From Bradyrhizobium roseum (GTDB taxonomy: Bacteria; Pseudomonadota; Alphaproteobacteria; Rhizobiales; Xanthobacteraceae): a stretch of DNA of 64,000 nucleotides. Each line of letters starts with the position of its first letter. The stretch's first letter is position 1. Positions 1 through 64,000 of the stretch are shown piece after piece. The translations under genes and the position numbers were made by a program. The notes beneath the pieces were generated by a model. It saw only the letters and a list, made by a program, of their open reading frames with translations, was not told where the DNA came from and ran no database searches. The stretch lies in assembly GCF_030413175.1 (NCBI RefSeq), contig NZ_CP129212.1, positions 1,364,001-1,428,000 of the forward strand, read 5' to 3'.

Positions 1-1
1 G

Positions 2-898
2 TGGCTGCATCGCAAGCTGACCGCTCTTGGCCTGCCCATGGTGCTATTAGAGACCCGGCATGCAGCGGCCGCGCTGGATGCTCAGCGCAACAAAACCGAC
101 AAGAATGATGCGCGGGGACTAGCACATCTGGTGCGGTCAGGCTGGTATCGCCCGGTCCATGTCAAAAGCGAGGAAAGCCACAAGCTCCGCCTGTTGCTCG
201 GGCATCGGCGCACCTTGAAGCGCAAGCTGCTCGACATCGAGAACGAGGTTCGCCAGTCGTTGAAGGTCTTTGGTTTAATGGTTGGGCCGCGTGCGCAGCG
301 GACCTCATTCGAGGCGCGGGTCCGCGAGTTGGTTGCTCCTGATCCGCTGGTTGCGGCGGTGACCGAGTGCATGCTGCGGGCTTGGGCGGCGCTATGGGCC
401 GAGTACAAGCGGTTACACCAGGTGCTGGTCCAGATTGTCGGCAGGGACGAACTTTGCCGGCGCTTTTGCCGGATCCCGGGCGTTGGTCCGGTCACGGCCC
501 TCTCGGTGAAAGCCGCGATCGATGATCCGCGCCGGTTCGTCAAATCGAAGACGGTTGGGGCGCATTTTGGTCTGACGTCGCGACGCATTCAGACCGGCGA
601 TTCGATCGATATCGAGGGCCGCATCTCCAAGTGCGGCGATGGAGAGGTCCGCACCGTACTTTATGAGGCGGCGAGCGCCATGCTGGTGCGCTCGAAGCAA
701 TGGTGCGCCGTCAAGGCATGGGGTATGCGGATCGCGGCCAGGCGCGGCCACAAACGGGCCGTTGTCGCAGTGGCGCGGAAGCTCGCCGTGATCATGCACC
801 GGATGTGGCTGGACGGCAGCGAATTCCGGTTTTCTTCAGCAGCCGGGGATAGTGGCAACGGAGCAAGCGGGACGACGGCGCTCGCCGCCGCTTGTTGA
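2..898 (+). CDS. IS110-family transposase, 5' end outside window
   Basis: This is the C-terminal ~299 residues of an IS110-type DEDD transposase; the reading frame is already open at the window edge. It has the conserved NKTDKNDARGLAHL stretch of the N-terminal catalytic domain and the C-terminal Transposase_20 part (IPGVGPVTALS, then RTVGAHFGLTSRR-like text), so the fold is complete apart from the first ~60 residues. It is clearly related to the second IS110 gene at 1439-2503 but differs throughout, so the two are different members of one family. Activity cannot be judged without the start. Confidence 0.93.
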   Translation, partial: WLHRKLTALGLPMVLLETRHAAAALDAQRNKTDKNDARGLAHLVRSGWYRPVHVKSEESHKLRLLLGHRRTLKRKLLDIENEVRQSLKVFGLMVGPRAQRTSFEARVRELVAPDPLVAAVTECMLRAWAALWAEYKRLHQVLVQIVGRDELCRRFCRIPGVGPVTALSVKAAIDDPRRFVKSKTVGAHFGLTSRRIQTGDSIDIEGRISKCGDGEVRTVLYEAASAMLVRSKQWCAVKAWGMRIAARRGHKRAVVAVARKLAVIMHRMWLDGSEFRFSSAAGDSGNGASGTTALAAAC

Positions 899-1438
899 GG
901 CTCTGGCGAGCGCCGTCTCGCTGACGGGTTGACGGCAGAAAATGGTTTTGGGTTCCGCCGCATGGCGGACAGACGTCTGGTGGATCGAAGCGGATGCGGA
1001 GAGCACGATATCTTGCCGGCGCCGACACCTCCCTGGAGGTTGAGAGCGCGCGGGAATGCCGGTGTTGCCCCGTGATCCCGACATCGACATGTGCGCCCGC
1101 GCGGCACGCGGGGCTGAGCACGAACTACTGCATGGACCACCAGGTGTCGTCTTCTAGCGCAATCAGAATCCCAACTAAGCCTGGAGTTGGTGTAGAATGC
1201 TCTACATCTGCTTCAACGCGCGCCCCGTCATTGCAGATCACCTGGCGTCATTCGATGTGCCTGATTGATACAGCCGAGGGAGAGTTTTATGGCAAAGAAG
1301 CAAGTGGATAAGCGCCCGATTACTACGGCTCTTCAAATCGGGCTTCGAGATATCGGTGCACGGGGATAGGAAGGTGGTGGCCGAATCCGGAGCCTGGTGC
1401 AACGACTTGGAAGGTCGTTGCCAAAAGGGAGAGCTCCG
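899..1438 (+). other. IS110 non-coding ends with RNA-like hairpins
   Basis: There is no convincing gene between the two IS110 transposases. The last 130 bases before the second transposase contain two clean inverted repeats. One is an 8-bp perfect stem, 1314-1321 with 1336-1343 (14-nt loop). The other is an 8-bp perfect stem, 1399-1406 with 1414-1421 (7-nt loop), just before the ribosome-binding site. IS110 elements are known to transcribe a structured bridge RNA from non-coding DNA beside the transposase, and the position fits such an RNA. That identity is inferred; a full fold was not computed. Confidence 0.45.
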
Positions 1439-2503
1439 ATGAAACTGTACGTTGGATTGGACGTCGGCCTTGAAGAAACCAGCGTTTGCATCGTCGATGG
1501 CGAAGGTCTCACAGTCCGCGAAGTCAAGGTCAGCACGGAGCCAGCGGCGATCCGCTCCGCTGTTGAGGGCTACGCGGATCGCCTCGATAGAGTAGGGGTC
1601 GAGGCGTCATCGCTGGGCATCTGGCTGTATCGTGAGTTGCAGCCGACCGGGATGCCGATCGTTGTCGTGGAGGCACGCCACATGCGCGTCTCGCTGTCGA
1701 CGATGCGCAACAAGACCGACCGCAACGATGCGCGCGGCATCGCGCAGATGATGCGGTTGGGCTGGTACCGCGCCGTGCATGTCAAGAATATCGACATGCA
1801 AAGAATGCGCACGCTGTTGACCAACCGGAAGCTGCTCAAGCGCAAATTGGTTGACCTCGAGAACCATGTTCGAGGCGCTCTGCGGGCCTATGGTTTGCTC
1901 GTCGGCGCCGTCGCACGAGGGGCCTTTGAGGACCGCATCCGTCAGCTGATCGAGCACAGCGATCCGATTTTTGTGATGTCCATCCAGGTCATGCTCGACG
2001 TGCGCCGCGCCATCCTCGAGGGTTATGATCGGCTGCATCGCGTGCTGCTGCAGGTAGTCCAGCATGATCCTGTTTGCCGGCGTCTGATGACGGTTCCTGC
2101 TGTCGGTCCAGTGGTGGCCTTGTCATTCAAGGTTGGCGTCGATGACCCCCATCGCTTTGCCCGATCACGTACGGTGGGCGCCCATTTTGGCCTGACGCCG
2201 AGGCGCCACCAGTCCGGTACATCGATAGACTTCGAAGGTCATATCAGTAAACAGGGTGACATCTCCGTGCGGGAGGCGCTCTGTGAGGCAGCTGCGAGTC
2301 TGCTGCTCCGGGTCAGAAAATGGTCCGCCTTGCGGGCTTGGGGCCTGCGAATTGCCAAACGGTCGAGCATGCTGTGCGCGATTGCCGCGGTGGCGCGGAA
2401 GCTCGCCGGCATTCTCCACCGGATGTGGGTCAGCGAGACCGACTTCCACGTCGGGTTTGGTGCTAAGGTCACGCAACGGCTGCGCCTGAAGCCGGCGCAG
2501 TAG
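1439..2503 (+). CDS. IS110-family transposase, full length
   Basis: This 354-residue protein has the IS110 architecture. The N-terminal RuvC-like DEDD domain has LDVGLEETSV (first D), the E in VGVEASSLG, and the paired D residues in NKTDRNDARG. The C-terminal Transposase_20 domain has VPAVGPVVALS and VGAHFGLTPRR, and carries the serine recombination residue region. The ATG at 1439 is chosen over an upstream in-frame GTG-type start because it follows the purine-rich GGGAGAG and starts the canonical MKLYVGLDVG. The frame is intact, so the element may be functional. No terminal inverted repeats are expected for this family and none were seen. Confidence 0.93.
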   Translation: MKLYVGLDVGLEETSVCIVDGEGLTVREVKVSTEPAAIRSAVEGYADRLDRVGVEASSLGIWLYRELQPTGMPIVVVEARHMRVSLSTMRNKTDRNDARGIAQMMRLGWYRAVHVKNIDMQRMRTLLTNRKLLKRKLVDLENHVRGALRAYGLLVGAVARGAFEDRIRQLIEHSDPIFVMSIQVMLDVRRAILEGYDRLHRVLLQVVQHDPVCRRLMTVPAVGPVVALSFKVGVDDPHRFARSRTVGAHFGLTPRRHQSGTSIDFEGHISKQGDISVREALCEAAASLLLRVRKWSALRAWGLRIAKRSSMLCAIAAVARKLAGILHRMWVSETDFHVGFGAKVTQRLRLKPAQ

Positions 2504-2787
2504 CGACTGAGAATACGAGCAGGGAAGGGCTGGGTTTATCCTAGCAGCTGAGGAGGGAAGGGAATTAGAGATCCGCGCGCGCGGTGAGCGTCCCCTGGCG
2601 GGGCCGCGAAACGGGGAATGTCCGCTATCTCTTGCCTGCTGCCGCCCCTCGGGGATGAGAGCGCTAAAGTGCTTGGACAGCCCTGTTTACCAACCTGATG
2701 AAGAGCATGGTATCCCTCCGCCAGAGGCCGTCTTGTTTGAGGGACGCGAGGGCTGCAGGTCCTAGGAGTAATCCTAGGAGAAGCACT

Positions 2788-3189
2788 ATGACGATTTCGC
2801 GGGCGGAGGTGATCACATCGGTCGCGCGGCGGCGCCGGTGGTCGCTGGATGAGAAGGAACGGCTGGTTGCAGCATCGCTCGAGCCCGGAGCCAGTGTTTC
2901 CGAGGTGGCCCGCGTGGCAGGCCTACATGTGAGCCAGCTGTTCAGGTGGCGCAAAGCGCTTTGCAAGCATGGTGAAGCGAGTACAGCGCCGTTCGTGCCG
3001 GTCGAGATTGGGCCGTCTGCACCGCCGCGGGAGGTGGCCAAAGCGCCATTGACGACGACGGCGGCTCGTCCACGGAAGAGCCAGGGCATCATCGAGATTG
3101 ATCTTGGTAGCGGGCACTGCATCCGGGTCGATGGCGACGTCGATGGAGACGCGCTACGTCGCGTTCTCGATGCTTTGGTACGCCGATGA
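2788..3189 (+). CDS. tnpA: IS66 accessory protein TnpA
   Basis: This 133-residue small basic protein is the first ORF of the IS66 element. Residues ~10-60 form the helix-turn-helix seen in IS66/IS3 OrfA proteins ([18 protein letters not shown], then a [14 protein letters not shown] recognition helix). The ATG at 2788 is preferred to an upstream in-frame start at 2698 because it follows AGGAGAAGC and starts at the family N-terminus. Its stop overlaps the start of the next gene in an ATGA, indicating translational coupling. In this family TnpA is needed with TnpB for efficient transposition, probably by helping DNA binding. Confidence 0.9.
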
Positions 3190-3533
3190 TCCCGGTTCCG
3201 ACGGGCGCGCGAGTGTGGCTGGCGACAGGCTACACGGACATGCGCCGAGGCTTTCCATCGCTGGCACTCCAGGTGCAGGAGGTTCTTCGCAAGGACCCGC
3301 TCAGCGGTCATCTGTTCGTGTTCCGCGGTCGCCGAAGCGATCTTGTGAAGGTGATCTGGCACGATGGCCAGGGAGCCTGCTTGTTCACAAAAAGACTGGA
3401 GAGAGGAAAGTTCATCTGGCCATCGGTTGCCGGTGAATCGGTAACGATCTCGCCGGCGCAGTTGAGCTATCTGCTGTCCGGGATCGATTGGCGTAACCCT
3501 CAAGAAACCCATCGGCCGACGCGGGCCGGATAG
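3186..3533 (+). CDS. tnpB: IS66 Orf2 protein TnpB
   Basis: This 115-residue protein is typical in length and sequence of the IS66 Orf2 family ([20 protein letters not shown] near the N-terminus, then [19 protein letters not shown] and GKFIWP). The family is universal in complete IS66 elements, but its biochemical role is unsettled. The gene starts inside the stop codon of tnpA and ends 47 bases before tnpC. The frame is intact. Confidence 0.95.
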
Positions 3534-3580
3534 CCGCTTTTACGGTTTGAATCTGCTGCTTGATCTGATTCAATGGCTTC

Positions 3581-5233
3581 ATGATATCGAAGCCGGACGA
3601 TCTTCCATCGGACCTTGCGAGTGCCCTGGCGGCGCTGCAGGCCGAGCGTGAGGCGCGGCTGCGAGCCGAGGCGGTGGCTGCCAGTGCGCAGGCGGAGCTG
3701 TCGGACAACGAGGCGCTGATCGCGCATCTCGAGCTGCGGATCGAGAAGCTCAAACGCGAACTGTACGGGCCGCGCTCCGAGCGCACGGCGCGGCTGATCG
3801 AGCAGTTGGAATTGGAGCTCGAAGAGCTGATCACCACGGCGAGTGAGGATGAACTCGCCGCGCGTGCCGCGGCTGCAAAGGTACAGAACGTTCGGGCCTT
3901 CACGCGCAAGCGGCCGGTGCGCAAGCCGTGGCCGGACGACATCGAACGCGAGCGGGTCGTCATTAAGGCGCCAACGACCTGCGCCTGCTGCGGTGGGGCG
4001 CGCTTGGCGAAGCTGGGCGAGGATGTGACCGAGACGTTGGAGGAGATTCCGCGTCGGTTCAAGCTGATCGAGACGGTTCGAGAAAAGTTCACCTGCCGCG
4101 ATTGCGAAAAGATCAGCCAGTCGCCCGCACCGTTCCATGCCACGCCGCGCGGCTTCATTGGTCCGCAATTGCTGGCGACGATCCTGTTCGACAAGTTCGG
4201 CATGCATATCCCGCTCAATCGCCAGAGCGTGCGCTTCAAGGCCGAGAGGATCGACTTGCCGCTATCGACGCTGGCCGACCAGGTTGGCCACGGAACCTTC
4301 GCCGTCATGCCGCTGTTCCAACTGATCGAGCGGCATGTGCTCGCGGCGGAGCGCCTGCATGGCGACGACACCACCATCCGTATCCTGGCCAAGAGCAAGT
4401 GCACGACCGGACGAATCTGGACCTATGTGCGGGATGACCGGCCCTACGGTGGGCCTGCGCCGCCAGCGGCGGTCTATTACGCCTCGAGCGACCGACGAGG
4501 TGAGCATCCGCAGAAGCATCTGGCCGCCTTCACCGGCATCCTGCAAGCCGACTGCTACAATGGCTTCGAGCCGCTGTTCGACCCGCAGAAGAAAGCGATG
4601 CCAATCACGCCGGCATTTTGCTTCGCCCATGCGCGGCGGGGCTTCTTCGAACTGGCCGATATCGAGAAAACCGCCCGGGACGGACAAAAAGGCAAACCGG
4701 TCTCCCCGATCGCGCTGGAGGCGGTCAGGCGTCTGGACGCCCTGTTCGAGATCGAGCGCGCCATCAATGGCCGCAGTGCCGACGAACGGCGTGCCGTTCG
4801 CCAAGAGCAGAGCAAGCCGCTGCTCGACGACATGCACGCCTGGCTGCTCCGCGAGCGAGAAACCCTATCGCGCTCCGCCGAGGTCCTGAAGCCCATGAAC
4901 TACATGCTCAGGCGCTGGGACGACTTCGCCCGCTTCCTCGACGATGGCAGGATCTGCCTCAGCAACAACGCCGCCGAAAGAGCGTTGCGCGGCATCGCCT
5001 TGGGAAGGCGCAACTGGACCTTCGCCGGCAGTCTGCGTGGCGCTGACCGCGCCGCCATCATGCTGACGATGATCACGACCTGTCGCCTGAACGACGTCGA
5101 TCCCAAAGCCTGGCTCGCCGACGTCCTCGCCCGCATCGCCGATCTTCCCGTATCCCGTCTGCACGAGCTGCTGCCATGGGAATGGAAGCTCCTGCGCCAA
5201 GCCGACAACCCCACCGATCAGCGAGCCGCCTGA
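3581..5233 (+). CDS. tnpC: IS66 transposase TnpC
   Basis: This 550-residue DDE transposase has the IS66 domain order. An N-terminal coiled leucine-zipper-like region (~15-75) is followed by a zinc-finger-like segment with CACCGG and CRDC cysteine pairs (~130-170). The DDE catalytic core follows, with D in HGDDTTIRIL and D in QADCYNGFEPL. The final E lies in NNAAERALRGIALGR, followed by the IS66 C-terminal domain ending in LLPWEWK. The frame is uninterrupted, so with intact tnpA and tnpB the element could be active. Confidence 0.95.
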   Translation: MISKPDDLPSDLASALAALQAEREARLRAEAVAASAQAELSDNEALIAHLELRIEKLKRELYGPRSERTARLIEQLELELEELITTASEDELAARAAAAKVQNVRAFTRKRPVRKPWPDDIERERVVIKAPTTCACCGGARLAKLGEDVTETLEEIPRRFKLIETVREKFTCRDCEKISQSPAPFHATPRGFIGPQLLATILFDKFGMHIPLNRQSVRFKAERIDLPLSTLADQVGHGTFAVMPLFQLIERHVLAAERLHGDDTTIRILAKSKCTTGRIWTYVRDDRPYGGPAPPAAVYYASSDRRGEHPQKHLAAFTGILQADCYNGFEPLFDPQKKAMPITPAFCFAHARRGFFELADIEKTARDGQKGKPVSPIALEAVRRLDALFEIERAINGRSADERRAVRQEQSKPLLDDMHAWLLRERETLSRSAEVLKPMNYMLRRWDDFARFLDDGRICLSNNAAERALRGIALGRRNWTFAGSLRGADRAAIMLTMITTCRLNDVDPKAWLADVLARIADLPVSRLHELLPWEWKLLRQADNPTDQRAA

Positions 5234-5310
5234 CCTTCACGCATCGCCATCATAGAACTCGCCGTGCCCGCGCGCATGCGTCAATCAGGCGGTCTTCATC
5301 GTATGCGTAC

Positions 5311-5622
5311 AGAGCATGCGACGGCCCTGGTGCTGAACGCGAAGGAACGCATGGACCCCGCCTGGTGAATGCCCGTCGCAAGCGCGGCTGTGGCGAGACT
5401 TGTGCGTGTAGATGGAGGGAAGCAGCGATGCTTGTTCTGCGAGGAGTCGAGAAAATCTGCAGGAGGGAGTTGACTTTGTCCGCCCGATTAGGAAGGCAAG
5501 ATAAAAGCAATGGCGCCTGAGTGCGGCTAAGTCACTGTCTGCACATCCAAGAGTTGGAGCTAGCGGCACGTGCGGTGTCGTTACAATGTCGCTAAGCACT
5601 CTAACCCGCTCGGCCCAAGAGC
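5311..5622. other. Gap right of the IS66 element
   Basis: About 310 bases lie between the proposed IS66 right end and the stop of the next minus-strand gene. No gene with a credible ribosome-binding site or codon pattern was seen on either strand, and no strong hairpin. It is probably intergenic DNA or a remnant of an older gene interrupted by the insertions. Confidence 0.4.
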
Positions 5623-6081
5623 TTACGTTGGACCTTGGGCATGTTTGCCGGACAGATGCATCATGGCTTCCCTTACAAGAGCCACTGAACGACAGAGCCG
5701 TTGCAAAAGAGAATTCAAATCGGCAGAAGTGATTTCCTCAAGGTGTAGGCTGTCGACCGAAACGGTCTGAGCGATGACTCGGTCAATCGGTTCGGTGACC
5801 GATGGCAGGCCATCTCTGAGGCTAAATTGAATGTGTCCGTCCGACGCTATGGCCACCGCTAGCTCCGCATCTCTAAAAATTGCGCTTTCGACGATTGAGG
5901 CAGGAAGTTCCAGCGCGCAAACGACATTTCCCGTTTCACTGCAGCGATAGCCTGCCCGGTAGGTAACCGGGCCAAGCGGTCCGCTGCTTCCAATTGTGAA
6001 GAAAGCTTCAATCCTATTGGTCATCTCGTCTATGGCTTTCGTCGAACGGGCGAGAAACTGAGATGGCCTGCCATCGGTCAT
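5623..6081 (-). CDS. Hypothetical protein beside an XRE regulator
   Basis: This 152-residue soluble protein has no signal peptide, membrane segment or recognised motif. The ATG at 6081 begins MTDGRPSQFLARSTKAI. Composition is mixed alpha/beta, with a run of alternating hydrophobics around residues 60-110 that suggests a beta-rich core. It is divergently transcribed from the XRE-type gene that starts 65 bases away, so the pair probably shares a control region. Function is unknown; a partner or target of the regulator is possible but not shown. Confidence 0.6.
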   Translation of the reverse strand: MTDGRPSQFLARSTKAIDEMTNRIEAFFTIGSSGPLGPVTYRAGYRCSETGNVVCALELPASIVESAIFRDAELAVAIASDGHIQFSLRDGLPSVTEPIDRVIAQTVSVDSLHLEEITSADLNSLLQRLCRSVALVREAMMHLSGKHAQGPT

Positions 6082-6104
6082 CCGCGGTCAGCTTTACATA
6101 CTAT

Positions 6105-6116
6105 AGTTGATAAACT
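6105..6116. promoter_or_regulatory. Palindrome between divergent genes
   Basis: AGTTGATAAACT is a perfect inverted repeat (4-4-4) in the AT-rich 65-base divergent intergenic region. It lies between the hypothetical gene at 5623-6081 and the XRE regulator. Small XRE repressors commonly bind such sites to control their own promoter; that role here is inference. Confidence 0.35.
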
Positions 6117-6146
6117 TAAAGTGTGTAATCGATTTTGTTTCCGCGC

Positions 6147-6380
6147 ATGGATATGCGCAGGCTGGTCGGCCAAAACGTCAAGAGGATCAGACTTGAGAAG
6201 AAGCTAACTCAGGAGCAGTTCAGCAACATATCTGGGTTCAGCCAACAATATCTAAGTGGGCTAGAGTCTGGGCGCCGCAATCCGACTGTCGTCACTTTGT
6301 ACGAAATTGCAAAGGCCTTAGGAGTCAGTCATTTGGAGCTGCTGGAACCGCTGTCGTCTCGACAGAAGCGCAGCAGCTGA
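6147..6380 (+). CDS. XRE-family small transcriptional regulator
   Basis: This 77-residue protein is almost entirely one Cro/C1-type HTH domain: VGQNVKRIRLEKKLTQEQF (helices 1-2), SGFSQQYLSGLESGRRNPT (recognition helix and conserved E-x-G-x-R-x-P), then LYEIAKALGVS. The ATG at 6147 is chosen; a TTG at 6135 and an ATG at 6153 are in frame, and no clear Shine-Dalgarno site decides among them. It is likely an autoregulated repressor acting on the divergent promoter region. No antitoxin-specific domain is visible. Confidence 0.85.
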   Translation: MDMRRLVGQNVKRIRLEKKLTQEQFSNISGFSQQYLSGLESGRRNPTVVTLYEIAKALGVSHLELLEPLSSRQKRSS

Positions 6381-6735
6381 GGTCGCTTTCGCCGGCTTCC
6401 CCGGCGATTGATTCCTAAGTGTTCATCTGAGGCGAGCAAAGCCACTCTCGGGTTCTTCTTATAGTATTGCATGGCTCGCCTAACTTTGTTCGTACGACAA
6501 AGCTTACCGATCGGCTTTCAGTTGAATGGCGGGTACTTGTCTGCGGCAATATTGCGTTTTCGGCGGATTACTTTATCAAGCCAAGCACACGGATCGAGCG
6601 AAGCGAGAACTAAAGGGTTTCTCGCGCCGCGCCTTCCATGCAAGTTGTGTAGACGGTCCTGTATGTATCGCCGTTAAAGTTGTCGCGAATCTCCAAAGCC
6701 CCGCGCGTTTATCAATGGGTCGTCGAAAAAGGTCA
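6381..6735. other. Gap between the XRE gene and the RloC-like gene
   Basis: These ~355 bases sit between two converging genes. Only short open frames without ribosome-binding sites are present, and none resembles a known protein. No strong terminator stem was noticed. Confidence 0.4.
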
Positions 6736-9042
6736 CTAACCGGTTTTACGGCAGAGGCGGCGAAGTCCCTCGAGATGGTTGGGATCGACGATCTCCATAA
6801 GCGCCACCAAGGCAGCTGCGGCAGCCTTGCTCTCTTCGAGAGTCATGGCCGAGAAGCCGATCAGGTCGTCAATATTATCCGAATGGGATTCGAGTTGCGC
6901 AAGGCGCTCTAGCGCGGCAACCCGGTCCGCATCGAGGGCGCTATGTTCTCGGCGCAACTGCTCCATTTTAGACGCAAATCCCGCACTGCCTGGGCATCGA
7001 AACGCCAAGAAGACGTCTAGCACGCGCCGGAGAACGTTCGGCATCATATAGGCATATTCGTAATCACGGTCGTCGCTGGCGTCGAACGACAGGACATGAT
7101 CGACGAGGTAGTGATACTCCGAGTCGTACTCGCGCAACAGCCGCGACATCTCAACGAGCGTCGACGAGCGGATCCCGCCCTTGGGCACTTTCACGTCGAG
7201 AAACAGCAGGGACGCGGTTGGCTGGGTCGCTGGATTGCGCGGCCTGTGAAACTTGCTCCACGCCTTCTTAAACTCGTTCATGCAATTCTGATTGTGCGTC
7301 AGCACGAAGACCTGTGCCGCGTCACCAAGCCGGCTCAGCAAGAGCGAACAGGCGTAATTCAGCGCCTTGCTGTCGAGGCTTGAGATCGGATCGTCGACAA
7401 CGACAATGCGATCTTTGATCGTGCGGCCTTCGGCTTCAAGGGTGGAAAGGAAATAGCAAAGCGCGATCGCCGTCTTCTCGCCTTCGCTGGGGCTGCCTGC
7501 AATCGGCTTGCCACGGCGATGTATCTCGTAGCCGTTTTCGACGCTGACGATCGACAGCTCATTATGTCCCAGGTATGCCTCTATCAGCCGATTGATTTTG
7601 GCTGCAGCTTGCCCGTGCTCCTTCATGCGCGTGCGTAGGTCGGTCGCCGTTGCATTTAGGCCGGTGAGCTCACTAGTAGCGTCATCAACGGCCTTATTCG
7701 CAATGTCGATGGCGTCACCTGCCGCTTTGTACCCACCTTGCTTTTCAGCAAGGTAGTGGCGTCTCAGCGCAATGCGAGCTGCTTCCTGGCGATCGGCGAA
7801 TTTATCACATGATTCGTTATGCCGTTGAGCAGTGATGTCGATCACTTGTGCCCAGGATTGAACCAAAGCCAGGGACTCGGCCACGGCGTCGATCCAACCC
7901 AATGCGGATGCCGGCAGCCTGGTGGTTGGTCGTGCGAGCTTGGCGTCGATAGCCGCAAGCGCCGGTTCGAAAACGTTGACAACCGCGTCTCTCACCGTTT
8001 CGTTCACCCGGGCCGAGGCTTCGTTGTAACGCTCTCGCCAATCCGCCGTGACGTCTTTCGAGGCGGCCAACGACAGGGGGAGTTTGAGATACTGATCTTT
8101 CTGCAGCGCGAGGGTGCTTCGGGCCTCACTTAATTGATCAATCAGCGTGTCGAACCCTTCGTCCAAGGACTGCGCCAGCATCTCCTTTCGGGCGTCGGAA
8201 AGAGAGCCGCCACAGAGAAGGCAGTCCGCGAGTCCGTGATCGGCGTGATATTTGCTGCCCTCCTTCACCCACAACAGCATCTCCGGATGCTTCTGCAGTT
8301 CGGCAATCACCGTAAGAGCTGGCGTCTGTTGAAGAAGGCCGACGATGGTGTCGAGCGTCTGCTTAGCCTCTTTGCTGTCGAACGCCGGCTTGCTTAACTG
8401 CGCCATGGCCTCTTCAAGACGGCACAGCTCCTTGTGCGCAGATAACGCTTTTTCATCAAGGGTCGCGCCGGTCCCCAGATCGAGGGTCGCAAAGTCGGCC
8501 GTCAATTGCGGCGCTTCGTACTTTCGATTAGCCAGTCGGATATCGCGCGAGATGAGGCGGGCCTGCTCACGTTTGAAGGTCGTCAGAGCCTGTTCCTCAG
8601 AGCGCATCATGCGCTCGGCGGCAACTTTTCGCTCTGCGGCGGCAGGAATCGCCGCTTCGGTTTTCTTGAGCTCGGCCGCGACTTCGGCCTGCTCTTTGCC
8701 GATGTAGAAGACGGGCCTTGCTTTACCTGACGACCACTGCAGATTCTCGTTAATGAAATTGTCGTTGAAGACGGCAACTTGGCGGCTCAAGGCATTGCCG
8801 GCACCGATACGCACCGTTGCACCGTCGCTGGTCAAGACCTCGAATTCCCAGCCGGTCGGGAGGCGGCCTGTTTCCTGATCGCCTTGCATAGCCGCAAAGC
8901 AACGCGACAACGTGCTCTTCCCTGAGCCGTTGAACCCGTAGATCAGGTTGTACCGCTTAAAGCCGATACTTGGCTGTTTAGCCGACAGCTCGGCCAGAAT
9001 GGCCGCTTTCCGCAGTTTGCAGATATGTTCGATCAACATCAT
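6736..9042 (-). CDS. RloC-like AAA_13 ATPase, candidate anticodon nuclease
   Basis: This 768-residue ABC/SMC-type ATPase is of the AAA_13 group. Walker A is GFNGSGKST (residues 36-44). Long helical segments flank a CLLC zinc-hook motif (274-277). The signature is SPSEGEKTAIALC, followed by Walker B VVVDDPISSLDS and the H-loop VLTHNQNC. After the ATPase head, the C-terminal part has R672-x3-D676 and a later H720, reminiscent of the R-x3-E...H triad of PrrC/RloC anticodon nucleases. RloC differs from PrrC in having exactly this coiled coil with a CxxC hook, and the length fits. The start is taken at the ATG pair 9042/9039; an upstream frame to 9120 lacks homology-like sequence. No restriction-modification genes flank it. 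The ATPase call is firm; the nuclease call is inference. Confidence 0.8.
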   Translation of the reverse strand: MMLIEHICKLRKAAILAELSAKQPSIGFKRYNLIYGFNGSGKSTLSRCFAAMQGDQETGRLPTGWEFEVLTSDGATVRIGAGNALSRQVAVFNDNFINENLQWSSGKARPVFYIGKEQAEVAAELKKTEAAIPAAAERKVAAERMMRSEEQALTTFKREQARLISRDIRLANRKYEAPQLTADFATLDLGTGATLDEKALSAHKELCRLEEAMAQLSKPAFDSKEAKQTLDTIVGLLQQTPALTVIAELQKHPEMLLWVKEGSKYHADHGLADCLLCGGSLSDARKEMLAQSLDEGFDTLIDQLSEARSTLALQKDQYLKLPLSLAASKDVTADWRERYNEASARVNETVRDAVVNVFEPALAAIDAKLARPTTRLPASALGWIDAVAESLALVQSWAQVIDITAQRHNESCDKFADRQEAARIALRRHYLAEKQGGYKAAGDAIDIANKAVDDATSELTGLNATATDLRTRMKEHGQAAAKINRLIEAYLGHNELSIVSVENGYEIHRRGKPIAGSPSEGEKTAIALCYFLSTLEAEGRTIKDRIVVVDDPISSLDSKALNYACSLLLSRLGDAAQVFVLTHNQNCMNEFKKAWSKFHRPRNPATQPTASLLFLDVKVPKGGIRSSTLVEMSRLLREYDSEYHYLVDHVLSFDASDDRDYEYAYMMPNVLRRVLDVFLAFRCPGSAGFASKMEQLRREHSALDADRVAALERLAQLESHSDNIDDLIGFSAMTLEESKAAAAALVALMEIVDPNHLEGLRRLCRKTG

Positions 9043-9132
9043 GCACCTACGCGTGCAGACTATTCTTGATGGGAGCTGGTCACAAACGGGGATTGCAAAA
9101 ATGTTGTGAACAACCTTCAATAAAGGTTACAT

Positions 9133-9184
9133 TAGTGGGCCCGGAGGGACTCGAACCCTCAGCGGGAGATTACGCCGTATGAGT
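9133..9184 (-). other. tRNA 3'-half-like fragment, possible att remnant
   Basis: On the minus strand this segment has a perfect 5-bp T-stem around TTCGAGT (9144-9160), followed by an acceptor-like CCGGGCCCA and CTA in place of CCA. An ACTCATA loop-like stretch lies upstream, as in CAU-anticodon tRNAs. There is no 5' half, so it is not a working tRNA. The spacing is about 6 bases longer than in a standard tRNA. Such 3' fragments are typical attachment-site leftovers of integrative elements. The isotype is uncertain. Confidence 0.5.
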
Positions 9185-9276
9185 GGGTGGATCCTGATGA
9201 GGAGCGTTGAGGTCGTGTCAAAGGGGATGGGAGCCCTTCGGCATCGACGCGTTCCGCGCCCGCTAACCGTGTCAGC

Positions 9277-9975
9277 TCAAACGAGCGCCCTGAAGATAGC
9301 AACGACGCCTCCAACAAAGACGCTGAGGGCTAGGATCGGGCCGCGGGGGTATTCGGCGATCCTTCGGACAGTAAATTCGATCAGCGCTAAGGTAGCTGAA
9401 GCGAGATAGACAAGGACTAACGGTAATACGGCCACCATCCAAGCAAGGGTAATCATAGACCCAAAAAAGGCGGTGATTCCAAATAGTCCGGAGCTGAAGT
9501 TGAATTGACCCGGCACGGGAGGATATCTATTTAAGCCATAAAGACCAAATGCCGTGACGCCGCAGACCAGAAAAGGAAGTAGCCAAAAGAAAATGCTTCT
9601 TGGCGACGTCGCAACGACTGGCAGAATATACTTGATCGTCCATCGTCCAAGCATGGACGCAGTCATGATCGCAGCAAGGTATCCAACCCAAGGCGGCCCA
9701 GGAATCGGTTCCGTCCCACTCGGATGTGGTATTGAGGCAGCGTACAGGAAGAACGCCCAGCTTAGCGCTAGGATTGTCCACTGCCACTTACCGCCGTCAC
9801 GCCACCATTCAACGAGTGAAAAGCTTTTGAGTTCGTCCAAGCGGACCCACGCAGCAACGGCCTTATCGTTGAACCACGCCTTTTGCTTTGGACTCAAATA
9901 GAAGTCCAGCAGCGTGAGACCTGCGACGACGACAGAAAGAATAATAATGAGGTCCGCTAACAGTCCGCCGAGCAA
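9277..9975 (-). CDS. Multi-pass membrane protein in the HEPN operon
   Basis: This 232-residue protein has about six predicted hydrophobic segments (near residues 3-25, 65-85, 95-110, 125-145, 165-195 and 205-230). A soluble loop (~28-62) follows the first segment. No catalytic motif or known family was recognised. Its start is a TTG at 9975, preceded by a G-rich GGGGGG ribosome-binding-like stretch. It begins only 18 bases after the stop of the HEPN/Abi_C gene, so the two are almost certainly one transcript. A membrane effector or anchor partner of that protein is a reasonable guess, not a demonstrated role. Confidence 0.65.
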   Translation of the reverse strand: MLGGLLADLIIILSVVVAGLTLLDFYLSPKQKAWFNDKAVAAWVRLDELKSFSLVEWWRDGGKWQWTILALSWAFFLYAASIPHPSGTEPIPGPPWVGYLAAIMTASMLGRWTIKYILPVVATSPRSIFFWLLPFLVCGVTAFGLYGLNRYPPVPGQFNFSSGLFGITAFFGSMITLAWMVAVLPLVLVYLASATLALIEFTVRRIAEYPRGPILALSVFVGGVVAIFRALV

Positions 9976-9993
9976 TGCTCGCCCCCCAAGGTA

Positions 9994-11043
9994 TCACATC
10001 CGAAGTGCAAGTCCTTTGATCCAACTCATGCAGAATTCGATGGCCCAACTCTCTTGATAGGTACTAAGAGTAATCATTTCGCTGCTACCGGCACCATGTC
10101 CCATTGGGTTACGAATTTTGGAAAAGAATATCTTCAAGCTCTCAGCTTCCCAAAGCTCGATGAACTTGGCCTTGCTGGACAAAAGATTATCTATGTAGTT
10201 GTGGGCTCCTCGCTCTCCCCCATGAGTCCAACCCTTCTCGTCCGAAATAATCTTGATAGTACTCTCAAGAGCACGAGCTGCATAAAATGCAGGGTCTCGT
10301 GTACCCTCGTCGCGTCGATCCACTGCCTCCTTCATATCAATATCGACGTTCTTCCATTTCGGCGCAGCGACGATGTTCCAAAACGGCTGCTCTACTGTAC
10401 TTAGGACGAGGCTATCCTCCGAACGCTGGATGAAGCCGTTATGGTAGTGCAAGCTGCAGCCGGCTTGTCGAAAGCGAGTGTTCAACTCGTCGACGAGCTG
10501 TCGGAATGTATCGTTCAGCTTCTTGTTAGACTCTCGGACACCCGCAGCCGGATCCCCAGGCAACTGAAGAGTGCCAGGTATTTTACGCGACGCTCGCAAG
10601 CGTGCATTTTCGATCGCTGTAGGTAGGTGTTGGTTGACGGTTGCGAGTTGCTCGTCCCGTGTTCTGAAGCCCAGCTCGATGAGACTCAGTCTCTCCTTGA
10701 CGTAGGTATCCGCAGACTCGCTCGAGGTGCGGTCACGTAACATCCAAGTTTCGCAAACCTTAACGATGGTGTACGTGCCGCTAATCCACTGTTTTGTGGG
10801 CGAGTAGTACCCATAAACAAGCGGGGAGAGAGAGGGGAGTCCGAGCTCCATTGAGATACGCGGATGCAAGTCCGTCCAAACTGCCTTCATTGGAAGCGTC
10901 TCGTTTCCGCTGCTATCGTAATACGAGAACAGCTGCTCCTTTAAAATACGGAACGTTTGGACGAGTAGCCGGCGCTCCGGCTCACCAAATGTAGTCCAGA
11001 TAGGTACGTTCAGATAACGATTGGAGAAGACGTCTGTAAGCAC
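9994..11043 (-). CDS. HEPN/Abi_C-type protein, candidate abortive-infection RNase
   Basis: This 349-residue soluble protein has a C-terminal region resembling the abortive-infection C-terminal HEPN fold: helix ALESTIKIISDEKGW, a later helix, then KIRNPMGHGAG. R311-N-x3-H316 matches the R-x4-6-H active motif of HEPN ribonucleases. The N-terminal ~200 residues are unassigned. The GTG at 11043 is chosen because AGGA lies 7 bases upstream; a longer frame to 11199 would run into the divergent promoter region. It is co-transcribed with the membrane protein that follows. HEPN proteins of this kind often act as RNA-cleaving toxins in phage defence; that role here is inferred from the motif and neighbours. 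Confidence 0.72.
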   Translation of the reverse strand: MLTDVFSNRYLNVPIWTTFGEPERRLLVQTFRILKEQLFSYYDSSGNETLPMKAVWTDLHPRISMELGLPSLSPLVYGYYSPTKQWISGTYTIVKVCETWMLRDRTSSESADTYVKERLSLIELGFRTRDEQLATVNQHLPTAIENARLRASRKIPGTLQLPGDPAAGVRESNKKLNDTFRQLVDELNTRFRQAGCSLHYHNGFIQRSEDSLVLSTVEQPFWNIVAAPKWKNVDIDMKEAVDRRDEGTRDPAFYAARALESTIKIISDEKGWTHGGERGAHNYIDNLLSSKAKFIELWEAESLKIFFSKIRNPMGHGAGSSEMITLSTYQESWAIEFCMSWIKGLALRM

Positions 11044-11189
11044 CGCAGCATCCTGCCGAACTAGTACGTGTTGATCTTTGGGCGCGCCTAACGACCGCGT
11101 TGCGGGCAACCGCCTGCCAGCAACCCCGGCGGTCCGTTGCCAAATTGTACCCCATCCCAATATGCTCGCTAGGATTGATGGAGGCGAAT

Positions 11190-11834
11190 ATGAGGTCAAT
11201 TCGTTTCAGGCGCAAGCGGCCCAAGCCAGTCGAAACGAAGTCTCCAGTTCTCACGTTTGTTCAGGCGTGGGTGCCAATTATAGCGGTGATCCTAGGAGGA
11301 CTCTTTACCACTTGGACGTACGTTAACGATCATAGGGTTAAGTTGGTCGAGTATGAAAAGACCCAGAAGATAGAAGCGCAGCGTCCTTTTCTAACTAAGA
11401 AGATGGAGCTGTTCTTGGAAACCGCACGGACCGCTGGCGATCTGACTGCAGTCAAAGTGGGGTCAAAGGAGTGGAAAGCTGCAAAGCAAAAAATATACGC
11501 CTTGCGTTGGGGTGCAATGGAAATGTCAGGAAACCCCGTCGTCCGTTTAGCAATGCGCGAAGTAATCGCGGAGGTGAACGCCCTGGAATCAGCAACGCCT
11601 GAAGACAGAGAAAGACGACACGCGCGGCTTCGCAACAGTGTCGAGTGTTTGTCTGATGAACTACGCTATTCGTTGGAGGAGGCGTGGGGTAATCCTGTTG
11701 AACCCGTCGAAGATCGTGCCTCATCTTCCGAGCCGTCTCGAACCGATCTGCCTACGGGATGCTGGCAGCCAGAAGAGATAAAGAAGCAACAACGCGTTAT
11801 ATTTCACTCCCGGCCCAATTTTACTCCCTTCTAA
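11190..11834 (+). CDS. Membrane-anchored hypothetical protein
   Basis: This 214-residue protein has a basic N-terminus and one transmembrane helix (about residues 21-40, FVQAWVPIIAVILGGLFTTW). A charged, mostly helical soluble domain follows (~45-175), then a proline/serine-rich tail. The ATG at 11190 is selected because TGGAGG lies 6 bases upstream; an in-frame ATG at 11178 lacks this. It is divergent from the HEPN operon across ~145 bases. No family was recognised. The single-helix anchor plus helical cytoplasmic domain resembles accessory membrane proteins in defence islands, but this is only contextual. Confidence 0.65.
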   Translation: MRSIRFRRKRPKPVETKSPVLTFVQAWVPIIAVILGGLFTTWTYVNDHRVKLVEYEKTQKIEAQRPFLTKKMELFLETARTAGDLTAVKVGSKEWKAAKQKIYALRWGAMEMSGNPVVRLAMREVIAEVNALESATPEDRERRHARLRNSVECLSDELRYSLEEAWGNPVEPVEDRASSSEPSRTDLPTGCWQPEEIKKQQRVIFHSRPNFTPF

Positions 11835-12018
11835 CAACGACCCCGATCTGTGATTTTGTCGCGTCAGTGCCACAGCACTCATCCACGGCGTCTGCTCCAC
11901 TGTGGCCTTGGTGAGGTTGATAAACTGGAAGAGGACTGTTGCGCCGATAGATGCGCCGCCGTTCACTCGATAGGACGATAGGATTCACCCGCTAATAGTA
12001 GCACCGTCGCGCTGCTTA

Positions 12019-12384
12019 ATGATAAAAGTGCTCGGGGAGCTGGGAATGCCGGGTCTGAATGAAGTCATGAAGGCGCTGGGCGTCGGCCTGCCGTTTCTGT
12101 ACGCGGCGGGCACGTATTACCTCTTCCATCGCCTGGACATGCGAGCGTCCGGTCCAGCAAAGAAGGCGTTCTCCGACTGGTTTACAAGACGGTACGACCG
12201 CTCTGAGGTAGCTTCAGCCGTGGTCGAGGTGTTCGACCGCGTTTACACCCGGCCGCTCTTTGGCTGGCGCGCATTCTTGCGCTCTCTAGCCCTCACTCTC
12301 CTAACTGCCGTCATCTTCGTCGAGATGTTTTTCCCGATGATATTCCCCGTCGCGCGTTCGTCAGCAATCCTGGTCGCGACTTGA
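12019..12384 (+). CDS. Small membrane protein, possibly truncated
   Basis: This 121-residue protein has one weak hydrophobic segment at residues ~20-38 (GVGLPFLYAAGTYYLF) and a stronger one at ~90-115 (ALTLLTAVIFVEMFFPMIF). A charged loop with WFTRRYDRSEVASAVVEVFDR lies between them. It ends abruptly soon after the second segment. Hydrophobic coding potential seems to stop at the TGA, so a C-terminal part may have been lost. No family was recognised. Confidence 0.5.
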   Translation: MIKVLGELGMPGLNEVMKALGVGLPFLYAAGTYYLFHRLDMRASGPAKKAFSDWFTRRYDRSEVASAVVEVFDRVYTRPLFGWRAFLRSLALTLLTAVIFVEMFFPMIFPVARSSAILVAT

Positions 12385-12746
12385 ACGGCAGCATACCCAA
12401 TGAAAACGCAGATGCTCACCACCACCCAAAAGTAACGGGAGCTGCCAGACGTTATTGGGTAGCCAATGGACATTGCAGATGCCCGATTTTGGAGTGAATA
12501 CGGGCGAATATGCAGTCTGAGGAGTTAAGGCAAAATTAGCATTGGCATAGGCGCGGTAGGGGCTGTGTTCTGCCGGGGCATCGAGCATACCGCTTCGTGA
12601 TGGCAGCATCATAAACAGAAAACTAATTCACTCTCCTTTACGGGCGATTCATCCCAAAACGATGATCAGGGCCTCATCCCGACGAAAGCAATTGTGTTCC
12701 TCCAGAAGTTGCATAATGTTCCAAGGATAACTGGGGGAATAGACAT
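12385..12746. other. Gap before the HsdR_N-like gene
   Basis: About 360 bases without a supported gene. Short frames on both strands lack ribosome-binding sites. The end of the gap carries GGGGGAA upstream of the next ATG. Decayed coding sequence of the preceding membrane gene may lie at the left end. Confidence 0.35.
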
Positions 12747-13604
12747 ATGGCAAAGTTATCGTCCAAAGTAGCGGCTCGAATTGCGGTTCAGTTGAAGAAA
12801 TATCAGGGCATCCTTACTGGCCTGCAAAAGCGCGATGTGAGCGAAGCGGACACGGTCACCGTCGTTAACGACATGCTTTCCGACATCTGCGGGTATGATA
12901 AATACATTCATGTTACGGGTCAGCTCGCCATTCGTGGCACCTTTGTTGATCTTGCGGTTCGTGTTGATGACGAAATTCGTTTCTTGATTGAGGTCAAAGC
13001 GATTGGGATCGAACTCAAGGATGCACACGTTAAGCAAGCAATCGACTACGCTGCGAACGAAGGCATTGAGTGGGTCGTGCTGACGAACGGTGTCAACTGG
13101 CGCATCTATAAGGTCCACTTCGGCCAGCCTATCGAGAAGATCTTGGTCTTCGATCTGGATGCTATCGAGGCAAGTGCGAAAGGCCCTGAAGTTCTTGAAT
13201 GCTTCGGAAACTTGAGCCGGGAAGGCTTCTCAAAAAACACCATGGCGGAGTTCCTGCTCCATAAACAGGTGACCAATAAGTTTACGGTAGCTGCGGTTTT
13301 GCAGACCGATTTTGTCTTGGAAGTCCTGCGCCGTGAGATTCGTCGGATGAGTGCTGGCGTCAAGGTTGAGGTCGAATACCTCAAATCGCTGCTTCAGGAC
13401 GAGGTGATCAAGCGCGACTTAATTGAGGGCGAAGAAGCGAAGGCTACGCTTCAGAACATTCGGCGTTTGCAGCGAGCAGCGACGCGGAAAAAAGCTGGCG
13501 TTAAGTTTGTGGATGACGCTCCAACTGTTGCTCCGGTCGGCGACGCTTCGGCTACTCCTCCTAGGGCGATTGTTGAACCAGTTGTGACGGTGAAATCCGC
13601 ATAA
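12747..13604 (+). CDS. Stand-alone type I restriction HsdR_N-like nuclease domain
   Basis: This 285-residue protein has an N-terminal ~170 residues resembling the HsdR N-terminal (HSDR_N_2) PD-(D/E)xK domain. GTFVDLAVRV supplies the aspartate and FLIEVKAIG the E-x-K, followed by QAIDYAANEGIEWVVLTNG, a strand-helix pattern typical of the fold. The remaining ~115 residues are helical and charged, then low-complexity (Ala/Pro/Thr). There are no helicase motifs and no adjacent HsdM or HsdS. Small solitary proteins of this type are common in genomic islands and their function is not settled. A GGGGAA ribosome-binding site precedes the ATG. Confidence 0.8.
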   Translation: MAKLSSKVAARIAVQLKKYQGILTGLQKRDVSEADTVTVVNDMLSDICGYDKYIHVTGQLAIRGTFVDLAVRVDDEIRFLIEVKAIGIELKDAHVKQAIDYAANEGIEWVVLTNGVNWRIYKVHFGQPIEKILVFDLDAIEASAKGPEVLECFGNLSREGFSKNTMAEFLLHKQVTNKFTVAAVLQTDFVLEVLRREIRRMSAGVKVEVEYLKSLLQDEVIKRDLIEGEEAKATLQNIRRLQRAATRKKAGVKFVDDAPTVAPVGDASATPPRAIVEPVVTVKSA

Positions 13605-14007
13605 GCAGCGTTGCGATGTAATCGAACTGGAACCGCCTCCTGTGGCCAGGACGGTAGTACCGCGTTGAAATGAGGGTGGCAAAGGTCGCCTCATTTAGTC
13701 GTGACGATACGCGTCGGCCAAGCATACGTTCTCGCCCATCACCTCTATTGCATCGTAGCACCATCGGCGTTGCTTCACGATACCCATCCCTCAATCTGAC
13801 TGCTTCACGTCTTGTTGTACTGTTTCATCACATTCGTCCAAATTTCCCTGAGCTTGATTACATGTGCGAGTGCTGGCTTGAAAAGCCGCCACTCATTCGC
13901 GTGCTTCACGGGTCTGTTGCAGTCTCTTCGTTGTTGCGCATTGTATAGTTCGATGTTGTCTCACAACACGTCGTAATGCAGCGTCTTGTTTGCGACGAGG
14001 AGGGTTT
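13605..14007. other. Gap with a palindrome before the excisionase gene
   Basis: This ~400-base region has no supported gene. At 13954-13968 it contains TGTTGTCTCACAACA, a perfect 6-bp inverted repeat with a 3-base centre, about 40 bases before the excisionase start. It could be an operator or an RNA hairpin; no equivalent is kept in the second module copy. Confidence 0.35.
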
Positions 14008-14289
14008 ATGGCGGATGGCCAATTGGTGAACGGTAGACGAAGATCGGCGAATAATGTTCCGTCGACTGCGAATGGTCGAGAGGCAAAGACGATTCCGTTT
14101 GCCGAGCGTCTGAGCTGTACGATCGACGAAGCGTGCGAAGCAACCGGCTTGGGGCGCACTAAACTTTACGAGCTGATAGCAACCGGCCAACTCATCGCTA
14201 CAACGGTCGGACGTCGACGCTTGATAATGGTGCGATCACTCTTCGCGCTACTTGGCGAAGCCGGTGTGATAGCCAAGGACAGTGGGTGA
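14008..14289 (+). CDS. Excisionase-like helix-turn-helix protein (module copy 1)
   Basis: This 93-residue protein has a MerR/excisionase-type winged HTH: CTIDEACEATGLGRTKLYELIATGQL, then TTVGRRRLIMVRSLFALLGE. Such proteins (HTH_17 group) bind attachment DNA or steer recombination direction. ATG 14008 follows a strong GAGGAGGG site; an in-frame TTG at 13990 is less likely. It faces a decayed integrase on the opposite strand. A near-identical but frameshifted copy lies at 22988-23270. Confidence 0.8.
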   Translation: MADGQLVNGRRRSANNVPSTANGREAKTIPFAERLSCTIDEACEATGLGRTKLYELIATGQLIATTVGRRRLIMVRSLFALLGEAGVIAKDSG

Positions 14290-15005
14290 GCGGCGTCATC
14301 GCTGTGCCCCACGTCCTGAGCCGCCATTGCCGCCGCGGCCCTTGTACGACCCTGGCACCATGAGACGCCGCTCAGAGACCTGTAGGTCGCCCACGCGCAT
14401 ACGCCTGAACTGGGCATAGCGCGCGCCGGTCGCGGCCAGACAACGACGATGTGATAGAGATCGCCGTCGTATCTCTGCTCCCTGTCAACTTCCAACGCTT
14501 TTGAAGTAGTTCAGCGATCTGCTGATCTGTGAGGATCTGGTTGTCTCGAGCTAACCGTCGTCTCATCATCGTCCTCAATCCGCTCGGCTGTGAAGCCGGC
14601 TTTCACGTCGGTGAGGAACGTGGGATTTAACTTCTTTCGATTCGCGGAAAGCCGGGGCCGCAGGTCGTTCATAAGCCGCTGTTTTGTCGTGACCTTGAGT
14701 TCCTTCGGTAAGCCCTAACGCCACATTATCAGATCATCTTCCTTCACCTCCTGCAGATGCACCGCCGCGAGAGGTGTAGCCTCGATCGCTCGCTGAGTGC
14801 AGCGGTTGTCTTGGCCGAGTACGTAGCGCCGGAGTTTGTTGGCGGCATCGGACCGCATGTCGCGACCTGTTCGCCGCCGTTTACGAGCGTCGCGCTCCTT
14901 GATGTAGGCCTCAACGGCTGATCGCACGGTAGGGACAGGTCCCGCTGCCTGCGCCGCCGCTTCTGCCCCGGACCGAGCGACGGCGTCTCCGAGCTCGACT
15001 TGCCG
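14290..15005 (-). pseudogene. Decayed tyrosine integrase (module copy 1)
   Basis: The minus strand is highly similar to the middle part of the intact integrase at 23371-24765, but the gene is broken. At about 14315 the sequence jumps directly from the excisionase-side flank to the internal region, removing ~450 bases that in the intact copy encode the C-terminal catalytic end with the nucleophilic tyrosine. Several small indels and a premature stop split the remaining frame (open pieces around 14372-14578 and 14715-14927). Homology ends near 15005, so the N-terminus is missing too. It cannot make a recombinase. Confidence 0.85.
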
Positions 15006-15086
15006 AAGTCAACCGAGGAACGAGCGGCCGAACCCAAGGGCGTCAAAGGGACCCGGGCACCGCCATCCTCGATTGAAATTGATGTC

Positions 15087-15116
15087 TTGACATCCCTCGG
15101 TCGCACAACCCATGAT
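15087..15116 (+). promoter_or_regulatory. Sigma-70-like promoter of the protease cluster
   Basis: A perfect TTGACA (15087-15092) is followed after 18 bases by CATGAT (15111-15116, four of six matches to TATAAT), about 30 bases before the first gene, which has GGAGG before its ATG at 15147. It is the only consensus-like -35 seen near the cluster, so the cluster may be read from here. No operator was recognised. Confidence 0.45.
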
Positions 15117-15146
15117 ATAGGCATATTTTATTGATCGGAGGCTGCG

Positions 15147-16334
15147 ATGTATCGCCTGGTTCCGTTCTTCATTTCCGCATTTTTAAATAGTCCGGCCCTT
15201 AGACGTTTCATGGTTCTGACCGCGGTTTGCTTAGTGTTAGGGACACCTGCCCAAAGCGAGCCCTATGATATTCCGCAGGACACGGCGGCCGCGATTAATC
15301 GTCCTGACGAGTATGCGTGGAAATTGTTTGTAGCGCTCAATTGGCCAGCAGATGTGACAAAGCGCGCGGCAAGTCCTACCGCAAAATTTGGTGCGGACGG
15401 ACCGGTTGTCTGGGAAACTTGGAAGAACGCGCGCGGTGAGGTTTTTCGATCGGATGGAAAGGATCCCGGCGATTGGCTGGACCAGCCGGCTGTGGTCGCC
15501 TCGCGGAACGCTACCGACGTTGATCCCAGGCCGCTCCAACAAATCGCCCGCGACAATCAACTTGGAATTTTTCAGCCGGCGTTTGATCCCGTCGCGGCAA
15601 TAAACCAAATCAACGAAACCCGCCTCAATAAGGAGGCCTACGAATTCGTCCGCAGCAAGACGCTTTACAATCGCGACGGCCAGAACGCGCTCGCCAAGGC
15701 CGGTGAATTGACGATCTCGTTCCCGCTTCCGGCAAAGGAGATCAAGGCGCAATGGCGTGTGATTAGCGAAGCGGACAAGCTCCGGTACCACTGGACGACG
15801 CTTCGCCAGGGCAACACGACCATCATTTTCGGTCTAACCGCGCTCCATATCACCACGAAGGATCTGCCGAATTGGTTCTGGGCAACCTTCGAGCATGTCG
15901 ATAACCCAACGCGCCCGGGAAATGAACCATGGATGCTCGAATCGCGCGACAGCTTTGCATGTCCGACCGCTCCGCATAATTGCAACTTGGCGCCCAGCGG
16001 AATCGGTTTACAGGGAACCAAATGGGCGTTCTTTCGGCTGAGGGGCACGCAAACAGATTTCGTTGACTCGCGTGGAAACATTACGCTGCTCGCGAACTCG
16101 CAACCCGAAGGAGGGTTCCAGAAGAGCTCGTCGTGCATCACTTGCCATGCACGCGCGACCATCGGCGCGAGCGGCAACGATCGGCTACAGGTCTTTATGC
16201 CGAATGGCGAGAGCGCTAACGGACCGCCGGATTCGAACTGGTTCGTTACCAAGGACGCCAGCGGCAAGTCGATCCTCCGATATACTCAACTGGATTTCGT
16301 TTGGTCGCTATTCCGCGCCCAGCCGAAGCAATAG
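15147..16334 (+). CDS. Exported protein with one c-type heme motif
   Basis: This 395-residue protein has an N-terminal signal-like hydrophobic stretch (about residues 20-38, ending before a PAQSEP cleavage-like site). A single CITCH heme-attachment motif lies near residue 330, and several aromatic motifs (WKLFVALNWP, WFWATFEHVDNP) recur in a poorly described family of periplasmic proteins. Three further cysteines occur in the segment before the heme motif. It resembles a monoheme cytochrome rather than an enzyme of known type. It is the first gene of the protease cluster, 15 bases before the trypsin gene, so electron transfer or heme-dependent sensing in the same periplasmic process is possible. 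The specific role is unknown. Confidence 0.65.
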   Translation: MYRLVPFFISAFLNSPALRRFMVLTAVCLVLGTPAQSEPYDIPQDTAAAINRPDEYAWKLFVALNWPADVTKRAASPTAKFGADGPVVWETWKNARGEVFRSDGKDPGDWLDQPAVVASRNATDVDPRPLQQIARDNQLGIFQPAFDPVAAINQINETRLNKEAYEFVRSKTLYNRDGQNALAKAGELTISFPLPAKEIKAQWRVISEADKLRYHWTTLRQGNTTIIFGLTALHITTKDLPNWFWATFEHVDNPTRPGNEPWMLESRDSFACPTAPHNCNLAPSGIGLQGTKWAFFRLRGTQTDFVDSRGNITLLANSQPEGGFQKSSSCITCHARATIGASGNDRLQVFMPNGESANGPPDSNWFVTKDASGKSILRYTQLDFVWSLFRAQPKQ

Positions 16335-16349
16335 GGCTGGAGCTTCGCA

Positions 16350-17189
16350 ATGTCTGATGAATCCCGTCGCCAGCGCGTGACACGGTCGCTGGGCGCTGCC
16401 GCGCTGCTACTCGCGCTTGGCAGCATTTCGTCCGGTTACGCGGCCGAAATCGTCATGAAGAAAGCTACGCCTGCCGGCGCAGGCGCCCCCCAGATCGACG
16501 GCGGCACTAGGCAGGACGTAGCGACGTGGCCGGCAACGCTCAAATATTTTCTGTCGGATAATTTCGCCTGCACCAGCACCATCGTTGGCGAACGCGCGGT
16601 GATTACGGCGGCACATTGCGTCGCTGGTGCGACCCAGGCAAAAGTGGATTTGGGCGCCGATATATTTCCGATCGACTGCACCACGCATCCGCTTTTCGTC
16701 CGCGAGACACTCGAGGCCGATATTGCCTTGTGCTACAGTTCGAAGGATTTCCCCAGCACCATAGGATTTGAAAATCTCGATCTGCGGTCGACGCGCGTAC
16801 GCATCGACAGCAACCTGTATCTGCTCGGGTTTGGCTGTCGCAATGTGAATACACTCGCCGGCGACGGCGAGCTTTATGGCGGCAGCGCGAGGGTATACCA
16901 GTTGGCCACGTTGCCGACCGGCCATGTTCGAACCCGGGGCGGCGTCGTGATTTGTCCGGGTGACAGCGGCGGCTCCGCCTACATGCTGGCGGTCGACGAC
17001 AAGCCGGTAAATCCACGGTCGATCGTCGGCATCAATTCGGGCTATATCGCTGTTAACCGCGTCTCCGCGATAACAGGACTTACCGGGGTGATGGCGGACT
17101 TCATCCGCGACTGGGCAGACGACAGGAAGGCACGCATATGCGGCGTTCACCAGGACGCGCGGTTTTGTCACGATCGATTCTCGCCTTGA
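16350..17189 (+). CDS. Exported trypsin-like serine protease (S1)
   Basis: This 279-residue protein has a signal peptide (about residues 12-31, ending ...SGYA-A). The chymotrypsin fold has its full triad: H89 in TAAHC, D124 in EADIALC and S206 in CPGDSGGSA. Cysteines around the histidine and serine would form the usual disulfides in the periplasm. It starts 15 bases after the cytochrome-like gene and ends 8 bases before the chosen start of the subtilisin-like gene, so the three form one transcript. Trypsins with a short propeptide are usually activated by cleavage, which fits a cascade with the neighbouring proteases (inference). Confidence 0.88.
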   Translation: MSDESRRQRVTRSLGAAALLLALGSISSGYAAEIVMKKATPAGAGAPQIDGGTRQDVATWPATLKYFLSDNFACTSTIVGERAVITAAHCVAGATQAKVDLGADIFPIDCTTHPLFVRETLEADIALCYSSKDFPSTIGFENLDLRSTRVRIDSNLYLLGFGCRNVNTLAGDGELYGGSARVYQLATLPTGHVRTRGGVVICPGDSGGSAYMLAVDDKPVNPRSIVGINSGYIAVNRVSAITGLTGVMADFIRDWADDRKARICGVHQDARFCHDRFSP

Positions 17190-17197
17190 GGGCCACG

Positions 17198-19519
17198 ATG
17201 CGCGCTCGTAAGCTGCTCGTCTCCTGCTGCATTATTTCCTTGCTTGGACTCTGTTCGCCATCGGCTCTTGGCCAGGACACCAGCAAGGACCTTCTCATTA
17301 AAACGAAAAAACTCACTCCCGAGCTGGTGGTAGCGGCCGCCAAGCTCGGAAAAGAACGGATGATCCCGGCCAAGGCCAACTCGGACATCTTGAAGCTGAT
17401 CGCGGAGATCTGCGGTACCGCCAATGCGCGCCGCTACTATCTTCCGGTCTTTCTATCGGCCAACGCCGGCAATGAGGATATTCGATCTGGGAAGACGATT
17501 CTTACCAAGGACGCAACGCTGGTCTTTCCGGCCTGCCTCTATGCAGATGAGCAGCTTGCGACGGCCAAGGCATCGAACACGCGCATCGAATGGGGCAAGC
17601 TGACCCCGACCACGGCGCGTACGTTGCAGGATGCGATGCGCAAGACCGAGCCGTCTGCTGCCGCGCTCCCCAAGAGCACCAAATGGATCGCAAGCGCGAG
17701 TACGACCGCGGCGCTCGAGGATGTCTCCAGCACTAATTGGGGCGGGCAACTGATAGGCTATGAACATCTCAACAAGACGATTCCAAAGAAATTGGTCCAG
17801 CAGGGCCCCGCCATCGTCGCGGGATTCGACAGCGGGCGCATTCTCGATCCTGGTGCGAGCGAACAATACAAGAAGCTGCTGAAAGGGTCGCTCGCCACCG
17901 ACGCAACGTCGCTCGACAGCAACCTGATCCTGAATTCGACCGCCTTCGAGCGCATTGCGCGAGCGCAAGATATTCGGGCGTCCAATCAGACGACTGACTT
18001 CAGCAGACTGCCTACCGGCTCCAGCGTTGTTACGTCGGATTTCGCGCCTGGCGGATATCAGCTCACCCTCAAGGAGGGTACCGATGTCAAGGCGGCCGCG
18101 AAGGAAATCTTCGCTGCTTTGCCGCCGACGGGCTCGGCGGTCGGCCAATTGTCGAAGTTCACGCCGTACTTTGCCGAACCGCTCAGTGGCGGCGCCGGCG
18201 ACTGCACGCCCGGCGCGGCCAAGAAATGGCCGATCGATCTCGACGAACTCAAGACCGTCCTAGAAGCGCGCAAACGCATCGGTAAAATGCCGCTTACGGG
18301 CAGGCTGCTGATCCTCGACACCGGATTCCCGCGCGGGAAGGTCGGCACCGCCCCGTTCAGCCAAAATTTCTTCCATCCTAGTCCGCGCGATGACGATCCA
18401 CTGAGGGAGCGCTTCTTGTGGACGGTCGCGCGTCCACCGGAATACTTCAACGAGAACTCAGAAAATGCCAGCCACGGCGTCGGCGTGCTCGCGCTGGCGC
18501 TCGGAGGGACGCAGCTTCTGGACGAAGGCTGGCTCTGGCAATACATCGATACACAAGGCGGCTTCATCGTCGACTTAATGGGCTATCAGCGGATTCCCGG
18601 CAACAAGTTGGGTGTCGATGCCAACGCGGTCACGCGAAGCCTGTCCGGAACCGGCTGGGGTCAAGCCGATATCGTGTCCGTCAACCTCAGCCTCAAATTC
18701 AATATCGAGACGATGGAAGAGGCGCCCGACTTCAGCGGCTATTTCAACGAGCAGCAACAAGTTCTGTTTGTGATCGCCGCCGGCAATGATGGAGCCGACG
18801 TGGTCGGCATCATCCCGGCGCAGTGGGGCGGCACGTCCAAGCGAAATGTACTGACGGTTGGCGCCGTGTCATCCGACAACAGATATTGGGCGAAATCCAA
18901 CAAGAGCCAATCCTTTGTCGATATCGGCGCGCCAGGTTGCGCGGTGCCGACCTTGTCCTGGAACAGCACATCGCAAAAGTTCGAGCCGGTCGTGCTGAGC
19001 GGTACATCGTTCTCCGCCCCGCTGGCGTCCTTTGCTTCCAACCTGCTCCAGGAATTCACGGCCGGTGCAAGGCGCAAGGCGCGAATCCTGTCGAGCGGCC
19101 GCTTCTCCAGCGACCTTCGGAAAACAACACGATCGTCCCGGGTGCTCGATATACCAGCAGCGCTCGCTACTCCTTTTGACGTTGTACGCATGGGTGACGG
19201 AAAGATGCGTCTCGGGCGCATTACCTGGGCTCCCGGGCGCACGCTTTGCAATGTCCCGTTCGTTCAGAACAGTTTTGCGCAAGTTCATCGCACCGACACG
19301 CCTGACGAGGTTAGCGTCGTCCGCAAGATTGGGCCAACCAATCAGGGGGCGATAGATTTTCCGAATTGCACGCTGGCGAGCGGCCAGCTCAGCAGCATAG
19401 GCTTTCAGGAGGCCGTGGCATCTGACGATGGACTAAGACTCGGGCCCGCCGAGACGCTGGATTTCAGAAATCTCGAGAGCATCACCTTCTGCGACAACTG
19501 CGACTTGTGGCAGCCGTAG
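17198..19519 (+). CDS. Exported subtilisin-like protease (S8) with long N-terminal region
   Basis: This 773-residue protein has a signal peptide (about 1-26), then ~340 residues without a recognised domain, then an S8 peptidase core. The triad is D374 (LLILDTGFP), H426 (NASHGVGV) and S604 (SGTSFSAP); the oxyanion asparagine lies in IAAGNDGADV. A ~150-residue C-terminal region follows. The ATG at 17198 is preferred to one at 17138, which would overlap the trypsin gene and bury the signal sequence. The long N-terminal part may be a prodomain or substrate-recognition module. The S8 core matches no specific maturation system I recognise. Confidence 0.85.
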   Translation: MRARKLLVSCCIISLLGLCSPSALGQDTSKDLLIKTKKLTPELVVAAAKLGKERMIPAKANSDILKLIAEICGTANARRYYLPVFLSANAGNEDIRSGKTILTKDATLVFPACLYADEQLATAKASNTRIEWGKLTPTTARTLQDAMRKTEPSAAALPKSTKWIASASTTAALEDVSSTNWGGQLIGYEHLNKTIPKKLVQQGPAIVAGFDSGRILDPGASEQYKKLLKGSLATDATSLDSNLILNSTAFERIARAQDIRASNQTTDFSRLPTGSSVVTSDFAPGGYQLTLKEGTDVKAAAKEIFAALPPTGSAVGQLSKFTPYFAEPLSGGAGDCTPGAAKKWPIDLDELKTVLEARKRIGKMPLTGRLLILDTGFPRGKVGTAPFSQNFFHPSPRDDDPLRERFLWTVARPPEYFNENSENASHGVGVLALALGGTQLLDEGWLWQYIDTQGGFIVDLMGYQRIPGNKLGVDANAVTRSLSGTGWGQADIVSVNLSLKFNIETMEEAPDFSGYFNEQQQVLFVIAAGNDGADVVGIIPAQWGGTSKRNVLTVGAVSSDNRYWAKSNKSQSFVDIGAPGCAVPTLSWNSTSQKFEPVVLSGTSFSAPLASFASNLLQEFTAGARRKARILSSGRFSSDLRKTTRSSRVLDIPAALATPFDVVRMGDGKMRLGRITWAPGRTLCNVPFVQNSFAQVHRTDTPDEVSVVRKIGPTNQGAIDFPNCTLASGQLSSIGFQEAVASDDGLRLGPAETLDFRNLESITFCDNCDLWQP

Positions 19520-19861
19520 GCCGATGTCGGGCTTTGCGCGTAGCGGTCCGAACCGGGACGAGAGACCCGAAGCAGCTCAATGCGGCCTCGTAGCATCGCC
19601 GCCTGCCTGGAAGAGGCACGGCTAACCTCCGGGCGGCTTGCGCTCGTTGCGCGAGGGCGGTGACCGGTATTTGGTGCATCGCTTAGCTGCCTCTACGTTC
19701 TTGTCGTTGCAGGTCGGCATCTAACTTCGGCTACGGAGGGACGAGGAGAAACGATGTTCAATGAGAGATTGAGAGTGATCGCTCGCGGGCACTTGCGATC
19801 TGTCCCAACTTATGATTGATTTGATCTGTTCATTGATGCGTTTGATGCGCGGGCGTTTACG
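19520..19861 (+). other. Gap inside the protease cluster
   Basis: About 340 bases separate the subtilisin-like and metalloprotease genes. Apart from the small frame at 19754-19819, no gene, strong promoter or terminator stem is seen. The break may divide the cluster into two transcripts. Confidence 0.4.
19754..19819 (+). CDS. Possible 21-residue leader peptide
   Basis: An ATG follows a strong GAGGAG site by 5 bases and opens a 21-codon frame beginning MFNERLRVIARGHL and ending TYD before TGA, 42 bases upstream of the metalloprotease gene. The good ribosome-binding site contrasts with the weak one of the following gene, so a translated leader is possible. No homologue is recognised, and chance cannot be excluded for so short a frame. 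Confidence 0.25.
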   Translation: MFNERLRVIARGHLRSVPTYD

Positions 19862-20551
19862 ATGCCTTCGAAGAGTTACTGTTTGGCTTTCGCGTTATTC
19901 GCCCTCGTCACGTCCGGCGCAGCTGTGATTCAGCCGTCCAGCGCGAGAGCTCAAGCCGCTCTTCCAGCGGGTGTCTCCAAGGAAGAGGCCTTCGGTACCG
20001 TTCTGAAAGCGTCAAAGTGGGAGCGTTTGAACATCCAGGTCTGCTGGGAAAATCCAGTCACAGACGACGCGCCTTACCGTTTGATCGTGCGATCGGCTGT
20101 GGAGGAAACGTGGCAGCGTTATTCGAGGATTAAATTCGAAGGATGGGGGAAGTGTGCACAAGACACGCCCGGAATCCATATTCGCATTTCGGATGAGGGC
20201 GCCCACACCAAGGCACTCGGCAAGTTTCTCGACCAGCGCCCCGACGGGATGGTCCTCAACTTTACCTTCAAGACATGGAGCAAAAGCTGTCAGGCGACCC
20301 GCGAGTTCTGTGTATACGCCGTCGCGGCTCATGAGTTCGGGCATGCCTTGGGTTTTGCCCATGAGCAAAATCGTGCAGACGCTCCCGCCGAATGCCACAA
20401 GGACGCCCAAGGAACGCCTGGCGACTACAACGTTACGAAGTACGATCCACAATCCATCATGAATTATTGTAACCCGATATGGAACGGCGACGGCAAACTC
20501 AGCGACCTCGACATCGAGGCGCTCCAAGCCTTTTATGGAAAACCTGGCTAG
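19862..20551 (+). CDS. Exported matrixin/astacin-type zinc metalloprotease
   Basis: This 229-residue metzincin has a signal peptide (about 1-31, ending ARAQA). The extended zinc motif HEFGHALGFAHEQNR has H157, E158, H161 and H167, with the Met-turn SIMNYC downstream. The domain fills nearly the whole mature protein, with no added binding modules. Six cysteines suggest disulfides. Its end overlaps the start of the second trypsin gene by 73 bases in another frame, so the two are tightly linked. Confidence 0.9.
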   Translation: MPSKSYCLAFALFALVTSGAAVIQPSSARAQAALPAGVSKEEAFGTVLKASKWERLNIQVCWENPVTDDAPYRLIVRSAVEETWQRYSRIKFEGWGKCAQDTPGIHIRISDEGAHTKALGKFLDQRPDGMVLNFTFKTWSKSCQATREFCVYAVAAHEFGHALGFAHEQNRADAPAECHKDAQGTPGDYNVTKYDPQSIMNYCNPIWNGDGKLSDLDIEALQAFYGKPG

Positions 20552-21660
20552 GAGTCTCGATTGCGCAATGCCTTACCGTCAGCGCCTTGGCTGACGCGGC
20601 TGCGGTCAAGGTCGCCGGAAAATACAATGCCCGCGTCGCCCACGTGGAGACGATCGGGACGCTCTTCAACGACAAACAAGACGTCGGTGCGGGCTCCGGC
20701 CTTTTAATTGGTGAGACGCTCATCGTTACCAATAATCATGTTGTTCCGGATGCGAACAACTACAAGCGGCTGGACATCTTCATCCGCCTCAAATCCCGCC
20801 TAAACAATCCGCAATCCGCTACTATTCTGGCACGTGATCCGCAGCGGGACTTGGCGTTGCTGCAGTTGAGTACGCCTGTCTCGGATGCCGGCGGTAAGCA
20901 TTGTCCAATGCCTATCTTGTTGAACCCATCCCAAGCCCCGATGGGTACAACAGTGCTGGTACTCGGCTTTCCGCTAAACCAGGACCTCAGCTTATCGGGC
21001 GGTTTGATCAGCAACCAAGGCTCACCTCCCAAAGAAGTCAGATGGCAGACTGACACTGTCATGAACCCGGGCAATAGCGGGGGGCCGGCATTCGAAGACC
21101 ATGGATTCCTATTGGGTATCGCATCCGGCGGCATCGTCCAGTGGACGATCGGCGGCGAGACGCGCAACGTGAACGGCGTAAACTACTTCATCCCGGTATC
21201 AGAGCTCGTCGCGAGCCCCCTCTACCAGCACATAGACGAAATCCCCCAGGAAAAGCGTTGCTGGCGCGCATCTCAGGAGGATCTGGTCGTCGATGCGAGC
21301 ACCTCAATCGCGATCGGTGATTCAGGATCATCGAAAGCACCTCCGGGTCCTACCGCACTTCAACGGAGCTATACAGTTTCAGAGACCAAGGACGATCATC
21401 CAGTAGCGTTGGCATCGCATTCCCGGAACTATCAGTCTCGTTTCCAGGCAGAGCCCGGCTACAAGGTCGTCGCGTGTACGCCGAAGGCGGAGAGCGCAAA
21501 TCATGCCAACGATATTGTCTGTAACATTGATAGCGGCGGAGGATCTGCTGTCTTTTCGTACCGCTTGGAAAGCGGTCCCGCTATCGATCGCTGGCGCGGG
21601 TGGTGGGCCGGATACGTGACGCTGCGACAAGAGCGCATCGGAGGGGATAACGCACAATAG
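20479..21660 (+). CDS. Exported trypsin-like serine protease with C-terminal extension
   Basis: This 393-residue protein has an arginine-rich N-terminus and a hydrophobic signal segment (about 22-40, ending ALADA). The trypsin_2/DegP-like protease domain has triad H87 (VTNNHVV), D124 (QRDLALLQ) and S200 (NPGNSGGPA). About 110 C-terminal residues follow, with Cys pairs and no PDZ motif recognised. The only ATG that covers the signal peptide is at 20479, inside the metalloprotease gene; a shorter non-ATG start near the overlap end cannot be excluded. It resembles HtrA-family proteases in the core but lacks their PDZ tail. Confidence 0.85.
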   Translation: MERRRQTQRPRHRGAPSLLWKTWLGVSIAQCLTVSALADAAAVKVAGKYNARVAHVETIGTLFNDKQDVGAGSGLLIGETLIVTNNHVVPDANNYKRLDIFIRLKSRLNNPQSATILARDPQRDLALLQLSTPVSDAGGKHCPMPILLNPSQAPMGTTVLVLGFPLNQDLSLSGGLISNQGSPPKEVRWQTDTVMNPGNSGGPAFEDHGFLLGIASGGIVQWTIGGETRNVNGVNYFIPVSELVASPLYQHIDEIPQEKRCWRASQEDLVVDASTSIAIGDSGSSKAPPGPTALQRSYTVSETKDDHPVALASHSRNYQSRFQAEPGYKVVACTPKAESANHANDIVCNIDSGGGSAVFSYRLESGPAIDRWRGWWAGYVTLRQERIGGDNAQ

Positions 21661-21747
21661 GAATTAGACGACAGCCGTACACGATCGATAGCGAGGGAAG
21701 CAATCTTCAAACGAGCGGCGATTGCGAACGAACGGTAAGGGGCGAAA

Positions 21748-22575
21748 GTGGCACGATTGCAGCGAATAGCGCTTACGCTTGCATGCGGGCTCGGCGGATG
21801 CGCCGTCATGCCCGACATTGCACCGGACTGGGCACTTCCGATGCGGGAGATCATGCTCCATTCCGCCTGTGAACTTCAGGATGCGCTCGGTACGCTTGAT
21901 CGGGAGGTACCGCACGAATTGTTCAATGCGCGAAACTGGAAAATCGCGGTCACGCTGAATCCGAAATCGGAAGCGGACATCGTTCCCGGTGCCGGTTTAA
22001 CTCGGAAGGTTCCCCCTCCCGCGACGACTCGCTTCTCGAACTGGATTGTGGGAGGCGGTAACGGTGTCACTCTTGATATGAGGGGAAACCGTACTGGAAG
22101 CGTCGATTTCAATTTCGACTCTGAAAAACTAATCCTTGATAGCGCTCTGCCCTGCGAGCGCGAAACGATTTCGTACCATTCGCTCACAAAGAATCTGGCC
22201 ATTAAAGAATGGCTTTATCGTTCCGTGCAAGCCAACGCGGTAGCGGGTTCGGTCATCGACAATCCAAAATTCACGGCGCAAGTAGTCGTTAAGTTCAATG
22301 GGACCGCGAGCTACACCTATACATTCCCGCCTGGCACCGACTTTTTGACGCTTGGAGGGTACCTTCAGCTCGACCAGACGCTGAGCATTGTATTCACAAA
22401 GAAGCCGGCCGTCGTGGCAAAATATGATCTCGTGACGTTGCCGGCTGGCGGCGACGGGTTCAAGCGAAACCAGGCACGTCAGGTAACATCAAGCATTTCG
22501 ATTCTAGAAGACCAACAGGTCTCGCTGCAGCAGATTCGGCAGCAATTGCAGAATCTGCGGGCAGTCGGCCAATAA
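21748..22575 (+). CDS. Predicted outer-membrane lipoprotein
   Basis: This 275-residue protein begins with a short signal peptide and an LGGC lipobox (cysteine near residue 18), so lipid anchoring is expected. The mature part is beta-rich, with repeated aromatic and glycine patterns (e.g. YTYTFPPGTDFLTLGG). The C-terminal ~40 residues form a Gln-rich helix. The start is GTG 21748 after AAGGGGCG. No family was recognised. Its place in the protease cluster suggests a surface partner, substrate or inhibitor of the proteases. Confidence 0.65.
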   Translation: MARLQRIALTLACGLGGCAVMPDIAPDWALPMREIMLHSACELQDALGTLDREVPHELFNARNWKIAVTLNPKSEADIVPGAGLTRKVPPPATTRFSNWIVGGGNGVTLDMRGNRTGSVDFNFDSEKLILDSALPCERETISYHSLTKNLAIKEWLYRSVQANAVAGSVIDNPKFTAQVVVKFNGTASYTYTFPPGTDFLTLGGYLQLDQTLSIVFTKKPAVVAKYDLVTLPAGGDGFKRNQARQVTSSISILEDQQVSLQQIRQQLQNLRAVGQ

Positions 22576-22585
22576 GGGGGGCACC

Positions 22586-22969
22586 ATGGCTGAGTCACTG
22601 CCGACGACCCTTCTGATCTTGTATTTCGTTGGGCAACCGCCGGTCGATCCGAAGGGCATTTCCAAAGCGGACTTGGAAACAAAAATCAACTGGACCCTTC
22701 AAAGCACTAGCCAGATAGAAACACGTAGCCCTGAAGCTTGCCGCGTTATCGGCAACCAGCTCATCACAAGGATAGACAAGGTCAATACCATGACTGTACG
22801 CGCATACTGCCTGTGCGCAGATGTCTCAGGGACGGTTTGCAAAGGAACGGAGGAGATGTCCCAGGGGCGAGATGCCAATGAAAAGAGCGTTCGAAAAGTA
22901 GAGAGCGCGATCGTAGAGGCACTTGGCCGGACCTCAGGAACGCAACGGCGAGCCCCGCCTAAAAACTGA
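22586..22969 (+). CDS. Small hypothetical protein of the protease cluster
   Basis: This 127-residue protein starts 10 bases after the lipoprotein gene, with AAGGGGGGCACC before ATG 22586. There is a hydrophobic N-terminal stretch (TTLLILYFVG) but no clear cleavage site. Three cysteines lie in the middle (AYCLCADVSGTVC), and the tail is basic. It runs directly into the truncated excisionase copy. No family was recognised. Confidence 0.55.
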   Translation: MAESLPTTLLILYFVGQPPVDPKGISKADLETKINWTLQSTSQIETRSPEACRVIGNQLITRIDKVNTMTVRAYCLCADVSGTVCKGTEEMSQGRDANEKSVRKVESAIVEALGRTSGTQRRAPPKN

Positions 22970-22987
22970 TGCTCGATCGAAGGCGCT

Positions 22988-23270
22988 GCGGACTGCCAAT
23001 TTGGCGAACGATAGACGAAGATCGCCGAATAATGTTCGTTCGACTGCAAATGGTCGAGAGGTAAAGACGATTCCTTTTGCCGAGCGTCTGAGCTGTACGA
23101 TCGACGAAGCGTGCGAAGTAACCGGCTTGGGGCGCACTAACTTTACGAGCTGATAGCAACCGGCCAACTCATCGCTACAACGGTCGGACGTCGACGCTTG
23201 GTCATGGTACGATCACTCTTCGCGCTACTCGATAAGACGAAACCGGAGTGATAGCCAAGGACAGTGGTGA
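22988..23270 (+). pseudogene. Frameshifted excisionase (module copy 2)
   Basis: The sequence matches the intact excisionase at 14008-14289 closely but has lost its start region. It also has a one-base deletion after GGGCGCACTAA (about 23139-23142), which sends the frame to a TGA at 23153. The HTH core is therefore broken. Confidence 0.85.
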
Positions 23271-24460
23271 GCGGAGCAAAAGCATCTTCGCAACTGCTCG
23301 AGAAAAGCAGCGCGTGAGCGGCATCATCGCTGTGGTGCCCCACGTCCCCGGGGCACAAGCGCCGCAACGCTCATGCGCGTTTCTCCATAGGCACCACGTT
23401 TCCGCCGCTCCTACGTACCAGAGGCACGACTATCGCCCTCGCGAGCTCTTCCAGGGCCGTCGCAATGTATTTGGCATAATGCCGCTCGATCATATTGACG
23501 GAGGTGTTATGCAATTTGGCGACGTGCTGGATAGGCAAACCCTTCCGGAGACCGCGCACGATGCTCGAGTGCCGCAAAGCGTAGGGAATTACGTGAGGCA
23601 TTGCGGCACGTTCGCGAATAGCGTGCCAGGGGCGCGTAAGTTCAGCTGTTTTCCATGGGCCGCGTTTGGACCTTTTCCACTTTATGCCGTTAGACTCCTG
23701 CTCGTGGATCCAGCGCTCGAATAGCGTCGCATCACTCGGCCGCCCGACGATCGCTGGCAAAAGCGTCTCGATGACATCGTCACCGACCGGCACGGGGACT
23801 GAGCCGCCATTACCGCCGCGGCCCTTGTACGACCCCGGCACCATGAGACGCCGCTCAGAGACCTGTAGGTCGCCCACGCGCATACGCCTGACCTGGGCAT
23901 ACCGCGCGCCGGTCGCGGCCAGACAAACGACGATATGATACAGATCGCCGTCGTATCCCTGCTCCCTGTCAACTTCCAACGCTTTTTGAAGTAGTTCAGA
24001 GATCTGCTGATCCGTGAGGATCTGGTTGTCTCGAGCAACCGACGTCTCATCATCGTCGTCAATCCGCTCGGCCTTGAAGGCGGTTTTCACGTCAGTGAGG
24101 AACGTGGGATTGAGCTTCTTTCGCTTCGCGGAAAGCCGTGGCCACGAGGCGTTGAGGGCGGCCTTCAGGTCGCCGATGAGCCGCTGTTTTGTCGTGACCT
24201 TGAGTTCCTTCGGTAAGCGCTCGCGCCACGTTAGCAAATCGTCTTCCTTCAACGCATGCAGATACACCGCCGCGAGAGGTGCAGCCTCGATAGCTCGCCG
24301 AGTGCCGCGCTTGTCTTGGCCGAGAACGTGGCGCCGCAGCTTGTTGGCAGCATCGGACCGCACGTCGCGACCTGTTCGTCGCTTTTCCCGATCATCGCGT
24401 TCCTTGATGTAGGCCTCAACGGCCGAGCGCACGGTAGGAGCAGGTCCCGCTGCCTGCGCC
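22988..24460 (+). repeat. Excisionase-integrase module, direct repeat copy 2
   Basis: Second copy of the block at 14008-15005, in the same orientation. It keeps ~450 bases of integrase C-terminal sequence that copy 1 has lost, while its excisionase is frameshifted. Confidence 0.85.
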
Positions 24461-24765
24461 GCAGCTTCTGCCCTGGCTCTGGCAACGACTTCTCCGGCCG
24501 TCTTGCTGGCCTGCTGGAAGGTCAGCATGCCAGCGGCCGGTTTGTCGTTGACATCGTTCGCCGTGCCAACAGGGGACTGTTTGTAGCTGGCACCATCATA
24601 GTGATTGCGCCAACGGACTAACCAAATGCCGCCTCGTTTCCCCTTGCGATAGCCGAGGTGCGCTTCCGCATCGATGCGGCGCCAATGCACCCCGGCTTCC
24701 AATTTGGAGCGCGCCTTTGCTGTCGTGACTTGCGACTCTATGAGGGCCTTTGACATCTCATCCAC
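23371..24765 (-). CDS. Tyrosine-type integrase of a tRNA-targeting island
   Basis: This 464-residue protein has the P4-integrase-like layout: an N-terminal arm-binding domain (to ~85, with WRRIDAEAHLGYRKGKRGG), a core-binding domain (~110-235), then the catalytic domain. The first arginine lies in AATGARYAQVRRMR, a lysine region in PGSYKGRGG, and YALRHSSIVR corresponds to the usual HxLRH box with Tyr in place of the first His. The nucleophile is in IERHYAKY. The frame is intact. It is transcribed away from the tRNA-Glu fragment at 24.92 kb, the standard arrangement for an integrase beside its attachment site. Confidence 0.92.
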   Translation of the reverse strand: MDEMSKALIESQVTTAKARSKLEAGVHWRRIDAEAHLGYRKGKRGGIWLVRWRNHYDGASYKQSPVGTANDVNDKPAAGMLTFQQASKTAGEVVARARAEAAAQAAGPAPTVRSAVEAYIKERDDREKRRTGRDVRSDAANKLRRHVLGQDKRGTRRAIEAAPLAAVYLHALKEDDLLTWRERLPKELKVTTKQRLIGDLKAALNASWPRLSAKRKKLNPTFLTDVKTAFKAERIDDDDETSVARDNQILTDQQISELLQKALEVDREQGYDGDLYHIVVCLAATGARYAQVRRMRVGDLQVSERRLMVPGSYKGRGGNGGSVPVPVGDDVIETLLPAIVGRPSDATLFERWIHEQESNGIKWKRSKRGPWKTAELTRPWHAIRERAAMPHVIPYALRHSSIVRGLRKGLPIQHVAKLHNTSVNMIERHYAKYIATALEELARAIVVPLVRRSGGNVVPMEKRA

Positions 24766-25195
24766 CTGTCGACCGCATTGCGACGGGCAAGTTTTCGTCG
24801 AATAACCGTCGAATAAGCATCGTTGTACCGAGGCGGACGATAGCGGAGCAAAACCTCCAAGTCATTGATTTTATTGAATGTTGGCGAACGGGAGCGGACG
24901 GGTGAAAGCGTTTTCTCGGGCACTCTCAAGGCTGAAACAGGGGTTCGATTCCCCTAGGGAGCGCCATCTGGGCTTCTCGCTCCAGCAACATCAGTCACTT
25001 AGAGCCCGTTTGTGCAATTGTTGAATCGTTGTTTATGTAAGCTCCGTTCCGGCTTTGGTCGGTGAGCCGGCTAGGGGCCTTTGCGGCGGCTTCGCGCATC
25101 TTGGCCGCGCCGCTGTCCGCCAGCTTCCTTTTGTCCGCCGCCTTGGTGTAACGCTCCACTTCGCTCAGTGCTCATCCGGGGAAATGCGATATTCG
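24766..25195. other. Island edge beside the tRNA fragment
   Basis: Apart from the tRNA-Glu fragment, this ~430-base region shows no supported gene. The part before the fragment should hold the integrase promoter and arm-binding sites; no clear repeats of such sites were picked out by eye. Confidence 0.4.
24923..24966 (+). other. tRNA-Glu(CTC) 3' half, attachment-site copy
   Basis: From a CTCTCAA anticodon loop (CTC at 24925-24927) to the terminal GCGCCA, the sequence reads like the 3' half of tRNA-Glu: AAACAGGGGTTCGATT (T-arm, perfect 5-bp stem 24939-24955), then CCCCTAGGGAGCGCCA including encoded CCA. The 5' half is absent and the anticodon stem no longer pairs, so it is not an expressed tRNA. 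Its place 158 bases from the integrase start marks it as one end (attL or attR) of the island. Confidence 0.75.
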
Positions 25196-26274
25196 CTATC
25201 GAGCCCACGTCGTGTCGAACTCCTTGAATATACGTTTGCAATCCCAAGTATCGACTTTCATCTCTAGTCCGCGCGGCGACGCAATCGCGCTTGCGATTTG
25301 CTCCATTATTTGCCCAACGGCTGACGATGAACGCTCTGTTGCAGTGGCGTAGACGACCACATTGCGATCGTGGGAAGCGGTCGCGGTTGCGCGAAGTAAT
25401 TTCATGTTCTGCTCGTGAAAATGACAGCCCAAGAATATAATCCGCTCCGCATCAGCGACTTTCAATGACAGCTTTTCCAAGAATTGTCGGTCAGAGATTT
25501 CCTCGTTGTATGTCGAAATGCGTTGCCAGAGAGCAACGAGATCGTGAGGACTCGGGCTTTTGCCAAACGCATGGCCTCGACCATCAGCCTGCCAAGGCAA
25601 GTTCGCTACCTTTCCGTACACATGATCGATGTCCAGTTTGCCATTGACGATCAAAGCGGCTTCATCTGGGGGCAGATGAAAAGCATGCTGCAATCCTTGA
25701 TAAAGGAAGTGCTCAAAGGTGCGGTCATAGTTGAACGTGATAACGCTCAGCTGATCAAATATATTGATAAGGTTTTTGCTTTTTACGACGTTCGTTTCGA
25801 GGATTGACCAAAGTGACTGAAACACGACTGCCGAACGGCATCCTTGTCGCGAAATCCCTGTTTATTTGAAGCGGCTTCTGAATCGATGTAGAGAGCGCAA
25901 TCCCGTTCGCTTTCAAGAATGATTTGCGCGATGGCCAATTTCCCGCACTGTTGAACTAACGGCTGATCTTGATGGCGATGCAGGTATCCGTCGATTGAAT
26001 TCGTCCAGCCGGGCAAGCCTCGGGAAATCTGATGACCTGCGAGAAAGTAAGCATTCACGTCGGTTCCGGATGCTTGCGCCAATAACTGCATCGCAGTGCG
26101 CGTCGTGCTGTTACCGGTGGCGCTGTTCTTCTCTTCCTCTGTCCAACCCCAATTGTTCTCTGGGCTGAGGTTTAGATACTTTGCGATCGTTGTAGCTAGT
26201 GCGCCGCCCATGGGCATCTTTATGTCAGCGCCAGCAACTGCGCCAATTATCAAAAGTGTTTTTCTTCCAAGCAT
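25196..26274 (-). pseudogene. Frameshifted SIR2-like gene
   Basis: Two adjoining minus-strand frames form one ~360-residue SIR2-like protein. The first (26274 to ~25825) begins MLGRKTLLIIGAVAGADIKMPMGG, resembling the glycine-rich NAD-binding start of SIR2-like domains. The second (~25825 to 25196) contains VITFNYDRTFEHFL, a recurrent motif of the same family, and IIFLGCHFHEQN near its end. A single-base frame change near 25820 separates them; a second stop follows at 25783. SIR2-like proteins often act as NAD-depleting phage-defence effectors. This copy appears inactive unless the shift is programmed or a sequencing error. Confidence 0.65.
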
Positions 26275-26391
26275 TCGAATTCTCCAAAATATCGTTATGC
26301 TCGAACCGCATCCGTTCTCCAGTCACACGCTCGCGCATTCGTATTCGACGAACCATCGGCAAGCCTTAGATTGCGTAAAGATCGCGCGACT

Positions 26392-26571
26392 CTATTTCAC
26401 AAGAGCGATCCATTCTTTGATCACCGGCCATGCTGCGATGATTGCAGCCACGGCGGCCACGGCAGTGAGCCCCAGCATCAAACGTTGTTGTCCTGCATTT
26501 TGCTTTTGAATGCTCTCCAGCTTATCTGAAACTTCCTTCGAACCGTTCCATTCGTTAAGCGGAATGCCCAT
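26392..26571 (-). CDS. Small single-helix membrane protein
   Basis: This 59-residue protein has a polar N-terminal half with a short coiled segment (SKEVSDKLESIQKQNAGQQ) and a C-terminal membrane helix (LGLTAVAAVAAIIAAWPVI) ending in a basic tail. The ATG at 26571 is chosen because GGAGGA lies about 6 bases upstream; a longer frame to 26670 lacks this. No function is recognised. Confidence 0.6.
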   Translation of the reverse strand: MGIPLNEWNGSKEVSDKLESIQKQNAGQQRLMLGLTAVAAVAAIIAAWPVIKEWIALVK

Positions 26572-26799
26572 TGCTCCTCCGACCGTTATGGAGTGCCGAA
26601 TCAGTGGACTAGAGGGTGACACAATTTGGAGTAGCGGAACCGGGATCTTGCGTTCTGCCCCGTTATTCACAGCCCACCCGTGAGGCTGTAGCTGGTAGGA
26701 CTCGCCGCCGTTTAGCTACAAACTATTGACGATTTCGTTTTCACCATTGGCGAGGGTAGGCGGCTTGCGCATCTCCTTCGCGCCAAGCGCAACCGGCCG

Positions 26800-28104
26800 T
26801 CAGGTCGTCGCCGTTCCCAAAAGCCCCTTCCACGCCCGATCGAGCCGTCGGAGCGCGTCGGCAAGCGGCACCGCCGTGAGGCTGCCATCGGTCTCGATGA
26901 CGAGATCAAACTGTCTCAGCCGCGACAGGGCGTGATCGACGTCGAAATCGGCGGTGACGCCGATCACGCGCGCCAGAAGCGCCTCGATCCGCGCATCGAG
27001 TACGTCACGCGTGACGGGCCCCGCTTCGATCAACAGGCCGTAATAGGCAAGCAGCACTTCCTTCCAGTCCTGATCCTCCGCCTCGCCGATCAGGTAGGTG
27101 AAGATGCCGGCATTGTTGTTGACGTTGCGGTAATAGACGTTGTCGGTGACCTGCTTCTGGTGGATCAGCGACTGGCGGTGGAAATTTCCCCACTGCCGCA
27201 GCAGGAAGGCGCCCAGCGCCAATATTCCGCTGAGCGCGGCCAGCGCCTGCTCCATGTCGCGGTCCTGCATCGTGCCGGAAAGGCCGAGATAGAATCCGGC
27301 GACCAAAAACAGCACGGTGAGGGTCGATGCCAGCTTGATCAGGATCGGAACGCCGCCGAGAATGGCCGGCACGCCCAGCATGAGATGGTCAAGCAGGCTT
27401 CTGACCACGCGCACATTGGGAAACAGTGCCTTGAGATCGGCGCGCGCAATGTGCCGGAAATATTTGAACAGCACCGCGCCGCTGCGGACCTTTTGCCCAC
27501 CGCTTCGCGCGCTCGACAGCGCCTTGCGCGTTTCGTCCGAACTCATGTCGTCGGGCTTGGTCGCAACCATCAGCACGACGTCGTCGTAGACCTTGACCTC
27601 GAGTGGACGCTTGCGCAGGCCGAACCAGGCCGGAATCTCGATCGTCTCCATGTGGCTGCCGCGGCGGAACATGCGGACATCGCGATAATCCTCGATCGGC
27701 GCCTTGATCTTCACCCGTACCCGGGCGCGCTCGGCAAAGGCCTTTGTGATTTCCTCATGCGACACCTCGACGAAGTTGGCATCGGTCAATATGCGGATGA
27801 ATTCGTCGCTCAATTGCCGGTAGGGCTCGCTCAGATCCTTGGCCAAGCCGAACTCGCGCGGGTCGACCTCGGGATCGAAGTAAAAATAGGTCTCGCGCAG
27901 CCGATCGAGCTCTGCGGCGTATTCAAAGTGCAGGATGGCACCGAGCATGCGGGCCAGCTGCGTGAACTTTTCCTGTTCGCCCTCATCAAAACGGCCCTCG
28001 GCAACCAGCCCGTCGATGATGTCAGACTTGCGCAGCGGAATGACGCGGTCGCGCTGCTGGCGCGGGGCGACCACGGGGCCGGCCTCGACGGGCGCATCCA
28101 TCAC
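26800..28104 (-). CDS. DUF3754/TMEM143-family membrane protein
   Basis: This 434-residue protein is soluble for its first ~225 residues, with FRRGSHMETIEIPAWFGLR and VYDDVVLMVA. Two adjacent membrane helices follow (~238-265 and ~282-300), then RQWGNFHRQSLIHQKQVTDN and a NVYYRNVNNNAG segment, and a helical C-terminal region. This order and the FKYFRHIARADLKALFPN motif match the DUF3754 family, related to mitochondrial TMEM143. Its function is unknown. This gene marks the return to GC-rich, core-like sequence after the island. Confidence 0.8.
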   Translation of the reverse strand: MMDAPVEAGPVVAPRQQRDRVIPLRKSDIIDGLVAEGRFDEGEQEKFTQLARMLGAILHFEYAAELDRLRETYFYFDPEVDPREFGLAKDLSEPYRQLSDEFIRILTDANFVEVSHEEITKAFAERARVRVKIKAPIEDYRDVRMFRRGSHMETIEIPAWFGLRKRPLEVKVYDDVVLMVATKPDDMSSDETRKALSSARSGGQKVRSGAVLFKYFRHIARADLKALFPNVRVVRSLLDHLMLGVPAILGGVPILIKLASTLTVLFLVAGFYLGLSGTMQDRDMEQALAALSGILALGAFLLRQWGNFHRQSLIHQKQVTDNVYYRNVNNNAGIFTYLIGEAEDQDWKEVLLAYYGLLIEAGPVTRDVLDARIEALLARVIGVTADFDVDHALSRLRQFDLVIETDGSLTAVPLADALRRLDRAWKGLLGTATT

Positions 28105-28327
28105 AAACGGCCCGCCGGCCTCGGAAGCGCTTCCTCGACCCGGATCCGGAACTTGATTGCAACCCGCACCTTCATCGGCCCCGACAGCGTATCAATGCCA
28201 TTGCGGGGATCGATAGGTCATGGATGGAATGCGGCGTCAAGCCCGGCCCCTGACCGTAGATCATGGCGCAGCATGTCCGTGGTTCTTCAACCAAAGCGCC
28301 AGGCGACAAAGCTGACGCCGAGCAAAG

Positions 28328-29560
28328 CTATCTCGCCGCCGTCATCTGCAACGAGTTTCTCAAAGCCCGTTTGGGGCTCGAGTCCGAATCCGCGATCGGG
28401 CGGCGGTAGGTCGCGATGCGGCGGAGCCAGCCGACCTCGAAGACACGGTTGGATGGCAGGTTGCGAACCCGCTGCTGCAGGACGAACTGCGCCGCATCGG
28501 CGAATTCGGCGCGCACGGCCTTCGGATCGCCGGTCGCGCCGTTCATCTTGAGCAGCACCTGCTTGAGGCCCCAGCCCTGCCGCCGCCCGGTCTCCCGGTT
28601 CATGGCGGCTTCGTTCGGGTTGGTGCCTTCGCCCTTGAAGTTGATGTAGTCGATCAGCGGATAAAAATTGTCGGGGTCGCGAACGACGCGCGTGAACTGG
28701 GTGACGAGATGGTCGCGCTCCGTGCCGTCGGGCGTCGTCTTGAGGATCTTCTCCATCGCCCCTTGCGCCCGCGCCATCATGAATTGCGTCTGCTCCGCCA
28801 CGGTGTCGAGCAGAAACTGCCGCAGCTCTTTCATCTGCGGTGCGTTGGCGTTCCTCTTGAACTCGGCCCGGCTGGTCCACGGGTTGGCCGGAATTTGCGG
28901 CTGGTCCAGCCAGCCGGGCAAGCGCACGTTCTTCTTGCGCATGAATTCGAGCAGGGCCGGAAAGCTCTCCTCGAAAGGCAGCCATTTGCCGACAGGGAAC
29001 CAGATGAAATGACCGATGCCGAGGGAAGCGAATTCCTCGTTCGCACTCCATGACGTGATCGCATCGATTTTTCCGCCGGTTTCATTCAGCCAGATCTTCT
29101 GGCCGATCTTCTTCGCCAGATCGCCCGGCAAGACCAGCTGAGGGACAGTTAATTCCTTGGCCAAATCCTTTGCCGAATCCTTCGACAAATCCTTGGCCAA
29201 ATCCTTCGGCTCTTGGCCCGGTTTCCGTGCGTCCGGCACTTGAACGGCCGCTTCCGGCGCCGGCTTCTGCACCTCGGGCTGCCGCAGGGCTGTCTCGGGT
29301 TCCGGCTTCGGCGCCTGGGATGCCGGCGCGGCGCCAGGCCCAGCCGGCTCCTTTTCGTTATCAGGGGCGCGTGTCGCGGCCGGCGCGGCTGTTTCGGCCC
29401 ATGCCGTTGGCGTCGCCATGTCGGCGACGATGACAGCCGAGAGCAGCCATGAGACGCAGGCCAGCCCCGTCGCGCCGTAGCGTCCGGGTGTCGCCTGCCG
29501 TGCCGCTCTCCGGCCGCTACCGGCACGCCAGCGGCCCATGAAATCACCGCCCATATCCAT
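28328..29560 (-). CDS. Exported hypothetical protein with KDLA-type repeats
   Basis: This ~410-residue protein has a basic N-terminus and a signal-type hydrophobic segment ending TAWAETAAPA. A Pro/Ala-rich linker (~60-105) and a short repeat of KDLA/KDLS/KDSA units follow. A folded domain of ~270 residues comes next, with KIWLNETGGKIDAITSWSA and FASLGIGHFIWFPVGK motifs and a C-terminal INFKGEGTNPNEAAMN. The domain is a recurrent periplasmic family with no assigned activity that I recognise. The ATG at 29560 is taken because the longer frame to 29758 has no export signal before it. Nearby ATGs at 29554 and 29539 are possible. Confidence 0.65.
   Translation of the reverse strand: MDMGGDFMGRWRAGSGRRAARQATPGRYGATGLACVSWLLSAVIVADMATPTAWAETAAPAATRAPDNEKEPAGPGAAPASQAPKPEPETALRQPEVQKPAPEAAVQVPDARKPGQEPKDLAKDLSKDSAKDLAKELTVPQLVLPGDLAKKIGQKIWLNETGGKIDAITSWSANEEFASLGIGHFIWFPVGKWLPFEESFPALLEFMRKKNVRLPGWLDQPQIPANPWTSRAEFKRNANAPQMKELRQFLLDTVAEQTQFMMARAQGAMEKILKTTPDGTERDHLVTQFTRVVRDPDNFYPLIDYINFKGEGTNPNEAAMNRETGRRQGWGLKQVLLKMNGATGDPKAVRAEFADAAQFVLQQRVRNLPSNRVFEVGWLRRIATYRRPIADSDSSPKRALRNSLQMTAAR
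29152..29209 (-). repeat. 12-bp tandem repeats encoding K-D-x-x units
   Basis: About five imperfect copies of a 12-base unit (AAATCCTTGGCC-like on the plus strand) encode consecutive KDLA, KDLS, KDSA, KDLA and KEL tetrads in the linker of the exported protein. Such repeats change copy number easily by slippage without shifting the frame. Confidence 0.7.
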
Positions 29561-29927
29561 GTTTCCGAAGGCTAGCCTGACGGGAAGGGTCGTGGGAGCG
29601 AACAACACGATGCATATGGCGAAATCGTGGGGCCACCGTGGCGGCCCGGTGCCGGCGCCCGGGTGTTGCTTTGCGGTGGCGACAAGTCCAGCCAGCGGAT
29701 GATGGGGGGCAAGAAAGCGGTCCCTGAGAACTTCCTGAGAATAGCGTTTAGCGAGCATCGCTCGGCTGCCCGTATTACGCTGACGGGCACAGAATTCCTA
29801 CCCCGACGTTGCTTGCGCTGCCGCGGGCGTCGGCCAGCGCCAGCACGGTTTCCGGAACCAAGCACGTTACCGATCATTGATCCATAACCTGTTCGGCAGG
29901 TGCACTTCCTCACACTCCGGAGATTTC

Positions 29928-30332
29928 ATGCTGGTCCCCAAGGGAACGATCGTAGCCGTCGCCGACGGCGAAAAGTTCAATTTGTTCAGCAACACGGGTG
30001 ACGAGACCGCCCCGGCGCTCACCGCGATGCCCGAGGTGGATGTCGAGAACGTCAACAAGGGGTCGGGCGCAAGCCATCAAAGCAGTTCGGCCAATCCGGA
30101 TGACAGCCAGGCCTCGGAAGATGGATTCGCCGGAGGCATCGCGGATCTGCTCAACAAGCGGGTGCTCGATGGCAAGATTTCCGATCTGATCATCATCGCC
30201 GCTCCGCGCACCCTCGGCGAGCTTCGCAAAAGCTACCACAAAAAGCTGTCCGAAGTTCTTCGCGGCGAGATCCCTAAGGATCTGACGGGTCATGCGGTGC
30301 ACGATATCGAGAAGACCATCGCTGCGGCGTGA
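29928..30332 (+). CDS. Host-attachment-type protein (PF10116-like)
   Basis: This 134-residue protein begins MLVPKGTIVAVADGEKFNLF and has LIIIAAPRTLGELRKSYHKKL, the hallmark of the host-attachment protein family found in rhizobia and other alphaproteobacteria. The family was named from plant attachment and is related to release-factor-like Rossmann domains; its molecular role is not established. The ATG at 29928 follows CCGGAG and matches the family start; an in-frame start at 29877 is less likely. A strong terminator follows 28 bases after the stop. Confidence 0.85.
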   Translation: MLVPKGTIVAVADGEKFNLFSNTGDETAPALTAMPEVDVENVNKGSGASHQSSSANPDDSQASEDGFAGGIADLLNKRVLDGKISDLIIIAAPRTLGELRKSYHKKLSEVLRGEIPKDLTGHAVHDIEKTIAAA

Positions 30333-30360
30333 CGCTTTGTCGGCATGGCGCAAACAACAA

Positions 30361-30390
30361 AAACCCCGCCGCGGAGGCGGGGTTTCGTTT
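30361..30390 (+). terminator. Rho-independent terminator
   Basis: A perfect 10-bp stem, AAACCCCGCC (30361-30370) with GGCGGGGTTT (30376-30385), has a 5-base loop and is followed by a T-rich CGTTT. It lies between the host-attachment gene and the convergent hydrolase gene and, being symmetric with A and T runs on both sides, can serve both strands. Confidence 0.88.
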
Positions 30391-30413
30391 GGCGTGATGT
30401 CCACACGCGCTAG

Positions 30414-31439
30414 TTACTCCGCGGCCGCGCGTTGCGTTGATGCGCCGGCGACTTCCCTGATGGCTGACATGACTTCATTCGTCGCAGTCTGCTGTATCAT
30501 GTGGCCATTGCCGGTGATCCTGCGGATCGTGCTCTGGGAGACGTCGTCATGCAGCCGGGCTGATTGACTGTCGATGTCGATCAGCTTGTCGTCTTCGCCG
30601 GCGATGATGACGGTCGGCATTTGCAAGTCCTTATACTTGCCGCGCAGCCCGAATGCGTCGGGAATCATCAGCGCAGCCTCCGATGCGGATGCCCTGATCT
30701 GCGAGGGCCGCAGCGCCATCTCCTTCGGGAAAGCCTGGAATTTCGTCGGCACCGATTTCGGGCCAAAGAGTTTTTTGAGCATGAGAGGCCATATCGCGCG
30801 GCTCAGCAGGGGCGATATCGTCTGGCTGAGCAAGTCGCCAACGATCGGTAGCGCAGGCGCGCCCATCGCGACCACATCAGGCCTGACCGTGGGATAGTAA
30901 TATCCCGATGCCAGAACCAGTCCACGGACCAGGTCCGGATATTTCAGACCCATGGCGACCGCCACCGACGCGCCCCAGGAGTGTCCAAGTATGATTGCCC
31001 TGGAAACGCCAAGCTGCGTCAGCGCCGCCTTGATCAGTTCTGCCTGGGCACCGGGCGTCCACACCGTGCCGCGCGGACGTTCGCTATGGCCGAAGCCGGG
31101 ACGATCGAACACGACGACCCGAAAATTCTTGGCGGCGAGGTCGATCAGGCCGCTCGATTCGAAATCCTGGATCATGCTTCCGTTACCGTGCAGAAGCACC
31201 ACGGTGTCGCCTGTGCCGCGTTCGACGTAGTGCAGCCGCACGCCGTTGACGTCCAGGAAGCGGCCGACCGGCGGATTGTCACGTTCCGCCTTGTTCGCGA
31301 GATATCGATTGACGGCGGCGGCAGCAGCCAAAGCTGCGATCGCGATCGTCGAAGCCGTGACGAGCGAAGATGCCTTGCGATTTCGACGCCGACCGGAAAC
31401 GGAGCGGCGAAGAGGCTTCAGAAAGGGAATGGCGGCCAT
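30414..31439 (-). CDS. Alpha/beta hydrolase, membrane anchored
   Basis: This ~341-residue protein has a basic start and a membrane helix (~26-45, TIAIAALAAAAAV), then a complete alpha/beta-hydrolase fold. It has the oxyanion region LLHGNGSM, the nucleophile elbow GHSWG, the acid in GEDDKLID and the histidine in GNGHMIQQ. The HGNGSM motif and sequence style are close to the haloalkane-dehalogenase/epoxide-hydrolase side of the fold, but no halide-binding pair is certain. The ATG at 31439 is chosen; the longer frame to 31682 adds 81 residues without family character. Confidence 0.8.
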   Translation of the reverse strand: MAAIPFLKPLRRSVSGRRRNRKASSLVTASTIAIAALAAAAAVNRYLANKAERDNPPVGRFLDVNGVRLHYVERGTGDTVVLLHGNGSMIQDFESSGLIDLAAKNFRVVVFDRPGFGHSERPRGTVWTPGAQAELIKAALTQLGVSRAIILGHSWGASVAVAMGLKYPDLVRGLVLASGYYYPTVRPDVVAMGAPALPIVGDLLSQTISPLLSRAIWPLMLKKLFGPKSVPTKFQAFPKEMALRPSQIRASASEAALMIPDAFGLRGKYKDLQMPTVIIAGEDDKLIDIDSQSARLHDDVSQSTIRRITGNGHMIQQTATNEVMSAIREVAGASTQRAAAE

Positions 31440-31693
31440 GGGGATATACTCGGTCGGCGCCTGCACGAATTCTCGGACTATTCCCAGAAATGTTGCAGCG
31501 CATAACGAACCGGCGGCCGCGACGATCGTTCCTGACGTTGGTGTTGATTGCTGAGACGCGGGTAGTCTGCGCCTCGTCTGGCGCTGTCCCTCAATCGCTC
31601 TCAGGCCTGACGCCGACGATGCAATTGCGGAGCGTCTATTAGCGAAAACGAGTGCGGTCTCCGTTCGCCCGCGGACGCGCATTCCCTTGCACC

Positions 31694-31942
31694 TCAGCGC
31701 CGCCGCGCGACAGCCACACCCAGCAGGAACGCAACCAGCAGCGATCCCAGCGGCGCTTCCCGCGCGATGTTGCTCAGCACGCTGAGCGGCATGCCGGGCT
31801 TTTTGCCTCGCTCGATCGCGTCGCCGACGCGGTGGGCGGCGCCCTTCACGGCGTCGGAAACTTCTTCAATCGTGGACTTCGGTTCCGGACTGGGATCCAG
31901 CCCTTCATACACGAGCGGCGGGGAGGGCATGTCGTCGGCCAT
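31694..31942 (-). CDS. Small membrane-tail protein
   Basis: This 82-residue protein has a polar, helical first part (STIEEVSDAVKGAAHRVGDAI) and a C-terminal hydrophobic helix (LGSLLVAFLLGVAVARRR). This layout resembles ElaB/YqjD-type or phasin-like membrane-tail proteins of rhizobia. ATG 31942 follows AGGAAAT. It is preceded on the same strand by two small genes. Confidence 0.7.
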   Translation of the reverse strand: MADDMPSPPLVYEGLDPSPEPKSTIEEVSDAVKGAAHRVGDAIERGKKPGMPLSVLSNIAREAPLGSLLVAFLLGVAVARRR

Positions 31943-32016
31943 GGCGAATTTCCTGATGAGCAAGGGGTAATGGATTGGGCCGCATTTCGTTCCGGTTTGC
32001 GAACGTGATCGCGGCG

Positions 32017-32271
32017 CTATCTCACCGGACGCGACATCGGACGGGGGCTGTCGGGAGGGCGAGGTTTCGGCGGCGCTCGTCCGGCGGCGGGGGTGCGCGG
32101 CAAATCGGCGAATTCGGAAGAGTGGTAGTCTCGCCCTTCGGGCGTCGTGATGGTGATGTCGTAGCAACCGGCGCGCGACAGCTCCCGGGCCTTCTTGAGC
32201 GCGGCTTCGGCCGTCTTCCGGCGGTGGACGAGATCGCCGTGTTGGCACATCGCTTTGATCGAAAAACTCAT
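32017..32271 (-). CDS. Small conserved hypothetical protein
   Basis: This 84-residue protein has a compact N-terminal part with AALKKARELSRAGCYDITITTPEGR, like short domains that bind nothing known, and a proline/arginine-rich tail. Its ATG overlaps the stop of the preceding lysine-rich gene in an ATGA, so both are translated from one message. Function is unknown. Confidence 0.65.
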   Translation of the reverse strand: MSFSIKAMCQHGDLVHRRKTAEAALKKARELSRAGCYDITITTPEGRDYHSSEFADLPRTPAAGRAPPKPRPPDSPRPMSRPVR

Positions 32272-32429
32272 TTCTTCTTCTTTTTCTTGTTCTTCTTGAG
32301 GATATCGGCCTGGGTTCGAAAGGCCTGCGCCAGCGCTCTCATCTGGCCGGCGACGACCGCGTCAGCCGTGTTCACCGCCACCCGCTCGGCGGTGGCTGCC
32401 TGTTGCCGGATCGCCTTGACCATCTTCAT
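32268..32429 (-). CDS. 53-residue lysine-tailed small protein
   Basis: The short frame begins ATGAAGATGGTCAAGGC and encodes a single amphipathic helix (RQQAATAERVAVNTADAVVA, then QMRALAQAFRTQADIL). It ends in a run of eight lysines with one asparagine. The stop lies within the ATGA shared with the next gene, which supports real translation. The helix-plus-polylysine layout suggests binding to nucleic acid or acidic polymers, by analogy only. No Shine-Dalgarno site is obvious. Confidence 0.5.
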   Translation of the reverse strand: MKMVKAIRQQAATAERVAVNTADAVVAGQMRALAQAFRTQADILKKNKKKKKK

Positions 32430-33190
32430 GCCGGTCAACTGTTCTGCTGTTTCATGGTTCCAGCGGAAGTCCCCCTCTGTGACAAATGCTCACGCCTGCG
32501 CATCGTGCGGACGGGAGCGCTGGTCATGTCGAGATTCCTCACGGCGCGCGCAGGCAAGCGCGGGGGTCTGTCGCGCAGGCGGCGCTTGCCGCAGCTGTCC
32601 GGTGCATTTCAATTTGGGAAGAAGGTGAGCCGCCTACCGACGCGTTCGCTGGTGCGGGCGAGGGCTTTTACAGAACGACGGAATGGTGAAGGAGTGCCGC
32701 TGATTTGCCCGACATGTCAAGTTGCCTTTCGCGCGCCGCTTCTACTGTGCATGGGGTTGTTTTCGATGTTTTGGAATCGCGCTTCTTCGAAGCGGGCCGA
32801 TGCATATTTCCGGCAACACCGGCGCGACCTCTGACGCGCCGCGACTGCTTCAGCGCCATCCCGATACAGGCGCGATTGTGAGCGAGGATATCCGGTCTCG
32901 TCCGGCGGTTACCCACAGCGTATCCGAGTAGTCCTTCCGTAGAAACACGGGACGTCACGCGCTCTTGCGATGCAAATCCGATGTCCGCGTTCAGTCGCCG
33001 GATACCATCAACGCAAAGTGTCGGCGACGATAACCAATCCGTGAGACCACGGACGTTATGCCGCGGACTATTGCGCTAAAGCAATGCAGAGGAATATGTC
33101 CGTGGTAGTTGCACAGAAGGGCGATTGCGCGGGTACCGATGTACAGGTGCCGTCACATCGACGAGAGGCTGTCTGACAGGGAGGGCAGGG
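32430..33190. other. Intergenic region upstream of the FixJ-like gene
   Basis: About 760 bases without a gene I can support. Open frames on the plus strand (for example 32403-32834) lack ribosome-binding sites and protein character. The right part contains the nested inverted repeat at 33047-33105. Confidence 0.4.
33047..33105 (+). promoter_or_regulatory. Nested inverted repeats before the FixJ-like gene
   Basis: CCACGGAC (33047-33054) pairs perfectly with GTCCGTGG (33098-33105). Inside, ATTGC (33070-33074) pairs with GCAAT (33081-33085) around a 6-base loop. The structure ends 85 bases before the start of the response regulator. It may be an operator pair, an attenuator or a small RNA. Confidence 0.4.
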
Positions 33191-33823
33191 ATGAGCGATG
33201 TCTACGAGGGCCGGCGTCAGATTTACGTTGTCGATGACGACCCCATCGTCCGCGAGGTGTTGTCGATCATCCTGCGCAAGGAAGGATACGACGTCATTTG
33301 TTTCGCCGATGGCGCCGCGCTGCTGGCAGCGGGCAACAAGAAGCTGCCGGCCTGCATCCTGCTCGACATCGATATTCCCGGTCCGTCCGGCATCGAGGTC
33401 CTGAAGAAGCTGCGCGCGAGCAAGTGCACGGTGCCGGTCTTCATCATTTCGGGCAAGGGCGATATTCCGACCGCGGTCGAGGCGATCAATTGCGGTGCGG
33501 TGGATTTCATCGAGAAGCCGTTTCGCGGCAGCGACGTCGTCGCGCGCCTGCGCGCCGAGCTTGCGGGCGACCCGAGCCGGCAACCGGCCGCCTCCGACAT
33601 TTGCCCGACTTTCGAATGCCTGACCGTCCGCGAGAACGAGGTTCTCAAGCTGTGCGTGGAAGGCGCGTCGAGCAAGGAGATCAGTGCAAAGCTCAACATC
33701 AGCTTTCGCACCGTGGAGGATCATCGCTCCAACATCATTCGCAAGCTCGGCGTCAGGAACACCGCCGAGATGGTGCTGAAAGCGATGAGCATGGCGCCCG
33801 CAAGGATGTCCGCCGCCTCCTGA
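33191..33823 (+). CDS. FixJ/NarL-type response regulator
   Basis: This 210-residue protein has an N-terminal receiver domain (acid pocket DDDP, phospho-acceptor D59 in LLDIDIPGPSG, conserved S in IISGKGD, K in EKPF) and a C-terminal LuxR-type HTH (LTVRENEVLKLCVEGASSKE, then FRTVEDHRSNIIRKLG). This is the FixJ subclass, which activates transcription once phosphorylated. ATG 33191 follows a GGGAGGGCAGGG stretch; a longer frame to 33125 is rejected. No cognate kinase adjoins it in an operon; the convergent hybrid kinase lacks an HTH partner and could be linked, but this is not shown. Confidence 0.9.
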   Translation: MSDVYEGRRQIYVVDDDPIVREVLSIILRKEGYDVICFADGAALLAAGNKKLPACILLDIDIPGPSGIEVLKKLRASKCTVPVFIISGKGDIPTAVEAINCGAVDFIEKPFRGSDVVARLRAELAGDPSRQPAASDICPTFECLTVRENEVLKLCVEGASSKEISAKLNISFRTVEDHRSNIIRKLGVRNTAEMVLKAMSMAPARMSAAS

Positions 33824-33859
33824 TGAAGGCGGGCCTGCGGGCCTGCCGCCGGATGTCAC

Positions 33860-33881
33860 GCCGGAGCATGATCCGGCTTTT
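33860..33881 (+). terminator. Terminator of the FixJ-like gene
   Basis: GCCGGA (33860-33865) pairs with TCCGGC (33872-33877) around a 6-base loop, followed by TTTT. It lies 37 bases after the stop codon. Confidence 0.6.
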
Positions 33882-33906
33882 CAACAATCTCATGTTCGAA
33901 CGAGAA

Positions 33907-33941
33907 GATGCGATAGTGGTGCGATTACTTCAAATCGCATC
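33907..33941 (-). terminator. Possible terminator of the hybrid kinase gene
   Basis: GATGCGAT (33907-33914) and ATCGCATC (33934-33941) form a perfect 8-bp stem with a 19-base loop. It lies just beyond the stop of the minus-strand kinase gene and is followed on that strand by TTCTC. The weak T-run makes the terminator role uncertain. Confidence 0.4.
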
Positions 33942-33946
33942 ATGAT

Positions 33947-36679
33947 CTACACGCTCACCGCACGCGGTCGGTCTTGCGACGAAGCTTCCGCCGGGCGGGC
34001 GCCCCAGTGCAGGATCGCAGCGGCAAGCAGGTTCGGTTGGATCGGCTTGGTCAAGAACGCATTCATGCCGGCGGCCAGGCAGCGCTCCCGCTCGCCCACC
34101 AGCGCATTCGCCGTCAGGGCAATGATCGGTATGTCGCGCTCGAGTCCAGGCAGCGCGCGGATCTGCCGGGTGGCCGTAATGCCGTCCATCACTGGCATCT
34201 GCATGTCCATCAGCACAAGGTCGTAATGCTCCTTCTGCATCGCCTCGAGCGCCTGCGCGCCGTTGGTCACCAGGTTCGCCTGATAGCCCAGCCGCGCCAG
34301 CAGTTTTGAAATCAGCGTCCTGATGATGGGGCTGTCTTCAGCGACGAGGATCTTGATGTCGCTGCCGGCGGAAACGCCCCGCGGCGCCAGTGGCGGCGAC
34401 GCCATCGCCGGCGGCTCCAGGCACGGTGCGCAGCGCACGTTGAACCAGAACACGCTGCCGCGGCCCGGTTCGCTCTCGACGCCGATATCGCCGCCCATCA
34501 TGCGGCACAATTGCCTGCAGATCGCCAGCCCGAGACCGGTGCCGCCATATCTGCGGGACACCGACGAGTCCGCTTGCGTGAACGGGCTGAATAGTGAGGC
34601 AAGGACATCCGGCGGGATTCCCGGGCCGGTGTCGATCACCTTGATCCGGAGTTCGATCTGGTATTCGGCGACGACTACCTGCGACGCTTCGATCCGGACC
34701 GATCCTTGCTCGGTGAACTTGATGGCGTTGCCGACAAGATTGAGCATGATCTGGCCGATCCGGTTGGGATCGCCGCTGAGATACTCCGGAATCTCCTCGC
34801 TGACCGATGTCTCGAGCAGCAGGCCCTTGCCGCGGGCCTTGAGGCCAAGCAGGTTGACGACGGCCGCGACCGAATGCTTCAGGCTGAACGGAATCGACTC
34901 AGGCGTGACGTTGCCTGCCTCGAGCTTGGAGAAGTCCAGAATGTTGTTGACCACGCCAAGCAGGCTGTTCGCGGATTCGTGCGCGATGTTGGTGAGGCTG
35001 CGCTGCTCGTCGTCGAGATCGGTACCCGCCAGCAGGTCGATCATTCCCATCATGCCGGCCATCGGCGTGCGGACTTCGTGGCTCATCATCGCCAGGAAGT
35101 CCGATTTCGCGCGGCTCGCGGCCTCGGCGGCGTCCCTCGACCTGCTCAGGGCCTCCGTGGTCGCCATCAGTTCGAGCTTCTGGGCTTCCAGCGAATTTCG
35201 CGCATGAGTCAGTTCGGCCACGCGATCTGCCAGCGTCGCCGCGGCGATCTCGCGCTCGGTAATGTCCGCATGCGTCGAAACCCAGCCGCCGCCGGGCGTC
35301 GGCGTACAGCGAACCGAAATGGAGCGCCCGTTGGCAAGTCTCGCCACACGATGCTCCTGCCAGGCGGTGTCACGGTTGGAGCCTTCCGGCAATTCAAACC
35401 GGTCGCCACCGGCGATCGCCTTCTGCATCAACGTGTCGACCGAGACGCCGGGCTCGACCTGCCGTTCGTCGAGATCGTAAATCTCCCGGAACCGAGGGTT
35501 TGAAAGGACGAGCTTGCGATCCCTGTCGGACATGCAAAGACCTTGAGACATGCTGGTCAGTGCGTCGTCGAGGCGCTGCTTTCCGAGCGCGAGCTGCTGT
35601 TCCGAAGTCCGGCGCTCCTGCGAAAAGCGCCAACCGATCAGCAGGAATACGGCCACCATCACCGCGGCGAGGAGGCAGGCGACCACAAAGAGAAGGCGCG
35701 TCTGCTCGCGCCAGTCGGCCAATGCCATCTCCGTCGTCATCGTCGCTACGACCCAGATCGGATAGTTGCGAAGTTGGCGCGCTGAAGCCAGCCGATCCTC
35801 GCTATCGGCCTCGGCTTCCAGTCTTACGGTCGCGGGGCCGGATGTCGTCACCGCCTGCTTGAATACGGGATCGTCGGCAACGCCCTCGCCGATAAGTCTT
35901 TCATCTCGCGGAAGCCGTGCGATCAGTTCCCCATTGCGGTGAATCAACTTGATCGTTGAGCCCTGGCCGAGCATGGTGGCTCCCAGCAGCTTCTCGAACC
36001 TGTATGCTTCGATTCGTCGCGTCAGTACGCCGAGGAAGACGCCGCTCGCGTTGGTGAGTTTGCGCGCGAGAACGGTAGTGCGCTTGCCGGTCACGATGCT
36101 GCGAACGGATTGCACGATTGTCGTGGCCGAGGTCGAGTCGGAGCGGAAAGCCTTGAAGTAGTCGCTTTCCGAGATGTTGGTTCTGGGCAGCAGGCCCGGC
36201 TGCGACGTGTTGATGACGTTGCCGTCGACATCGAAAATGAAGACGTCGCTCGGATCGAAGTCGCTGCCGATCTCGTCGTTGAGCAGCATGCGTACGCCGG
36301 GCGTCGATTTCTGAGCCCTGAACTCTTCCGCTGTCTCGATGTCGGCGAGAGCCAGCCGGTTCGCCAGCCGCGCCTGACCATCCGTGAAGTCTTCGAACCG
36401 CTGGTCGAGGTGGCGGGAGAGCAGCAGCACCGTATTTTCTATCTCGCGTTCGGCTTTCGCGAGCGCTCTCTCGCGAAAATGGCTGACCATGATGATGGTG
36501 CCCGCGACGAGCCCGATGATCAGCAACAGACCAAAGAGGACGATCCACGAGACTTCCAGCCGATGCGCGGTACCGGCTTTCGTGGATATTCCGCTGTCTG
36601 CCTGTCGTGCGTCGTTCAAGGGACGTTGCTCCGTTCCGAACTCGACGCCTTTGCGGAATTCGTGGCGACATTCACGCAC
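33947..36679 (-). CDS. Membrane hybrid sensor histidine kinase
   Basis: This 910-residue protein has a first membrane helix at ~44-66, a ~260-residue periplasmic PDC/Cache-type sensor and a second helix at ~327-350. A PAS domain (~370-475, SMSQGLCMSDRDRKLVLSN) and a coiled linker follow. The HisKA domain has H534 in MMSHEVRTPM. The HATPase domain has N in NLVGNAIKF, G-boxes IDTGPGIP and GGTGLGLAI, and it ends in a receiver domain with D825 in VLMDMQMPVMDG. The layout equals that of the kinase at 49731-52832, its likely paralogue. The periplasmic Cache domain suggests sensing of a small soluble ligand. Confidence 0.93.
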   Translation of the reverse strand: MRECRHEFRKGVEFGTEQRPLNDARQADSGISTKAGTAHRLEVSWIVLFGLLLIIGLVAGTIIMVSHFRERALAKAEREIENTVLLLSRHLDQRFEDFTDGQARLANRLALADIETAEEFRAQKSTPGVRMLLNDEIGSDFDPSDVFIFDVDGNVINTSQPGLLPRTNISESDYFKAFRSDSTSATTIVQSVRSIVTGKRTTVLARKLTNASGVFLGVLTRRIEAYRFEKLLGATMLGQGSTIKLIHRNGELIARLPRDERLIGEGVADDPVFKQAVTTSGPATVRLEAEADSEDRLASARQLRNYPIWVVATMTTEMALADWREQTRLLFVVACLLAAVMVAVFLLIGWRFSQERRTSEQQLALGKQRLDDALTSMSQGLCMSDRDRKLVLSNPRFREIYDLDERQVEPGVSVDTLMQKAIAGGDRFELPEGSNRDTAWQEHRVARLANGRSISVRCTPTPGGGWVSTHADITEREIAAATLADRVAELTHARNSLEAQKLELMATTEALSRSRDAAEAASRAKSDFLAMMSHEVRTPMAGMMGMIDLLAGTDLDDEQRSLTNIAHESANSLLGVVNNILDFSKLEAGNVTPESIPFSLKHSVAAVVNLLGLKARGKGLLLETSVSEEIPEYLSGDPNRIGQIMLNLVGNAIKFTEQGSVRIEASQVVVAEYQIELRIKVIDTGPGIPPDVLASLFSPFTQADSSVSRRYGGTGLGLAICRQLCRMMGGDIGVESEPGRGSVFWFNVRCAPCLEPPAMASPPLAPRGVSAGSDIKILVAEDSPIIRTLISKLLARLGYQANLVTNGAQALEAMQKEHYDLVLMDMQMPVMDGITATRQIRALPGLERDIPIIALTANALVGERERCLAAGMNAFLTKPIQPNLLAAAILHWGARPAEASSQDRPRAVSV

Positions 36680-37255
36680 TGCCGGCTAAACAAAGCGTTA
36701 TGCGGCCTGTCCGGGTGGCCGGCGCATGTCGTCGATCAGCCCTCGCGTGGCGCTCTATCGCGTATCGCAATTGCGTTGCACCGCGGGCGCGAGCCAGACC
36801 ATCCGTGGTTATCCGGTAGCCACTCTTAAGACTCTGTCCGCGATCGCATCGATAGAATTTTTCGGGCTGCCGGTCGCGTTCGTTCCAGTGAGTTCAAGCG
36901 GGGCGCCAGATTGCGCCTCCGGAAAAAGGGTATCGTAAACGCATCGACGATCTCGGGATTCCAAAGAACGCCGAGAACTGGGCCGCCGCCCGGACGGAAA
37001 AGGAACTCTCGATCGCGAGACTCGCGGCCGCATGAGAGCACGCGTTCACCGAGTGTTATGGAAAACAACCCGTGGTCGTACGGGGTATGAAATTAACGTG
37101 CGGGCAATGGCGGTCCGCCACACTGAAGGCGACACGATCAATAGTTGAGTCGAACCGCACTGGATAACACGTAGCTGGGTACCGCCGCCGCAGGGGCGGA
37201 CCGCGGATTTCGTTTGACGCATTGCCTTGAGAAACTAGCAACCCCGGGACTCTCC
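36680..37255. other. Gap before the chemotaxis operon
   Basis: About 575 bases between the divergent kinase and the chemotaxis operon. No gene is supported. It contains a perfect 13-base palindrome TGGCGGTCCGCCA at 37108-37120, about 140 bases before the first gene, which could be a regulator site. No consensus sigma-70 or sigma-54 promoter stood out. Confidence 0.4.
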
Positions 37256-37579
37256 ATGACTGCAATAGCCGGAGACGAGAACATCACCTCCGTTTCGGAG
37301 ACCGGGGATGGCCGCTACAGCGTGCCCGCCACGCTCGATCTGACCGCCGCGCGGGAATTACGCGAGCGCCTCGTTGGGATGCTGTCCGGCAATAGCGTCG
37401 TACTCGACATGAGCGCGGTGGATCGAATGTCGACGCCATGCGTGCAGGTCCTGCTCGCAGCCGGACGCTCTGCTGACGCGGCGAAGGTTTCATTCCGGAT
37501 CGTCGATGCATCCGACGCGTTTCGTGCGGCCGTCGCCGATCTGGGCCTGGAAACACAATTTTTTAAGTGGGTGTCTTGA
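37256..37579 (+). CDS. STAS-domain protein opening the chemotaxis operon
   Basis: This 107-residue protein is a single STAS domain (anti-sigma-factor-antagonist fold) with the phospho-site region VVLDMSAVDRMSTPCVQVLL, Ser59/Thr60 at the usual position. Similar small STAS proteins open alphaproteobacterial che operons, sometimes next to cheY. ATG 37256 is preferred to an in-frame start at 37214. It ends 1 base before cheY. A target or scaffold for the partner-switching genes at the far end of the operon is plausible. Confidence 0.85.
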   Translation: MTAIAGDENITSVSETGDGRYSVPATLDLTAARELRERLVGMLSGNSVVLDMSAVDRMSTPCVQVLLAAGRSADAAKVSFRIVDASDAFRAAVADLGLETQFFKWVS

Positions 37580-37580
37580 T

Positions 37581-37946
37581 ATGACGAAGCGAATTCTCAC
37601 CGTGGATGACTCCAAGACCATGCGCGACATGGTTTCGTTCACGCTCAAGAAAGCCGGGTTTGATGTGGCCGAAGCCGAGGACGGCAAGGTCGCGCTGAAT
37701 GTGCTCGGAGGCGGGAAGTTCGATCTGATCATCACCGATCTGAACATGCCCAACATGGACGGCATCACACTCATCAAGAACGTCCGCGCCGGTTCAAACC
37801 ATCGCGGCGTTCCGATCCTGATTCTCACCACCGAGAGCGACGGTACGAAGAAGGCCGATGGCAAGAATGCCGGTGCGACCGGTTGGCTCGTGAAGCCGTT
37901 CAGTCCGGAAAAGCTCATTGAGCTGGTTCAGCGCGTGTGCCCATGA
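37581..37946 (+). CDS. cheY: Chemotaxis response regulator CheY
   Basis: This 121-residue single receiver domain has the acid pair DD at 9-10 (LTVDDSKTMR), D53 as phospho-acceptor (IITDLNMPNMDG), T in LTTESDGTKK and K in WLVKPFSPEKL. No output domain is present, as expected for a protein that binds the flagellar motor or acts as a phosphate sink. Its stop overlaps the start of cheA in an ATGA, so expression is coupled. Confidence 0.95.
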   Translation: MTKRILTVDDSKTMRDMVSFTLKKAGFDVAEAEDGKVALNVLGGGKFDLIITDLNMPNMDGITLIKNVRAGSNHRGVPILILTTESDGTKKADGKNAGATGWLVKPFSPEKLIELVQRVCP

Positions 37947-40030
37947 CCACGCAGAATGAGGGCTACCCGCTCGAGCAGTTCAGGAAGACCTATTTCGAGG
38001 AATGTGCCGAGCTTCTTGATGCGCTGCAAGCCAATCTTGATTCGCTGTCCAACGGATCGGGCGACGACGATACCTTGCATGCCATCTTCCGCTCGGTGCA
38101 CTCCATCAAGGGTGGCGCCGGCGCTTTCGGTTTTGATGGGCTGGTTGCGTTCTCGCATGTGTTCGAAAGCCTGCTCGATGCCATGCGCGAGGATAAAATC
38201 CCGGCGACACCGGATGTGACGCAATTGCTGCTGCGCGCCAGCGATGCGCTCGGCGACATCGTCAACGCCGCGCGCGCCGACCGGGCGCTGCCCGCCGATT
38301 TCGCGTCCGACATCCGATCCGCGATGCAGGAGGTGCTGCTCGGAGCCTCGGATGAGGCCGACGCGACGCCGATCCAAAACGAAACCGTCGCGGCGGCGGT
38401 CGACGTCAGCGGGGAGCAGCGCTACCGCATTCAGTTCACCCCGCATTCGGAGATGCTGCAGAAGGCCAACGAGCCCCTGTTGCTGGTCAAGCAGTTGCGC
38501 AAGCTCGGCGGCCTGACCATCGAGGCCGATGTGTCCAAGTTGCCGGTGCTGAACGCGCTGGAGCCTGAAGCCGCCTATATCGGCTGGACGTTCGTGCTGG
38601 AGACCGGTGCGCCGCAAAGCGCGGTCCATGAAGTATTCGAATTCGTCGAAGACGATTGCGATCTGAAGATCGAGATGCTGGGCAATTCCGCCGGCGAAAG
38701 TGCAGAGCCTCCTCCGTCGGCCGCCCCGGGTGCCACGGCCGCAATAGCGACGCCGGCGAACGAACCGGCGGCAACTCCGGCTCCCACGCCTACGCAATCC
38801 ATTCGGGTGGACGTCGACAAGGTCGACCGGCTGGTCAACCTGGTCGGCGAACTCGTGATTACCCAGGCAATGCTCACCGAGCAGGGCACGCTGCTTCCCG
38901 TCGATCAATACCCGGCGATGCTCCATGGCATCGAAGCGCTGGCCCAGAGCGCGCGCGAGTTGCAGGAGAGCGTGATGGCGATCCGCGCCCAGCCGGTGAA
39001 GTCGGTGTTTGCGCGGATGCCGCGGGTGGTCCGCGATCTGGCGGCGACTTTGCACAAGGAAGTCAGGATCGTCACCGCAGGCGAGATGACCGAGATCGAC
39101 AAGACCGTCATCGAGCAGCTGAACGATCCGCTCACCCACATGATCCGCAACGCGCTCGATCATGGCATCGAAGGCCCCGACGAGCGCGCCGCCGCCGGCA
39201 AGCCCCGCCAGGGAACCATACATCTGTCTGCGGCACAGCGCAGCGGCCGCATCGTGATCGAGGTCTCCGACGACGGCCGCGGGCTCAACCGCGAAAAGGT
39301 CCTTGCCAAGGCCCAGGACCGCGGCCTGGTGGCGCCGGGCGCCAGCCTGACCGACGAGGAAATCGACAACCTGATCTTCCTGCCGGCATTCTCGACGGCG
39401 GACGTCGTCTCCAATATTTCCGGGCGCGGCGTCGGCATGGACGTGGTGAAACGCAACGTCCAGGCGCTCGGCGGCCGCATCAGCGTGCAGTCGCGCTTCG
39501 GCCACGGATCGAAGTTCACGCTGTCGCTGCCGCTGACGCTGGCGGTGGTCGACGGCATGGTGGTTTCGGTCGGCAAGGAGACTTTCATTCTGCCGCTGAC
39601 CGCCATCATCGAAAGCCTGCGACCGCAGCCGAACGACATCCATCCCGTGGTAGGCCGAGGCGACGTGCTCGCGCTGCGCGGCGAATACCTGCCGCTGACC
39701 TACCTGCATCGCTGCTTCGCGATCGACACCTTAGTGACGGACCCTTGCCAGGGCATCGTCATCATCGTCCAGCGCGACGGCGCGGGCACGATCGGCATCG
39801 TGGTCGACGAACTGCTGGGACAGCAACAGGTCGTCGTGAAGAGCCTGGAAGCCAACTACGACGCCGTCGACGGCATCAGCGGCGCCACCATCCTGGGAAA
39901 CGGCCGGGTGGCGCTGATCCTTGACGTGACGCATCTCCGCGAGATCGACGACGGTTCCGGCGGAAATCTGAAGCCGCAGCGGCCCGCCCAACCAATCGAG
40001 GTTCAAGAGGATATGACCCATGCAGCCTGA
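37943..40030 (+). CDS. cheA: Chemotaxis histidine kinase CheA
   Basis: This 695-residue protein has CheA domain order. P1 Hpt has H53 in VHSIKGGAGAFGF. A helical/P2-like region follows, then an Ala/Pro-rich linker (~250-285), P3 dimerisation (VDKVDRLVNLVGELVI) and P4 ATPase (N-box LTHMIRNALDHGIE, G-boxes VSDDGRGL and ISGRGVGMDVV). P5 is CheW-like. ATG 37943 lies inside the cheY stop; the in-frame GTG at 37937 is less likely. It phosphorylates CheY and CheB when receptors signal, coupled through CheW. cheW starts before the cheA stop, an 11-base overlap. Confidence 0.96.
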   Translation: MTTQNEGYPLEQFRKTYFEECAELLDALQANLDSLSNGSGDDDTLHAIFRSVHSIKGGAGAFGFDGLVAFSHVFESLLDAMREDKIPATPDVTQLLLRASDALGDIVNAARADRALPADFASDIRSAMQEVLLGASDEADATPIQNETVAAAVDVSGEQRYRIQFTPHSEMLQKANEPLLLVKQLRKLGGLTIEADVSKLPVLNALEPEAAYIGWTFVLETGAPQSAVHEVFEFVEDDCDLKIEMLGNSAGESAEPPPSAAPGATAAIATPANEPAATPAPTPTQSIRVDVDKVDRLVNLVGELVITQAMLTEQGTLLPVDQYPAMLHGIEALAQSARELQESVMAIRAQPVKSVFARMPRVVRDLAATLHKEVRIVTAGEMTEIDKTVIEQLNDPLTHMIRNALDHGIEGPDERAAAGKPRQGTIHLSAAQRSGRIVIEVSDDGRGLNREKVLAKAQDRGLVAPGASLTDEEIDNLIFLPAFSTADVVSNISGRGVGMDVVKRNVQALGGRISVQSRFGHGSKFTLSLPLTLAVVDGMVVSVGKETFILPLTAIIESLRPQPNDIHPVVGRGDVLALRGEYLPLTYLHRCFAIDTLVTDPCQGIVIIVQRDGAGTIGIVVDELLGQQQVVVKSLEANYDAVDGISGATILGNGRVALILDVTHLREIDDGSGGNLKPQRPAQPIEVQEDMTHAA

Positions 40031-40565
40031 GAATCAGTCGATCAGCACGTTGAGCCAGGACAGCCTTGATCGGGCCGCGGCCGGCGAAAACACCGAGCAG
40101 TTCATCACGTTCACGCTCGGCGAGGAGGAGTACGGCATCGACATCATGGTCGTGCGGGAAATCAAGGGATGGACCGACACCACGATGATTCCCAATGCGC
40201 CTGCGCATGTGCGCGGCGTGATCAACCTTCGCGGCGTGATCGTGCCGATCTTCGATCTGCGCGCCAGGTTTGGCGTCGGGCTGACCGTTCCGACCAGCAT
40301 GCACGTCGTCATCATCGTCGCTGCGGGGACGCGGACCGTCGGCCTCTTGGTCGACACCGTCTCCGATATCATTTCGGTCGATCCGAAAGCCATTCGTCCG
40401 ATCCCGGAAATGGGACTGCCGACGGAAGACCAGTACCTGGCGGGCCTTGTCGCCATCGAAAACCGGATGGTGACCCTGGTGTCGTTGGCCGGACTATTCG
40501 GAAAGCCGGCCGATACGACCAGGCGAGTTGCCAATGCCGATTCACCCGCCCCGAAAGCCGCCTAA
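40020..40565 (+). CDS. cheW: Chemotaxis coupling protein CheW
   Basis: This 181-residue protein is a CheW-like domain from ~27 (FITFTLGEEEYGIDIMVVRE) with the receptor-binding stretch NLRGVIVPIFDLRARFG and the VGLLVDTVSDII strand. It links receptors to CheA. An N-terminal tail of ~25 residues and a basic C-terminal end flank the domain. It overlaps the cheA end and is followed after 57 bases by the receptor gene. Confidence 0.95.
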   Translation: MQPENQSISTLSQDSLDRAAAGENTEQFITFTLGEEEYGIDIMVVREIKGWTDTTMIPNAPAHVRGVINLRGVIVPIFDLRARFGVGLTVPTSMHVVIIVAAGTRTVGLLVDTVSDIISVDPKAIRPIPEMGLPTEDQYLAGLVAIENRMVTLVSLAGLFGKPADTTRRVANADSPAPKAA

Positions 40566-40622
40566 CCAGTTCCAGTTTATCCGCAATTTTCAAAATTTGA
40601 ACTCCACTCGAGGACGACGAAA

Positions 40623-43340
40623 ATGATGCACGAATTCGACGAGCAAGCGGCCCAGGAACTCGAAAGTCAGGTCGCCAAGCCGAAAGCAAAGCCGCGCGCC
40701 AAGAAGGCCAGCGGGGCGGCCGCGGGTCCGGCGAAGAACGCCGAGTTGGCTGCGATCAACGCGTCGCAGATCGTGGCGGAATTCAGCCTCGACGGGAAAA
40801 TCATCCGGGCCAACGAAAACTTCCTGAAGGCGACCGGCTATCTGGCGACGGAGATCGCCGACCAGCATCATTCGATGCTGGTGGACGCGACCACCAAGCA
40901 GAGCGACGAATATCGTTCGTTCTGGGCGAAGCTCGGCCGGGGCGAATCCGATGCCGGGCAGTACAGGCTGGTCGGCCGTGGCAACAGCGAGGTCTGGTTG
41001 CAGGCAAGCTATGCGCCCGTGCTGGATGGCGCCGGCAAGGCGACCCATATCGTTGCTGTCGGCATGGACGTCACGGCTTCCGCGCAGAAGCGTATCGCCG
41101 ATGAAGCGGAACTGAAGCTTCGCAGCGAGATCATGGATACGACCAGCATCGTGTCGTATGCGGATCTCAAGGGTGACATCCTCTCCGTCAACGAGAAGTT
41201 CCTCGAAGTCTCCAAATATCCCAAGGAAGAGCTGATCGGCCGGGGGCACAACACGACGCGCCATCCGGACATGCCGAAGGAAGTCTTCAAGGACATGTGG
41301 AGCACGATCGGCCGCGGCAAGGTTTTCCGCGGTATCGTCAAGAACCGGGCGAAGGACGGTACGCCCTATTACGTCGACGCGGTCATCGCACCGATCATGG
41401 GCAACAACGGCAAGCCGAAGGGCTATCTCGGGGTCCGCTACGACATCACGGAAGCGGAGATCGAGCGCCACAACATGCGCGGGCTGTTTGCCGCCATTGA
41501 TGAGAACTACGCTTACATCGAATTCGACACCGGCGGAAACGTCATCACCGCCAACCAGAACTTTCTGAACGTGCTGGGGTACCAGCTCAGCGAAATCGCC
41601 GGCAAGCATCATCGTACGTTCGTGGATCCCGTCGATTCCGGCAAGCCGGCATACGCTCAGTTCTGGGCTGATCTGAACGCGGGCAAGTCGTCCAACGATG
41701 TCTTCAGGCGGATCACGAAGACCGGCAAGGATATCTGGATCCAGGCCGTCTACACGCCGATCAAGGATGAAGTCGGACGCGTCGTGAAGATCGTGAAGAT
41801 TGCGACCGACGTGACCGCGCAGCGTCTCCAATCGGCGGATTTCGAGGGACAGCTTGCGGCCATCGACAAGGCGCAGGCTGTCATCGAGTTCTCGCTCGAC
41901 GGCAAGATCCTGCGCGCGAACGACAACTTCCTCAACGCTCTGGGATATGTCGGGTCCGAAATCACCGGCGCGCATCACTCCCTGTTCGTCGAGCCGGGGT
42001 ATCGGCAGAGCCCGGAATACCGCATGTTCTGGGACAAGCTCGGTCGCGGCGAATACGACGCCGGCCAGTACAAGCGTATCGCCAAGGGTGGCAGGGAAAT
42101 CTGGATCCAGGCGAGCTACAACCCGATCTTCGGCCTCGACGGCAAGCCGTTCAAGGTCGTGAAGTACGCCACCGATATCACCGCGCAGGTCAAGGCATCC
42201 GAGGCGCTGCAGGCCGCCGTCGCGCAGACCCAGGAAGTTGTTACCGCCGCCAAGGAGAACGATCTGCGGCACCGGATCCCGCTGGAAGGCAAGAACGGCG
42301 AAATCGCCACGCTGTGCGAGGGCGTCAACGGCCTGCTCGACACGATGTCATCGATGATCGGCGACATTTCCGAGACGTCGCAGACCCTGCGTACGGCCGC
42401 CAACGAAATCGCCACGGGCAATACCGACCTGTCGCAGCGGACCGAAGAGCAGGCGGCCAGCCTGGAAGAGACCGCGGCGAGCATGGAAGAGCTCACCGCG
42501 ACGGTGCGCCAGAACGCCGAGAACGCCCAGCAGGCCAACAAGCTGGCTTCGTCGGCCTCCGATGTCGCGGTCAAGGGCGGCTCGGTCGTCGCCGAAGTCG
42601 TGCAGACGATGGACGGCATCACGCAGGCGAGCCGCAAGATCGCCGACATCATCGGCGTGATCGACGAAATCGCGTTCCAGACCAACATTCTGGCGCTCAA
42701 CGCCGCGGTGGAAGCGGCGCGGGCGGGCGATCAGGGGCGCGGCTTTGCCGTCGTCGCGGCCGAAGTCCGCAACCTGGCGCAGCGCAGCGCCAACGCGGCC
42801 AAGGAGATCAAGGGCCTGATCTCGGACTCGGTTTCCAAGGTCGAGTCCGGTTCGCGCCTGGTCGACACCGCCGGCAAGACGATGGAAGAGATCGTCCAGT
42901 CGGTGAAACGCGTGACCGACATCATGGCCGAGATCTCGGCGGCATCGCAGGAACAGCGCGGCGGCATCGAGCAGGTCAACAATGCCGTGACGCAGATGGA
43001 CAAGGTCACACAGCAGAACGCGGCTCTGGTGGAGGAAGCGGCGGCTGCCGCCAAGTCCATGGAAGACCAGACCGGCGCCATGGCGGAGATGGTCGGGCAG
43101 TTCATGTTGTCCGAGGAATTCGAACGCGGCGCGCCCCCGTCGAGAAATGCCGGCAAGCTGACCGGCAACCCCGTCGTCGACCGCTCGCTGCGGTCGGCCA
43201 AGGAGCCGATATCGAATGTCAGCGCGGCTCGGTCGGCAACGCCCAGGCTTGAAGCCGCCCGCAAGCCCAAGATCGAGGAGGAACCTGCGCCGCGGCGGAA
43301 AGCGGTCGGCGCGGACGATGCGAACTGGAAGGAATTCTGA
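40623..43340 (+). CDS. Soluble chemoreceptor with four PAS domains and CheR tether
   Basis: This 905-residue protein has no membrane segment. A basic N-terminal tail precedes four PAS domains (~42-155, ~165-285, ~290-405, ~412-525) with the repeated motif F(S/D)xxGxIIxAN...F. A HAMP-like linker ([12 protein letters not shown]) and a full receptor signalling domain follow, with hairpin tip [20 protein letters not shown]. It ends in NWKEF, the pentapeptide type that tethers CheR (and CheB) to receptors. PAS domains without a membrane anchor suggest sensing of internal redox, oxygen or energy state, though no heme or flavin residue could be assigned. Confidence 0.95.
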
Positions 43341-43400
43341 TCTGAACGCCGCCGGTTCGTCCATGGAGGAACCGGCGGCTTCGAACTTTAGGTGTGTAAA

Positions 43401-44231
43401 GTGACCGTGCAACAGGAATACGAGCTTCGGGACAAGGACTTTCGCAAGATCGTCGAACTGGTCATGAATACGGCCGGCATTGTACTCAGCGAAAAGAAGC
43501 GTCCGTTCATCCAGGGGCGCCTTGGACGGCGGTTGCGCGCGCTCGGAATGGAGGATTTCCGGCAATATTGCAATCTGCTCGAAACGCCGGCCGGCGATGA
43601 AGAGCGTTCCAATTTGATCAATGCCATCACCACGAACCACACCAGTTTTTTCCGCGAGCCGCATCACTTCACCTATCTCACCAGAACGATCCTGCCGAAG
43701 ATCGTGCAGGACGCGGGAGATCAGCGCCGCCTGCGCATCTGGTCGGCCGGATGCTCGACCGGAGAAGAGCCCTATACGATCGCGATGACGCTGCGCGAGC
43801 AGCCTTCGATACAGACCGGCTGGGACGTCAAGATCCTCGCCACCGATCTCGACACCAACGTCGTGGCACACGCCGCAGCGGGGGTCTACGACGCCGAGCG
43901 GCTGGAAGCCGTGCCGTCGTCTGCGCGCAAGCGATTCGTCACGGAGCTTTCGGGAGGAAAGGCGCAGATGAACGACGAGCTCTGCTCGCTCATCACCTTC
44001 GCGCCGCTCAACCTGCTGCAGAAATGGCCAATGAAGGGGCCGTTCGACATCATCTTCTGCCGCAACGTCGTGATCTATTTCGACAAGCCGACGCAGCGCA
44101 AGCTGTTCGACCGTTATGCCGATATTCTGAAGCCTGACGGCTGGCTGTTCATCGGGCATTCCGAGAGCCTGCTCAATGTCACCGATCGGTTCGACCTGGT
44201 CGGACGGACGATTTACCGCAGGACCAAATGA
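43401..44231 (+). CDS. cheR: Chemoreceptor methyltransferase CheR
   Basis: This 276-residue protein has a helical N-terminal domain (~1-70), then a SAM-dependent methyltransferase fold with WSAGCSTGEEPYTIAM, ATDLDTNVVAHA and FDIIFCRNVVIYFD, all diagnostic of CheR. It methylates receptor glutamates. GTG 43401 is taken as the start with AGGTG upstream; a second GTG at 43392 is in frame. It shares an ATGA with cheD. Confidence 0.95.
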   Translation: MTVQQEYELRDKDFRKIVELVMNTAGIVLSEKKRPFIQGRLGRRLRALGMEDFRQYCNLLETPAGDEERSNLINAITTNHTSFFREPHHFTYLTRTILPKIVQDAGDQRRLRIWSAGCSTGEEPYTIAMTLREQPSIQTGWDVKILATDLDTNVVAHAAAGVYDAERLEAVPSSARKRFVTELSGGKAQMNDELCSLITFAPLNLLQKWPMKGPFDIIFCRNVVIYFDKPTQRKLFDRYADILKPDGWLFIGHSESLLNVTDRFDLVGRTIYRRTK

Positions 44232-44869
44232 CCGTACGAAGAACAGCGCATGAAAAGCAGCGGCCCGACGGCGAGAATGCTTCGGCCACGGGTTCGCGCA
44301 AATACCGCGATCCGCGCTTCGATGCCGTTGCGGTAAAGGTGTTTCCCGGCGATCACTACGTCACGTCGGTTGTCGATGAAATGCTGGTGACGATCCTCGG
44401 CTCCTGCGTCACCGCGTGCATTCGCGATCCGCTGGCCGGCGTCGGCGGCATGAATCATTTCATGCTGCCTGAATCCGCCGGTGCCGGCTGGGATACAGCC
44501 TCGGCCAGCATGCGGTACGGCAACGTCGCGATGGAACGGCTGATCAACGACATCCTCAAGCGCGGCGGCGCGCGCGATCGGCTCGAGATCAAGGTGTTCG
44601 GTGGCGGCAACGTCATGAACGGCACCACCAATATCGGGCATCGCAACGCCGAGTTCGTCGAGGAATACCTGGCCGCGGAAGGCCTTCCGATCGCCGCCCG
44701 CCATTTGCGCGGCAATCTTCCACGGCGGGTTCACTACTTTCCGGCCACCGGCAAGGTGATGTTGCTGGAACTACAACGTTCCGAGCAGGAAGAGGTCGTT
44801 CGCAGCGAGCACACCTATAAACACAAGATCGAAGTCGAGCCCGCGGCGGGTTCGGCCGAACTGTTCTGA
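44228..44869 (+). CDS. cheD: Chemoreceptor glutamine deamidase CheD
   Basis: This 213-residue protein has the CheD core: VTILGSCVTACIRDP carries the nucleophilic cysteine in the G-S-C-V motif, MNHFMLPE the histidine and KVFGGGNVMNG the family-specific loop. It deamidates receptor glutamines to glutamates for methylation. A ~30-residue N-terminal extension and a charged C-terminal tail are present. It lies between cheR and cheB, a common alphaproteobacterial order. Confidence 0.95.
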   Translation: MTVRRTAHEKQRPDGENASATGSRKYRDPRFDAVAVKVFPGDHYVTSVVDEMLVTILGSCVTACIRDPLAGVGGMNHFMLPESAGAGWDTASASMRYGNVAMERLINDILKRGGARDRLEIKVFGGGNVMNGTTNIGHRNAEFVEEYLAAEGLPIAARHLRGNLPRRVHYFPATGKVMLLELQRSEQEEVVRSEHTYKHKIEVEPAAGSAELF

Positions 44870-44880
44870 GGCATTACGCC

Positions 44881-45933
44881 ATGACCGCCATACGCGTGTT
44901 GATCGTCGACGACTCTGCGTTCGTGCGCAAGGTGCTGACCGAAATGCTTTCGAGCGATCCCGCGATCGAGGTGGTCGGTGCGGCGCCCAACCCGCTCATC
45001 GCCAGGGACATGATCAAGACGCTCAATCCCGACGTACTGACGCTCGATATCGAGATGCCGCAAATGGACGGGCTTTCCTTCCTGGAAAAGATCATGGCGC
45101 TGCGCCCGATGCCCGTCGTGATGATTTCGTCGCTCACCCAGAAGGGTGCCGAGACTGCGCTGAAGGCGCTCGAAATGGGGGCCGTCGATTACGTGGCCAA
45201 GCCCGCCATCGGGCTGGTCGGCGGGCTTTCGACCCTGGCTGAGGAAATCGTTGCCAAGGTCAAGATGGCCGCTTCGGCCAAGGTCCGGCCGCGCGCGGCG
45301 GAAAAGCCGCAGGCCGCGCGGCTGCCGTCGGCGGCATCGTTCAATTCGTCGGAGAAGATCATCGCCGTGGGCGCCTCTACCGGCGGCGTGGAGGCATTGC
45401 AGGAGTTCCTCACGGCGTTTCCTCCGGACGCGCCGGCCATTCTGATTACGCAGCACATGCCCGCGATGTTCACCGCGTCGTTCGCGAACAGGCTGGACCA
45501 TTGCTGCGCCGTGGGCGTCAGCCAGGCCCGCGACGGCGAGCGGGTGCTGCCGGGTCACGCCTACATCGCGCCGGGCGGCTACCACCTGGAATTAACGCGA
45601 AGCGGCGCCAACTACATGTGTCGGGTTCACGAGCAGCCACTGGTCTCCGGTCATCGTCCCTCGGTGGACGTGCTGTTCCGTTCGGTGGCCAAGGCCGCCG
45701 GCGCGAACGCGATCGGCGTCATCCTGACCGGCATGGGCAGGGATGGGGCGGCGGGCTTGCTCGAGATGCGCCAGGCCGGTGCGCCGACGATCGGGCAGGA
45801 TGAGGCCACCTGCGTCGTCTACGGCATGCCAAAGGCTGCCAGGGAATGCGGCGCTACCGAAGTCGAACTGCCGCTGGGCAAGATTCCGGCGGAGGTTCTG
45901 CACAATTGCCGGGGACGGGGCGTACGGGTGTAG
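44881..45933 (+). CDS. cheB: Chemoreceptor methylesterase CheB
   Basis: This 350-residue protein has an N-terminal receiver domain (DDSAFVRK, phospho-acceptor D56 in LTLDIEMPQMDG, K in YVAKP), a short linker and a C-terminal methylesterase with triad S166 (GASTGGVEAL), H192 (TQHMP) and D288 (GMGRDGAAG). Phosphorylation by CheA activates removal of receptor methyl groups. It ends 2 bases before the next receptor-like gene. Confidence 0.96.
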   Translation: MTAIRVLIVDDSAFVRKVLTEMLSSDPAIEVVGAAPNPLIARDMIKTLNPDVLTLDIEMPQMDGLSFLEKIMALRPMPVVMISSLTQKGAETALKALEMGAVDYVAKPAIGLVGGLSTLAEEIVAKVKMAASAKVRPRAAEKPQAARLPSAASFNSSEKIIAVGASTGGVEALQEFLTAFPPDAPAILITQHMPAMFTASFANRLDHCCAVGVSQARDGERVLPGHAYIAPGGYHLELTRSGANYMCRVHEQPLVSGHRPSVDVLFRSVAKAAGANAIGVILTGMGRDGAAGLLEMRQAGAPTIGQDEATCVVYGMPKAARECGATEVELPLGKIPAEVLHNCRGRGVRV

Positions 45934-45935
45934 CG

Positions 45936-47078
45936 ATGTTGAGTGTGTTGCGTGGTGGAGTTGCTGCGGAAGCCGTGCCCGTGCCCGACATGGCCGGCGT
46001 GCCGCAGACGGCGGAAGTGCCGCAAGCGCCGGACGATCAAACGGCGCTGCTGCAGCGCTGGATGTCGCTCGCCAGCATGCAGCAGCGCGTCATTGAAGCG
46101 CTGATATCGGAAATTACCGGCACGTCGACGTTTGTCGAAACCGAGGCGGAGGCATTGAGTGGCCGGTTTCAGCGGCTCGCTACCAGCGCGGAGCAGCAGA
46201 CGGCCCGGGTCGAAAGCCTGACCAATCTTGCAAAGGGAATCGAGGTCGACGGCGAGCAGGTACCGATCGAAAGTATCGCCGGATTGCTCGAGGAGACGCT
46301 CAGCGATGTCGTCGCGAAGATCTTGATGCTGTCGAAGGATTCGATGGCAATGGTCTACGCGCTGGACGATTTGAGCAAGAACGTCGTGCAGATCGAAAAA
46401 TGCACCGTCAATCTGAACCGCATCAACAAGACGACCAACATGCTCGCCCTGAATGCGAGGATCGAGGCCGAGCGCGCGGGCACAGCCGGCATGGCATTTC
46501 GCGTGGTTGCCGGTGAGGTGCAGGAATTGTCGAAGGCGACGGAAAGCCTTTCGCGGGAAATGAAGGCCGAAATCAAAACGGTGACGACCGGCATCATCGA
46601 AGGTCAGGCGACGCTGCAACGCGTCGCGACCATCGACATGTCCGAAAACATCATGGCGAAGGACCGCCTGGAAGTGCTGCTGGCCGCCCTGGTCAACCGG
46701 AGCGACAACCTCAGTTCCATCGTCGCCGATGCCGTCCGGGAGGCCAGCCTGATCTCCGCTGACGTCGACGGCATGGTCACGGGAATCCAGTTTCAGGACC
46801 GCACCAGACAGCGCCTCGAGCATGTCGTCGATACGCTTCAGGTCATCGGCCAGGCGCTGGAGGACACCAAAGGCAGGACCAAGGCCGTCGTTCCGGAATT
46901 GTCGGGCGAGTCCGGGTCCGACGTGGAGTGGGTCAAGGGGCTGCTGGACAATATCAAGATGAGTGATTTGCGTGCTCGCTTCGTTGCTCAGGTCCTCGAT
47001 GGAAAGCAGCTTTGCGAAGTTCAAGATGCGTCGGCGCACGATGGGCCGGCGGTGAGTGGTGATGTCGAGTTGTTCTAG
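45936..47078 (+). CDS. Soluble receptor-like protein with CheZ-like motif
   Basis: This 380-residue protein has no membrane helix and no sensor domain. Its middle resembles the chemoreceptor signalling hairpin (NLNRINKTTNMLALNARIEA, then AFRVVAGEVQEL), but the canonical Q-T-N tip is K-T-T-N and flanking text differs. Near the end it carries IQFQDRTRQRLEHV, with D288 and Q292 spaced as in the CheZ motif FQDLTGQ, whose D and Q act in CheY-P dephosphorylation. The ATG at 45936 follows the cheB stop immediately. It may combine array docking with phosphatase activity; that is inference. Confidence 0.8.
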   Translation: MLSVLRGGVAAEAVPVPDMAGVPQTAEVPQAPDDQTALLQRWMSLASMQQRVIEALISEITGTSTFVETEAEALSGRFQRLATSAEQQTARVESLTNLAKGIEVDGEQVPIESIAGLLEETLSDVVAKILMLSKDSMAMVYALDDLSKNVVQIEKCTVNLNRINKTTNMLALNARIEAERAGTAGMAFRVVAGEVQELSKATESLSREMKAEIKTVTTGIIEGQATLQRVATIDMSENIMAKDRLEVLLAALVNRSDNLSSIVADAVREASLISADVDGMVTGIQFQDRTRQRLEHVVDTLQVIGQALEDTKGRTKAVVPELSGESGSDVEWVKGLLDNIKMSDLRARFVAQVLDGKQLCEVQDASAHDGPAVSGDVELF

Positions 47079-47087
47079 GAGGTATCA

Positions 47088-47387
47088 ATGCAGTTTGAGT
47101 TTGTCGGAAATGATGCGTGCGTTCGGATGACCGGTGACCTCACGTTCACCGACCATGTCGCTTTCAAGACCATGACGGATCGCCTGTTCGGCGGCACGGA
47201 CCAGTTTGTCACCATGGACCTCGCCAAGCTCGAATTCATCGATTCGGCGGGCCTGGGCATGCTGCTGCTGGCCAGGGATGTCGCCGACAAGGCCGGCCGC
47301 AAGCTGGTCCTGCGCAGCCCGGGTGGCCAGGTCAAGCGGATGTTCGGACTGACCAAGTTCGACACGCTGTTTGCGGTCGAAGAGTAG
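47088..47387 (+). CDS. STAS anti-sigma-factor antagonist (SpoIIAA/HsbA-like)
   Basis: This 99-residue protein is one STAS domain with the canonical phospho-serine S53 in EFIDSAGLGMLLLARD. Such proteins are phosphorylated by a HATPase partner and dephosphorylated by a PP2C phosphatase, and bind their partners only when unphosphorylated. Both partner types follow in order in the same operon. Confidence 0.92.
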   Translation: MQFEFVGNDACVRMTGDLTFTDHVAFKTMTDRLFGGTDQFVTMDLAKLEFIDSAGLGMLLLARDVADKAGRKLVLRSPGGQVKRMFGLTKFDTLFAVEE

Positions 47388-47396
47388 AGACACGAC

Positions 47397-48062
47397 ATGG
47401 CGCCGGAAGGACAGGCGATCATATCGACGGCTTCGGCTCCTAAAGGGCCGAGACTGACCTATTGGGACGGCGGTTCCAGTAGCTCATTGATATCGGCGCT
47501 TTCGCCGCCTGCGACGCAATGTATCGAGGCCGACCTGGCCGACGAGTGTCAGATCGCCGAGCCACGTCACCGGATCATGGGGCACCTCAGCCTCCTGGTA
47601 ACGACCAAGTCGGCTTACCGGCATCACATCAGCAGGGCATTCGTCGAGGCTATCGAGAGTCGGACGACGCTCTCTAACGATCTGCACGACCGAATCTACA
47701 CCGCGACTCAGGAGGCGGTGATGAACGCCGTCCTGCACGGAAATCTCCGGATCGAAGCGGGTTTGCGCGACAACCTGGAACGCTTCGTCGAATTCCACGA
47801 GTCGATCGAGCGCAAGCTGGCGCTTCCCGAGGTTGCCGGCGGCATGGTTCGAGTCGATGCGCTCTGGAACTCGAAGATGCTCTATGTCGTCATTCGAGAC
47901 AGCGGCGACGGTTATGACAAGGCAGCTGTGCCCTCGTTGAGCGAAACGATTGGCGACAGTCCGGTCGGCAGAGGCCGTGGGCTGTCCATCCTGGAAACGA
48001 TCTGCGACCGCGTCGTCCTGCTTCACGGCGGCAGGGCCATCAAGCTGGGCTTTCGCATATGA
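47397..48062 (+). CDS. HATPase_c anti-sigma-type serine kinase
   Basis: This 221-residue protein has a GHKL ATPase domain in its C-terminal ~170 residues: N-box TATQEAVMNAVLHGN, G1 IRDSGDGYD and G2 GRGRGLSILE. There is no HisKA domain, so it belongs with RsbW/SpoIIAB-type serine kinases rather than histidine kinases. The N-terminal ~50 residues are unassigned. Its stop overlaps the next start in an ATGA. Confidence 0.88.
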   Translation: MAPEGQAIISTASAPKGPRLTYWDGGSSSSLISALSPPATQCIEADLADECQIAEPRHRIMGHLSLLVTTKSAYRHHISRAFVEAIESRTTLSNDLHDRIYTATQEAVMNAVLHGNLRIEAGLRDNLERFVEFHESIERKLALPEVAGGMVRVDALWNSKMLYVVIRDSGDGYDKAAVPSLSETIGDSPVGRGRGLSILETICDRVVLLHGGRAIKLGFRI

Positions 48063-49387
48063 CACAAGGTCCTGCCGAGACGCTGTTGCGGGCCGGTGCG
48101 GTGGACAACGCCGTAAGCAACGGCATTCGCGATGCCAAGATACTGATCGCCGACGACGATCCGCTCAGCCGCCGTCTGCTCGTCGGCATTCTTCAGAAGC
48201 AGAATTTCAGGAATCTGAAGGTCGCCGAGGGCGGAAGGGCGGCGCTGGAGCTGCTCTATTCGTTTCGCCCGGACCTCGTATTGCTGGACATGCAGATGCC
48301 CGATATCGGCGGGCTGGAAGTCTGCCAGAAGGCGCGCGCGCATCCCGATTCCGTCGATATTCCTATTCTGGTCCAGACCGCCACGGTCAACCGGCGAGAG
48401 ATGGGGAACCTGTTCGCCGCCGGCGCTTCCGATTTCCTGTCCAAACCCATCAACCCATCCGAACTGATCGCGCGTGTCATCGTGCATCTTGAGCGGCGGG
48501 AATTGCTGCAGGAGTTGCGCGAGTACCGCGAGCGCACGTCGCTCGAACTCGACGCCGCCCGCCGCATGCAGCTCGAGCTGCTTCCATCGCCGGAAGTCCA
48601 GCAGGCGTTGGCGTCCTCCACGGGGCTCAGATTGGCTTCGTTCAGCCGGTCTTCCTCGGAGATCGGCGGCGACCTCTGGGGCCTGTTACCGATCGACGAA
48701 ACCAGCTTCGGGGTTTTTGTCGCCGACTTCACCGGCCACGGCGTGACGGCGGCGCTGAATACGTTCCGCCTGCACGCGCTGATTCACGAATACAGATCGC
48801 TGCATCACGATCCGTCGCGGCTGCTGTCGATGCTCAATGAGCGGCTGACCCATCTGCTGCCGCGCGGGCAATTCGCCACCTTCCTTTACGCGGTCGTCGA
48901 TCATGCGGCGGGAATGTTGCGGATCGCTTCCGCGGGATCTCCGCCACCGATCATCGCGGCTGGTGTCGAGGGACCGTCCCGTCTTTTCGAGATCGCAGGG
49001 GTTCCGTTGGGGATTGCGCCCGGCATCCAGTATGAGCAGCGGATTCATGCGTTCGAGCCGGGCTCGCGGCTGCTGTTGTTCAGCGACGGGTTGCCTGAAT
49101 TCGCGGGCTCATCCGGAAACCGGATCGGAGAACCGGGCCTCGTCGAGGCGGTCGATGCCTGCCACTCCGATCTTGCCCCGGGCGAGGTCATCGACGGGCT
49201 GTGTCGCGTAACGGGCATCACGGACGCGGTGATGTTGCCCGACGATACGACGATCGTGTGCGTCGATCGGCGGGGCGGTCCCTTACCGGGTTCCAGCAAG
49301 CAATCTGCGCTTTCAGGTGATCGTTCGTCGAGCCAGGCGGAATTCCACCTGACGAAACAAGAAAAATCAACATGCTCGACCGGTTAG
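48059..49387 (+). CDS. Receiver plus PP2C (SpoIIE/RsbU) phosphatase
   Basis: This 442-residue protein has a receiver domain (~25-145; DDDP acid pocket, D77 in VLLDMQMPDIGG, K in LSKPINP), a coiled linker (RELLQELREYRERTSLELDA) and a SpoIIE-type PP2C domain (SSEIGGDLWG, VADFTGHGVTAAL, LFSDGLPE) with metal-binding aspartates. In HsbR of Pseudomonas the same REC-PP2C layout switches a STAS protein between states. Phosphorylation by the nearby kinase or CheA could control it. Confidence 0.92.
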   Translation: MTQGPAETLLRAGAVDNAVSNGIRDAKILIADDDPLSRRLLVGILQKQNFRNLKVAEGGRAALELLYSFRPDLVLLDMQMPDIGGLEVCQKARAHPDSVDIPILVQTATVNRREMGNLFAAGASDFLSKPINPSELIARVIVHLERRELLQELREYRERTSLELDAARRMQLELLPSPEVQQALASSTGLRLASFSRSSSEIGGDLWGLLPIDETSFGVFVADFTGHGVTAALNTFRLHALIHEYRSLHHDPSRLLSMLNERLTHLLPRGQFATFLYAVVDHAAGMLRIASAGSPPPIIAAGVEGPSRLFEIAGVPLGIAPGIQYEQRIHAFEPGSRLLLFSDGLPEFAGSSGNRIGEPGLVEAVDACHSDLAPGEVIDGLCRVTGITDAVMLPDDTTIVCVDRRGGPLPGSSKQSALSGDRSSSQAEFHLTKQEKSTCSTG

Positions 49388-49734
49388 AAAATATCTCGTT
49401 GCTTGATGACGAACAGATCGGCCTGCTTCGCGAAGCGCTCGAACCGGACGAACTGGCTGCAATGCTGTCGGAGTTGCCGCTTGCCGCTCGCCACGCGCTC
49501 GCGGCAATCGAGGCGGCTGTCAAGTCGGCGGAACTCGACGAGGCGCGGCGTGCTGCGCATGTCCTGAAGGGGGCTGCGAGCAGTTTTGGCGCTGCGAGGC
49601 TGGCGGAAGTTGCCCGCGCGATTGAACTCGACCTGCCTTCGATCGCGGACATAGACCGGACCATGCCGCTGCTCGTCGAGATCATCGCACAGACCACCGC
49701 GGCGCTCCCGCTCCGAACCGGGAAGCCGGCATGA
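49372..49734 (+). CDS. Histidine phosphotransfer (Hpt) protein
   Basis: This 120-residue four-helix Hpt protein has phospho-acceptor H63 in AAHVLKGAASSFGA. It has no other domain. It overlaps the phosphatase gene by 16 bases and the kinase gene by an ATGA, so it most likely shuttles phosphate between the hybrid kinase and the REC-PP2C phosphatase. Confidence 0.9.
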   Translation: MLDRLENISLLDDEQIGLLREALEPDELAAMLSELPLAARHALAAIEAAVKSAELDEARRAAHVLKGAASSFGAARLAEVARAIELDLPSIADIDRTMPLLVEIIAQTTAALPLRTGKPA

Positions 49735-52700
49735 TGGCTCACGAACTACCCGGGCAGGCTGGCGTTGCGGCGGCTCGATCGTCAAAGGATGCCATCGTAC
49801 CTTATCTGCCGATGATCGTCGCGGCTTTTCTGATGGTGCTGTCGGTCGTCGCGGCCGGAACCGCGATCTGGAACCTGCATGACCGGGTAGAGAAAGAGAC
49901 GCGAGCAGGCCTCGATCGGGTCGCGCTCGTGATCGCGGAACAGACGTCGCGCTCCTTTCAGTCCGTCGATCTCGTCCTCAAGGGGGTGATCGACCGCGTC
50001 GCCTCGGCATCTGCCGGAGAGGCGCTCACCGGACAGGATCTCACCGGCAAGGGATTGCACGAATACATGGCCGGAGAGGTTGTGAACCTTCCGCAAGTCG
50101 CCAATCTCATCCTGATCAATGCCGAAGGTGACTACAGCAACAGCTCGCAAGCCTGGCCCGTGCCCGCAATGTCGCTGGCCCACCGCGAGCAATTCAAGTA
50201 TCTCCGCGACAATGCGGGTGGAGGCTTGTTTGTCAGCCAGCCGGTCAGGAACAAGCTTGACGGCGCCTGGACGCTCTATCTGGCGCGCCGCCTCTCCGAC
50301 AAGAATGGCGTGTTTCTCGGCGTGGCGCAGGCGGCGGTGCGGCTGAAGCATTTCGAGGATTTCTACGCTTCGGTGTCGCTCGGCGAAGGCGGGTCGATTG
50401 CGTTGCTGCGGAACGACGGAATGATGCTGGTGCGATACCCGTTGATCGAAAGCATGGTCGGTGAAATCGTCGGAAGGCGATGGCGCGAGACGGCCGATCC
50501 GGGCGCACTGGAGCGAAAGGAGGTGTGGGCCGAGGGCGTCGATGGAAAGATGCAATATGTGGCCCTCAACGCCGTACCCGAGTTTCCGCTGGCCGTTTCG
50601 GCGGCGCTTACAAAGGAGGAGGTGCTCGGTTCCTGGCGTCGCGATGCCATCCTGGTGACGGTCGGCGCCATCGGCGCGGCTGCAGGCATCACCCTTCTGC
50701 TGATGGTGCTGGTCCGGAAGATGCGCAGGATGCGTCATTCCGAAATGCTGCTGGAGCGGCAGAACCGGGAGCTGGAGCGAAGCAGCCGCCTCCTGCTCGA
50801 TGCCCAGCGGGTAGGGAAGCTGGGTCACTGGTCGTCCAATGAATCGGGAAAATATGCAATCTGGTCTCCGCAATTGTTCGACATCGCGGGAATTCCTCCC
50901 ATCTCGCCGGTGCCGTTCGACACCTTACTTTCGCTGATCCATCCCGAGGACCTGCAGGGCTACCTTGTCGAGCGCTCCGAGGCGCGATCGACGGGAAAGC
51001 CCTATATGCACGAGCATCGCTGGGTCCGTCCCGATGGAAGCATTCGATGGGTGCGGATCGAAAGCGATCCTCAATCTGCTTTTGACAAGGAGCGCAGCGG
51101 CACCTTCGGCATCGTGCTGGACTTGACGGAACGGAAGCAAGCGGAAGCCGTCGCCGAGGAGTCCCAGGCCCGGCTCGTCGACGCCATCGAGTCGTTGGCT
51201 CAGGGTTTCATACTCTATGACCGCGAAGATCGCTTCGTGCTGGCGAACAGCCATTTCAGGGAAATGTTTCCCGAACTCGCACGCGTCCTGACGCCTGGAA
51301 TGCAGTATGACGAGGTGCTGCGCGCCGCATTGCGGCTGGACTTGTTCGGCAAACTCGACGCCGACGCTGAAGAATGGCTCGCGCGCACGAAGGCATGGCA
51401 TTATGCCGGCAGCAAAGCCGTGGAGCGCATGAATGATATGGGCCGGTGGATCCAGTTCGTCGACCACAAGACATCCGACGGCGGCACCGTCGGCCTGAGA
51501 ACCGACATCACCGAGTTCAAGCAAGTCCAGACCGCGCTGGAGCAGAAGCTCGGAGATCTCGAGCGGATTCGAGCCGATCTCGAGATGCAAAAGCGGGAAT
51601 TGCTGGAAACGTCGGAAGACCTCGTCAAGGCAAAGGACGCGGCAGAGGCAGCCAGCCGGGCCAAGTCCGATTTCCTGGCGATGATGAGCCACGAAATCCG
51701 GACGCCGTTGAGCGGCATGGTCGGGATGATCGAGTTGCTCCGCGAGACGCCGTTGAGCCTGGAGCAGGAGCGTTTCACCGCGCTGGCCAAGGAGTCGTCC
51801 GACGGGCTTCTCAACGTGGTCAACGACATTCTGGACTTTTCGAAACTGGAAGCCGGGCGAATTTCGCCGGAGTTCATCGAGTTCGATATCGTCCACGTGG
51901 TCAAGGGCGTTGCCTCGCTCATGACGTCAAAGGCGCGCGACAAGGGACTGGAGCTCTCGATCGCCGTTGCGGACGGCCTTCCGCATTGGCTGAAGGGGGA
52001 CGGCAATCGCATACGCCAGGTTCTGCTCAATCTGGTCAACAACGCCATCAAGTTCACGGACGCCGGCCGCATCGGCATAGAAGTCTCTCATCAATCGTTG
52101 GCGGACGACCAGGTGGAGTTGCGGATCGAGGTCACCGACACCGGCATCGGTATCGGCCCGGAGACGCAGCTGCAGCTTTTCAATCCGTTCGTTCAGGCCG
52201 ATACTTCCGTCTCGCGAAAGTACGGTGGCAGCGGATTGGGATTGGCGATCTGCAAGCAGCTCTGCGGCCTCATGGGGGGAGCCATCGGCGTCGACAGCCA
52301 TTCGGGCAAAGGCAGCAGGTTCTGGTTCACGGCGCGATGTGGGATCGGCTCGCCCCGTATCGCCGACGCGCCTTCCCTCGTGCCGGACCTCGATCGTTCC
52401 ATCAAGGTGCTGGTCGCCGAAGACAGTCCCATCATCGCAACGTTGATATCGAGCCTGCTCAAGAAGCAGAACTTCGAGGTGCAGATGGTCACGAACGGCT
52501 TGCAAGCCGTGGCCGCGGTTACGAAAGACACATACGATATTGTCCTGATGGACATTAACATGCCGGAGATGGACGGCATCTCCGCGACGCGGGCGATTCG
52601 CGCGCTGCCCGGACGGCAATCGAGCCTTCCAATCGTCGCGTTGACGGCAAACGCCATCGTCGGCCAGCGGGAAATCTATCTCGCCGCCGGAATGAACGAC

Positions 52701-52832
52701 TACGTGACCAAGCCGATACAGCCGCATACCCTGTTCCAGGCCATCCAGCGCTGGGTCGCCCCGGCTGGCGCCGGAACGGCGGCCGCTTCGTCAGCGGACG
52801 AGGCGAGTGAAAGCACTCAGCTCCAAGGCTGA
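49731..52832 (+). CDS. Membrane hybrid sensor histidine kinase
   Basis: This 1033-residue protein has a membrane helix at ~22-45, a ~260-residue periplasmic Cache/PDC sensor and a second helix at ~305-327. Two PAS domains (~345-470 and ~485-600) and a coiled linker follow, then HisKA with H654 in MMSHEIRTPL. HATPase has LVNNAIKF, VTDTGIGI and GGSGLGLAI, and the receiver domain has D941 in VLMDINMPEMDG. A hybrid kinase ending in a receiver needs an Hpt protein, and one is encoded immediately upstream. The architecture is that of the kinase at 33947-36679 with one more PAS. Confidence 0.93.
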   Translation: MMAHELPGQAGVAAARSSKDAIVPYLPMIVAAFLMVLSVVAAGTAIWNLHDRVEKETRAGLDRVALVIAEQTSRSFQSVDLVLKGVIDRVASASAGEALTGQDLTGKGLHEYMAGEVVNLPQVANLILINAEGDYSNSSQAWPVPAMSLAHREQFKYLRDNAGGGLFVSQPVRNKLDGAWTLYLARRLSDKNGVFLGVAQAAVRLKHFEDFYASVSLGEGGSIALLRNDGMMLVRYPLIESMVGEIVGRRWRETADPGALERKEVWAEGVDGKMQYVALNAVPEFPLAVSAALTKEEVLGSWRRDAILVTVGAIGAAAGITLLLMVLVRKMRRMRHSEMLLERQNRELERSSRLLLDAQRVGKLGHWSSNESGKYAIWSPQLFDIAGIPPISPVPFDTLLSLIHPEDLQGYLVERSEARSTGKPYMHEHRWVRPDGSIRWVRIESDPQSAFDKERSGTFGIVLDLTERKQAEAVAEESQARLVDAIESLAQGFILYDREDRFVLANSHFREMFPELARVLTPGMQYDEVLRAALRLDLFGKLDADAEEWLARTKAWHYAGSKAVERMNDMGRWIQFVDHKTSDGGTVGLRTDITEFKQVQTALEQKLGDLERIRADLEMQKRELLETSEDLVKAKDAAEAASRAKSDFLAMMSHEIRTPLSGMVGMIELLRETPLSLEQERFTALAKESSDGLLNVVNDILDFSKLEAGRISPEFIEFDIVHVVKGVASLMTSKARDKGLELSIAVADGLPHWLKGDGNRIRQVLLNLVNNAIKFTDAGRIGIEVSHQSLADDQVELRIEVTDTGIGIGPETQLQLFNPFVQADTSVSRKYGGSGLGLAICKQLCGLMGGAIGVDSHSGKGSRFWFTARCGIGSPRIADAPSLVPDLDRSIKVLVAEDSPIIATLISSLLKKQNFEVQMVTNGLQAVAAVTKDTYDIVLMDINMPEMDGISATRAIRALPGRQSSLPIVALTANAIVGQREIYLAAGMNDYVTKPIQPHTLFQAIQRWVAPAGAGTAAASSADEASESTQLQG

Positions 52833-52879
52833 AGTCTTCGAGCGATCCCGTCGCCTCAGTCAGGAGATGCGCGGCATCG

Positions 52880-53236
52880 TCAGGCCGATGGTCTGCTAAG
52901 GACGTAGACCAAGCCCACCAGCATGAAGACGCCGACGCTTGCCATCAGGATCGGGCCGGGCGCGCTGCCAAGCCAGAACAGCAAAAATCCGGTGCTGATG
53001 CCTGTAACGGCCAGCAGTTTGGCCCGCAGCGGGATAGCGCCGCGTTCCCGCCACGCGCGCAACGACGCCCCGAAACGGGGATGCGAGAGCAGCCAGTTTT
53101 CCAGCCGCGGTGAGGATCGTGCAAAGCAGGCGGTGGCGAGGATGAGGAACGGCGTCGTCGGGAGCACCGGCAGGAATGCGCCGATGAAACCAAGGGCGAT
53201 GAAGAGAAGGCCAAGAACGAAATAGACGCTGCGCAT
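52880..53236 (-). CDS. YbaN/DUF454-family inner-membrane protein
   Basis: This 118-residue protein has three hydrophobic helices (~4-28, ~77-95, ~98-114) and the family signature [20 protein letters not shown] followed by [12 protein letters not shown]. Function of the family is unknown. The start at 53236 (MRSVYF) is the family-typical one; the ATG at 53245 adds three residues. It is convergent with the kinase gene and stands alone. Confidence 0.88.
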
Positions 53237-53491
53237 CGGCAGCAACCTGCATCATGGGACGAGAACTTGCAATCGCGCGGCAGGCCCGGAGCGGCGCAGC
53301 GCGGCGATCAGGCAGGTTGCGCCCAACACGATGATGACCGGAAAAGACGTCTGCCGCGCATGATGCGTCGGCATCGGCGGAGGTGGTCGCCGGCCCGAAA
53401 ATCTGTCTCTATTGGCTGCCGGCACGTGGCCGGTCTGCGTGCCACGGCGCTGCCGCCGGCCCTGCCTAAAGTTTTTGCTGTGGAGAATGAG

Positions 53492-54982
53492 ATGGGTGGT
53501 TTGGTGATCAGTGGCGGCCGGATCGTGGACCCGGCGAGCGGGATGGACGCGATCGGGGATGTGGCGGTGTTGGATGGCAAGATCTCCGCCGTCGGTACCG
53601 GGCTCGGCGGCGCCGAGCGGGTGATCGACGCAACCGGCCTCGTGGTCGCTCCCGGCTTCATCGATCTGCATGCCCATGGCCAGTCGATCCCGGCCGACCG
53701 CATGCAGGCGTTCGACGGCATCACGACGACGCTCGACCTCGAGGCGGGCGTGCTGCCGGTCGCATCCTGGTACAACCGCCAGGCCGCCAAGGGGCGCGTG
53801 CTGAACTACGGCGCCGCCGCCAACTGGGCGTTTGCGCGGATCGGCGCAATGACCGGCTCCAACGCCGAAAGCTCGCTGGAGGCGTTCGGCAACGCCATGC
53901 GCGACCGGCGCTGGATCGACAACATCGCCAGCGACGCCGAGGTGGCCGGCATTCTCGACCGTCTCGCCATCGGGCTCAACGAGGGCGGCATCGGCATCGG
54001 CATCCTCAACGCCTATGCGCCGGGCGCCGGCGTGCAGGAACTGACCGCGGTGTGCCAGCTCGCGGCGGCGCAGGATGTGCCGACCTTCACCCACGTCGCC
54101 TACATGTCCCGCATCGATCCGGAAAGCGCGGCCGAAGCCTATATCCGCCTGATCGGCTATGCCGGGGCCACCGGCGCGCACATGCACATCTGCCACTTCA
54201 ATTCGTCCAGCAAGACCGACATCGAGCGTTGTGCCGTGCTGATCGCCAAGGCGCAGGCGCAAGGCCTGCCGATCACGGTGGAGGCCTATCCCTACGGCAC
54301 CGGCTCGACGGTACTGGCAGCCGCCTTCTTCAGCGATCCCGAGTTCGAGGCGCGCAACGGCCTCGGCTACGATTCGGTGCAGCGCGTCACCGACGGGCAT
54401 CGCTTTCGCGACCGCAAGGAATTATTGGCGGCGCAGGCGGAGGAGCCGTCCACACTGGTGCTGTGGCATGTGCTGGATATCGAGAACAACCCGCACCATC
54501 GCGATCTGCTGGACATGGCGGTGCTGTATCCCGGCGGGGCGATCGCCTCCGACGCGATGCCCTGGTCGCTGCCGGACGGCAGCGCCTACACCGGCGACGC
54601 CTGGCCGCTGCCCGACGACGTCACCTCGCATCCGCGCTCGGCCGGCTGTTTCACCCGCTTCATCCGCGAATGGGTGCGCGAGCGCAAGAAAGTGTCGCTG
54701 TTGGATGGCATCCGCAAATGCGCGCTGATTCCGGCGGAGATTCTTGCCCACAGCACGCCCGCGATGCGCGCCAAGGGCAGGCTTCAGGCGGGCGCGGACG
54801 CCGATATCGTCGTGTTCGATTTCGAGACGCTGAGCGACCGGGCAACGTTCACGGCGATGAACCGCCCGTCGGAGGGCGTACGGCATCTGGTGGTCAGCGG
54901 CCATCCGCTGATATCGGATGGCGTGCTCGATGTGGCGGCGCGGCCCGGCCGGCCGGTGCGCCGGCCCGTCGCCGAGGCGTGA
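53492..54982 (+). CDS. D-aminoacylase-type amidohydrolase
   Basis: This 496-residue amidohydrolase has the metal-binding DLHAHGQS near residue 65, further metal-site histidines in FTHVAYMS and HMHICHFNSS, and ASDAMPWSLPDG near the active site. The beta-sandwich segments at both ends and the C-terminal LQAGADADIVVFDFETL are typical. The closest style is N-acyl-D-amino-acid deacylase (D-aminoacylase), which frees D-amino acids from N-acyl forms; related dihydroorotase-like members cannot be excluded. ATG 53492 follows GGAG; the longer frame to 53267 is rejected. GTGA overlap couples it to the CobW-type gene. Confidence 0.82.
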   Translation: MGGLVISGGRIVDPASGMDAIGDVAVLDGKISAVGTGLGGAERVIDATGLVVAPGFIDLHAHGQSIPADRMQAFDGITTTLDLEAGVLPVASWYNRQAAKGRVLNYGAAANWAFARIGAMTGSNAESSLEAFGNAMRDRRWIDNIASDAEVAGILDRLAIGLNEGGIGIGILNAYAPGAGVQELTAVCQLAAAQDVPTFTHVAYMSRIDPESAAEAYIRLIGYAGATGAHMHICHFNSSSKTDIERCAVLIAKAQAQGLPITVEAYPYGTGSTVLAAAFFSDPEFEARNGLGYDSVQRVTDGHRFRDRKELLAAQAEEPSTLVLWHVLDIENNPHHRDLLDMAVLYPGGAIASDAMPWSLPDGSAYTGDAWPLPDDVTSHPRSAGCFTRFIREWVRERKKVSLLDGIRKCALIPAEILAHSTPAMRAKGRLQAGADADIVVFDFETLSDRATFTAMNRPSEGVRHLVVSGHPLISDGVLDVAARPGRPVRRPVAEA

Positions 54983-55914
54983 CGTTGCCGGTCCCCATCC
55001 TGCTGGTCACCGGGTTTCTCGGGGCGGGCAAGACCACGGTTGTGAACCACCTGCTGGCGCATGCCGAGGGGCGGCGGATCGCCGCCGTGGTCAATGATTT
55101 CGGCGCGATCAACATCGATGCGGAGCTGATCGCGGGCGCCAGCGACGGCGTGGTCAGCCTCAGCAACGGCTGCATCTGCTGCTCGCTGGAGGGCGATCTG
55201 CTGCGCACGCTCGCCACGCTGCTGCGGCGCGAGCCGCGGCCGGAATTCATCGTGATCGAAACCTCAGGGATCGCCGATCCCGCCGATATCGTGCGCAACC
55301 TGATGGATCCCCTGATCTGGCAGGAAGCGCCGCTGGAAACCGTGCTGTGCGTGGTCGACGCTACGACGGATGCGGAGAAGTTGAACGATGCGCTGCTGCG
55401 CTCTCAATTGCGGGCCGCCGACGTGGTGGCTCTCAGCAAGATGGACCTCGTCGACGCAGCGGCCCGCGCAAAACTGTGCGATGTGATCCGCGCGCAGCGT
55501 CCGGCGGCGGTGGTGGTCGATGCGCTGCATGGCGAAGTGCCCGCAGCATTGCTGTTCCCGGCGGATGTCGACCGCGTGCCGGCGCCGCGCGAGGTCGGGC
55601 CGCGCCGGCCGGCGGTGGACCGGTTCGAGACGCTGAGCTGGACGTCGGAGCGGCCGGTGTCGCTGCCGCGCCTGCAGCAGGCGATCGGCCGGCTGGCACC
55701 GAAACTCGCCCGCGCAAAGGGATTGTTCGAGACAGTGGAGCAGCCCGGCCGGCTGACGGTGTTTCAGCTCGCCGGCGGCCGAGCGACGCTGGCGCCGGGC
55801 GGAACGCTCGCGGCCGGGGTGCCGCGGACACGGATCGTCTTCATTGCCGAACTCGGCGTTCTCTCGCGCGCCGAGATCGATGGGATCATGAAAGCCTGTG
55901 TCGAAGCCGGGTAA
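54979..55914 (+). CDS. CobW/P47K-family GTPase metal chaperone
   Basis: This 311-residue protein has the G3E GTPase features: Walker A GFLGAGKTT (~11-19), metal-binding GCICCS (CxCC), IETSGIADP and SKMD as the guanine-specific motif, plus a CobW C-terminal domain. CobW-like GTPases hand metal (often zinc) to client enzymes. The GTG at 54979 overlaps the stop of the amidohydrolase gene, and the two are coupled. A natural reading is that it metallates that enzyme, but this is inference. A short pause before the convergent TRAP genes follows. Confidence 0.9.
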   Translation: MTLPVPILLVTGFLGAGKTTVVNHLLAHAEGRRIAAVVNDFGAINIDAELIAGASDGVVSLSNGCICCSLEGDLLRTLATLLRREPRPEFIVIETSGIADPADIVRNLMDPLIWQEAPLETVLCVVDATTDAEKLNDALLRSQLRAADVVALSKMDLVDAAARAKLCDVIRAQRPAAVVVDALHGEVPAALLFPADVDRVPAPREVGPRRPAVDRFETLSWTSERPVSLPRLQQAIGRLAPKLARAKGLFETVEQPGRLTVFQLAGGRATLAPGGTLAAGVPRTRIVFIAELGVLSRAEIDGIMKACVEAG

Positions 55915-55963
55915 CGTGGCGTCCGGCCATCGAATGCCGGACGCCACCCGAGTAGCGATCGTT

Positions 55964-56938
55964 CTACTTCTTGTAGGCCGCGATCACGGCTTCACCGTCC
56001 GCGCCGGCCTTCTTCAGCCAGTCGGCGGTCAACTGCTCGCCGACCTTCTCAAGACCCGTCTTCAACGCGGCAGGCGGCGGCAGCACCTTCATCTTGTTGG
56101 CCTGAAGCTGTTCAAGATACCACTTGGCTTTTTCTTCCGCGAGCTTCCAGCCGCGCTCCTCGGCGACCGCCGCCGCCTTGAGGATCGCGTCCTGGGTCGG
56201 CTTGTCGAGCGCGTCGAACGCCGCCTTGTTCACGAAGGTGACGTTCTTCGGAATCCAGGCCTGGGTATCATAGAAGTGCGTCATGCTCTCCCAAGCCTTG
56301 CTGTCGTAGCCGGTCGAGCCCGAGGTCATGAACGCGTTGACCACGCCGGTCGCCAGCGCCTGCGGCAGTTCCGCCGCCTGGATGGTGACCGGCTGCGCGC
56401 CGACCAGTTCGGCGATGCGCGAGGTGCCGACATTGTAGGCGCGCCACTTCAGGCCTTTCATGTCCTCCAGCGTGTTGATGTCCTTCTTGGCGTAGATGCC
56501 CTGCGGCCCCCACGGCACCGCGAACAGCAGCATCAGGCCCTGCGAGGCGAGCTTCTTTTCGACTGATGGTTTCGACGCCAGCCACAGCTTCTTGGCGGCC
56601 GGGTAGCTTGTCGCCATGAACGGGACGACGTCGATGCCGAACATCGGATCTTCGTTCTCATGCAGCGAGATCAGGACTTCGCCGGCCTGCGCCTGCCCGG
56701 TGGCGACCGCGCGCTTGATCTCCGGTGCCTTGAACAGCGAGGCGGCCGTATGCACGGTGATCTGCAGCTTGCCGCCGGTCGCGTCGCCGACGTCCTTGGC
56801 GAACGCGAGCAGGTTCACCGAATGCGGATTGTCCGCCGGGTAGGCTGCCGGGAGGTTCCACTTGGTCTGCGCCGCTGCGGGTGATGCGAGCGCCGCGACG
56901 CAGGCGGCCAGTGCAAACGTTTTAACGAGCCTGAACAT
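55964..56938 (-). CDS. dctP: TRAP transporter solute-binding protein (DctP type)
   Basis: This 324-residue protein has a signal peptide (~1-23, ending AAAQTKW). The DctP fold shows AYPADNPHSVNLLAFAKDV near the start, then GLKWRAYNVGTSRIAELVGA and AELPQALATGVVNAFMTSG, the usual ligand-arginine region. The C-terminal region is helical. It binds an organic acid-like solute in the periplasm; the ligand cannot be told. AAAGG precedes the ATG. It is third in the TRAP operon dctQ-dctM-dctP. Confidence 0.93.
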   Translation of the reverse strand: MFRLVKTFALAACVAALASPAAAQTKWNLPAAYPADNPHSVNLLAFAKDVGDATGGKLQITVHTAASLFKAPEIKRAVATGQAQAGEVLISLHENEDPMFGIDVVPFMATSYPAAKKLWLASKPSVEKKLASQGLMLLFAVPWGPQGIYAKKDINTLEDMKGLKWRAYNVGTSRIAELVGAQPVTIQAAELPQALATGVVNAFMTSGSTGYDSKAWESMTHFYDTQAWIPKNVTFVNKAAFDALDKPTQDAILKAAAVAEERGWKLAEEKAKWYLEQLQANKMKVLPPPAALKTGLEKVGEQLTADWLKKAGADGEAVIAAYKK

Positions 56939-56952
56939 GAAAATACCTTTCT

Positions 56953-58260
56953 CTAGCCGGGAAACGCCATCTGCGGCAACACCATCACGATAGCAGGAAA
57001 GACCGTGATGATGGCAACCGCCAGAACGAGCAAAAAGAAGAACGGCAAGGCGGCCTTGGCGACCGTGTTGGAATCCTTGCCGCTCATGGTCTGCAGCACG
57101 AACAGATTGAAGCCGACCGGCGGCGAGACCTCCGCCATCTCCACCACCAGCACCAGGAAAATGCCGAACCAGACCAGATCGAAGCCGGCCTGCTTCACCA
57201 TCGGGATTACGATGGCGGTGGTCAGCACGATCATGGAAATGCCGTCCAGCGCCGTGCCAAGCACGATGTACATCACGGTCAACGCCGCGATCAGCGCATA
57301 GGGGCTGAGCTGCAGGCCGTTCACCCAGTTCGCGAGCGCCAGCGGAATGCCGGTATAGGCCATCGATGTGCCCATGTAGGAGGCGCCGGCCAGGATCAAC
57401 AGGATCATGCAATTGACCCGGGTGGCGCCCATCACGCTCGCCCAGAACGATTCCCAGCTCAGCGAACCCTGCCACCATGCGATCGCGAGCGAGCCCAGCA
57501 CGCCCCAGGCCGCGCATTCCGTCGCCGTCGCCCAGCCCATCAGCAGCGACAGAAACACGAAAACGATCAGCAGCAGGCAGGGAATGAGGTTGAGCGATTC
57601 TGAAATCCGCTGGCGCAGGCTCATCGGCGGTTCGGCCGGCGGCGTGAGTTTTGGATTGGCGAGCGACCAGATCGCAATGTAGCCGGAATACAGTACCATC
57701 ACGAGCATGCCCGGCAGGAATCCGGCAAGGAAAACCTGAATGATGGAGACGTTGGCCTGCACGGCGTAGACCACCATGGTGATCGACGGCGGAATGAGAA
57801 TGCCGAGCGTGCCGGCGCCCGCCAGCGAACCGAGGCTCAGGTTCTCGTCATAGCCACGCTTCTTCAATTCCGGCAGGGCGATCTTGGCGACCGTGGCGCA
57901 GGTCGCGGCCGACGAGCCCGACACCGAACCGAACACGCCGCAAGCGAGCACGTTGACGTGCATCAGCCGGCCCGGCAGCCAGTTCAGCCAGGGCGCAAAT
58001 CCGCGAAACATTTCCTCCGACAGCCGCGTGCGGAACAGGATCTCGCCCATCCAGATGAAGAGCGGCAAGGCCGCCAGCGACCACGACGCGCTGTTGCCCC
58101 AGACCGTCGTCGCCAGCACGCTGCCCGCCGGAATGGCGCCGCCGGCGAACTGCATGCCGGCCCATCCCGTCGCCATCAGGGCAACGGCGATCCAGACGCC
58201 GCCGCCGAGCAGCAGCGCCAGGAATCCGAGCAGGATCGCCGCGATGGAAAGCAGTTCCAT
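56953..58260 (-). CDS. dctM: TRAP transporter large permease (DctM type)
   Basis: This 435-residue protein has about twelve membrane helices. It has TRAP-M motifs FGSVSGSSAATCATVAKIA near 115 and GTLGILIPPSITMVVYAV. A PVGFNLFVLQ segment near the C-terminus belongs to the Na+/substrate path. It forms the channel part with DctQ. It starts 1 base after the dctQ stop and precedes dctP by 14 bases. Confidence 0.93.
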   Translation of the reverse strand: MELLSIAAILLGFLALLLGGGVWIAVALMATGWAGMQFAGGAIPAGSVLATTVWGNSASWSLAALPLFIWMGEILFRTRLSEEMFRGFAPWLNWLPGRLMHVNVLACGVFGSVSGSSAATCATVAKIALPELKKRGYDENLSLGSLAGAGTLGILIPPSITMVVYAVQANVSIIQVFLAGFLPGMLVMVLYSGYIAIWSLANPKLTPPAEPPMSLRQRISESLNLIPCLLLIVFVFLSLLMGWATATECAAWGVLGSLAIAWWQGSLSWESFWASVMGATRVNCMILLILAGASYMGTSMAYTGIPLALANWVNGLQLSPYALIAALTVMYIVLGTALDGISMIVLTTAIVIPMVKQAGFDLVWFGIFLVLVVEMAEVSPPVGFNLFVLQTMSGKDSNTVAKAALPFFFLLVLAVAIITVFPAIVMVLPQMAFPG

Positions 58261-58261
58261 G

Positions 58262-58807
58262 TCAGACCCCGCTCTGCATGGCGCGTTCGACGATTTCCTC
58301 GGCGCTCTGCGGCTTCGGCAATTCGTAGCGCGGCGGGTGACCGCGCAGGACATGGATCAACTCATCGACGAACGCGATCAAGAGAATGACGAGTCCGCCG
58401 CTATAGCCGAGCTGCGGAATCCACAGCGGCACCGCGATCACGCCCTGCGAAATGTCGAAGAATTTCCATGACTGCCAGGTCATGACAGAGGCGTGCCAGG
58501 CGAAAAAGCCGATGAAGCCGACGCCGACGAGGAGGGCGGCGATCTCGACGTAATGGCGGACGCGGTCGTTGAGGCGGTCGATCAGGAGGCCGACGCGGAT
58601 CATCTCGCCATGCTTGAACGTGTGCGCGAGCCCGAGAAAGGCGGTCGCCGCCATGCACCAGGAGATGAAATCGTCGCCTGCGGGAATATTGATGCCGAGC
58701 GGACGGCCGCCCGAGAGCAGCAGCATCAGTACGAAAATTGCAATCAGGAAAAGTCCGGCGAGATAGCCGGAGAAAAGGTAAATTCGATCGAGTAACACGC
58801 GGATCAT
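58262..58807 (-). CDS. dctQ: TRAP transporter small permease (DctQ type)
   Basis: This 181-residue protein has four membrane helices (~10-32, ~50-70, ~88-110, ~135-155), with DDFISWCMAATAFLGLAHTFK and the WQSWKFFD helix end matching small TRAP permeases. The start is ATG 58807, with GAAGG upstream. It begins the TRAP operon, and no regulator is directly attached; the IclR gene lies ~190 bases upstream on the same strand. Confidence 0.9.
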   Translation of the reverse strand: MIRVLLDRIYLFSGYLAGLFLIAIFVLMLLLSGGRPLGINIPAGDDFISWCMAATAFLGLAHTFKHGEMIRVGLLIDRLNDRVRHYVEIAALLVGVGFIGFFAWHASVMTWQSWKFFDISQGVIAVPLWIPQLGYSGGLVILLIAFVDELIHVLRGHPPRYELPKPQSAEEIVERAMQSGV

Positions 58808-59001
58808 ACTGGGCCTTCTACTTGCACGGCTGTCGCTCCCAAGCAATAGCAATGCCAGTTCCGGCGCCCATTGGCTTCTTGAACACGTCTATTGGTCCTA
58901 TTCGCTGGCGAGGGCGGAGCGGCAAAATCGATCTTCGGAAGGGCGCAGGGTTTCGGAATTGCTCGGGATCGTCAAGGCGGGATCCCGTCACGGTCCAGCC
59001 G

Positions 59002-59781
59002 CTATTGCTGCAGCGACGATACGCTTGCGGCGATATTGTCGGCCAACGTCTGCACGAGGGGAACGTAGCGCTGGACCACGTCGGTGCGGTCGAGCGCCGA
59101 GGTGAAGTACGTCATGCCGACGGTGGCGAGCACGCGCCGGTTGACGATGATGGGAACGGCTATCGTGCCGGACGAGCGCGGCTCGACCATCGGGTCGCGT
59201 TCGGCAAAGCCCTGCTTGCGGATCGTAGCCAGCAAGCCCAGCGCCCGCTTGCGATCGGCGGCGAGTTTGTCCTCGGGCTCCTGCGACCGCGCCAGCATGT
59301 CGAGCAGCATCGACCGCTCGCTTACGGGGCAGAAGGCCAAATAGGCCCGCCCCAGCGCGCGCCCGAGCAGGCTGAGATGCGTGTTGAGGGTGGCGTGAAA
59401 GGGCGAGACCGGGCTATCCGGAATGGTGCTGAAGCGGATAATGACAGAATTTCCGTCGAGCACGGCGATGGCGATCGGCCAGTGATATTGCCGCGTGAAG
59501 GCGAGGGCCCACGGACGCGCGGCTTCAACCACAAGCGGATCGCCGTGAAAGCCGTTGCTCAGCGATTTGACCCGCGAGGCGACCGCGTAGCCGCCTTGCC
59601 GCCGGTCGTTGGCGGCATAGCCCATCGCGCATAGCGACTTCATCAGCCGCACAACCGTCGATTTCGGCAGGCCCGTCGCCCGGTGCAGGCGATCGATCGA
59701 GGTGACGCGGTGGCGGTTGAGCTCCTCCAGCAGCAGCAGGGTCCGGGAGGCGGCTTCGACAGTATCGGATCTGAGCGGCAT
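59002..59781 (-). CDS. IclR-family transcriptional regulator
   Basis: This 259-residue protein has an N-terminal winged HTH (~8-65; LLLEELNRHRVTSIDRLHRA, then GLPKSTVVRLMKSL) and a C-terminal effector-binding domain (~80-255) with IAVLDGNSVIIRF and SGTIAVPIIVNRRVLATVGM. It likely controls the divergent aldolase operon, itself and possibly the TRAP operon. A perfect palindrome lies 8 bases upstream of its ATG. Confidence 0.92.
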   Translation of the reverse strand: MPLRSDTVEAASRTLLLLEELNRHRVTSIDRLHRATGLPKSTVVRLMKSLCAMGYAANDRRQGGYAVASRVKSLSNGFHGDPLVVEAARPWALAFTRQYHWPIAIAVLDGNSVIIRFSTIPDSPVSPFHATLNTHLSLLGRALGRAYLAFCPVSERSMLLDMLARSQEPEDKLAADRKRALGLLATIRKQGFAERDPMVEPRSSGTIAVPIIVNRRVLATVGMTYFTSALDRTDVVQRYVPLVQTLADNIAASVSSLQQ

Positions 59782-59789
59782 ATCCTCTA

Positions 59790-59804
59790 TTCCACCTGGT
59801 GGAA
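59790..59804. promoter_or_regulatory. IclR-type operator palindrome
   Basis: TTCCACCTGGTGGAA is a perfect 15-base palindrome (7-1-7) between the divergent IclR gene and the aldolase operon. It starts 8 bases upstream of the regulator start. TTCCAC...GTGGAA symmetry is typical of IclR-family sites, so autoregulation and control of the aldolase operon are likely. Confidence 0.7.
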
Positions 59805-59917
59805 CATGCCAGAATAGCTATGGCCCACCGGCGGGCGGCCTGCAATGGTTTTCGCCAAGCCACGCCGGAGCCGGTCTTCTATGGACGGCCCCGGGCAGAT
59901 GGCGGGGAGGAACAGCC

Positions 59918-60736
59918 GTGTCCGGAGACGCCGTCAGGCCGCATTTTTCGTCGTTCCGCCGACGCTTCTCCGCGCGGCAGACGGTCGTCGGCTCGTTCAT
60001 CAAGACGCCCACCACGCATGCGACCGAAATCCTCGGTGCGCTCGGCTATGATTTCGTCGTGATCGACGAGGAGCACGCGCCGATCGACCGCGCGATGACC
60101 GATGTCATGCTGCTGGCCGCGCGCGCCAGCAACCTCGCCGGCATCGTGCGGGTGTCGTCGGACGATCCAGCAAAGATCCTCTCCTGCCTGGATTGCGGCG
60201 CCGCCGGTGTGCTGGTGCCTCATGTCGCGACTGTCGAGAAGGCGCGCGCGGTTGCCGCCGCAGCGCGCTACCGCGGCGGACGGCGCGGCTATTCCGGCTC
60301 GGCCCGCGCGGGGGGCTATGGCGGCACGCCGATGTGGTCTCTGGTCGACGAACAGGACGCATCCGTCTGCGCGATCGCCATGATCGAGGATCCGGAAGCT
60401 CTCGACCAGATCGACGACATCGCCGCCGTCGACGGCATCGATGGCTTCTTCATCGGCCGTGGTGATCTCACTGTTGCCCTCGGTGCCAAATCGTCGGCGG
60501 ATGCATCCGTCAAGGACGCGGTGATCAGGATCATCGCGGCGGCGAAGAAAGCTGCCAAGCCGGTCTGCGTGATGGTCGCCAGCGCGGCGGAAGCCAAGGA
60601 TTTTGTGGTCCTCGGCGCCAGCGCCTTCATCGTCTCTTCCGACCAGGGCCTGATGCGCCGGGCTGCGACCCAAACCCTCACCGAGTTCAAGACCCTCGTT
60701 CAGATTACGGATGAACAGCATGTACCACAGCACTGA
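59918..60736 (+). CDS. HpcH/HpaI-family class II aldolase
   Basis: This 272-residue protein has DYDFVVIDEEHAPID-type text (active-site region VIDEEHAPID), CGAAGVLVPHV, MIEDPEALDQID (metal-binding E) and IGRGDLTVALG, typical of the 2,4-dihydroxyhept-2-ene-1,7-dioate/citrate-lyase-beta fold. It cleaves or joins a pyruvate-type unit to an aldehyde; the substrate is unknown. The GTG at 59918 follows GGGGAGGAAC and gives family length; a longer frame to 59702 is rejected. It overlaps the cupin-like gene. Confidence 0.88.
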   Translation: MSGDAVRPHFSSFRRRFSARQTVVGSFIKTPTTHATEILGALGYDFVVIDEEHAPIDRAMTDVMLLAARASNLAGIVRVSSDDPAKILSCLDCGAAGVLVPHVATVEKARAVAAAARYRGGRRGYSGSARAGGYGGTPMWSLVDEQDASVCAIAMIEDPEALDQIDDIAAVDGIDGFFIGRGDLTVALGAKSSADASVKDAVIRIIAAAKKAAKPVCVMVASAAEAKDFVVLGASAFIVSSDQGLMRRAATQTLTEFKTLVQITDEQHVPQH

Positions 60737-61652
60737 TCCCCGCGCGGCGCTGGCTGCCACGCCGGTTGGCACAAAGCCCGCCGCCACGCAATTCGCCGGC
60801 GCGGAGTATGCGAAATTCTATGAGACCGCACCGGCCGAGAATCGCGACGGCGCGCGCACCTGGTACGCCCGCGGGCAGAATTTCATCATCGCCTATAGCG
60901 ACGCCGACAAGGGGGCGGTGCTGAGCCGGAGCGACCAGCCCGACGAATATGTCGTGCTGCTTCCCGATCCCGGAGCTGGCGCCGAAATCGTCTGGGGCAA
61001 CGAGCGCAAGACCGTCAGCGGCCATTCCATCAGCTTCGTGCCGGCGGGCGCGAGCTCGGTCACGCTGCTCGGCGCCGCCAAGGTCGTGCGCATGATGACG
61101 ACGCGATCGGAAGATCTCGCAAGTCTGTGCTCTAATGCGGCATCCTACGCGACACCGCATCCGAACCTGCCGCCGTTCGAGCCGTGGCCGGAGGCGAGCG
61201 GGGGGAGACAGATCCGAACCTACAGTCTGGACGTTGCGGCGACGCCCGGCAGGTTTGGTCGCATCTTCCGCTGCTCGACCTTCATGGTGAACTTCCTCGA
61301 TCCGAAACTGGGGCCCCGCGATCCGAGCAAGATGTCGCCGCACCATCACGACGATTTCGAGCAATGCTCGCTGGCGCTGGCCGGCACCTTCGTTCACCAC
61401 CTGCGTTGGCCATGGACGACCGACATGGCACAGTGGCGCGCCGACGATCACGAGGCTTGCGGATCGCCATCCATCGCGGTGATCCCGCCGCCGTCGATTC
61501 ACACTTCGCAGGCGATGGATCCCAAGCTGAATATCCTCGTCGACATCTTCTGTCCGCCGCGGATGGATTTCTCGTCAAAACCCGGCTGGGTGCTGAACGA
61601 GGCGGATTATCCGATGCCCGCGCCAGCGCCGGCGGACAAGTCTGCGGCCTGA
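60711..61652 (+). CDS. Cupin-like protein of unknown function
   Basis: This 313-residue protein has two half-domains. Both read as beta-rich cupin-type modules; the second has SPHHHDDFEQCSLALAG followed by VHHLRWPW, a histidine-rich metal-site pattern. The first has a VVLLPDPGAGAEIVWG strand pair without the histidines. Bicupin dioxygenases, isomerases and lyases share this layout, so an enzyme with one metal site is possible. ATG 60711 is used; a second at 60720 is equally plausible. Confidence 0.65.
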   Translation: MNSMYHSTDPRAALAATPVGTKPAATQFAGAEYAKFYETAPAENRDGARTWYARGQNFIIAYSDADKGAVLSRSDQPDEYVVLLPDPGAGAEIVWGNERKTVSGHSISFVPAGASSVTLLGAAKVVRMMTTRSEDLASLCSNAASYATPHPNLPPFEPWPEASGGRQIRTYSLDVAATPGRFGRIFRCSTFMVNFLDPKLGPRDPSKMSPHHHDDFEQCSLALAGTFVHHLRWPWTTDMAQWRADDHEACGSPSIAVIPPPSIHTSQAMDPKLNILVDIFCPPRMDFSSKPGWVLNEADYPMPAPAPADKSAA

Positions 61653-61676
61653 CACGCAACGAGAAGGGTTTTCACC

Positions 61677-62648
61677 ATGGCCGACAAGCAAGCGTCCTAT
61701 CCGACCACCGTGCCGTTGCCGCCGCTGTCGCGCCCGGAGGAGGTTGCTGAACTGCTGGTCGGGGCGATCGATCTGCATTGCCATAGCGGCCCGGCGGCGA
61801 TGCCGCGCATCCTCGATCATCACGAGGAGCTGCTCGATGCGGCGGCCGCGAAATTCCGCGCCGTGCTCTACAAGGACCACTTCTATGCCGGCATGGCGCA
61901 TGCGATCCTGCTGGAGAAGCTGTTCCCCGAAACCAATGTCAAACTGTATTCGGGAATCGCGCTGAACAATGCATCCGGCGGCATCAACCCGCACGCCGTC
62001 GACCACGCCATCAAGCTCGGCGCAAAAATCGTCTGGATGCCGACGCTCTCGGCCGCGAACCATATAAAGGCGATGGCGGCGGGAAATTCGACCTTTCCAA
62101 AGACCGCGCAGAAAATGCTCGACCCGATCCCGCTTTCGGCGCTCGACGCCAGCGGCGGACTGACGGACGACACCAAGAAGGTCATCGATCTCATTGCCGA
62201 GGCGGATATCATTCTGGCGGGTGGCCATTTGCCGGCCAGCGAGCTGCACATCCTGTTCGACGAAGCGGCGCGGCGCGGCGTCAAGAAGATGATGGTCAAT
62301 CATCCGACCTACATCGTCGGCTGTAACGACAATGATATCCGTCAGCTCGTGGCGGGAGGCGTGAAGATGGAACATTCGATCTGCATGTTCATCGAAGGTA
62401 AATCGCTGAAGTACAGCCCGGACGATCTGGCGCACCTGATCGAGGTGGCCGGCATCGACAATACCATCCTGTCGTCCGATCTCGGGTTGCAGCATTCGCA
62501 GCGTCCGGTCGACGGCTTTCGCAGCATAACTCAGATCCTGCTCGACCTGCAGATGCCGCGAGCCGCGATCAGAAAACTCATCAGCGACAATGCGGCGCAA
62601 TTTCTGAATCTCCCGGTGAGGGAGAAGGCGGCGCAGGACGCTGCCTGA
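61677..62648 (+). CDS. DUF6282-family amidohydrolase-like protein
   Basis: This 323-residue protein has metal-site style motifs of the amidohydrolase superfamily: IDLHCHSGP near residue 34, YKDHFYAG, MMVNHPTYIVG and SSDLGLQHS. It resembles the DUF6282 group seen in catabolic operons with Bug and TRAP transporters. It starts 24 bases after the cupin-like gene. It is a probable hydrolase in the same pathway. Confidence 0.75.
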   Translation: MADKQASYPTTVPLPPLSRPEEVAELLVGAIDLHCHSGPAAMPRILDHHEELLDAAAAKFRAVLYKDHFYAGMAHAILLEKLFPETNVKLYSGIALNNASGGINPHAVDHAIKLGAKIVWMPTLSAANHIKAMAAGNSTFPKTAQKMLDPIPLSALDASGGLTDDTKKVIDLIAEADIILAGGHLPASELHILFDEAARRGVKKMMVNHPTYIVGCNDNDIRQLVAGGVKMEHSICMFIEGKSLKYSPDDLAHLIEVAGIDNTILSSDLGLQHSQRPVDGFRSITQILLDLQMPRAAIRKLISDNAAQFLNLPVREKAAQDAA

Positions 62649-62708
62649 GCCGAGACAAGCGTAAAGACCGCGACAAGCGGCGTGCGCAATTTGGGGAGGA
62701 TGCCGACG

Positions 62709-63785
62709 ATGAGGCGCGACAGCCATTCGAAGGACCGGCGGCGATTGCAGCCTTTGGCAGCGGCGCTGTTGCTGGCCGGACTGGGCCAGCCTGCATTCGC
62801 GGACGAGGCCCGCAAGCCGCAGAAGCAGCCGATCATCCTGGAGTCGACGGGCGCCTATGAGGTAGGAGGCAAGATCGTCGCCAAGCCCGGCGATCCCGGC
62901 CAGACGCTCTCCTGCGACCATGGCTATGTCGAATACTTCATCCCTGCAAAGCGGCGCAGCGCTGGCCTGATCCTGTGGCACAGTTCCAGCACGAAGGTGT
63001 GGGAAAACCGCTGGGACGGCGGCGAGGGCTTTAAGAGCATTTTCCTGCGCCGGGGATATCCCGTCTATCTCTGGGACGGCCCGCGCGTCGGCCGCGCCAA
63101 TTGGAGCTGCGAGCCGATTACCTACACGCCCGACTATTTCGACCAGCGCAATTTCGCCGCCTGGCGTTTCGGCATCACCTATCCGAACTGGCATTCGGGA
63201 CTTCAATTCCCGACCGCCGACACAGAAGCCTGGAACCAGGCGACCCGCGCCCGCTACGACGAGTTCGATACGCTCGCCAACGCGCTGCTGCAGGCCGACG
63301 CCGGCGGACAGGCCATCGACAAGATCGGCCCCGTTATCGCCGTCACCAATTCAGCGGGCGGCTGGCGCGCGCTGCTCTCGGCGCTAAAGGCGAAGAGCGA
63401 CAACATGAAGGGGATCGTCGCCTATGAGACGCCGGGCTTCGTTTTCCCTGAGGGCGAGGGGCCCGAGCCGAAGCCGGATGCGCCGTACGGACCCAATTCG
63501 GTGCCGCTGGCCGAATTCAAGAAGCTGACCAGGTTTCCGATCCAGATGGTGTTCGGCGACTACACCGACACGCGGCCGATCTGGAAAACCTCCGTCGAAG
63601 TGGCAAAAACCTTTTGCGGGATCGTCAACCGCCATGGCGGCGATTGCGAGGTGTTGCTGCTGCCCGACGCGGGCCTGCGCGGCAACACGCACATCGCCTT
63701 TGCCGATCTCAACAACGAAGCCGTGGCAGACGAATTGTCCAAATGGCTAGCCCGCAAGGGCCTCGACAAGTTTGCTGCGGAATAA
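62709..63785 (+). CDS. Exported alpha/beta-hydrolase-like protein
   Basis: This 358-residue protein has a signal peptide (~1-27, ending AFADEA). The alpha/beta-hydrolase fold shows ILWHSSSTKVWENRWDGG as the oxyanion-side loop, VTNSAGGWRALLSAL with the nucleophile-elbow serine in N-S-A-G-G, and a C-terminal GLRGNTHIAFADLN that supplies the histidine. The ATG at 62709 lies after GGGGAGG; an in-frame GTG at 62682 is not used. It lies between the DUF6282 and Bug genes, so it probably acts on the same imported compound in the periplasm. Confidence 0.75.
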   Translation: MRRDSHSKDRRRLQPLAAALLLAGLGQPAFADEARKPQKQPIILESTGAYEVGGKIVAKPGDPGQTLSCDHGYVEYFIPAKRRSAGLILWHSSSTKVWENRWDGGEGFKSIFLRRGYPVYLWDGPRVGRANWSCEPITYTPDYFDQRNFAAWRFGITYPNWHSGLQFPTADTEAWNQATRARYDEFDTLANALLQADAGGQAIDKIGPVIAVTNSAGGWRALLSALKAKSDNMKGIVAYETPGFVFPEGEGPEPKPDAPYGPNSVPLAEFKKLTRFPIQMVFGDYTDTRPIWKTSVEVAKTFCGIVNRHGGDCEVLLLPDAGLRGNTHIAFADLNNEAVADELSKWLARKGLDKFAAE

Positions 63786-63823
63786 GCGCTGGCCAACACG
63801 AGCCCGCACAAATCGGAGGGAAC

Positions 63824-64000
63824 ATGCGCCTGCTGTCTTTCGGCCTGCTCGGCCTCGCACTCGCCATCGCGCCATGTCCTGATGTTCGCGCGCAGGAGTG
63901 GCCGAGCCGCCCGGTCACCCTGGTCGTGCCGTTCCCGGCGGGCGCCGCCGTCGATACGCTGGCGCGCGCCGTCGCGCACGCGCTGAGCGAAGACTTCGGC
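63824..64000 (+). CDS. Bug/TctC-type solute-binding protein, 3' end outside window
   Basis: The first 59 residues are present: a signal peptide (LLGLALAIAPCPDVRAQ) followed by EWPSRPVTLVVPFPAGA and VDTLARAVA, the hallmark N-terminus of tripartite tricarboxylate transporter receptors. A strong CGGAGGGAAC precedes the ATG. The rest of the gene lies beyond the window edge. Confidence 0.88.
   Translation, partial: MRLLSFGLLGLALAIAPCPDVRAQEWPSRPVTLVVPFPAGAAVDTLARAVAHALSEDFG

Follow-up and report, generated by a model that had tools for sequence, protein, structure and literature searches.

A mobile cassette of exported-type proteases and a cytochrome-like protein in a Bradyrhizobium genomic island

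Among the described systems closest to the locus reported here, System 3 of Kaur et al. 2020 (PMC7159879) combines multiple peptidase domains with NucA-like endonucleases, mostly in alphaproteobacteria. The available part of that paper proposes a proteolytic cascade and assigns an EAD1 recruiting domain to some of the operons. Antiviral nuclease-protease pairs, as outlined in the accessible text of PMC12799240, consist of a trypsin-like protease fixed with a DNA-cutting pro-nuclease and were repeatedly acquired. The rhizobial peptidase HrrP is reported, in the portion of PMC8175422 at hand, to act on host peptides.

Gene content of the cassette

Positions 15147-22969 of the window (the whole stretch of DNA analysed, 64,000 nucleotides from Bradyrhizobium roseum) contain seven packed genes, all on the + strand: CytL, S1a, S8, MetZ, S1b, LipoX and a gene for a small cysteine-containing protein. 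CytL (15147..16334) encodes an exported-type protein of 395 aa with one CxxCH (residues 330-334). Based on this heme-binding motif, in which C330, C333 and H334 are invariant across all 30 rows of our alignment A5, we predict a c-type cytochrome-like protein that binds heme. CytL, LipoX and the small protein have no Pfam match, and CytL, a widespread family, has no NCBIfam match either. A sequence comparison of CytL with solved structures found no relative (a single match, E 0.36).

After a gap of 15 bp, S1a (16350..17189) encodes an exported-type chymotrypsin-fold serine protease (Pfam Trypsin, 6.9e-14) with an intact triad (H89/D124/S206) and an IDGG segment at residue 49. Position 189 (chymotrypsin numbering) is presumably Val, so cleavage after Lys/Arg is not expected. 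The next gene, 8 bp downstream, is S8 (17198..19519), an exported-type subtilase whose N-terminal part is long (Pfam Peptidase_S8, 4.9e-14). Its open reading frame begins at 17138; the start is probably 17198. The Asp/His/Ser triad (D374/H426/S604, counted from 17198) is intact and lies inside the subtilase domain, as in peptidase family S8.

MetZ (19862..20551), 342 bp further on, encodes an exported-type astacin-like metzincin with HEFGHALGFAHEQNR and SIMNY (HEFGHALGFAHE at 157, SIMNY at 198). Astacins (M12A), in the available part of PMC9848320, have HExxHxxGxxH followed by E-x-x-R and a SIMxY Met-turn. MetZ resembles them in part: compared with the astacin pattern HExxHxxGxxH + Glu + xxRxDRD, HEFGHALGFAHEQNRADA keeps the Glu and the Arg, and SIMNY keeps the Met and Tyr of SIMHY. 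It differs in that DRD after the Arg is changed (QNRADA) and the His of SIMHY is replaced. Its Pfam metzincin matches are weak (best M10, 1.8e-7), and so are those to PDB sequences (best MMP-1, 1.4e-4).

The partner of MetZ, S1b (20479..21660), encodes an exported-type Trypsin_2/HtrA-like serine protease (Pfam Trypsin_2, 3.1e-23; H87/D124/S200). Its putative start, an ATG at 20479, gives a 73 bp overlap with MetZ, and the next in-frame start is at 20587. Unlike HtrA/DegP proteases, S1b has no PDZ domain after Trypsin_2 (Pfam, E 0.01), and it scores 74.5 bits against NCBIfam degP, below the cut-off of 416.2; its C-terminal portion has no family assignment. LipoX (21748..22575), 87 bp after S1b, encodes a putative lipoprotein with LGGC at 15-18 and no family. 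The small protein (22586..22969), 10 bp beyond, has no homologue in the related loci searched.

The first-pass annotation had described this content and order, co-oriented and tightly spaced, with three protease clans in one cassette; all of this holds (S1, S8 and metzincin), and the residue check found the catalytic residues intact in all four proteases. Export signals, assessed by eye like the lipobox, are present in the proteases and not clear in the small protein. Long zymogen-like N-termini, suggested for the proteases in general, apply to S8, whose first catalytic residue is at 374, and not to the others. Both supposed S1 trypsins have the S1 fold; S1b is HtrA-like, and S1a carries the Val mentioned above.

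Island, recurrence and selection

The cassette sits close to the end of a 62-kb island, whose boundaries are a tRNA-Glu(CTC) gene and a duplicate of that gene's 3' end. The duplicate, a 44 bp direct repeat at 24923..24966 (+ strand), is the presumed attachment-site copy at the right end of the island. A tyrosine integrase (23371..24765, - strand; PF00589, 1.1e-8) adjoins it in an open 464-aa frame, and together the two bear out the predicted mobility. The cassette had been placed between integrase copies. One is whole, and the other, an older xis-integrase unit (14011..15003), is a broken remnant. A second copy of an excisionase-like segment (22988..23274, + strand) has a disturbed reading frame.

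B. lablabi matches the window from 14991 to 22246 at ~95% DNA identity with five genes intact, and another Bradyrhizobium (G823) matches from 15000 to 19569, also at ~95%, with three genes intact. The flanks of both copies differ, and there is no other match in them. Nine gene comparisons with these genomes gave dN/dS of 0.12-0.25 (dS is saturated against more distant relatives); judged by these values, the cassette genes are under purifying selection. We therefore reject degenerate junk, and because the cassette recurs under such selection in two genomes we regard it as more than chance. The full seven-gene order was found only in the host and in B. lablabi, where LipoX is shortened and the small gene was not found. 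Thus the conserved order sought elsewhere does not extend to all seven genes; it exists as pairs and CytL-protease neighbourhoods.

CytL and MetZ partnerships in other genomes

The CytL scan was based on two peptide patterns, and the best 80 of 84 relatives were retained and sorted by length into 50 short and 30 long (L051 and L066 were placed with the short). A protease occurs near CytL in 9 of 36 dereplicated short-CytL clusters and in 0 of 30 in the long subfamily. S8 was found in 5/36 of the short clusters (0.41 expected, P 7e-5) and S1 in 4/36 (0.60 expected, P 0.003), with sensitivities that differ because profiles derived from these same neighbourhoods were applied to the loci and Pfam to the background genomes (50 for S8, 40 of those for S1). 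Without the window's clade, the enrichment has P 8e-4 (S8) and 0.02 (S1). In four of the nine protease-bearing clusters (L035, L037-L039, L040, L055) the protease has no export signal by eye. Further CytL regions of the same genus have a protease in 5 of 20 (L149, L150, L157, L158, L164; L150 resembles L018, and L158 is L062) and none detected in 15. On plasmids, four of the nine CytL loci examined, out of 47 records, have no protease (L015-L017, L118). Two loci chosen for their S8 (L019 and L117) have no CytL in the stretch examined.

A Pfam tally of 90 CytL neighbours, hand-picked from 178 candidates, includes S8 (7), tyrosinase (4), Trypsin_2 (4), trypsin (3) and M4 (2); it omits the S8/S1 genes of the closest relatives of the window and includes plasmid loci L013, L014 and L116, chosen because CytL and S8 both matched there. 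One protein (L051, 1096 aa) fuses CytL, a zinc-site region and trypsin, and another (L013, 975 aa) fuses S8 and tyrosinase; these fusions make the partners open to direct testing. S1 followed by S8 is a gene pair found in three genera. Two S1 proteins are each missing a motif: G(D/N)SG in L013 and TAAHC in L019. LipoX homologues adjoin CytL and S1 in L062 and L157.

A trypsin-like gene comes after MetZ in four of five other genomes found to have MetZ (one match weak, one borderline), and the triad positions align in all four. In four of the eight plasmid loci examined (out of 18 records), MetZ has no detected partner. The lipoprotein c70 (L033/L034) occupies places similar to those of LipoX, with no detectable homology.

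Homologues are thus not found only singly (MetZ-trypsin pairs, CytL near proteases), nor is the cassette restricted to this strain; both alternatives are rejected, and the recurring association suggested at first stands. Since protease and CytL partnerships recur in distant bacteria, they point to a genuine proteolytic system that has yet to be described. That unrelated genes merely piled up between two integrase copies is very improbable: islands do collect cargo, gene sets vary among loci, no relatives of the small protein and few of LipoX were found, and 27/36 CytL clusters have no detected protease, but the recurring pairs, fusions, enrichment and purifying selection largely contradict it.

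HrrP is an M16 peptidase. It and the cassette proteases, compared by description only, are both rhizobial peptidases, and the cassette could similarly cleave signals or defence peptides of the plant, in the way that the available text of PMC8175422 reports for HrrP. Related clusters do occur on rhizobial plasmids (L013 adjoins nif genes), and MetZ adjoins the c70 lipoprotein on eight peanut-Bradyrhizobium plasmid records. However, nodA is absent from the host genome and from two of four other genomes tested, which weakens a purely symbiotic role, and protease-linked CytL also occurs in a Planctomycetaceae MAG and a Variovorax. We consider host interaction decidedly improbable.

Proposed function and comparison with known systems

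The window contains PDC-S06, and AbiE and PDC-M54A are in the same island (4/8 proteins tested matched); five other window proteins had no PADLOC match. AbiE, IetAS and DUF4297 adjoin related clusters. Against PADLOC-DB 2023, the best hits are those of S1b to RT-Protease_XI, at its protease end (8.4e-18 and 1.4e-15), all remaining cassette matches are 7.7e-5 or weaker, and CytL, MetZ, LipoX and the small protein have none. The matches of the cassette proteases reflect only the protease fold, and there is no convincing match to a known anti-phage system. Phage cargo was rejected, as a search of 50,697 phage records at 1e-5 gave no CytL match.

Accessory exoproteases that digest protein as food, kept together as jointly useful, are an unlikely explanation. 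The enzymes are exported-type hydrolases, and related clusters include M4, M36 and M6 peptidases, an LCAT-type lipase and a protein annotated as heparin lyase; yet none of the seven genes is for a transporter or uptake, the recurrent company of tyrosinase and CytL and the protease fusions with them would be odd, and the island also carries defence genes. A secreted lytic or protein-shaving weapon against rival bacteria is quite improbable. It would suit the export-type sequences and the GH25, M23, patatin (by annotation) and LCAT enzymes of related clusters, but we recognised no immunity gene, secretion apparatus or bacteriocin-like gene in the cassette, nor a sensor or delivery gene.

Our preferred reading, with a probability of roughly 40%, is a mobile, selected, modular cassette of exported proteases that belongs to the conflict arsenal of the island and whose pairs mature each other. 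Once exported by Sec, the proteases would act pairwise at the surface or within the periplasm, where one member of a pair would release the mature N-terminus of the other; LipoX may be an anchor and CytL a heme-bearing partner. Together they may cut envelope or extracellular proteins of a phage, plasmid or competitor. The cassette is modular and lies in a defence-bearing island, and mutual activation probably takes place outside the cytoplasm; we infer the cascade, its target and its role, that of conflict from genomic context. A bolder version, which we think rather unlikely, is an undescribed extracytoplasmic conflict relay like blood clotting or prophenoloxidase. Zymogen pairs of metzincin, trypsin-fold protease and subtilase would activate each other outside the cytoplasm, CytL, as a new heme-protein family, would sense or supply a redox trigger, and interchangeable terminal effectors (proteases, tyrosinase, lipases) would attack phage, rivals or the envelope of the cell itself.

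The gene set is not described among the best matches in open-licence PMC literature. Like System 3, as far as the available text of PMC7159879 describes it, the cassette encodes several peptidases together (trypsin, S8), here with two S1-fold genes; unlike it, the cassette has export-type N-termini and adds a metzincin and CytL. A related locus in S. terangae (L172), with caspase-EAD1, caspase-GH25, MetZ and Trypsin_2, also resembles System 3 as presented there. NucA/Endonuclease_NS (PF01223) and EAD1 (PF19955) are absent from the whole host genome, so the cassette is not the published NucA-trypsin system, and no cassette protein has a STAND match (Pfam). Each of the two domains matched in 1 of 13 genomes or records: PF01223 in the L033 genome, at a place (C1) away from its locus, and PF19955 at two places in the L172 record. 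As in the nuclease-protease pairs, so far as the accessible part of PMC12799240 covers them, a trypsin-like protease is paired with another enzyme, but this partner is a metalloprotease or subtilase rather than a pro-nuclease.

Bacterial immunity protease relays, in the parts of the literature available, are coupled to nucleases or NTPases, with export not described for them. If exported proteases of three clans and a heme-type protein do work together, in pairings kept across the order and beyond, the cassette may represent an extracellular bacterial proteolytic relay. Animal hemolymph cascades follow a logic comparable to that of such a relay.

The protease cassette and its island

The seven co-oriented genes at 15147-22969 include a real, island-borne and recurring protease set, of exported type in the window, with signal peptides and the lipobox called by eye. 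The sequence shows that the window's proteases look export-type and have intact active sites, that the cassette is under selection in an island setting, and that its partners recur. The seven-gene cluster proposed by the first-pass annotation is borne out: the genes are as it described them, and a sequence check found catalytic residues intact in all four proteases. Pfam assigns S1a to Trypsin, S8 to Peptidase_S8 and S1b to Trypsin_2; MetZ, the astacin-like metzincin, has weak matches to several metzincin families. The CxxCH protein CytL, the lipobox protein LipoX and the small cysteine protein have no family in a Pfam profile search. Intergenic gaps are 8-87 bp, except for 342 bp upstream of MetZ; with the ATG taken as the start of S1b, this gene and MetZ overlap by 73 bp.

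The final 44 bp of tRNA-Glu(CTC), its 3′ end, are repeated at 24923-24966, and the intact tRNA gene lies 62,250 bp to the left in the same single-contig genome. The start of an integrase gene (23371-24765) is separated from this repeat by 157 bp, and a second xis-int copy (14011-15003) is broken. Based on the repeat, the adjoining integrase and the broken copy, we interpret the window as far as 24966 as the right-hand portion of a 62-kb island associated with the tRNA gene. A query around the repeat matches 53 of 60 genomes (the window's own included), mostly via the tRNA end alone, and several of the 53 match at more than one place; the site may be an insertion site in those other genomes.

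The island carries AbiE, PDC-M54A and PDC-S06; four of eight tested island proteins match PADLOC, a database of known anti-phage systems, and five other window proteins have no match there. The island also contains a large ORF of at least 1392 amino acids (L188, 15722-19900 (-)) that resembles a NACHT-type NTPase by eye and has no PADLOC match at 1e-6, and two copies of a 550 amino acid transposase-like gene with the same N-terminus (window 3581-5233 and L189, 11004-12656). Just outside it, two overlapping ORFs (25196-26274 (-)) look by eye like one broken SIR2-type gene, with no PADLOC match.

Relatives and recurring partners

Bradyrhizobium lablabi CCBAU 23086 (L032) matches window 14991-22246 at 95%, with open frames throughout for CytL, S1a, S8, MetZ and S1b; LipoX is cut off, and the MetZ frame continues beyond the window's stop. 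A second genome of the genus (L149) matches 15000-19569 at 95% and has only CytL, S1a and S8. Neither stretch matches the window outside these intervals, and the two share slightly more left-hand sequence with each other. dN/dS is 0.12-0.25 in nine gene comparisons of the window with these two loci. More diverged relatives (L033 and L034, 57-74% protein identity) have S1a-S8 on the opposite strand; their neighbours include genes for a Trypsin_2 protein, a lipase of LCAT type and a different lipoprotein (family c70). A CytL-family match occurs in 83 of 265 genomes of the genus, identified as Bradyrhizobium from its named members, and few of these matches are closely related to the window's CytL.

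One scan with the CytL alignment gave loci from many groups, and the counts that follow refer to the best 80 of 84. Fifty have a short CytL of window-like length and 30 a long one, the latter forming one clade in a quick tree. Short loci include S8 in 9/50, S1 in 6/50 and some protease in 13/50; long loci have a protease in 0/30. Clustering the short CytL at 60% identity gave 36 clusters, nine with a protease. S8 occurs in five of the 36 vs 0.41 expected (P 7e-5) and S1 in four vs 0.60 expected (P 0.003), against a background of 214 genes per 307 Mb for S8 and 259 per 253 Mb for S1. With the window's clade removed, S8 remains in four clusters (P 8e-4) and S1 in three (P 0.02). Judged by eye, five of these nine protease-bearing clusters encode a protease with an export signal (window clade, L051, L057, L059, L062), and in the other four no such signal is seen (L035, L037-L039, L040, L055).

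Twenty further same-genus CytL regions include five with a protease, two repeating known loci. S8 ranks first in a Pfam tally of 90 neighbours (7), followed by tyrosinase (4), Trypsin_2 (4), trypsin (3) and M4 (2). Among nine plasmid CytL loci examined, proteases occur in L013, L014, L018, L116 and L174, and none in L015, L016, L017 and L118. Another neighbour family, c8, adjoins CytL (e.g., L035, 9162-9824); it resembles, by eye, a cytochrome-type domain that lacks CxxCH, has no Pfam match, and is present in 35 loci (22 without L119-L148).

MetZ was found in five other genomes among 397 of the order. A trypsin-like gene is directly downstream in L183, L184, L186 and L187, with triad positions aligning in all four (the Pfam match is at cut-off in L186 and below it in L187); the next gene in L185 is not trypsin-like. 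The L187 cluster also encodes a RoxA-like cytochrome (10650-12641), another heme-type protein beside exported-type proteases. Among plasmid loci, L112 and L172 carry the MetZ-trypsin pair and L115 retains a remnant of it; L171 has a trypsin about 3 kb upstream of MetZ, and no trypsin partner was detected in L113, L114, L173 and L176. MetZ adjoins a c70 lipoprotein in eight peanut Bradyrhizobium plasmid records, of which L112 alone was examined for the trypsin partner.

S1 followed by S8 is found in Bradyrhizobium (window, L032, L149, L033, L034), Rhizobium (L019) and Sinorhizobium (L013, L116). The S1 is apparently broken in L116, lacks the G(D/N)SG motif in L013 and lacks the TAAHC motif in L019. 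Fusions also occur. A Planctomycetaceae MAG (L051, 2098-5385) has one 1096 amino acid frame with CytL, a HELGHGLGF zinc-site region and trypsin. Sinorhizobium plasmids encode a 975 amino acid S8-tyrosinase fusion (L013 of S. americanum, 16315-19242; L116, 13306-16239), and S. medicae carries the L013 protein at 93%. The earlier idea of a system is supported for gene pairs and gene neighbourhoods, with many CytL loci in which no protease was detected (27 of the 36 short clusters, from the best 80 of 84 loci).

Possible mechanism and known systems

Chymotrypsin-fold S1 enzymes become active after release of a new N-terminus. In astacins, the available text of PMC9848320 describes the new N-terminus as buried and touching the family Glu. 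The IDGG segment of S1a, at residue 49, and the Glu retained in MetZ make activation by a partner plausible. The cassette proteases may act as a relay, with LipoX as a possible anchor and CytL in a putative redox role; the target would be envelope or extracellular. We predict a role in conflict from context, namely the defence genes in the island and those beside related clusters. Near MetZ and Trypsin_2 on the S. terangae plasmid (L172) are caspase-EAD1 and caspase-GH25 (740-1819 (+), 4162-6114 (-)), and R. leguminosarum L171 has caspase, M23 and TPR-CHAT alongside.

The gene set of the cassette is not described among the matches listed in the open-licence PMC literature. Membership in System 3 of Kaur et al. 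2020 (PMC7159879), a NucA-trypsin system, was rejected because the host genome has no match to NucA or to EAD1, the recruiting domain in a subset of its operons. Judging from the available portions of the two sources, System 3 is nearest in spirit to the cassette, and the protease-activated partners in nuclease-protease pairs (PMC12799240) serve in defence.
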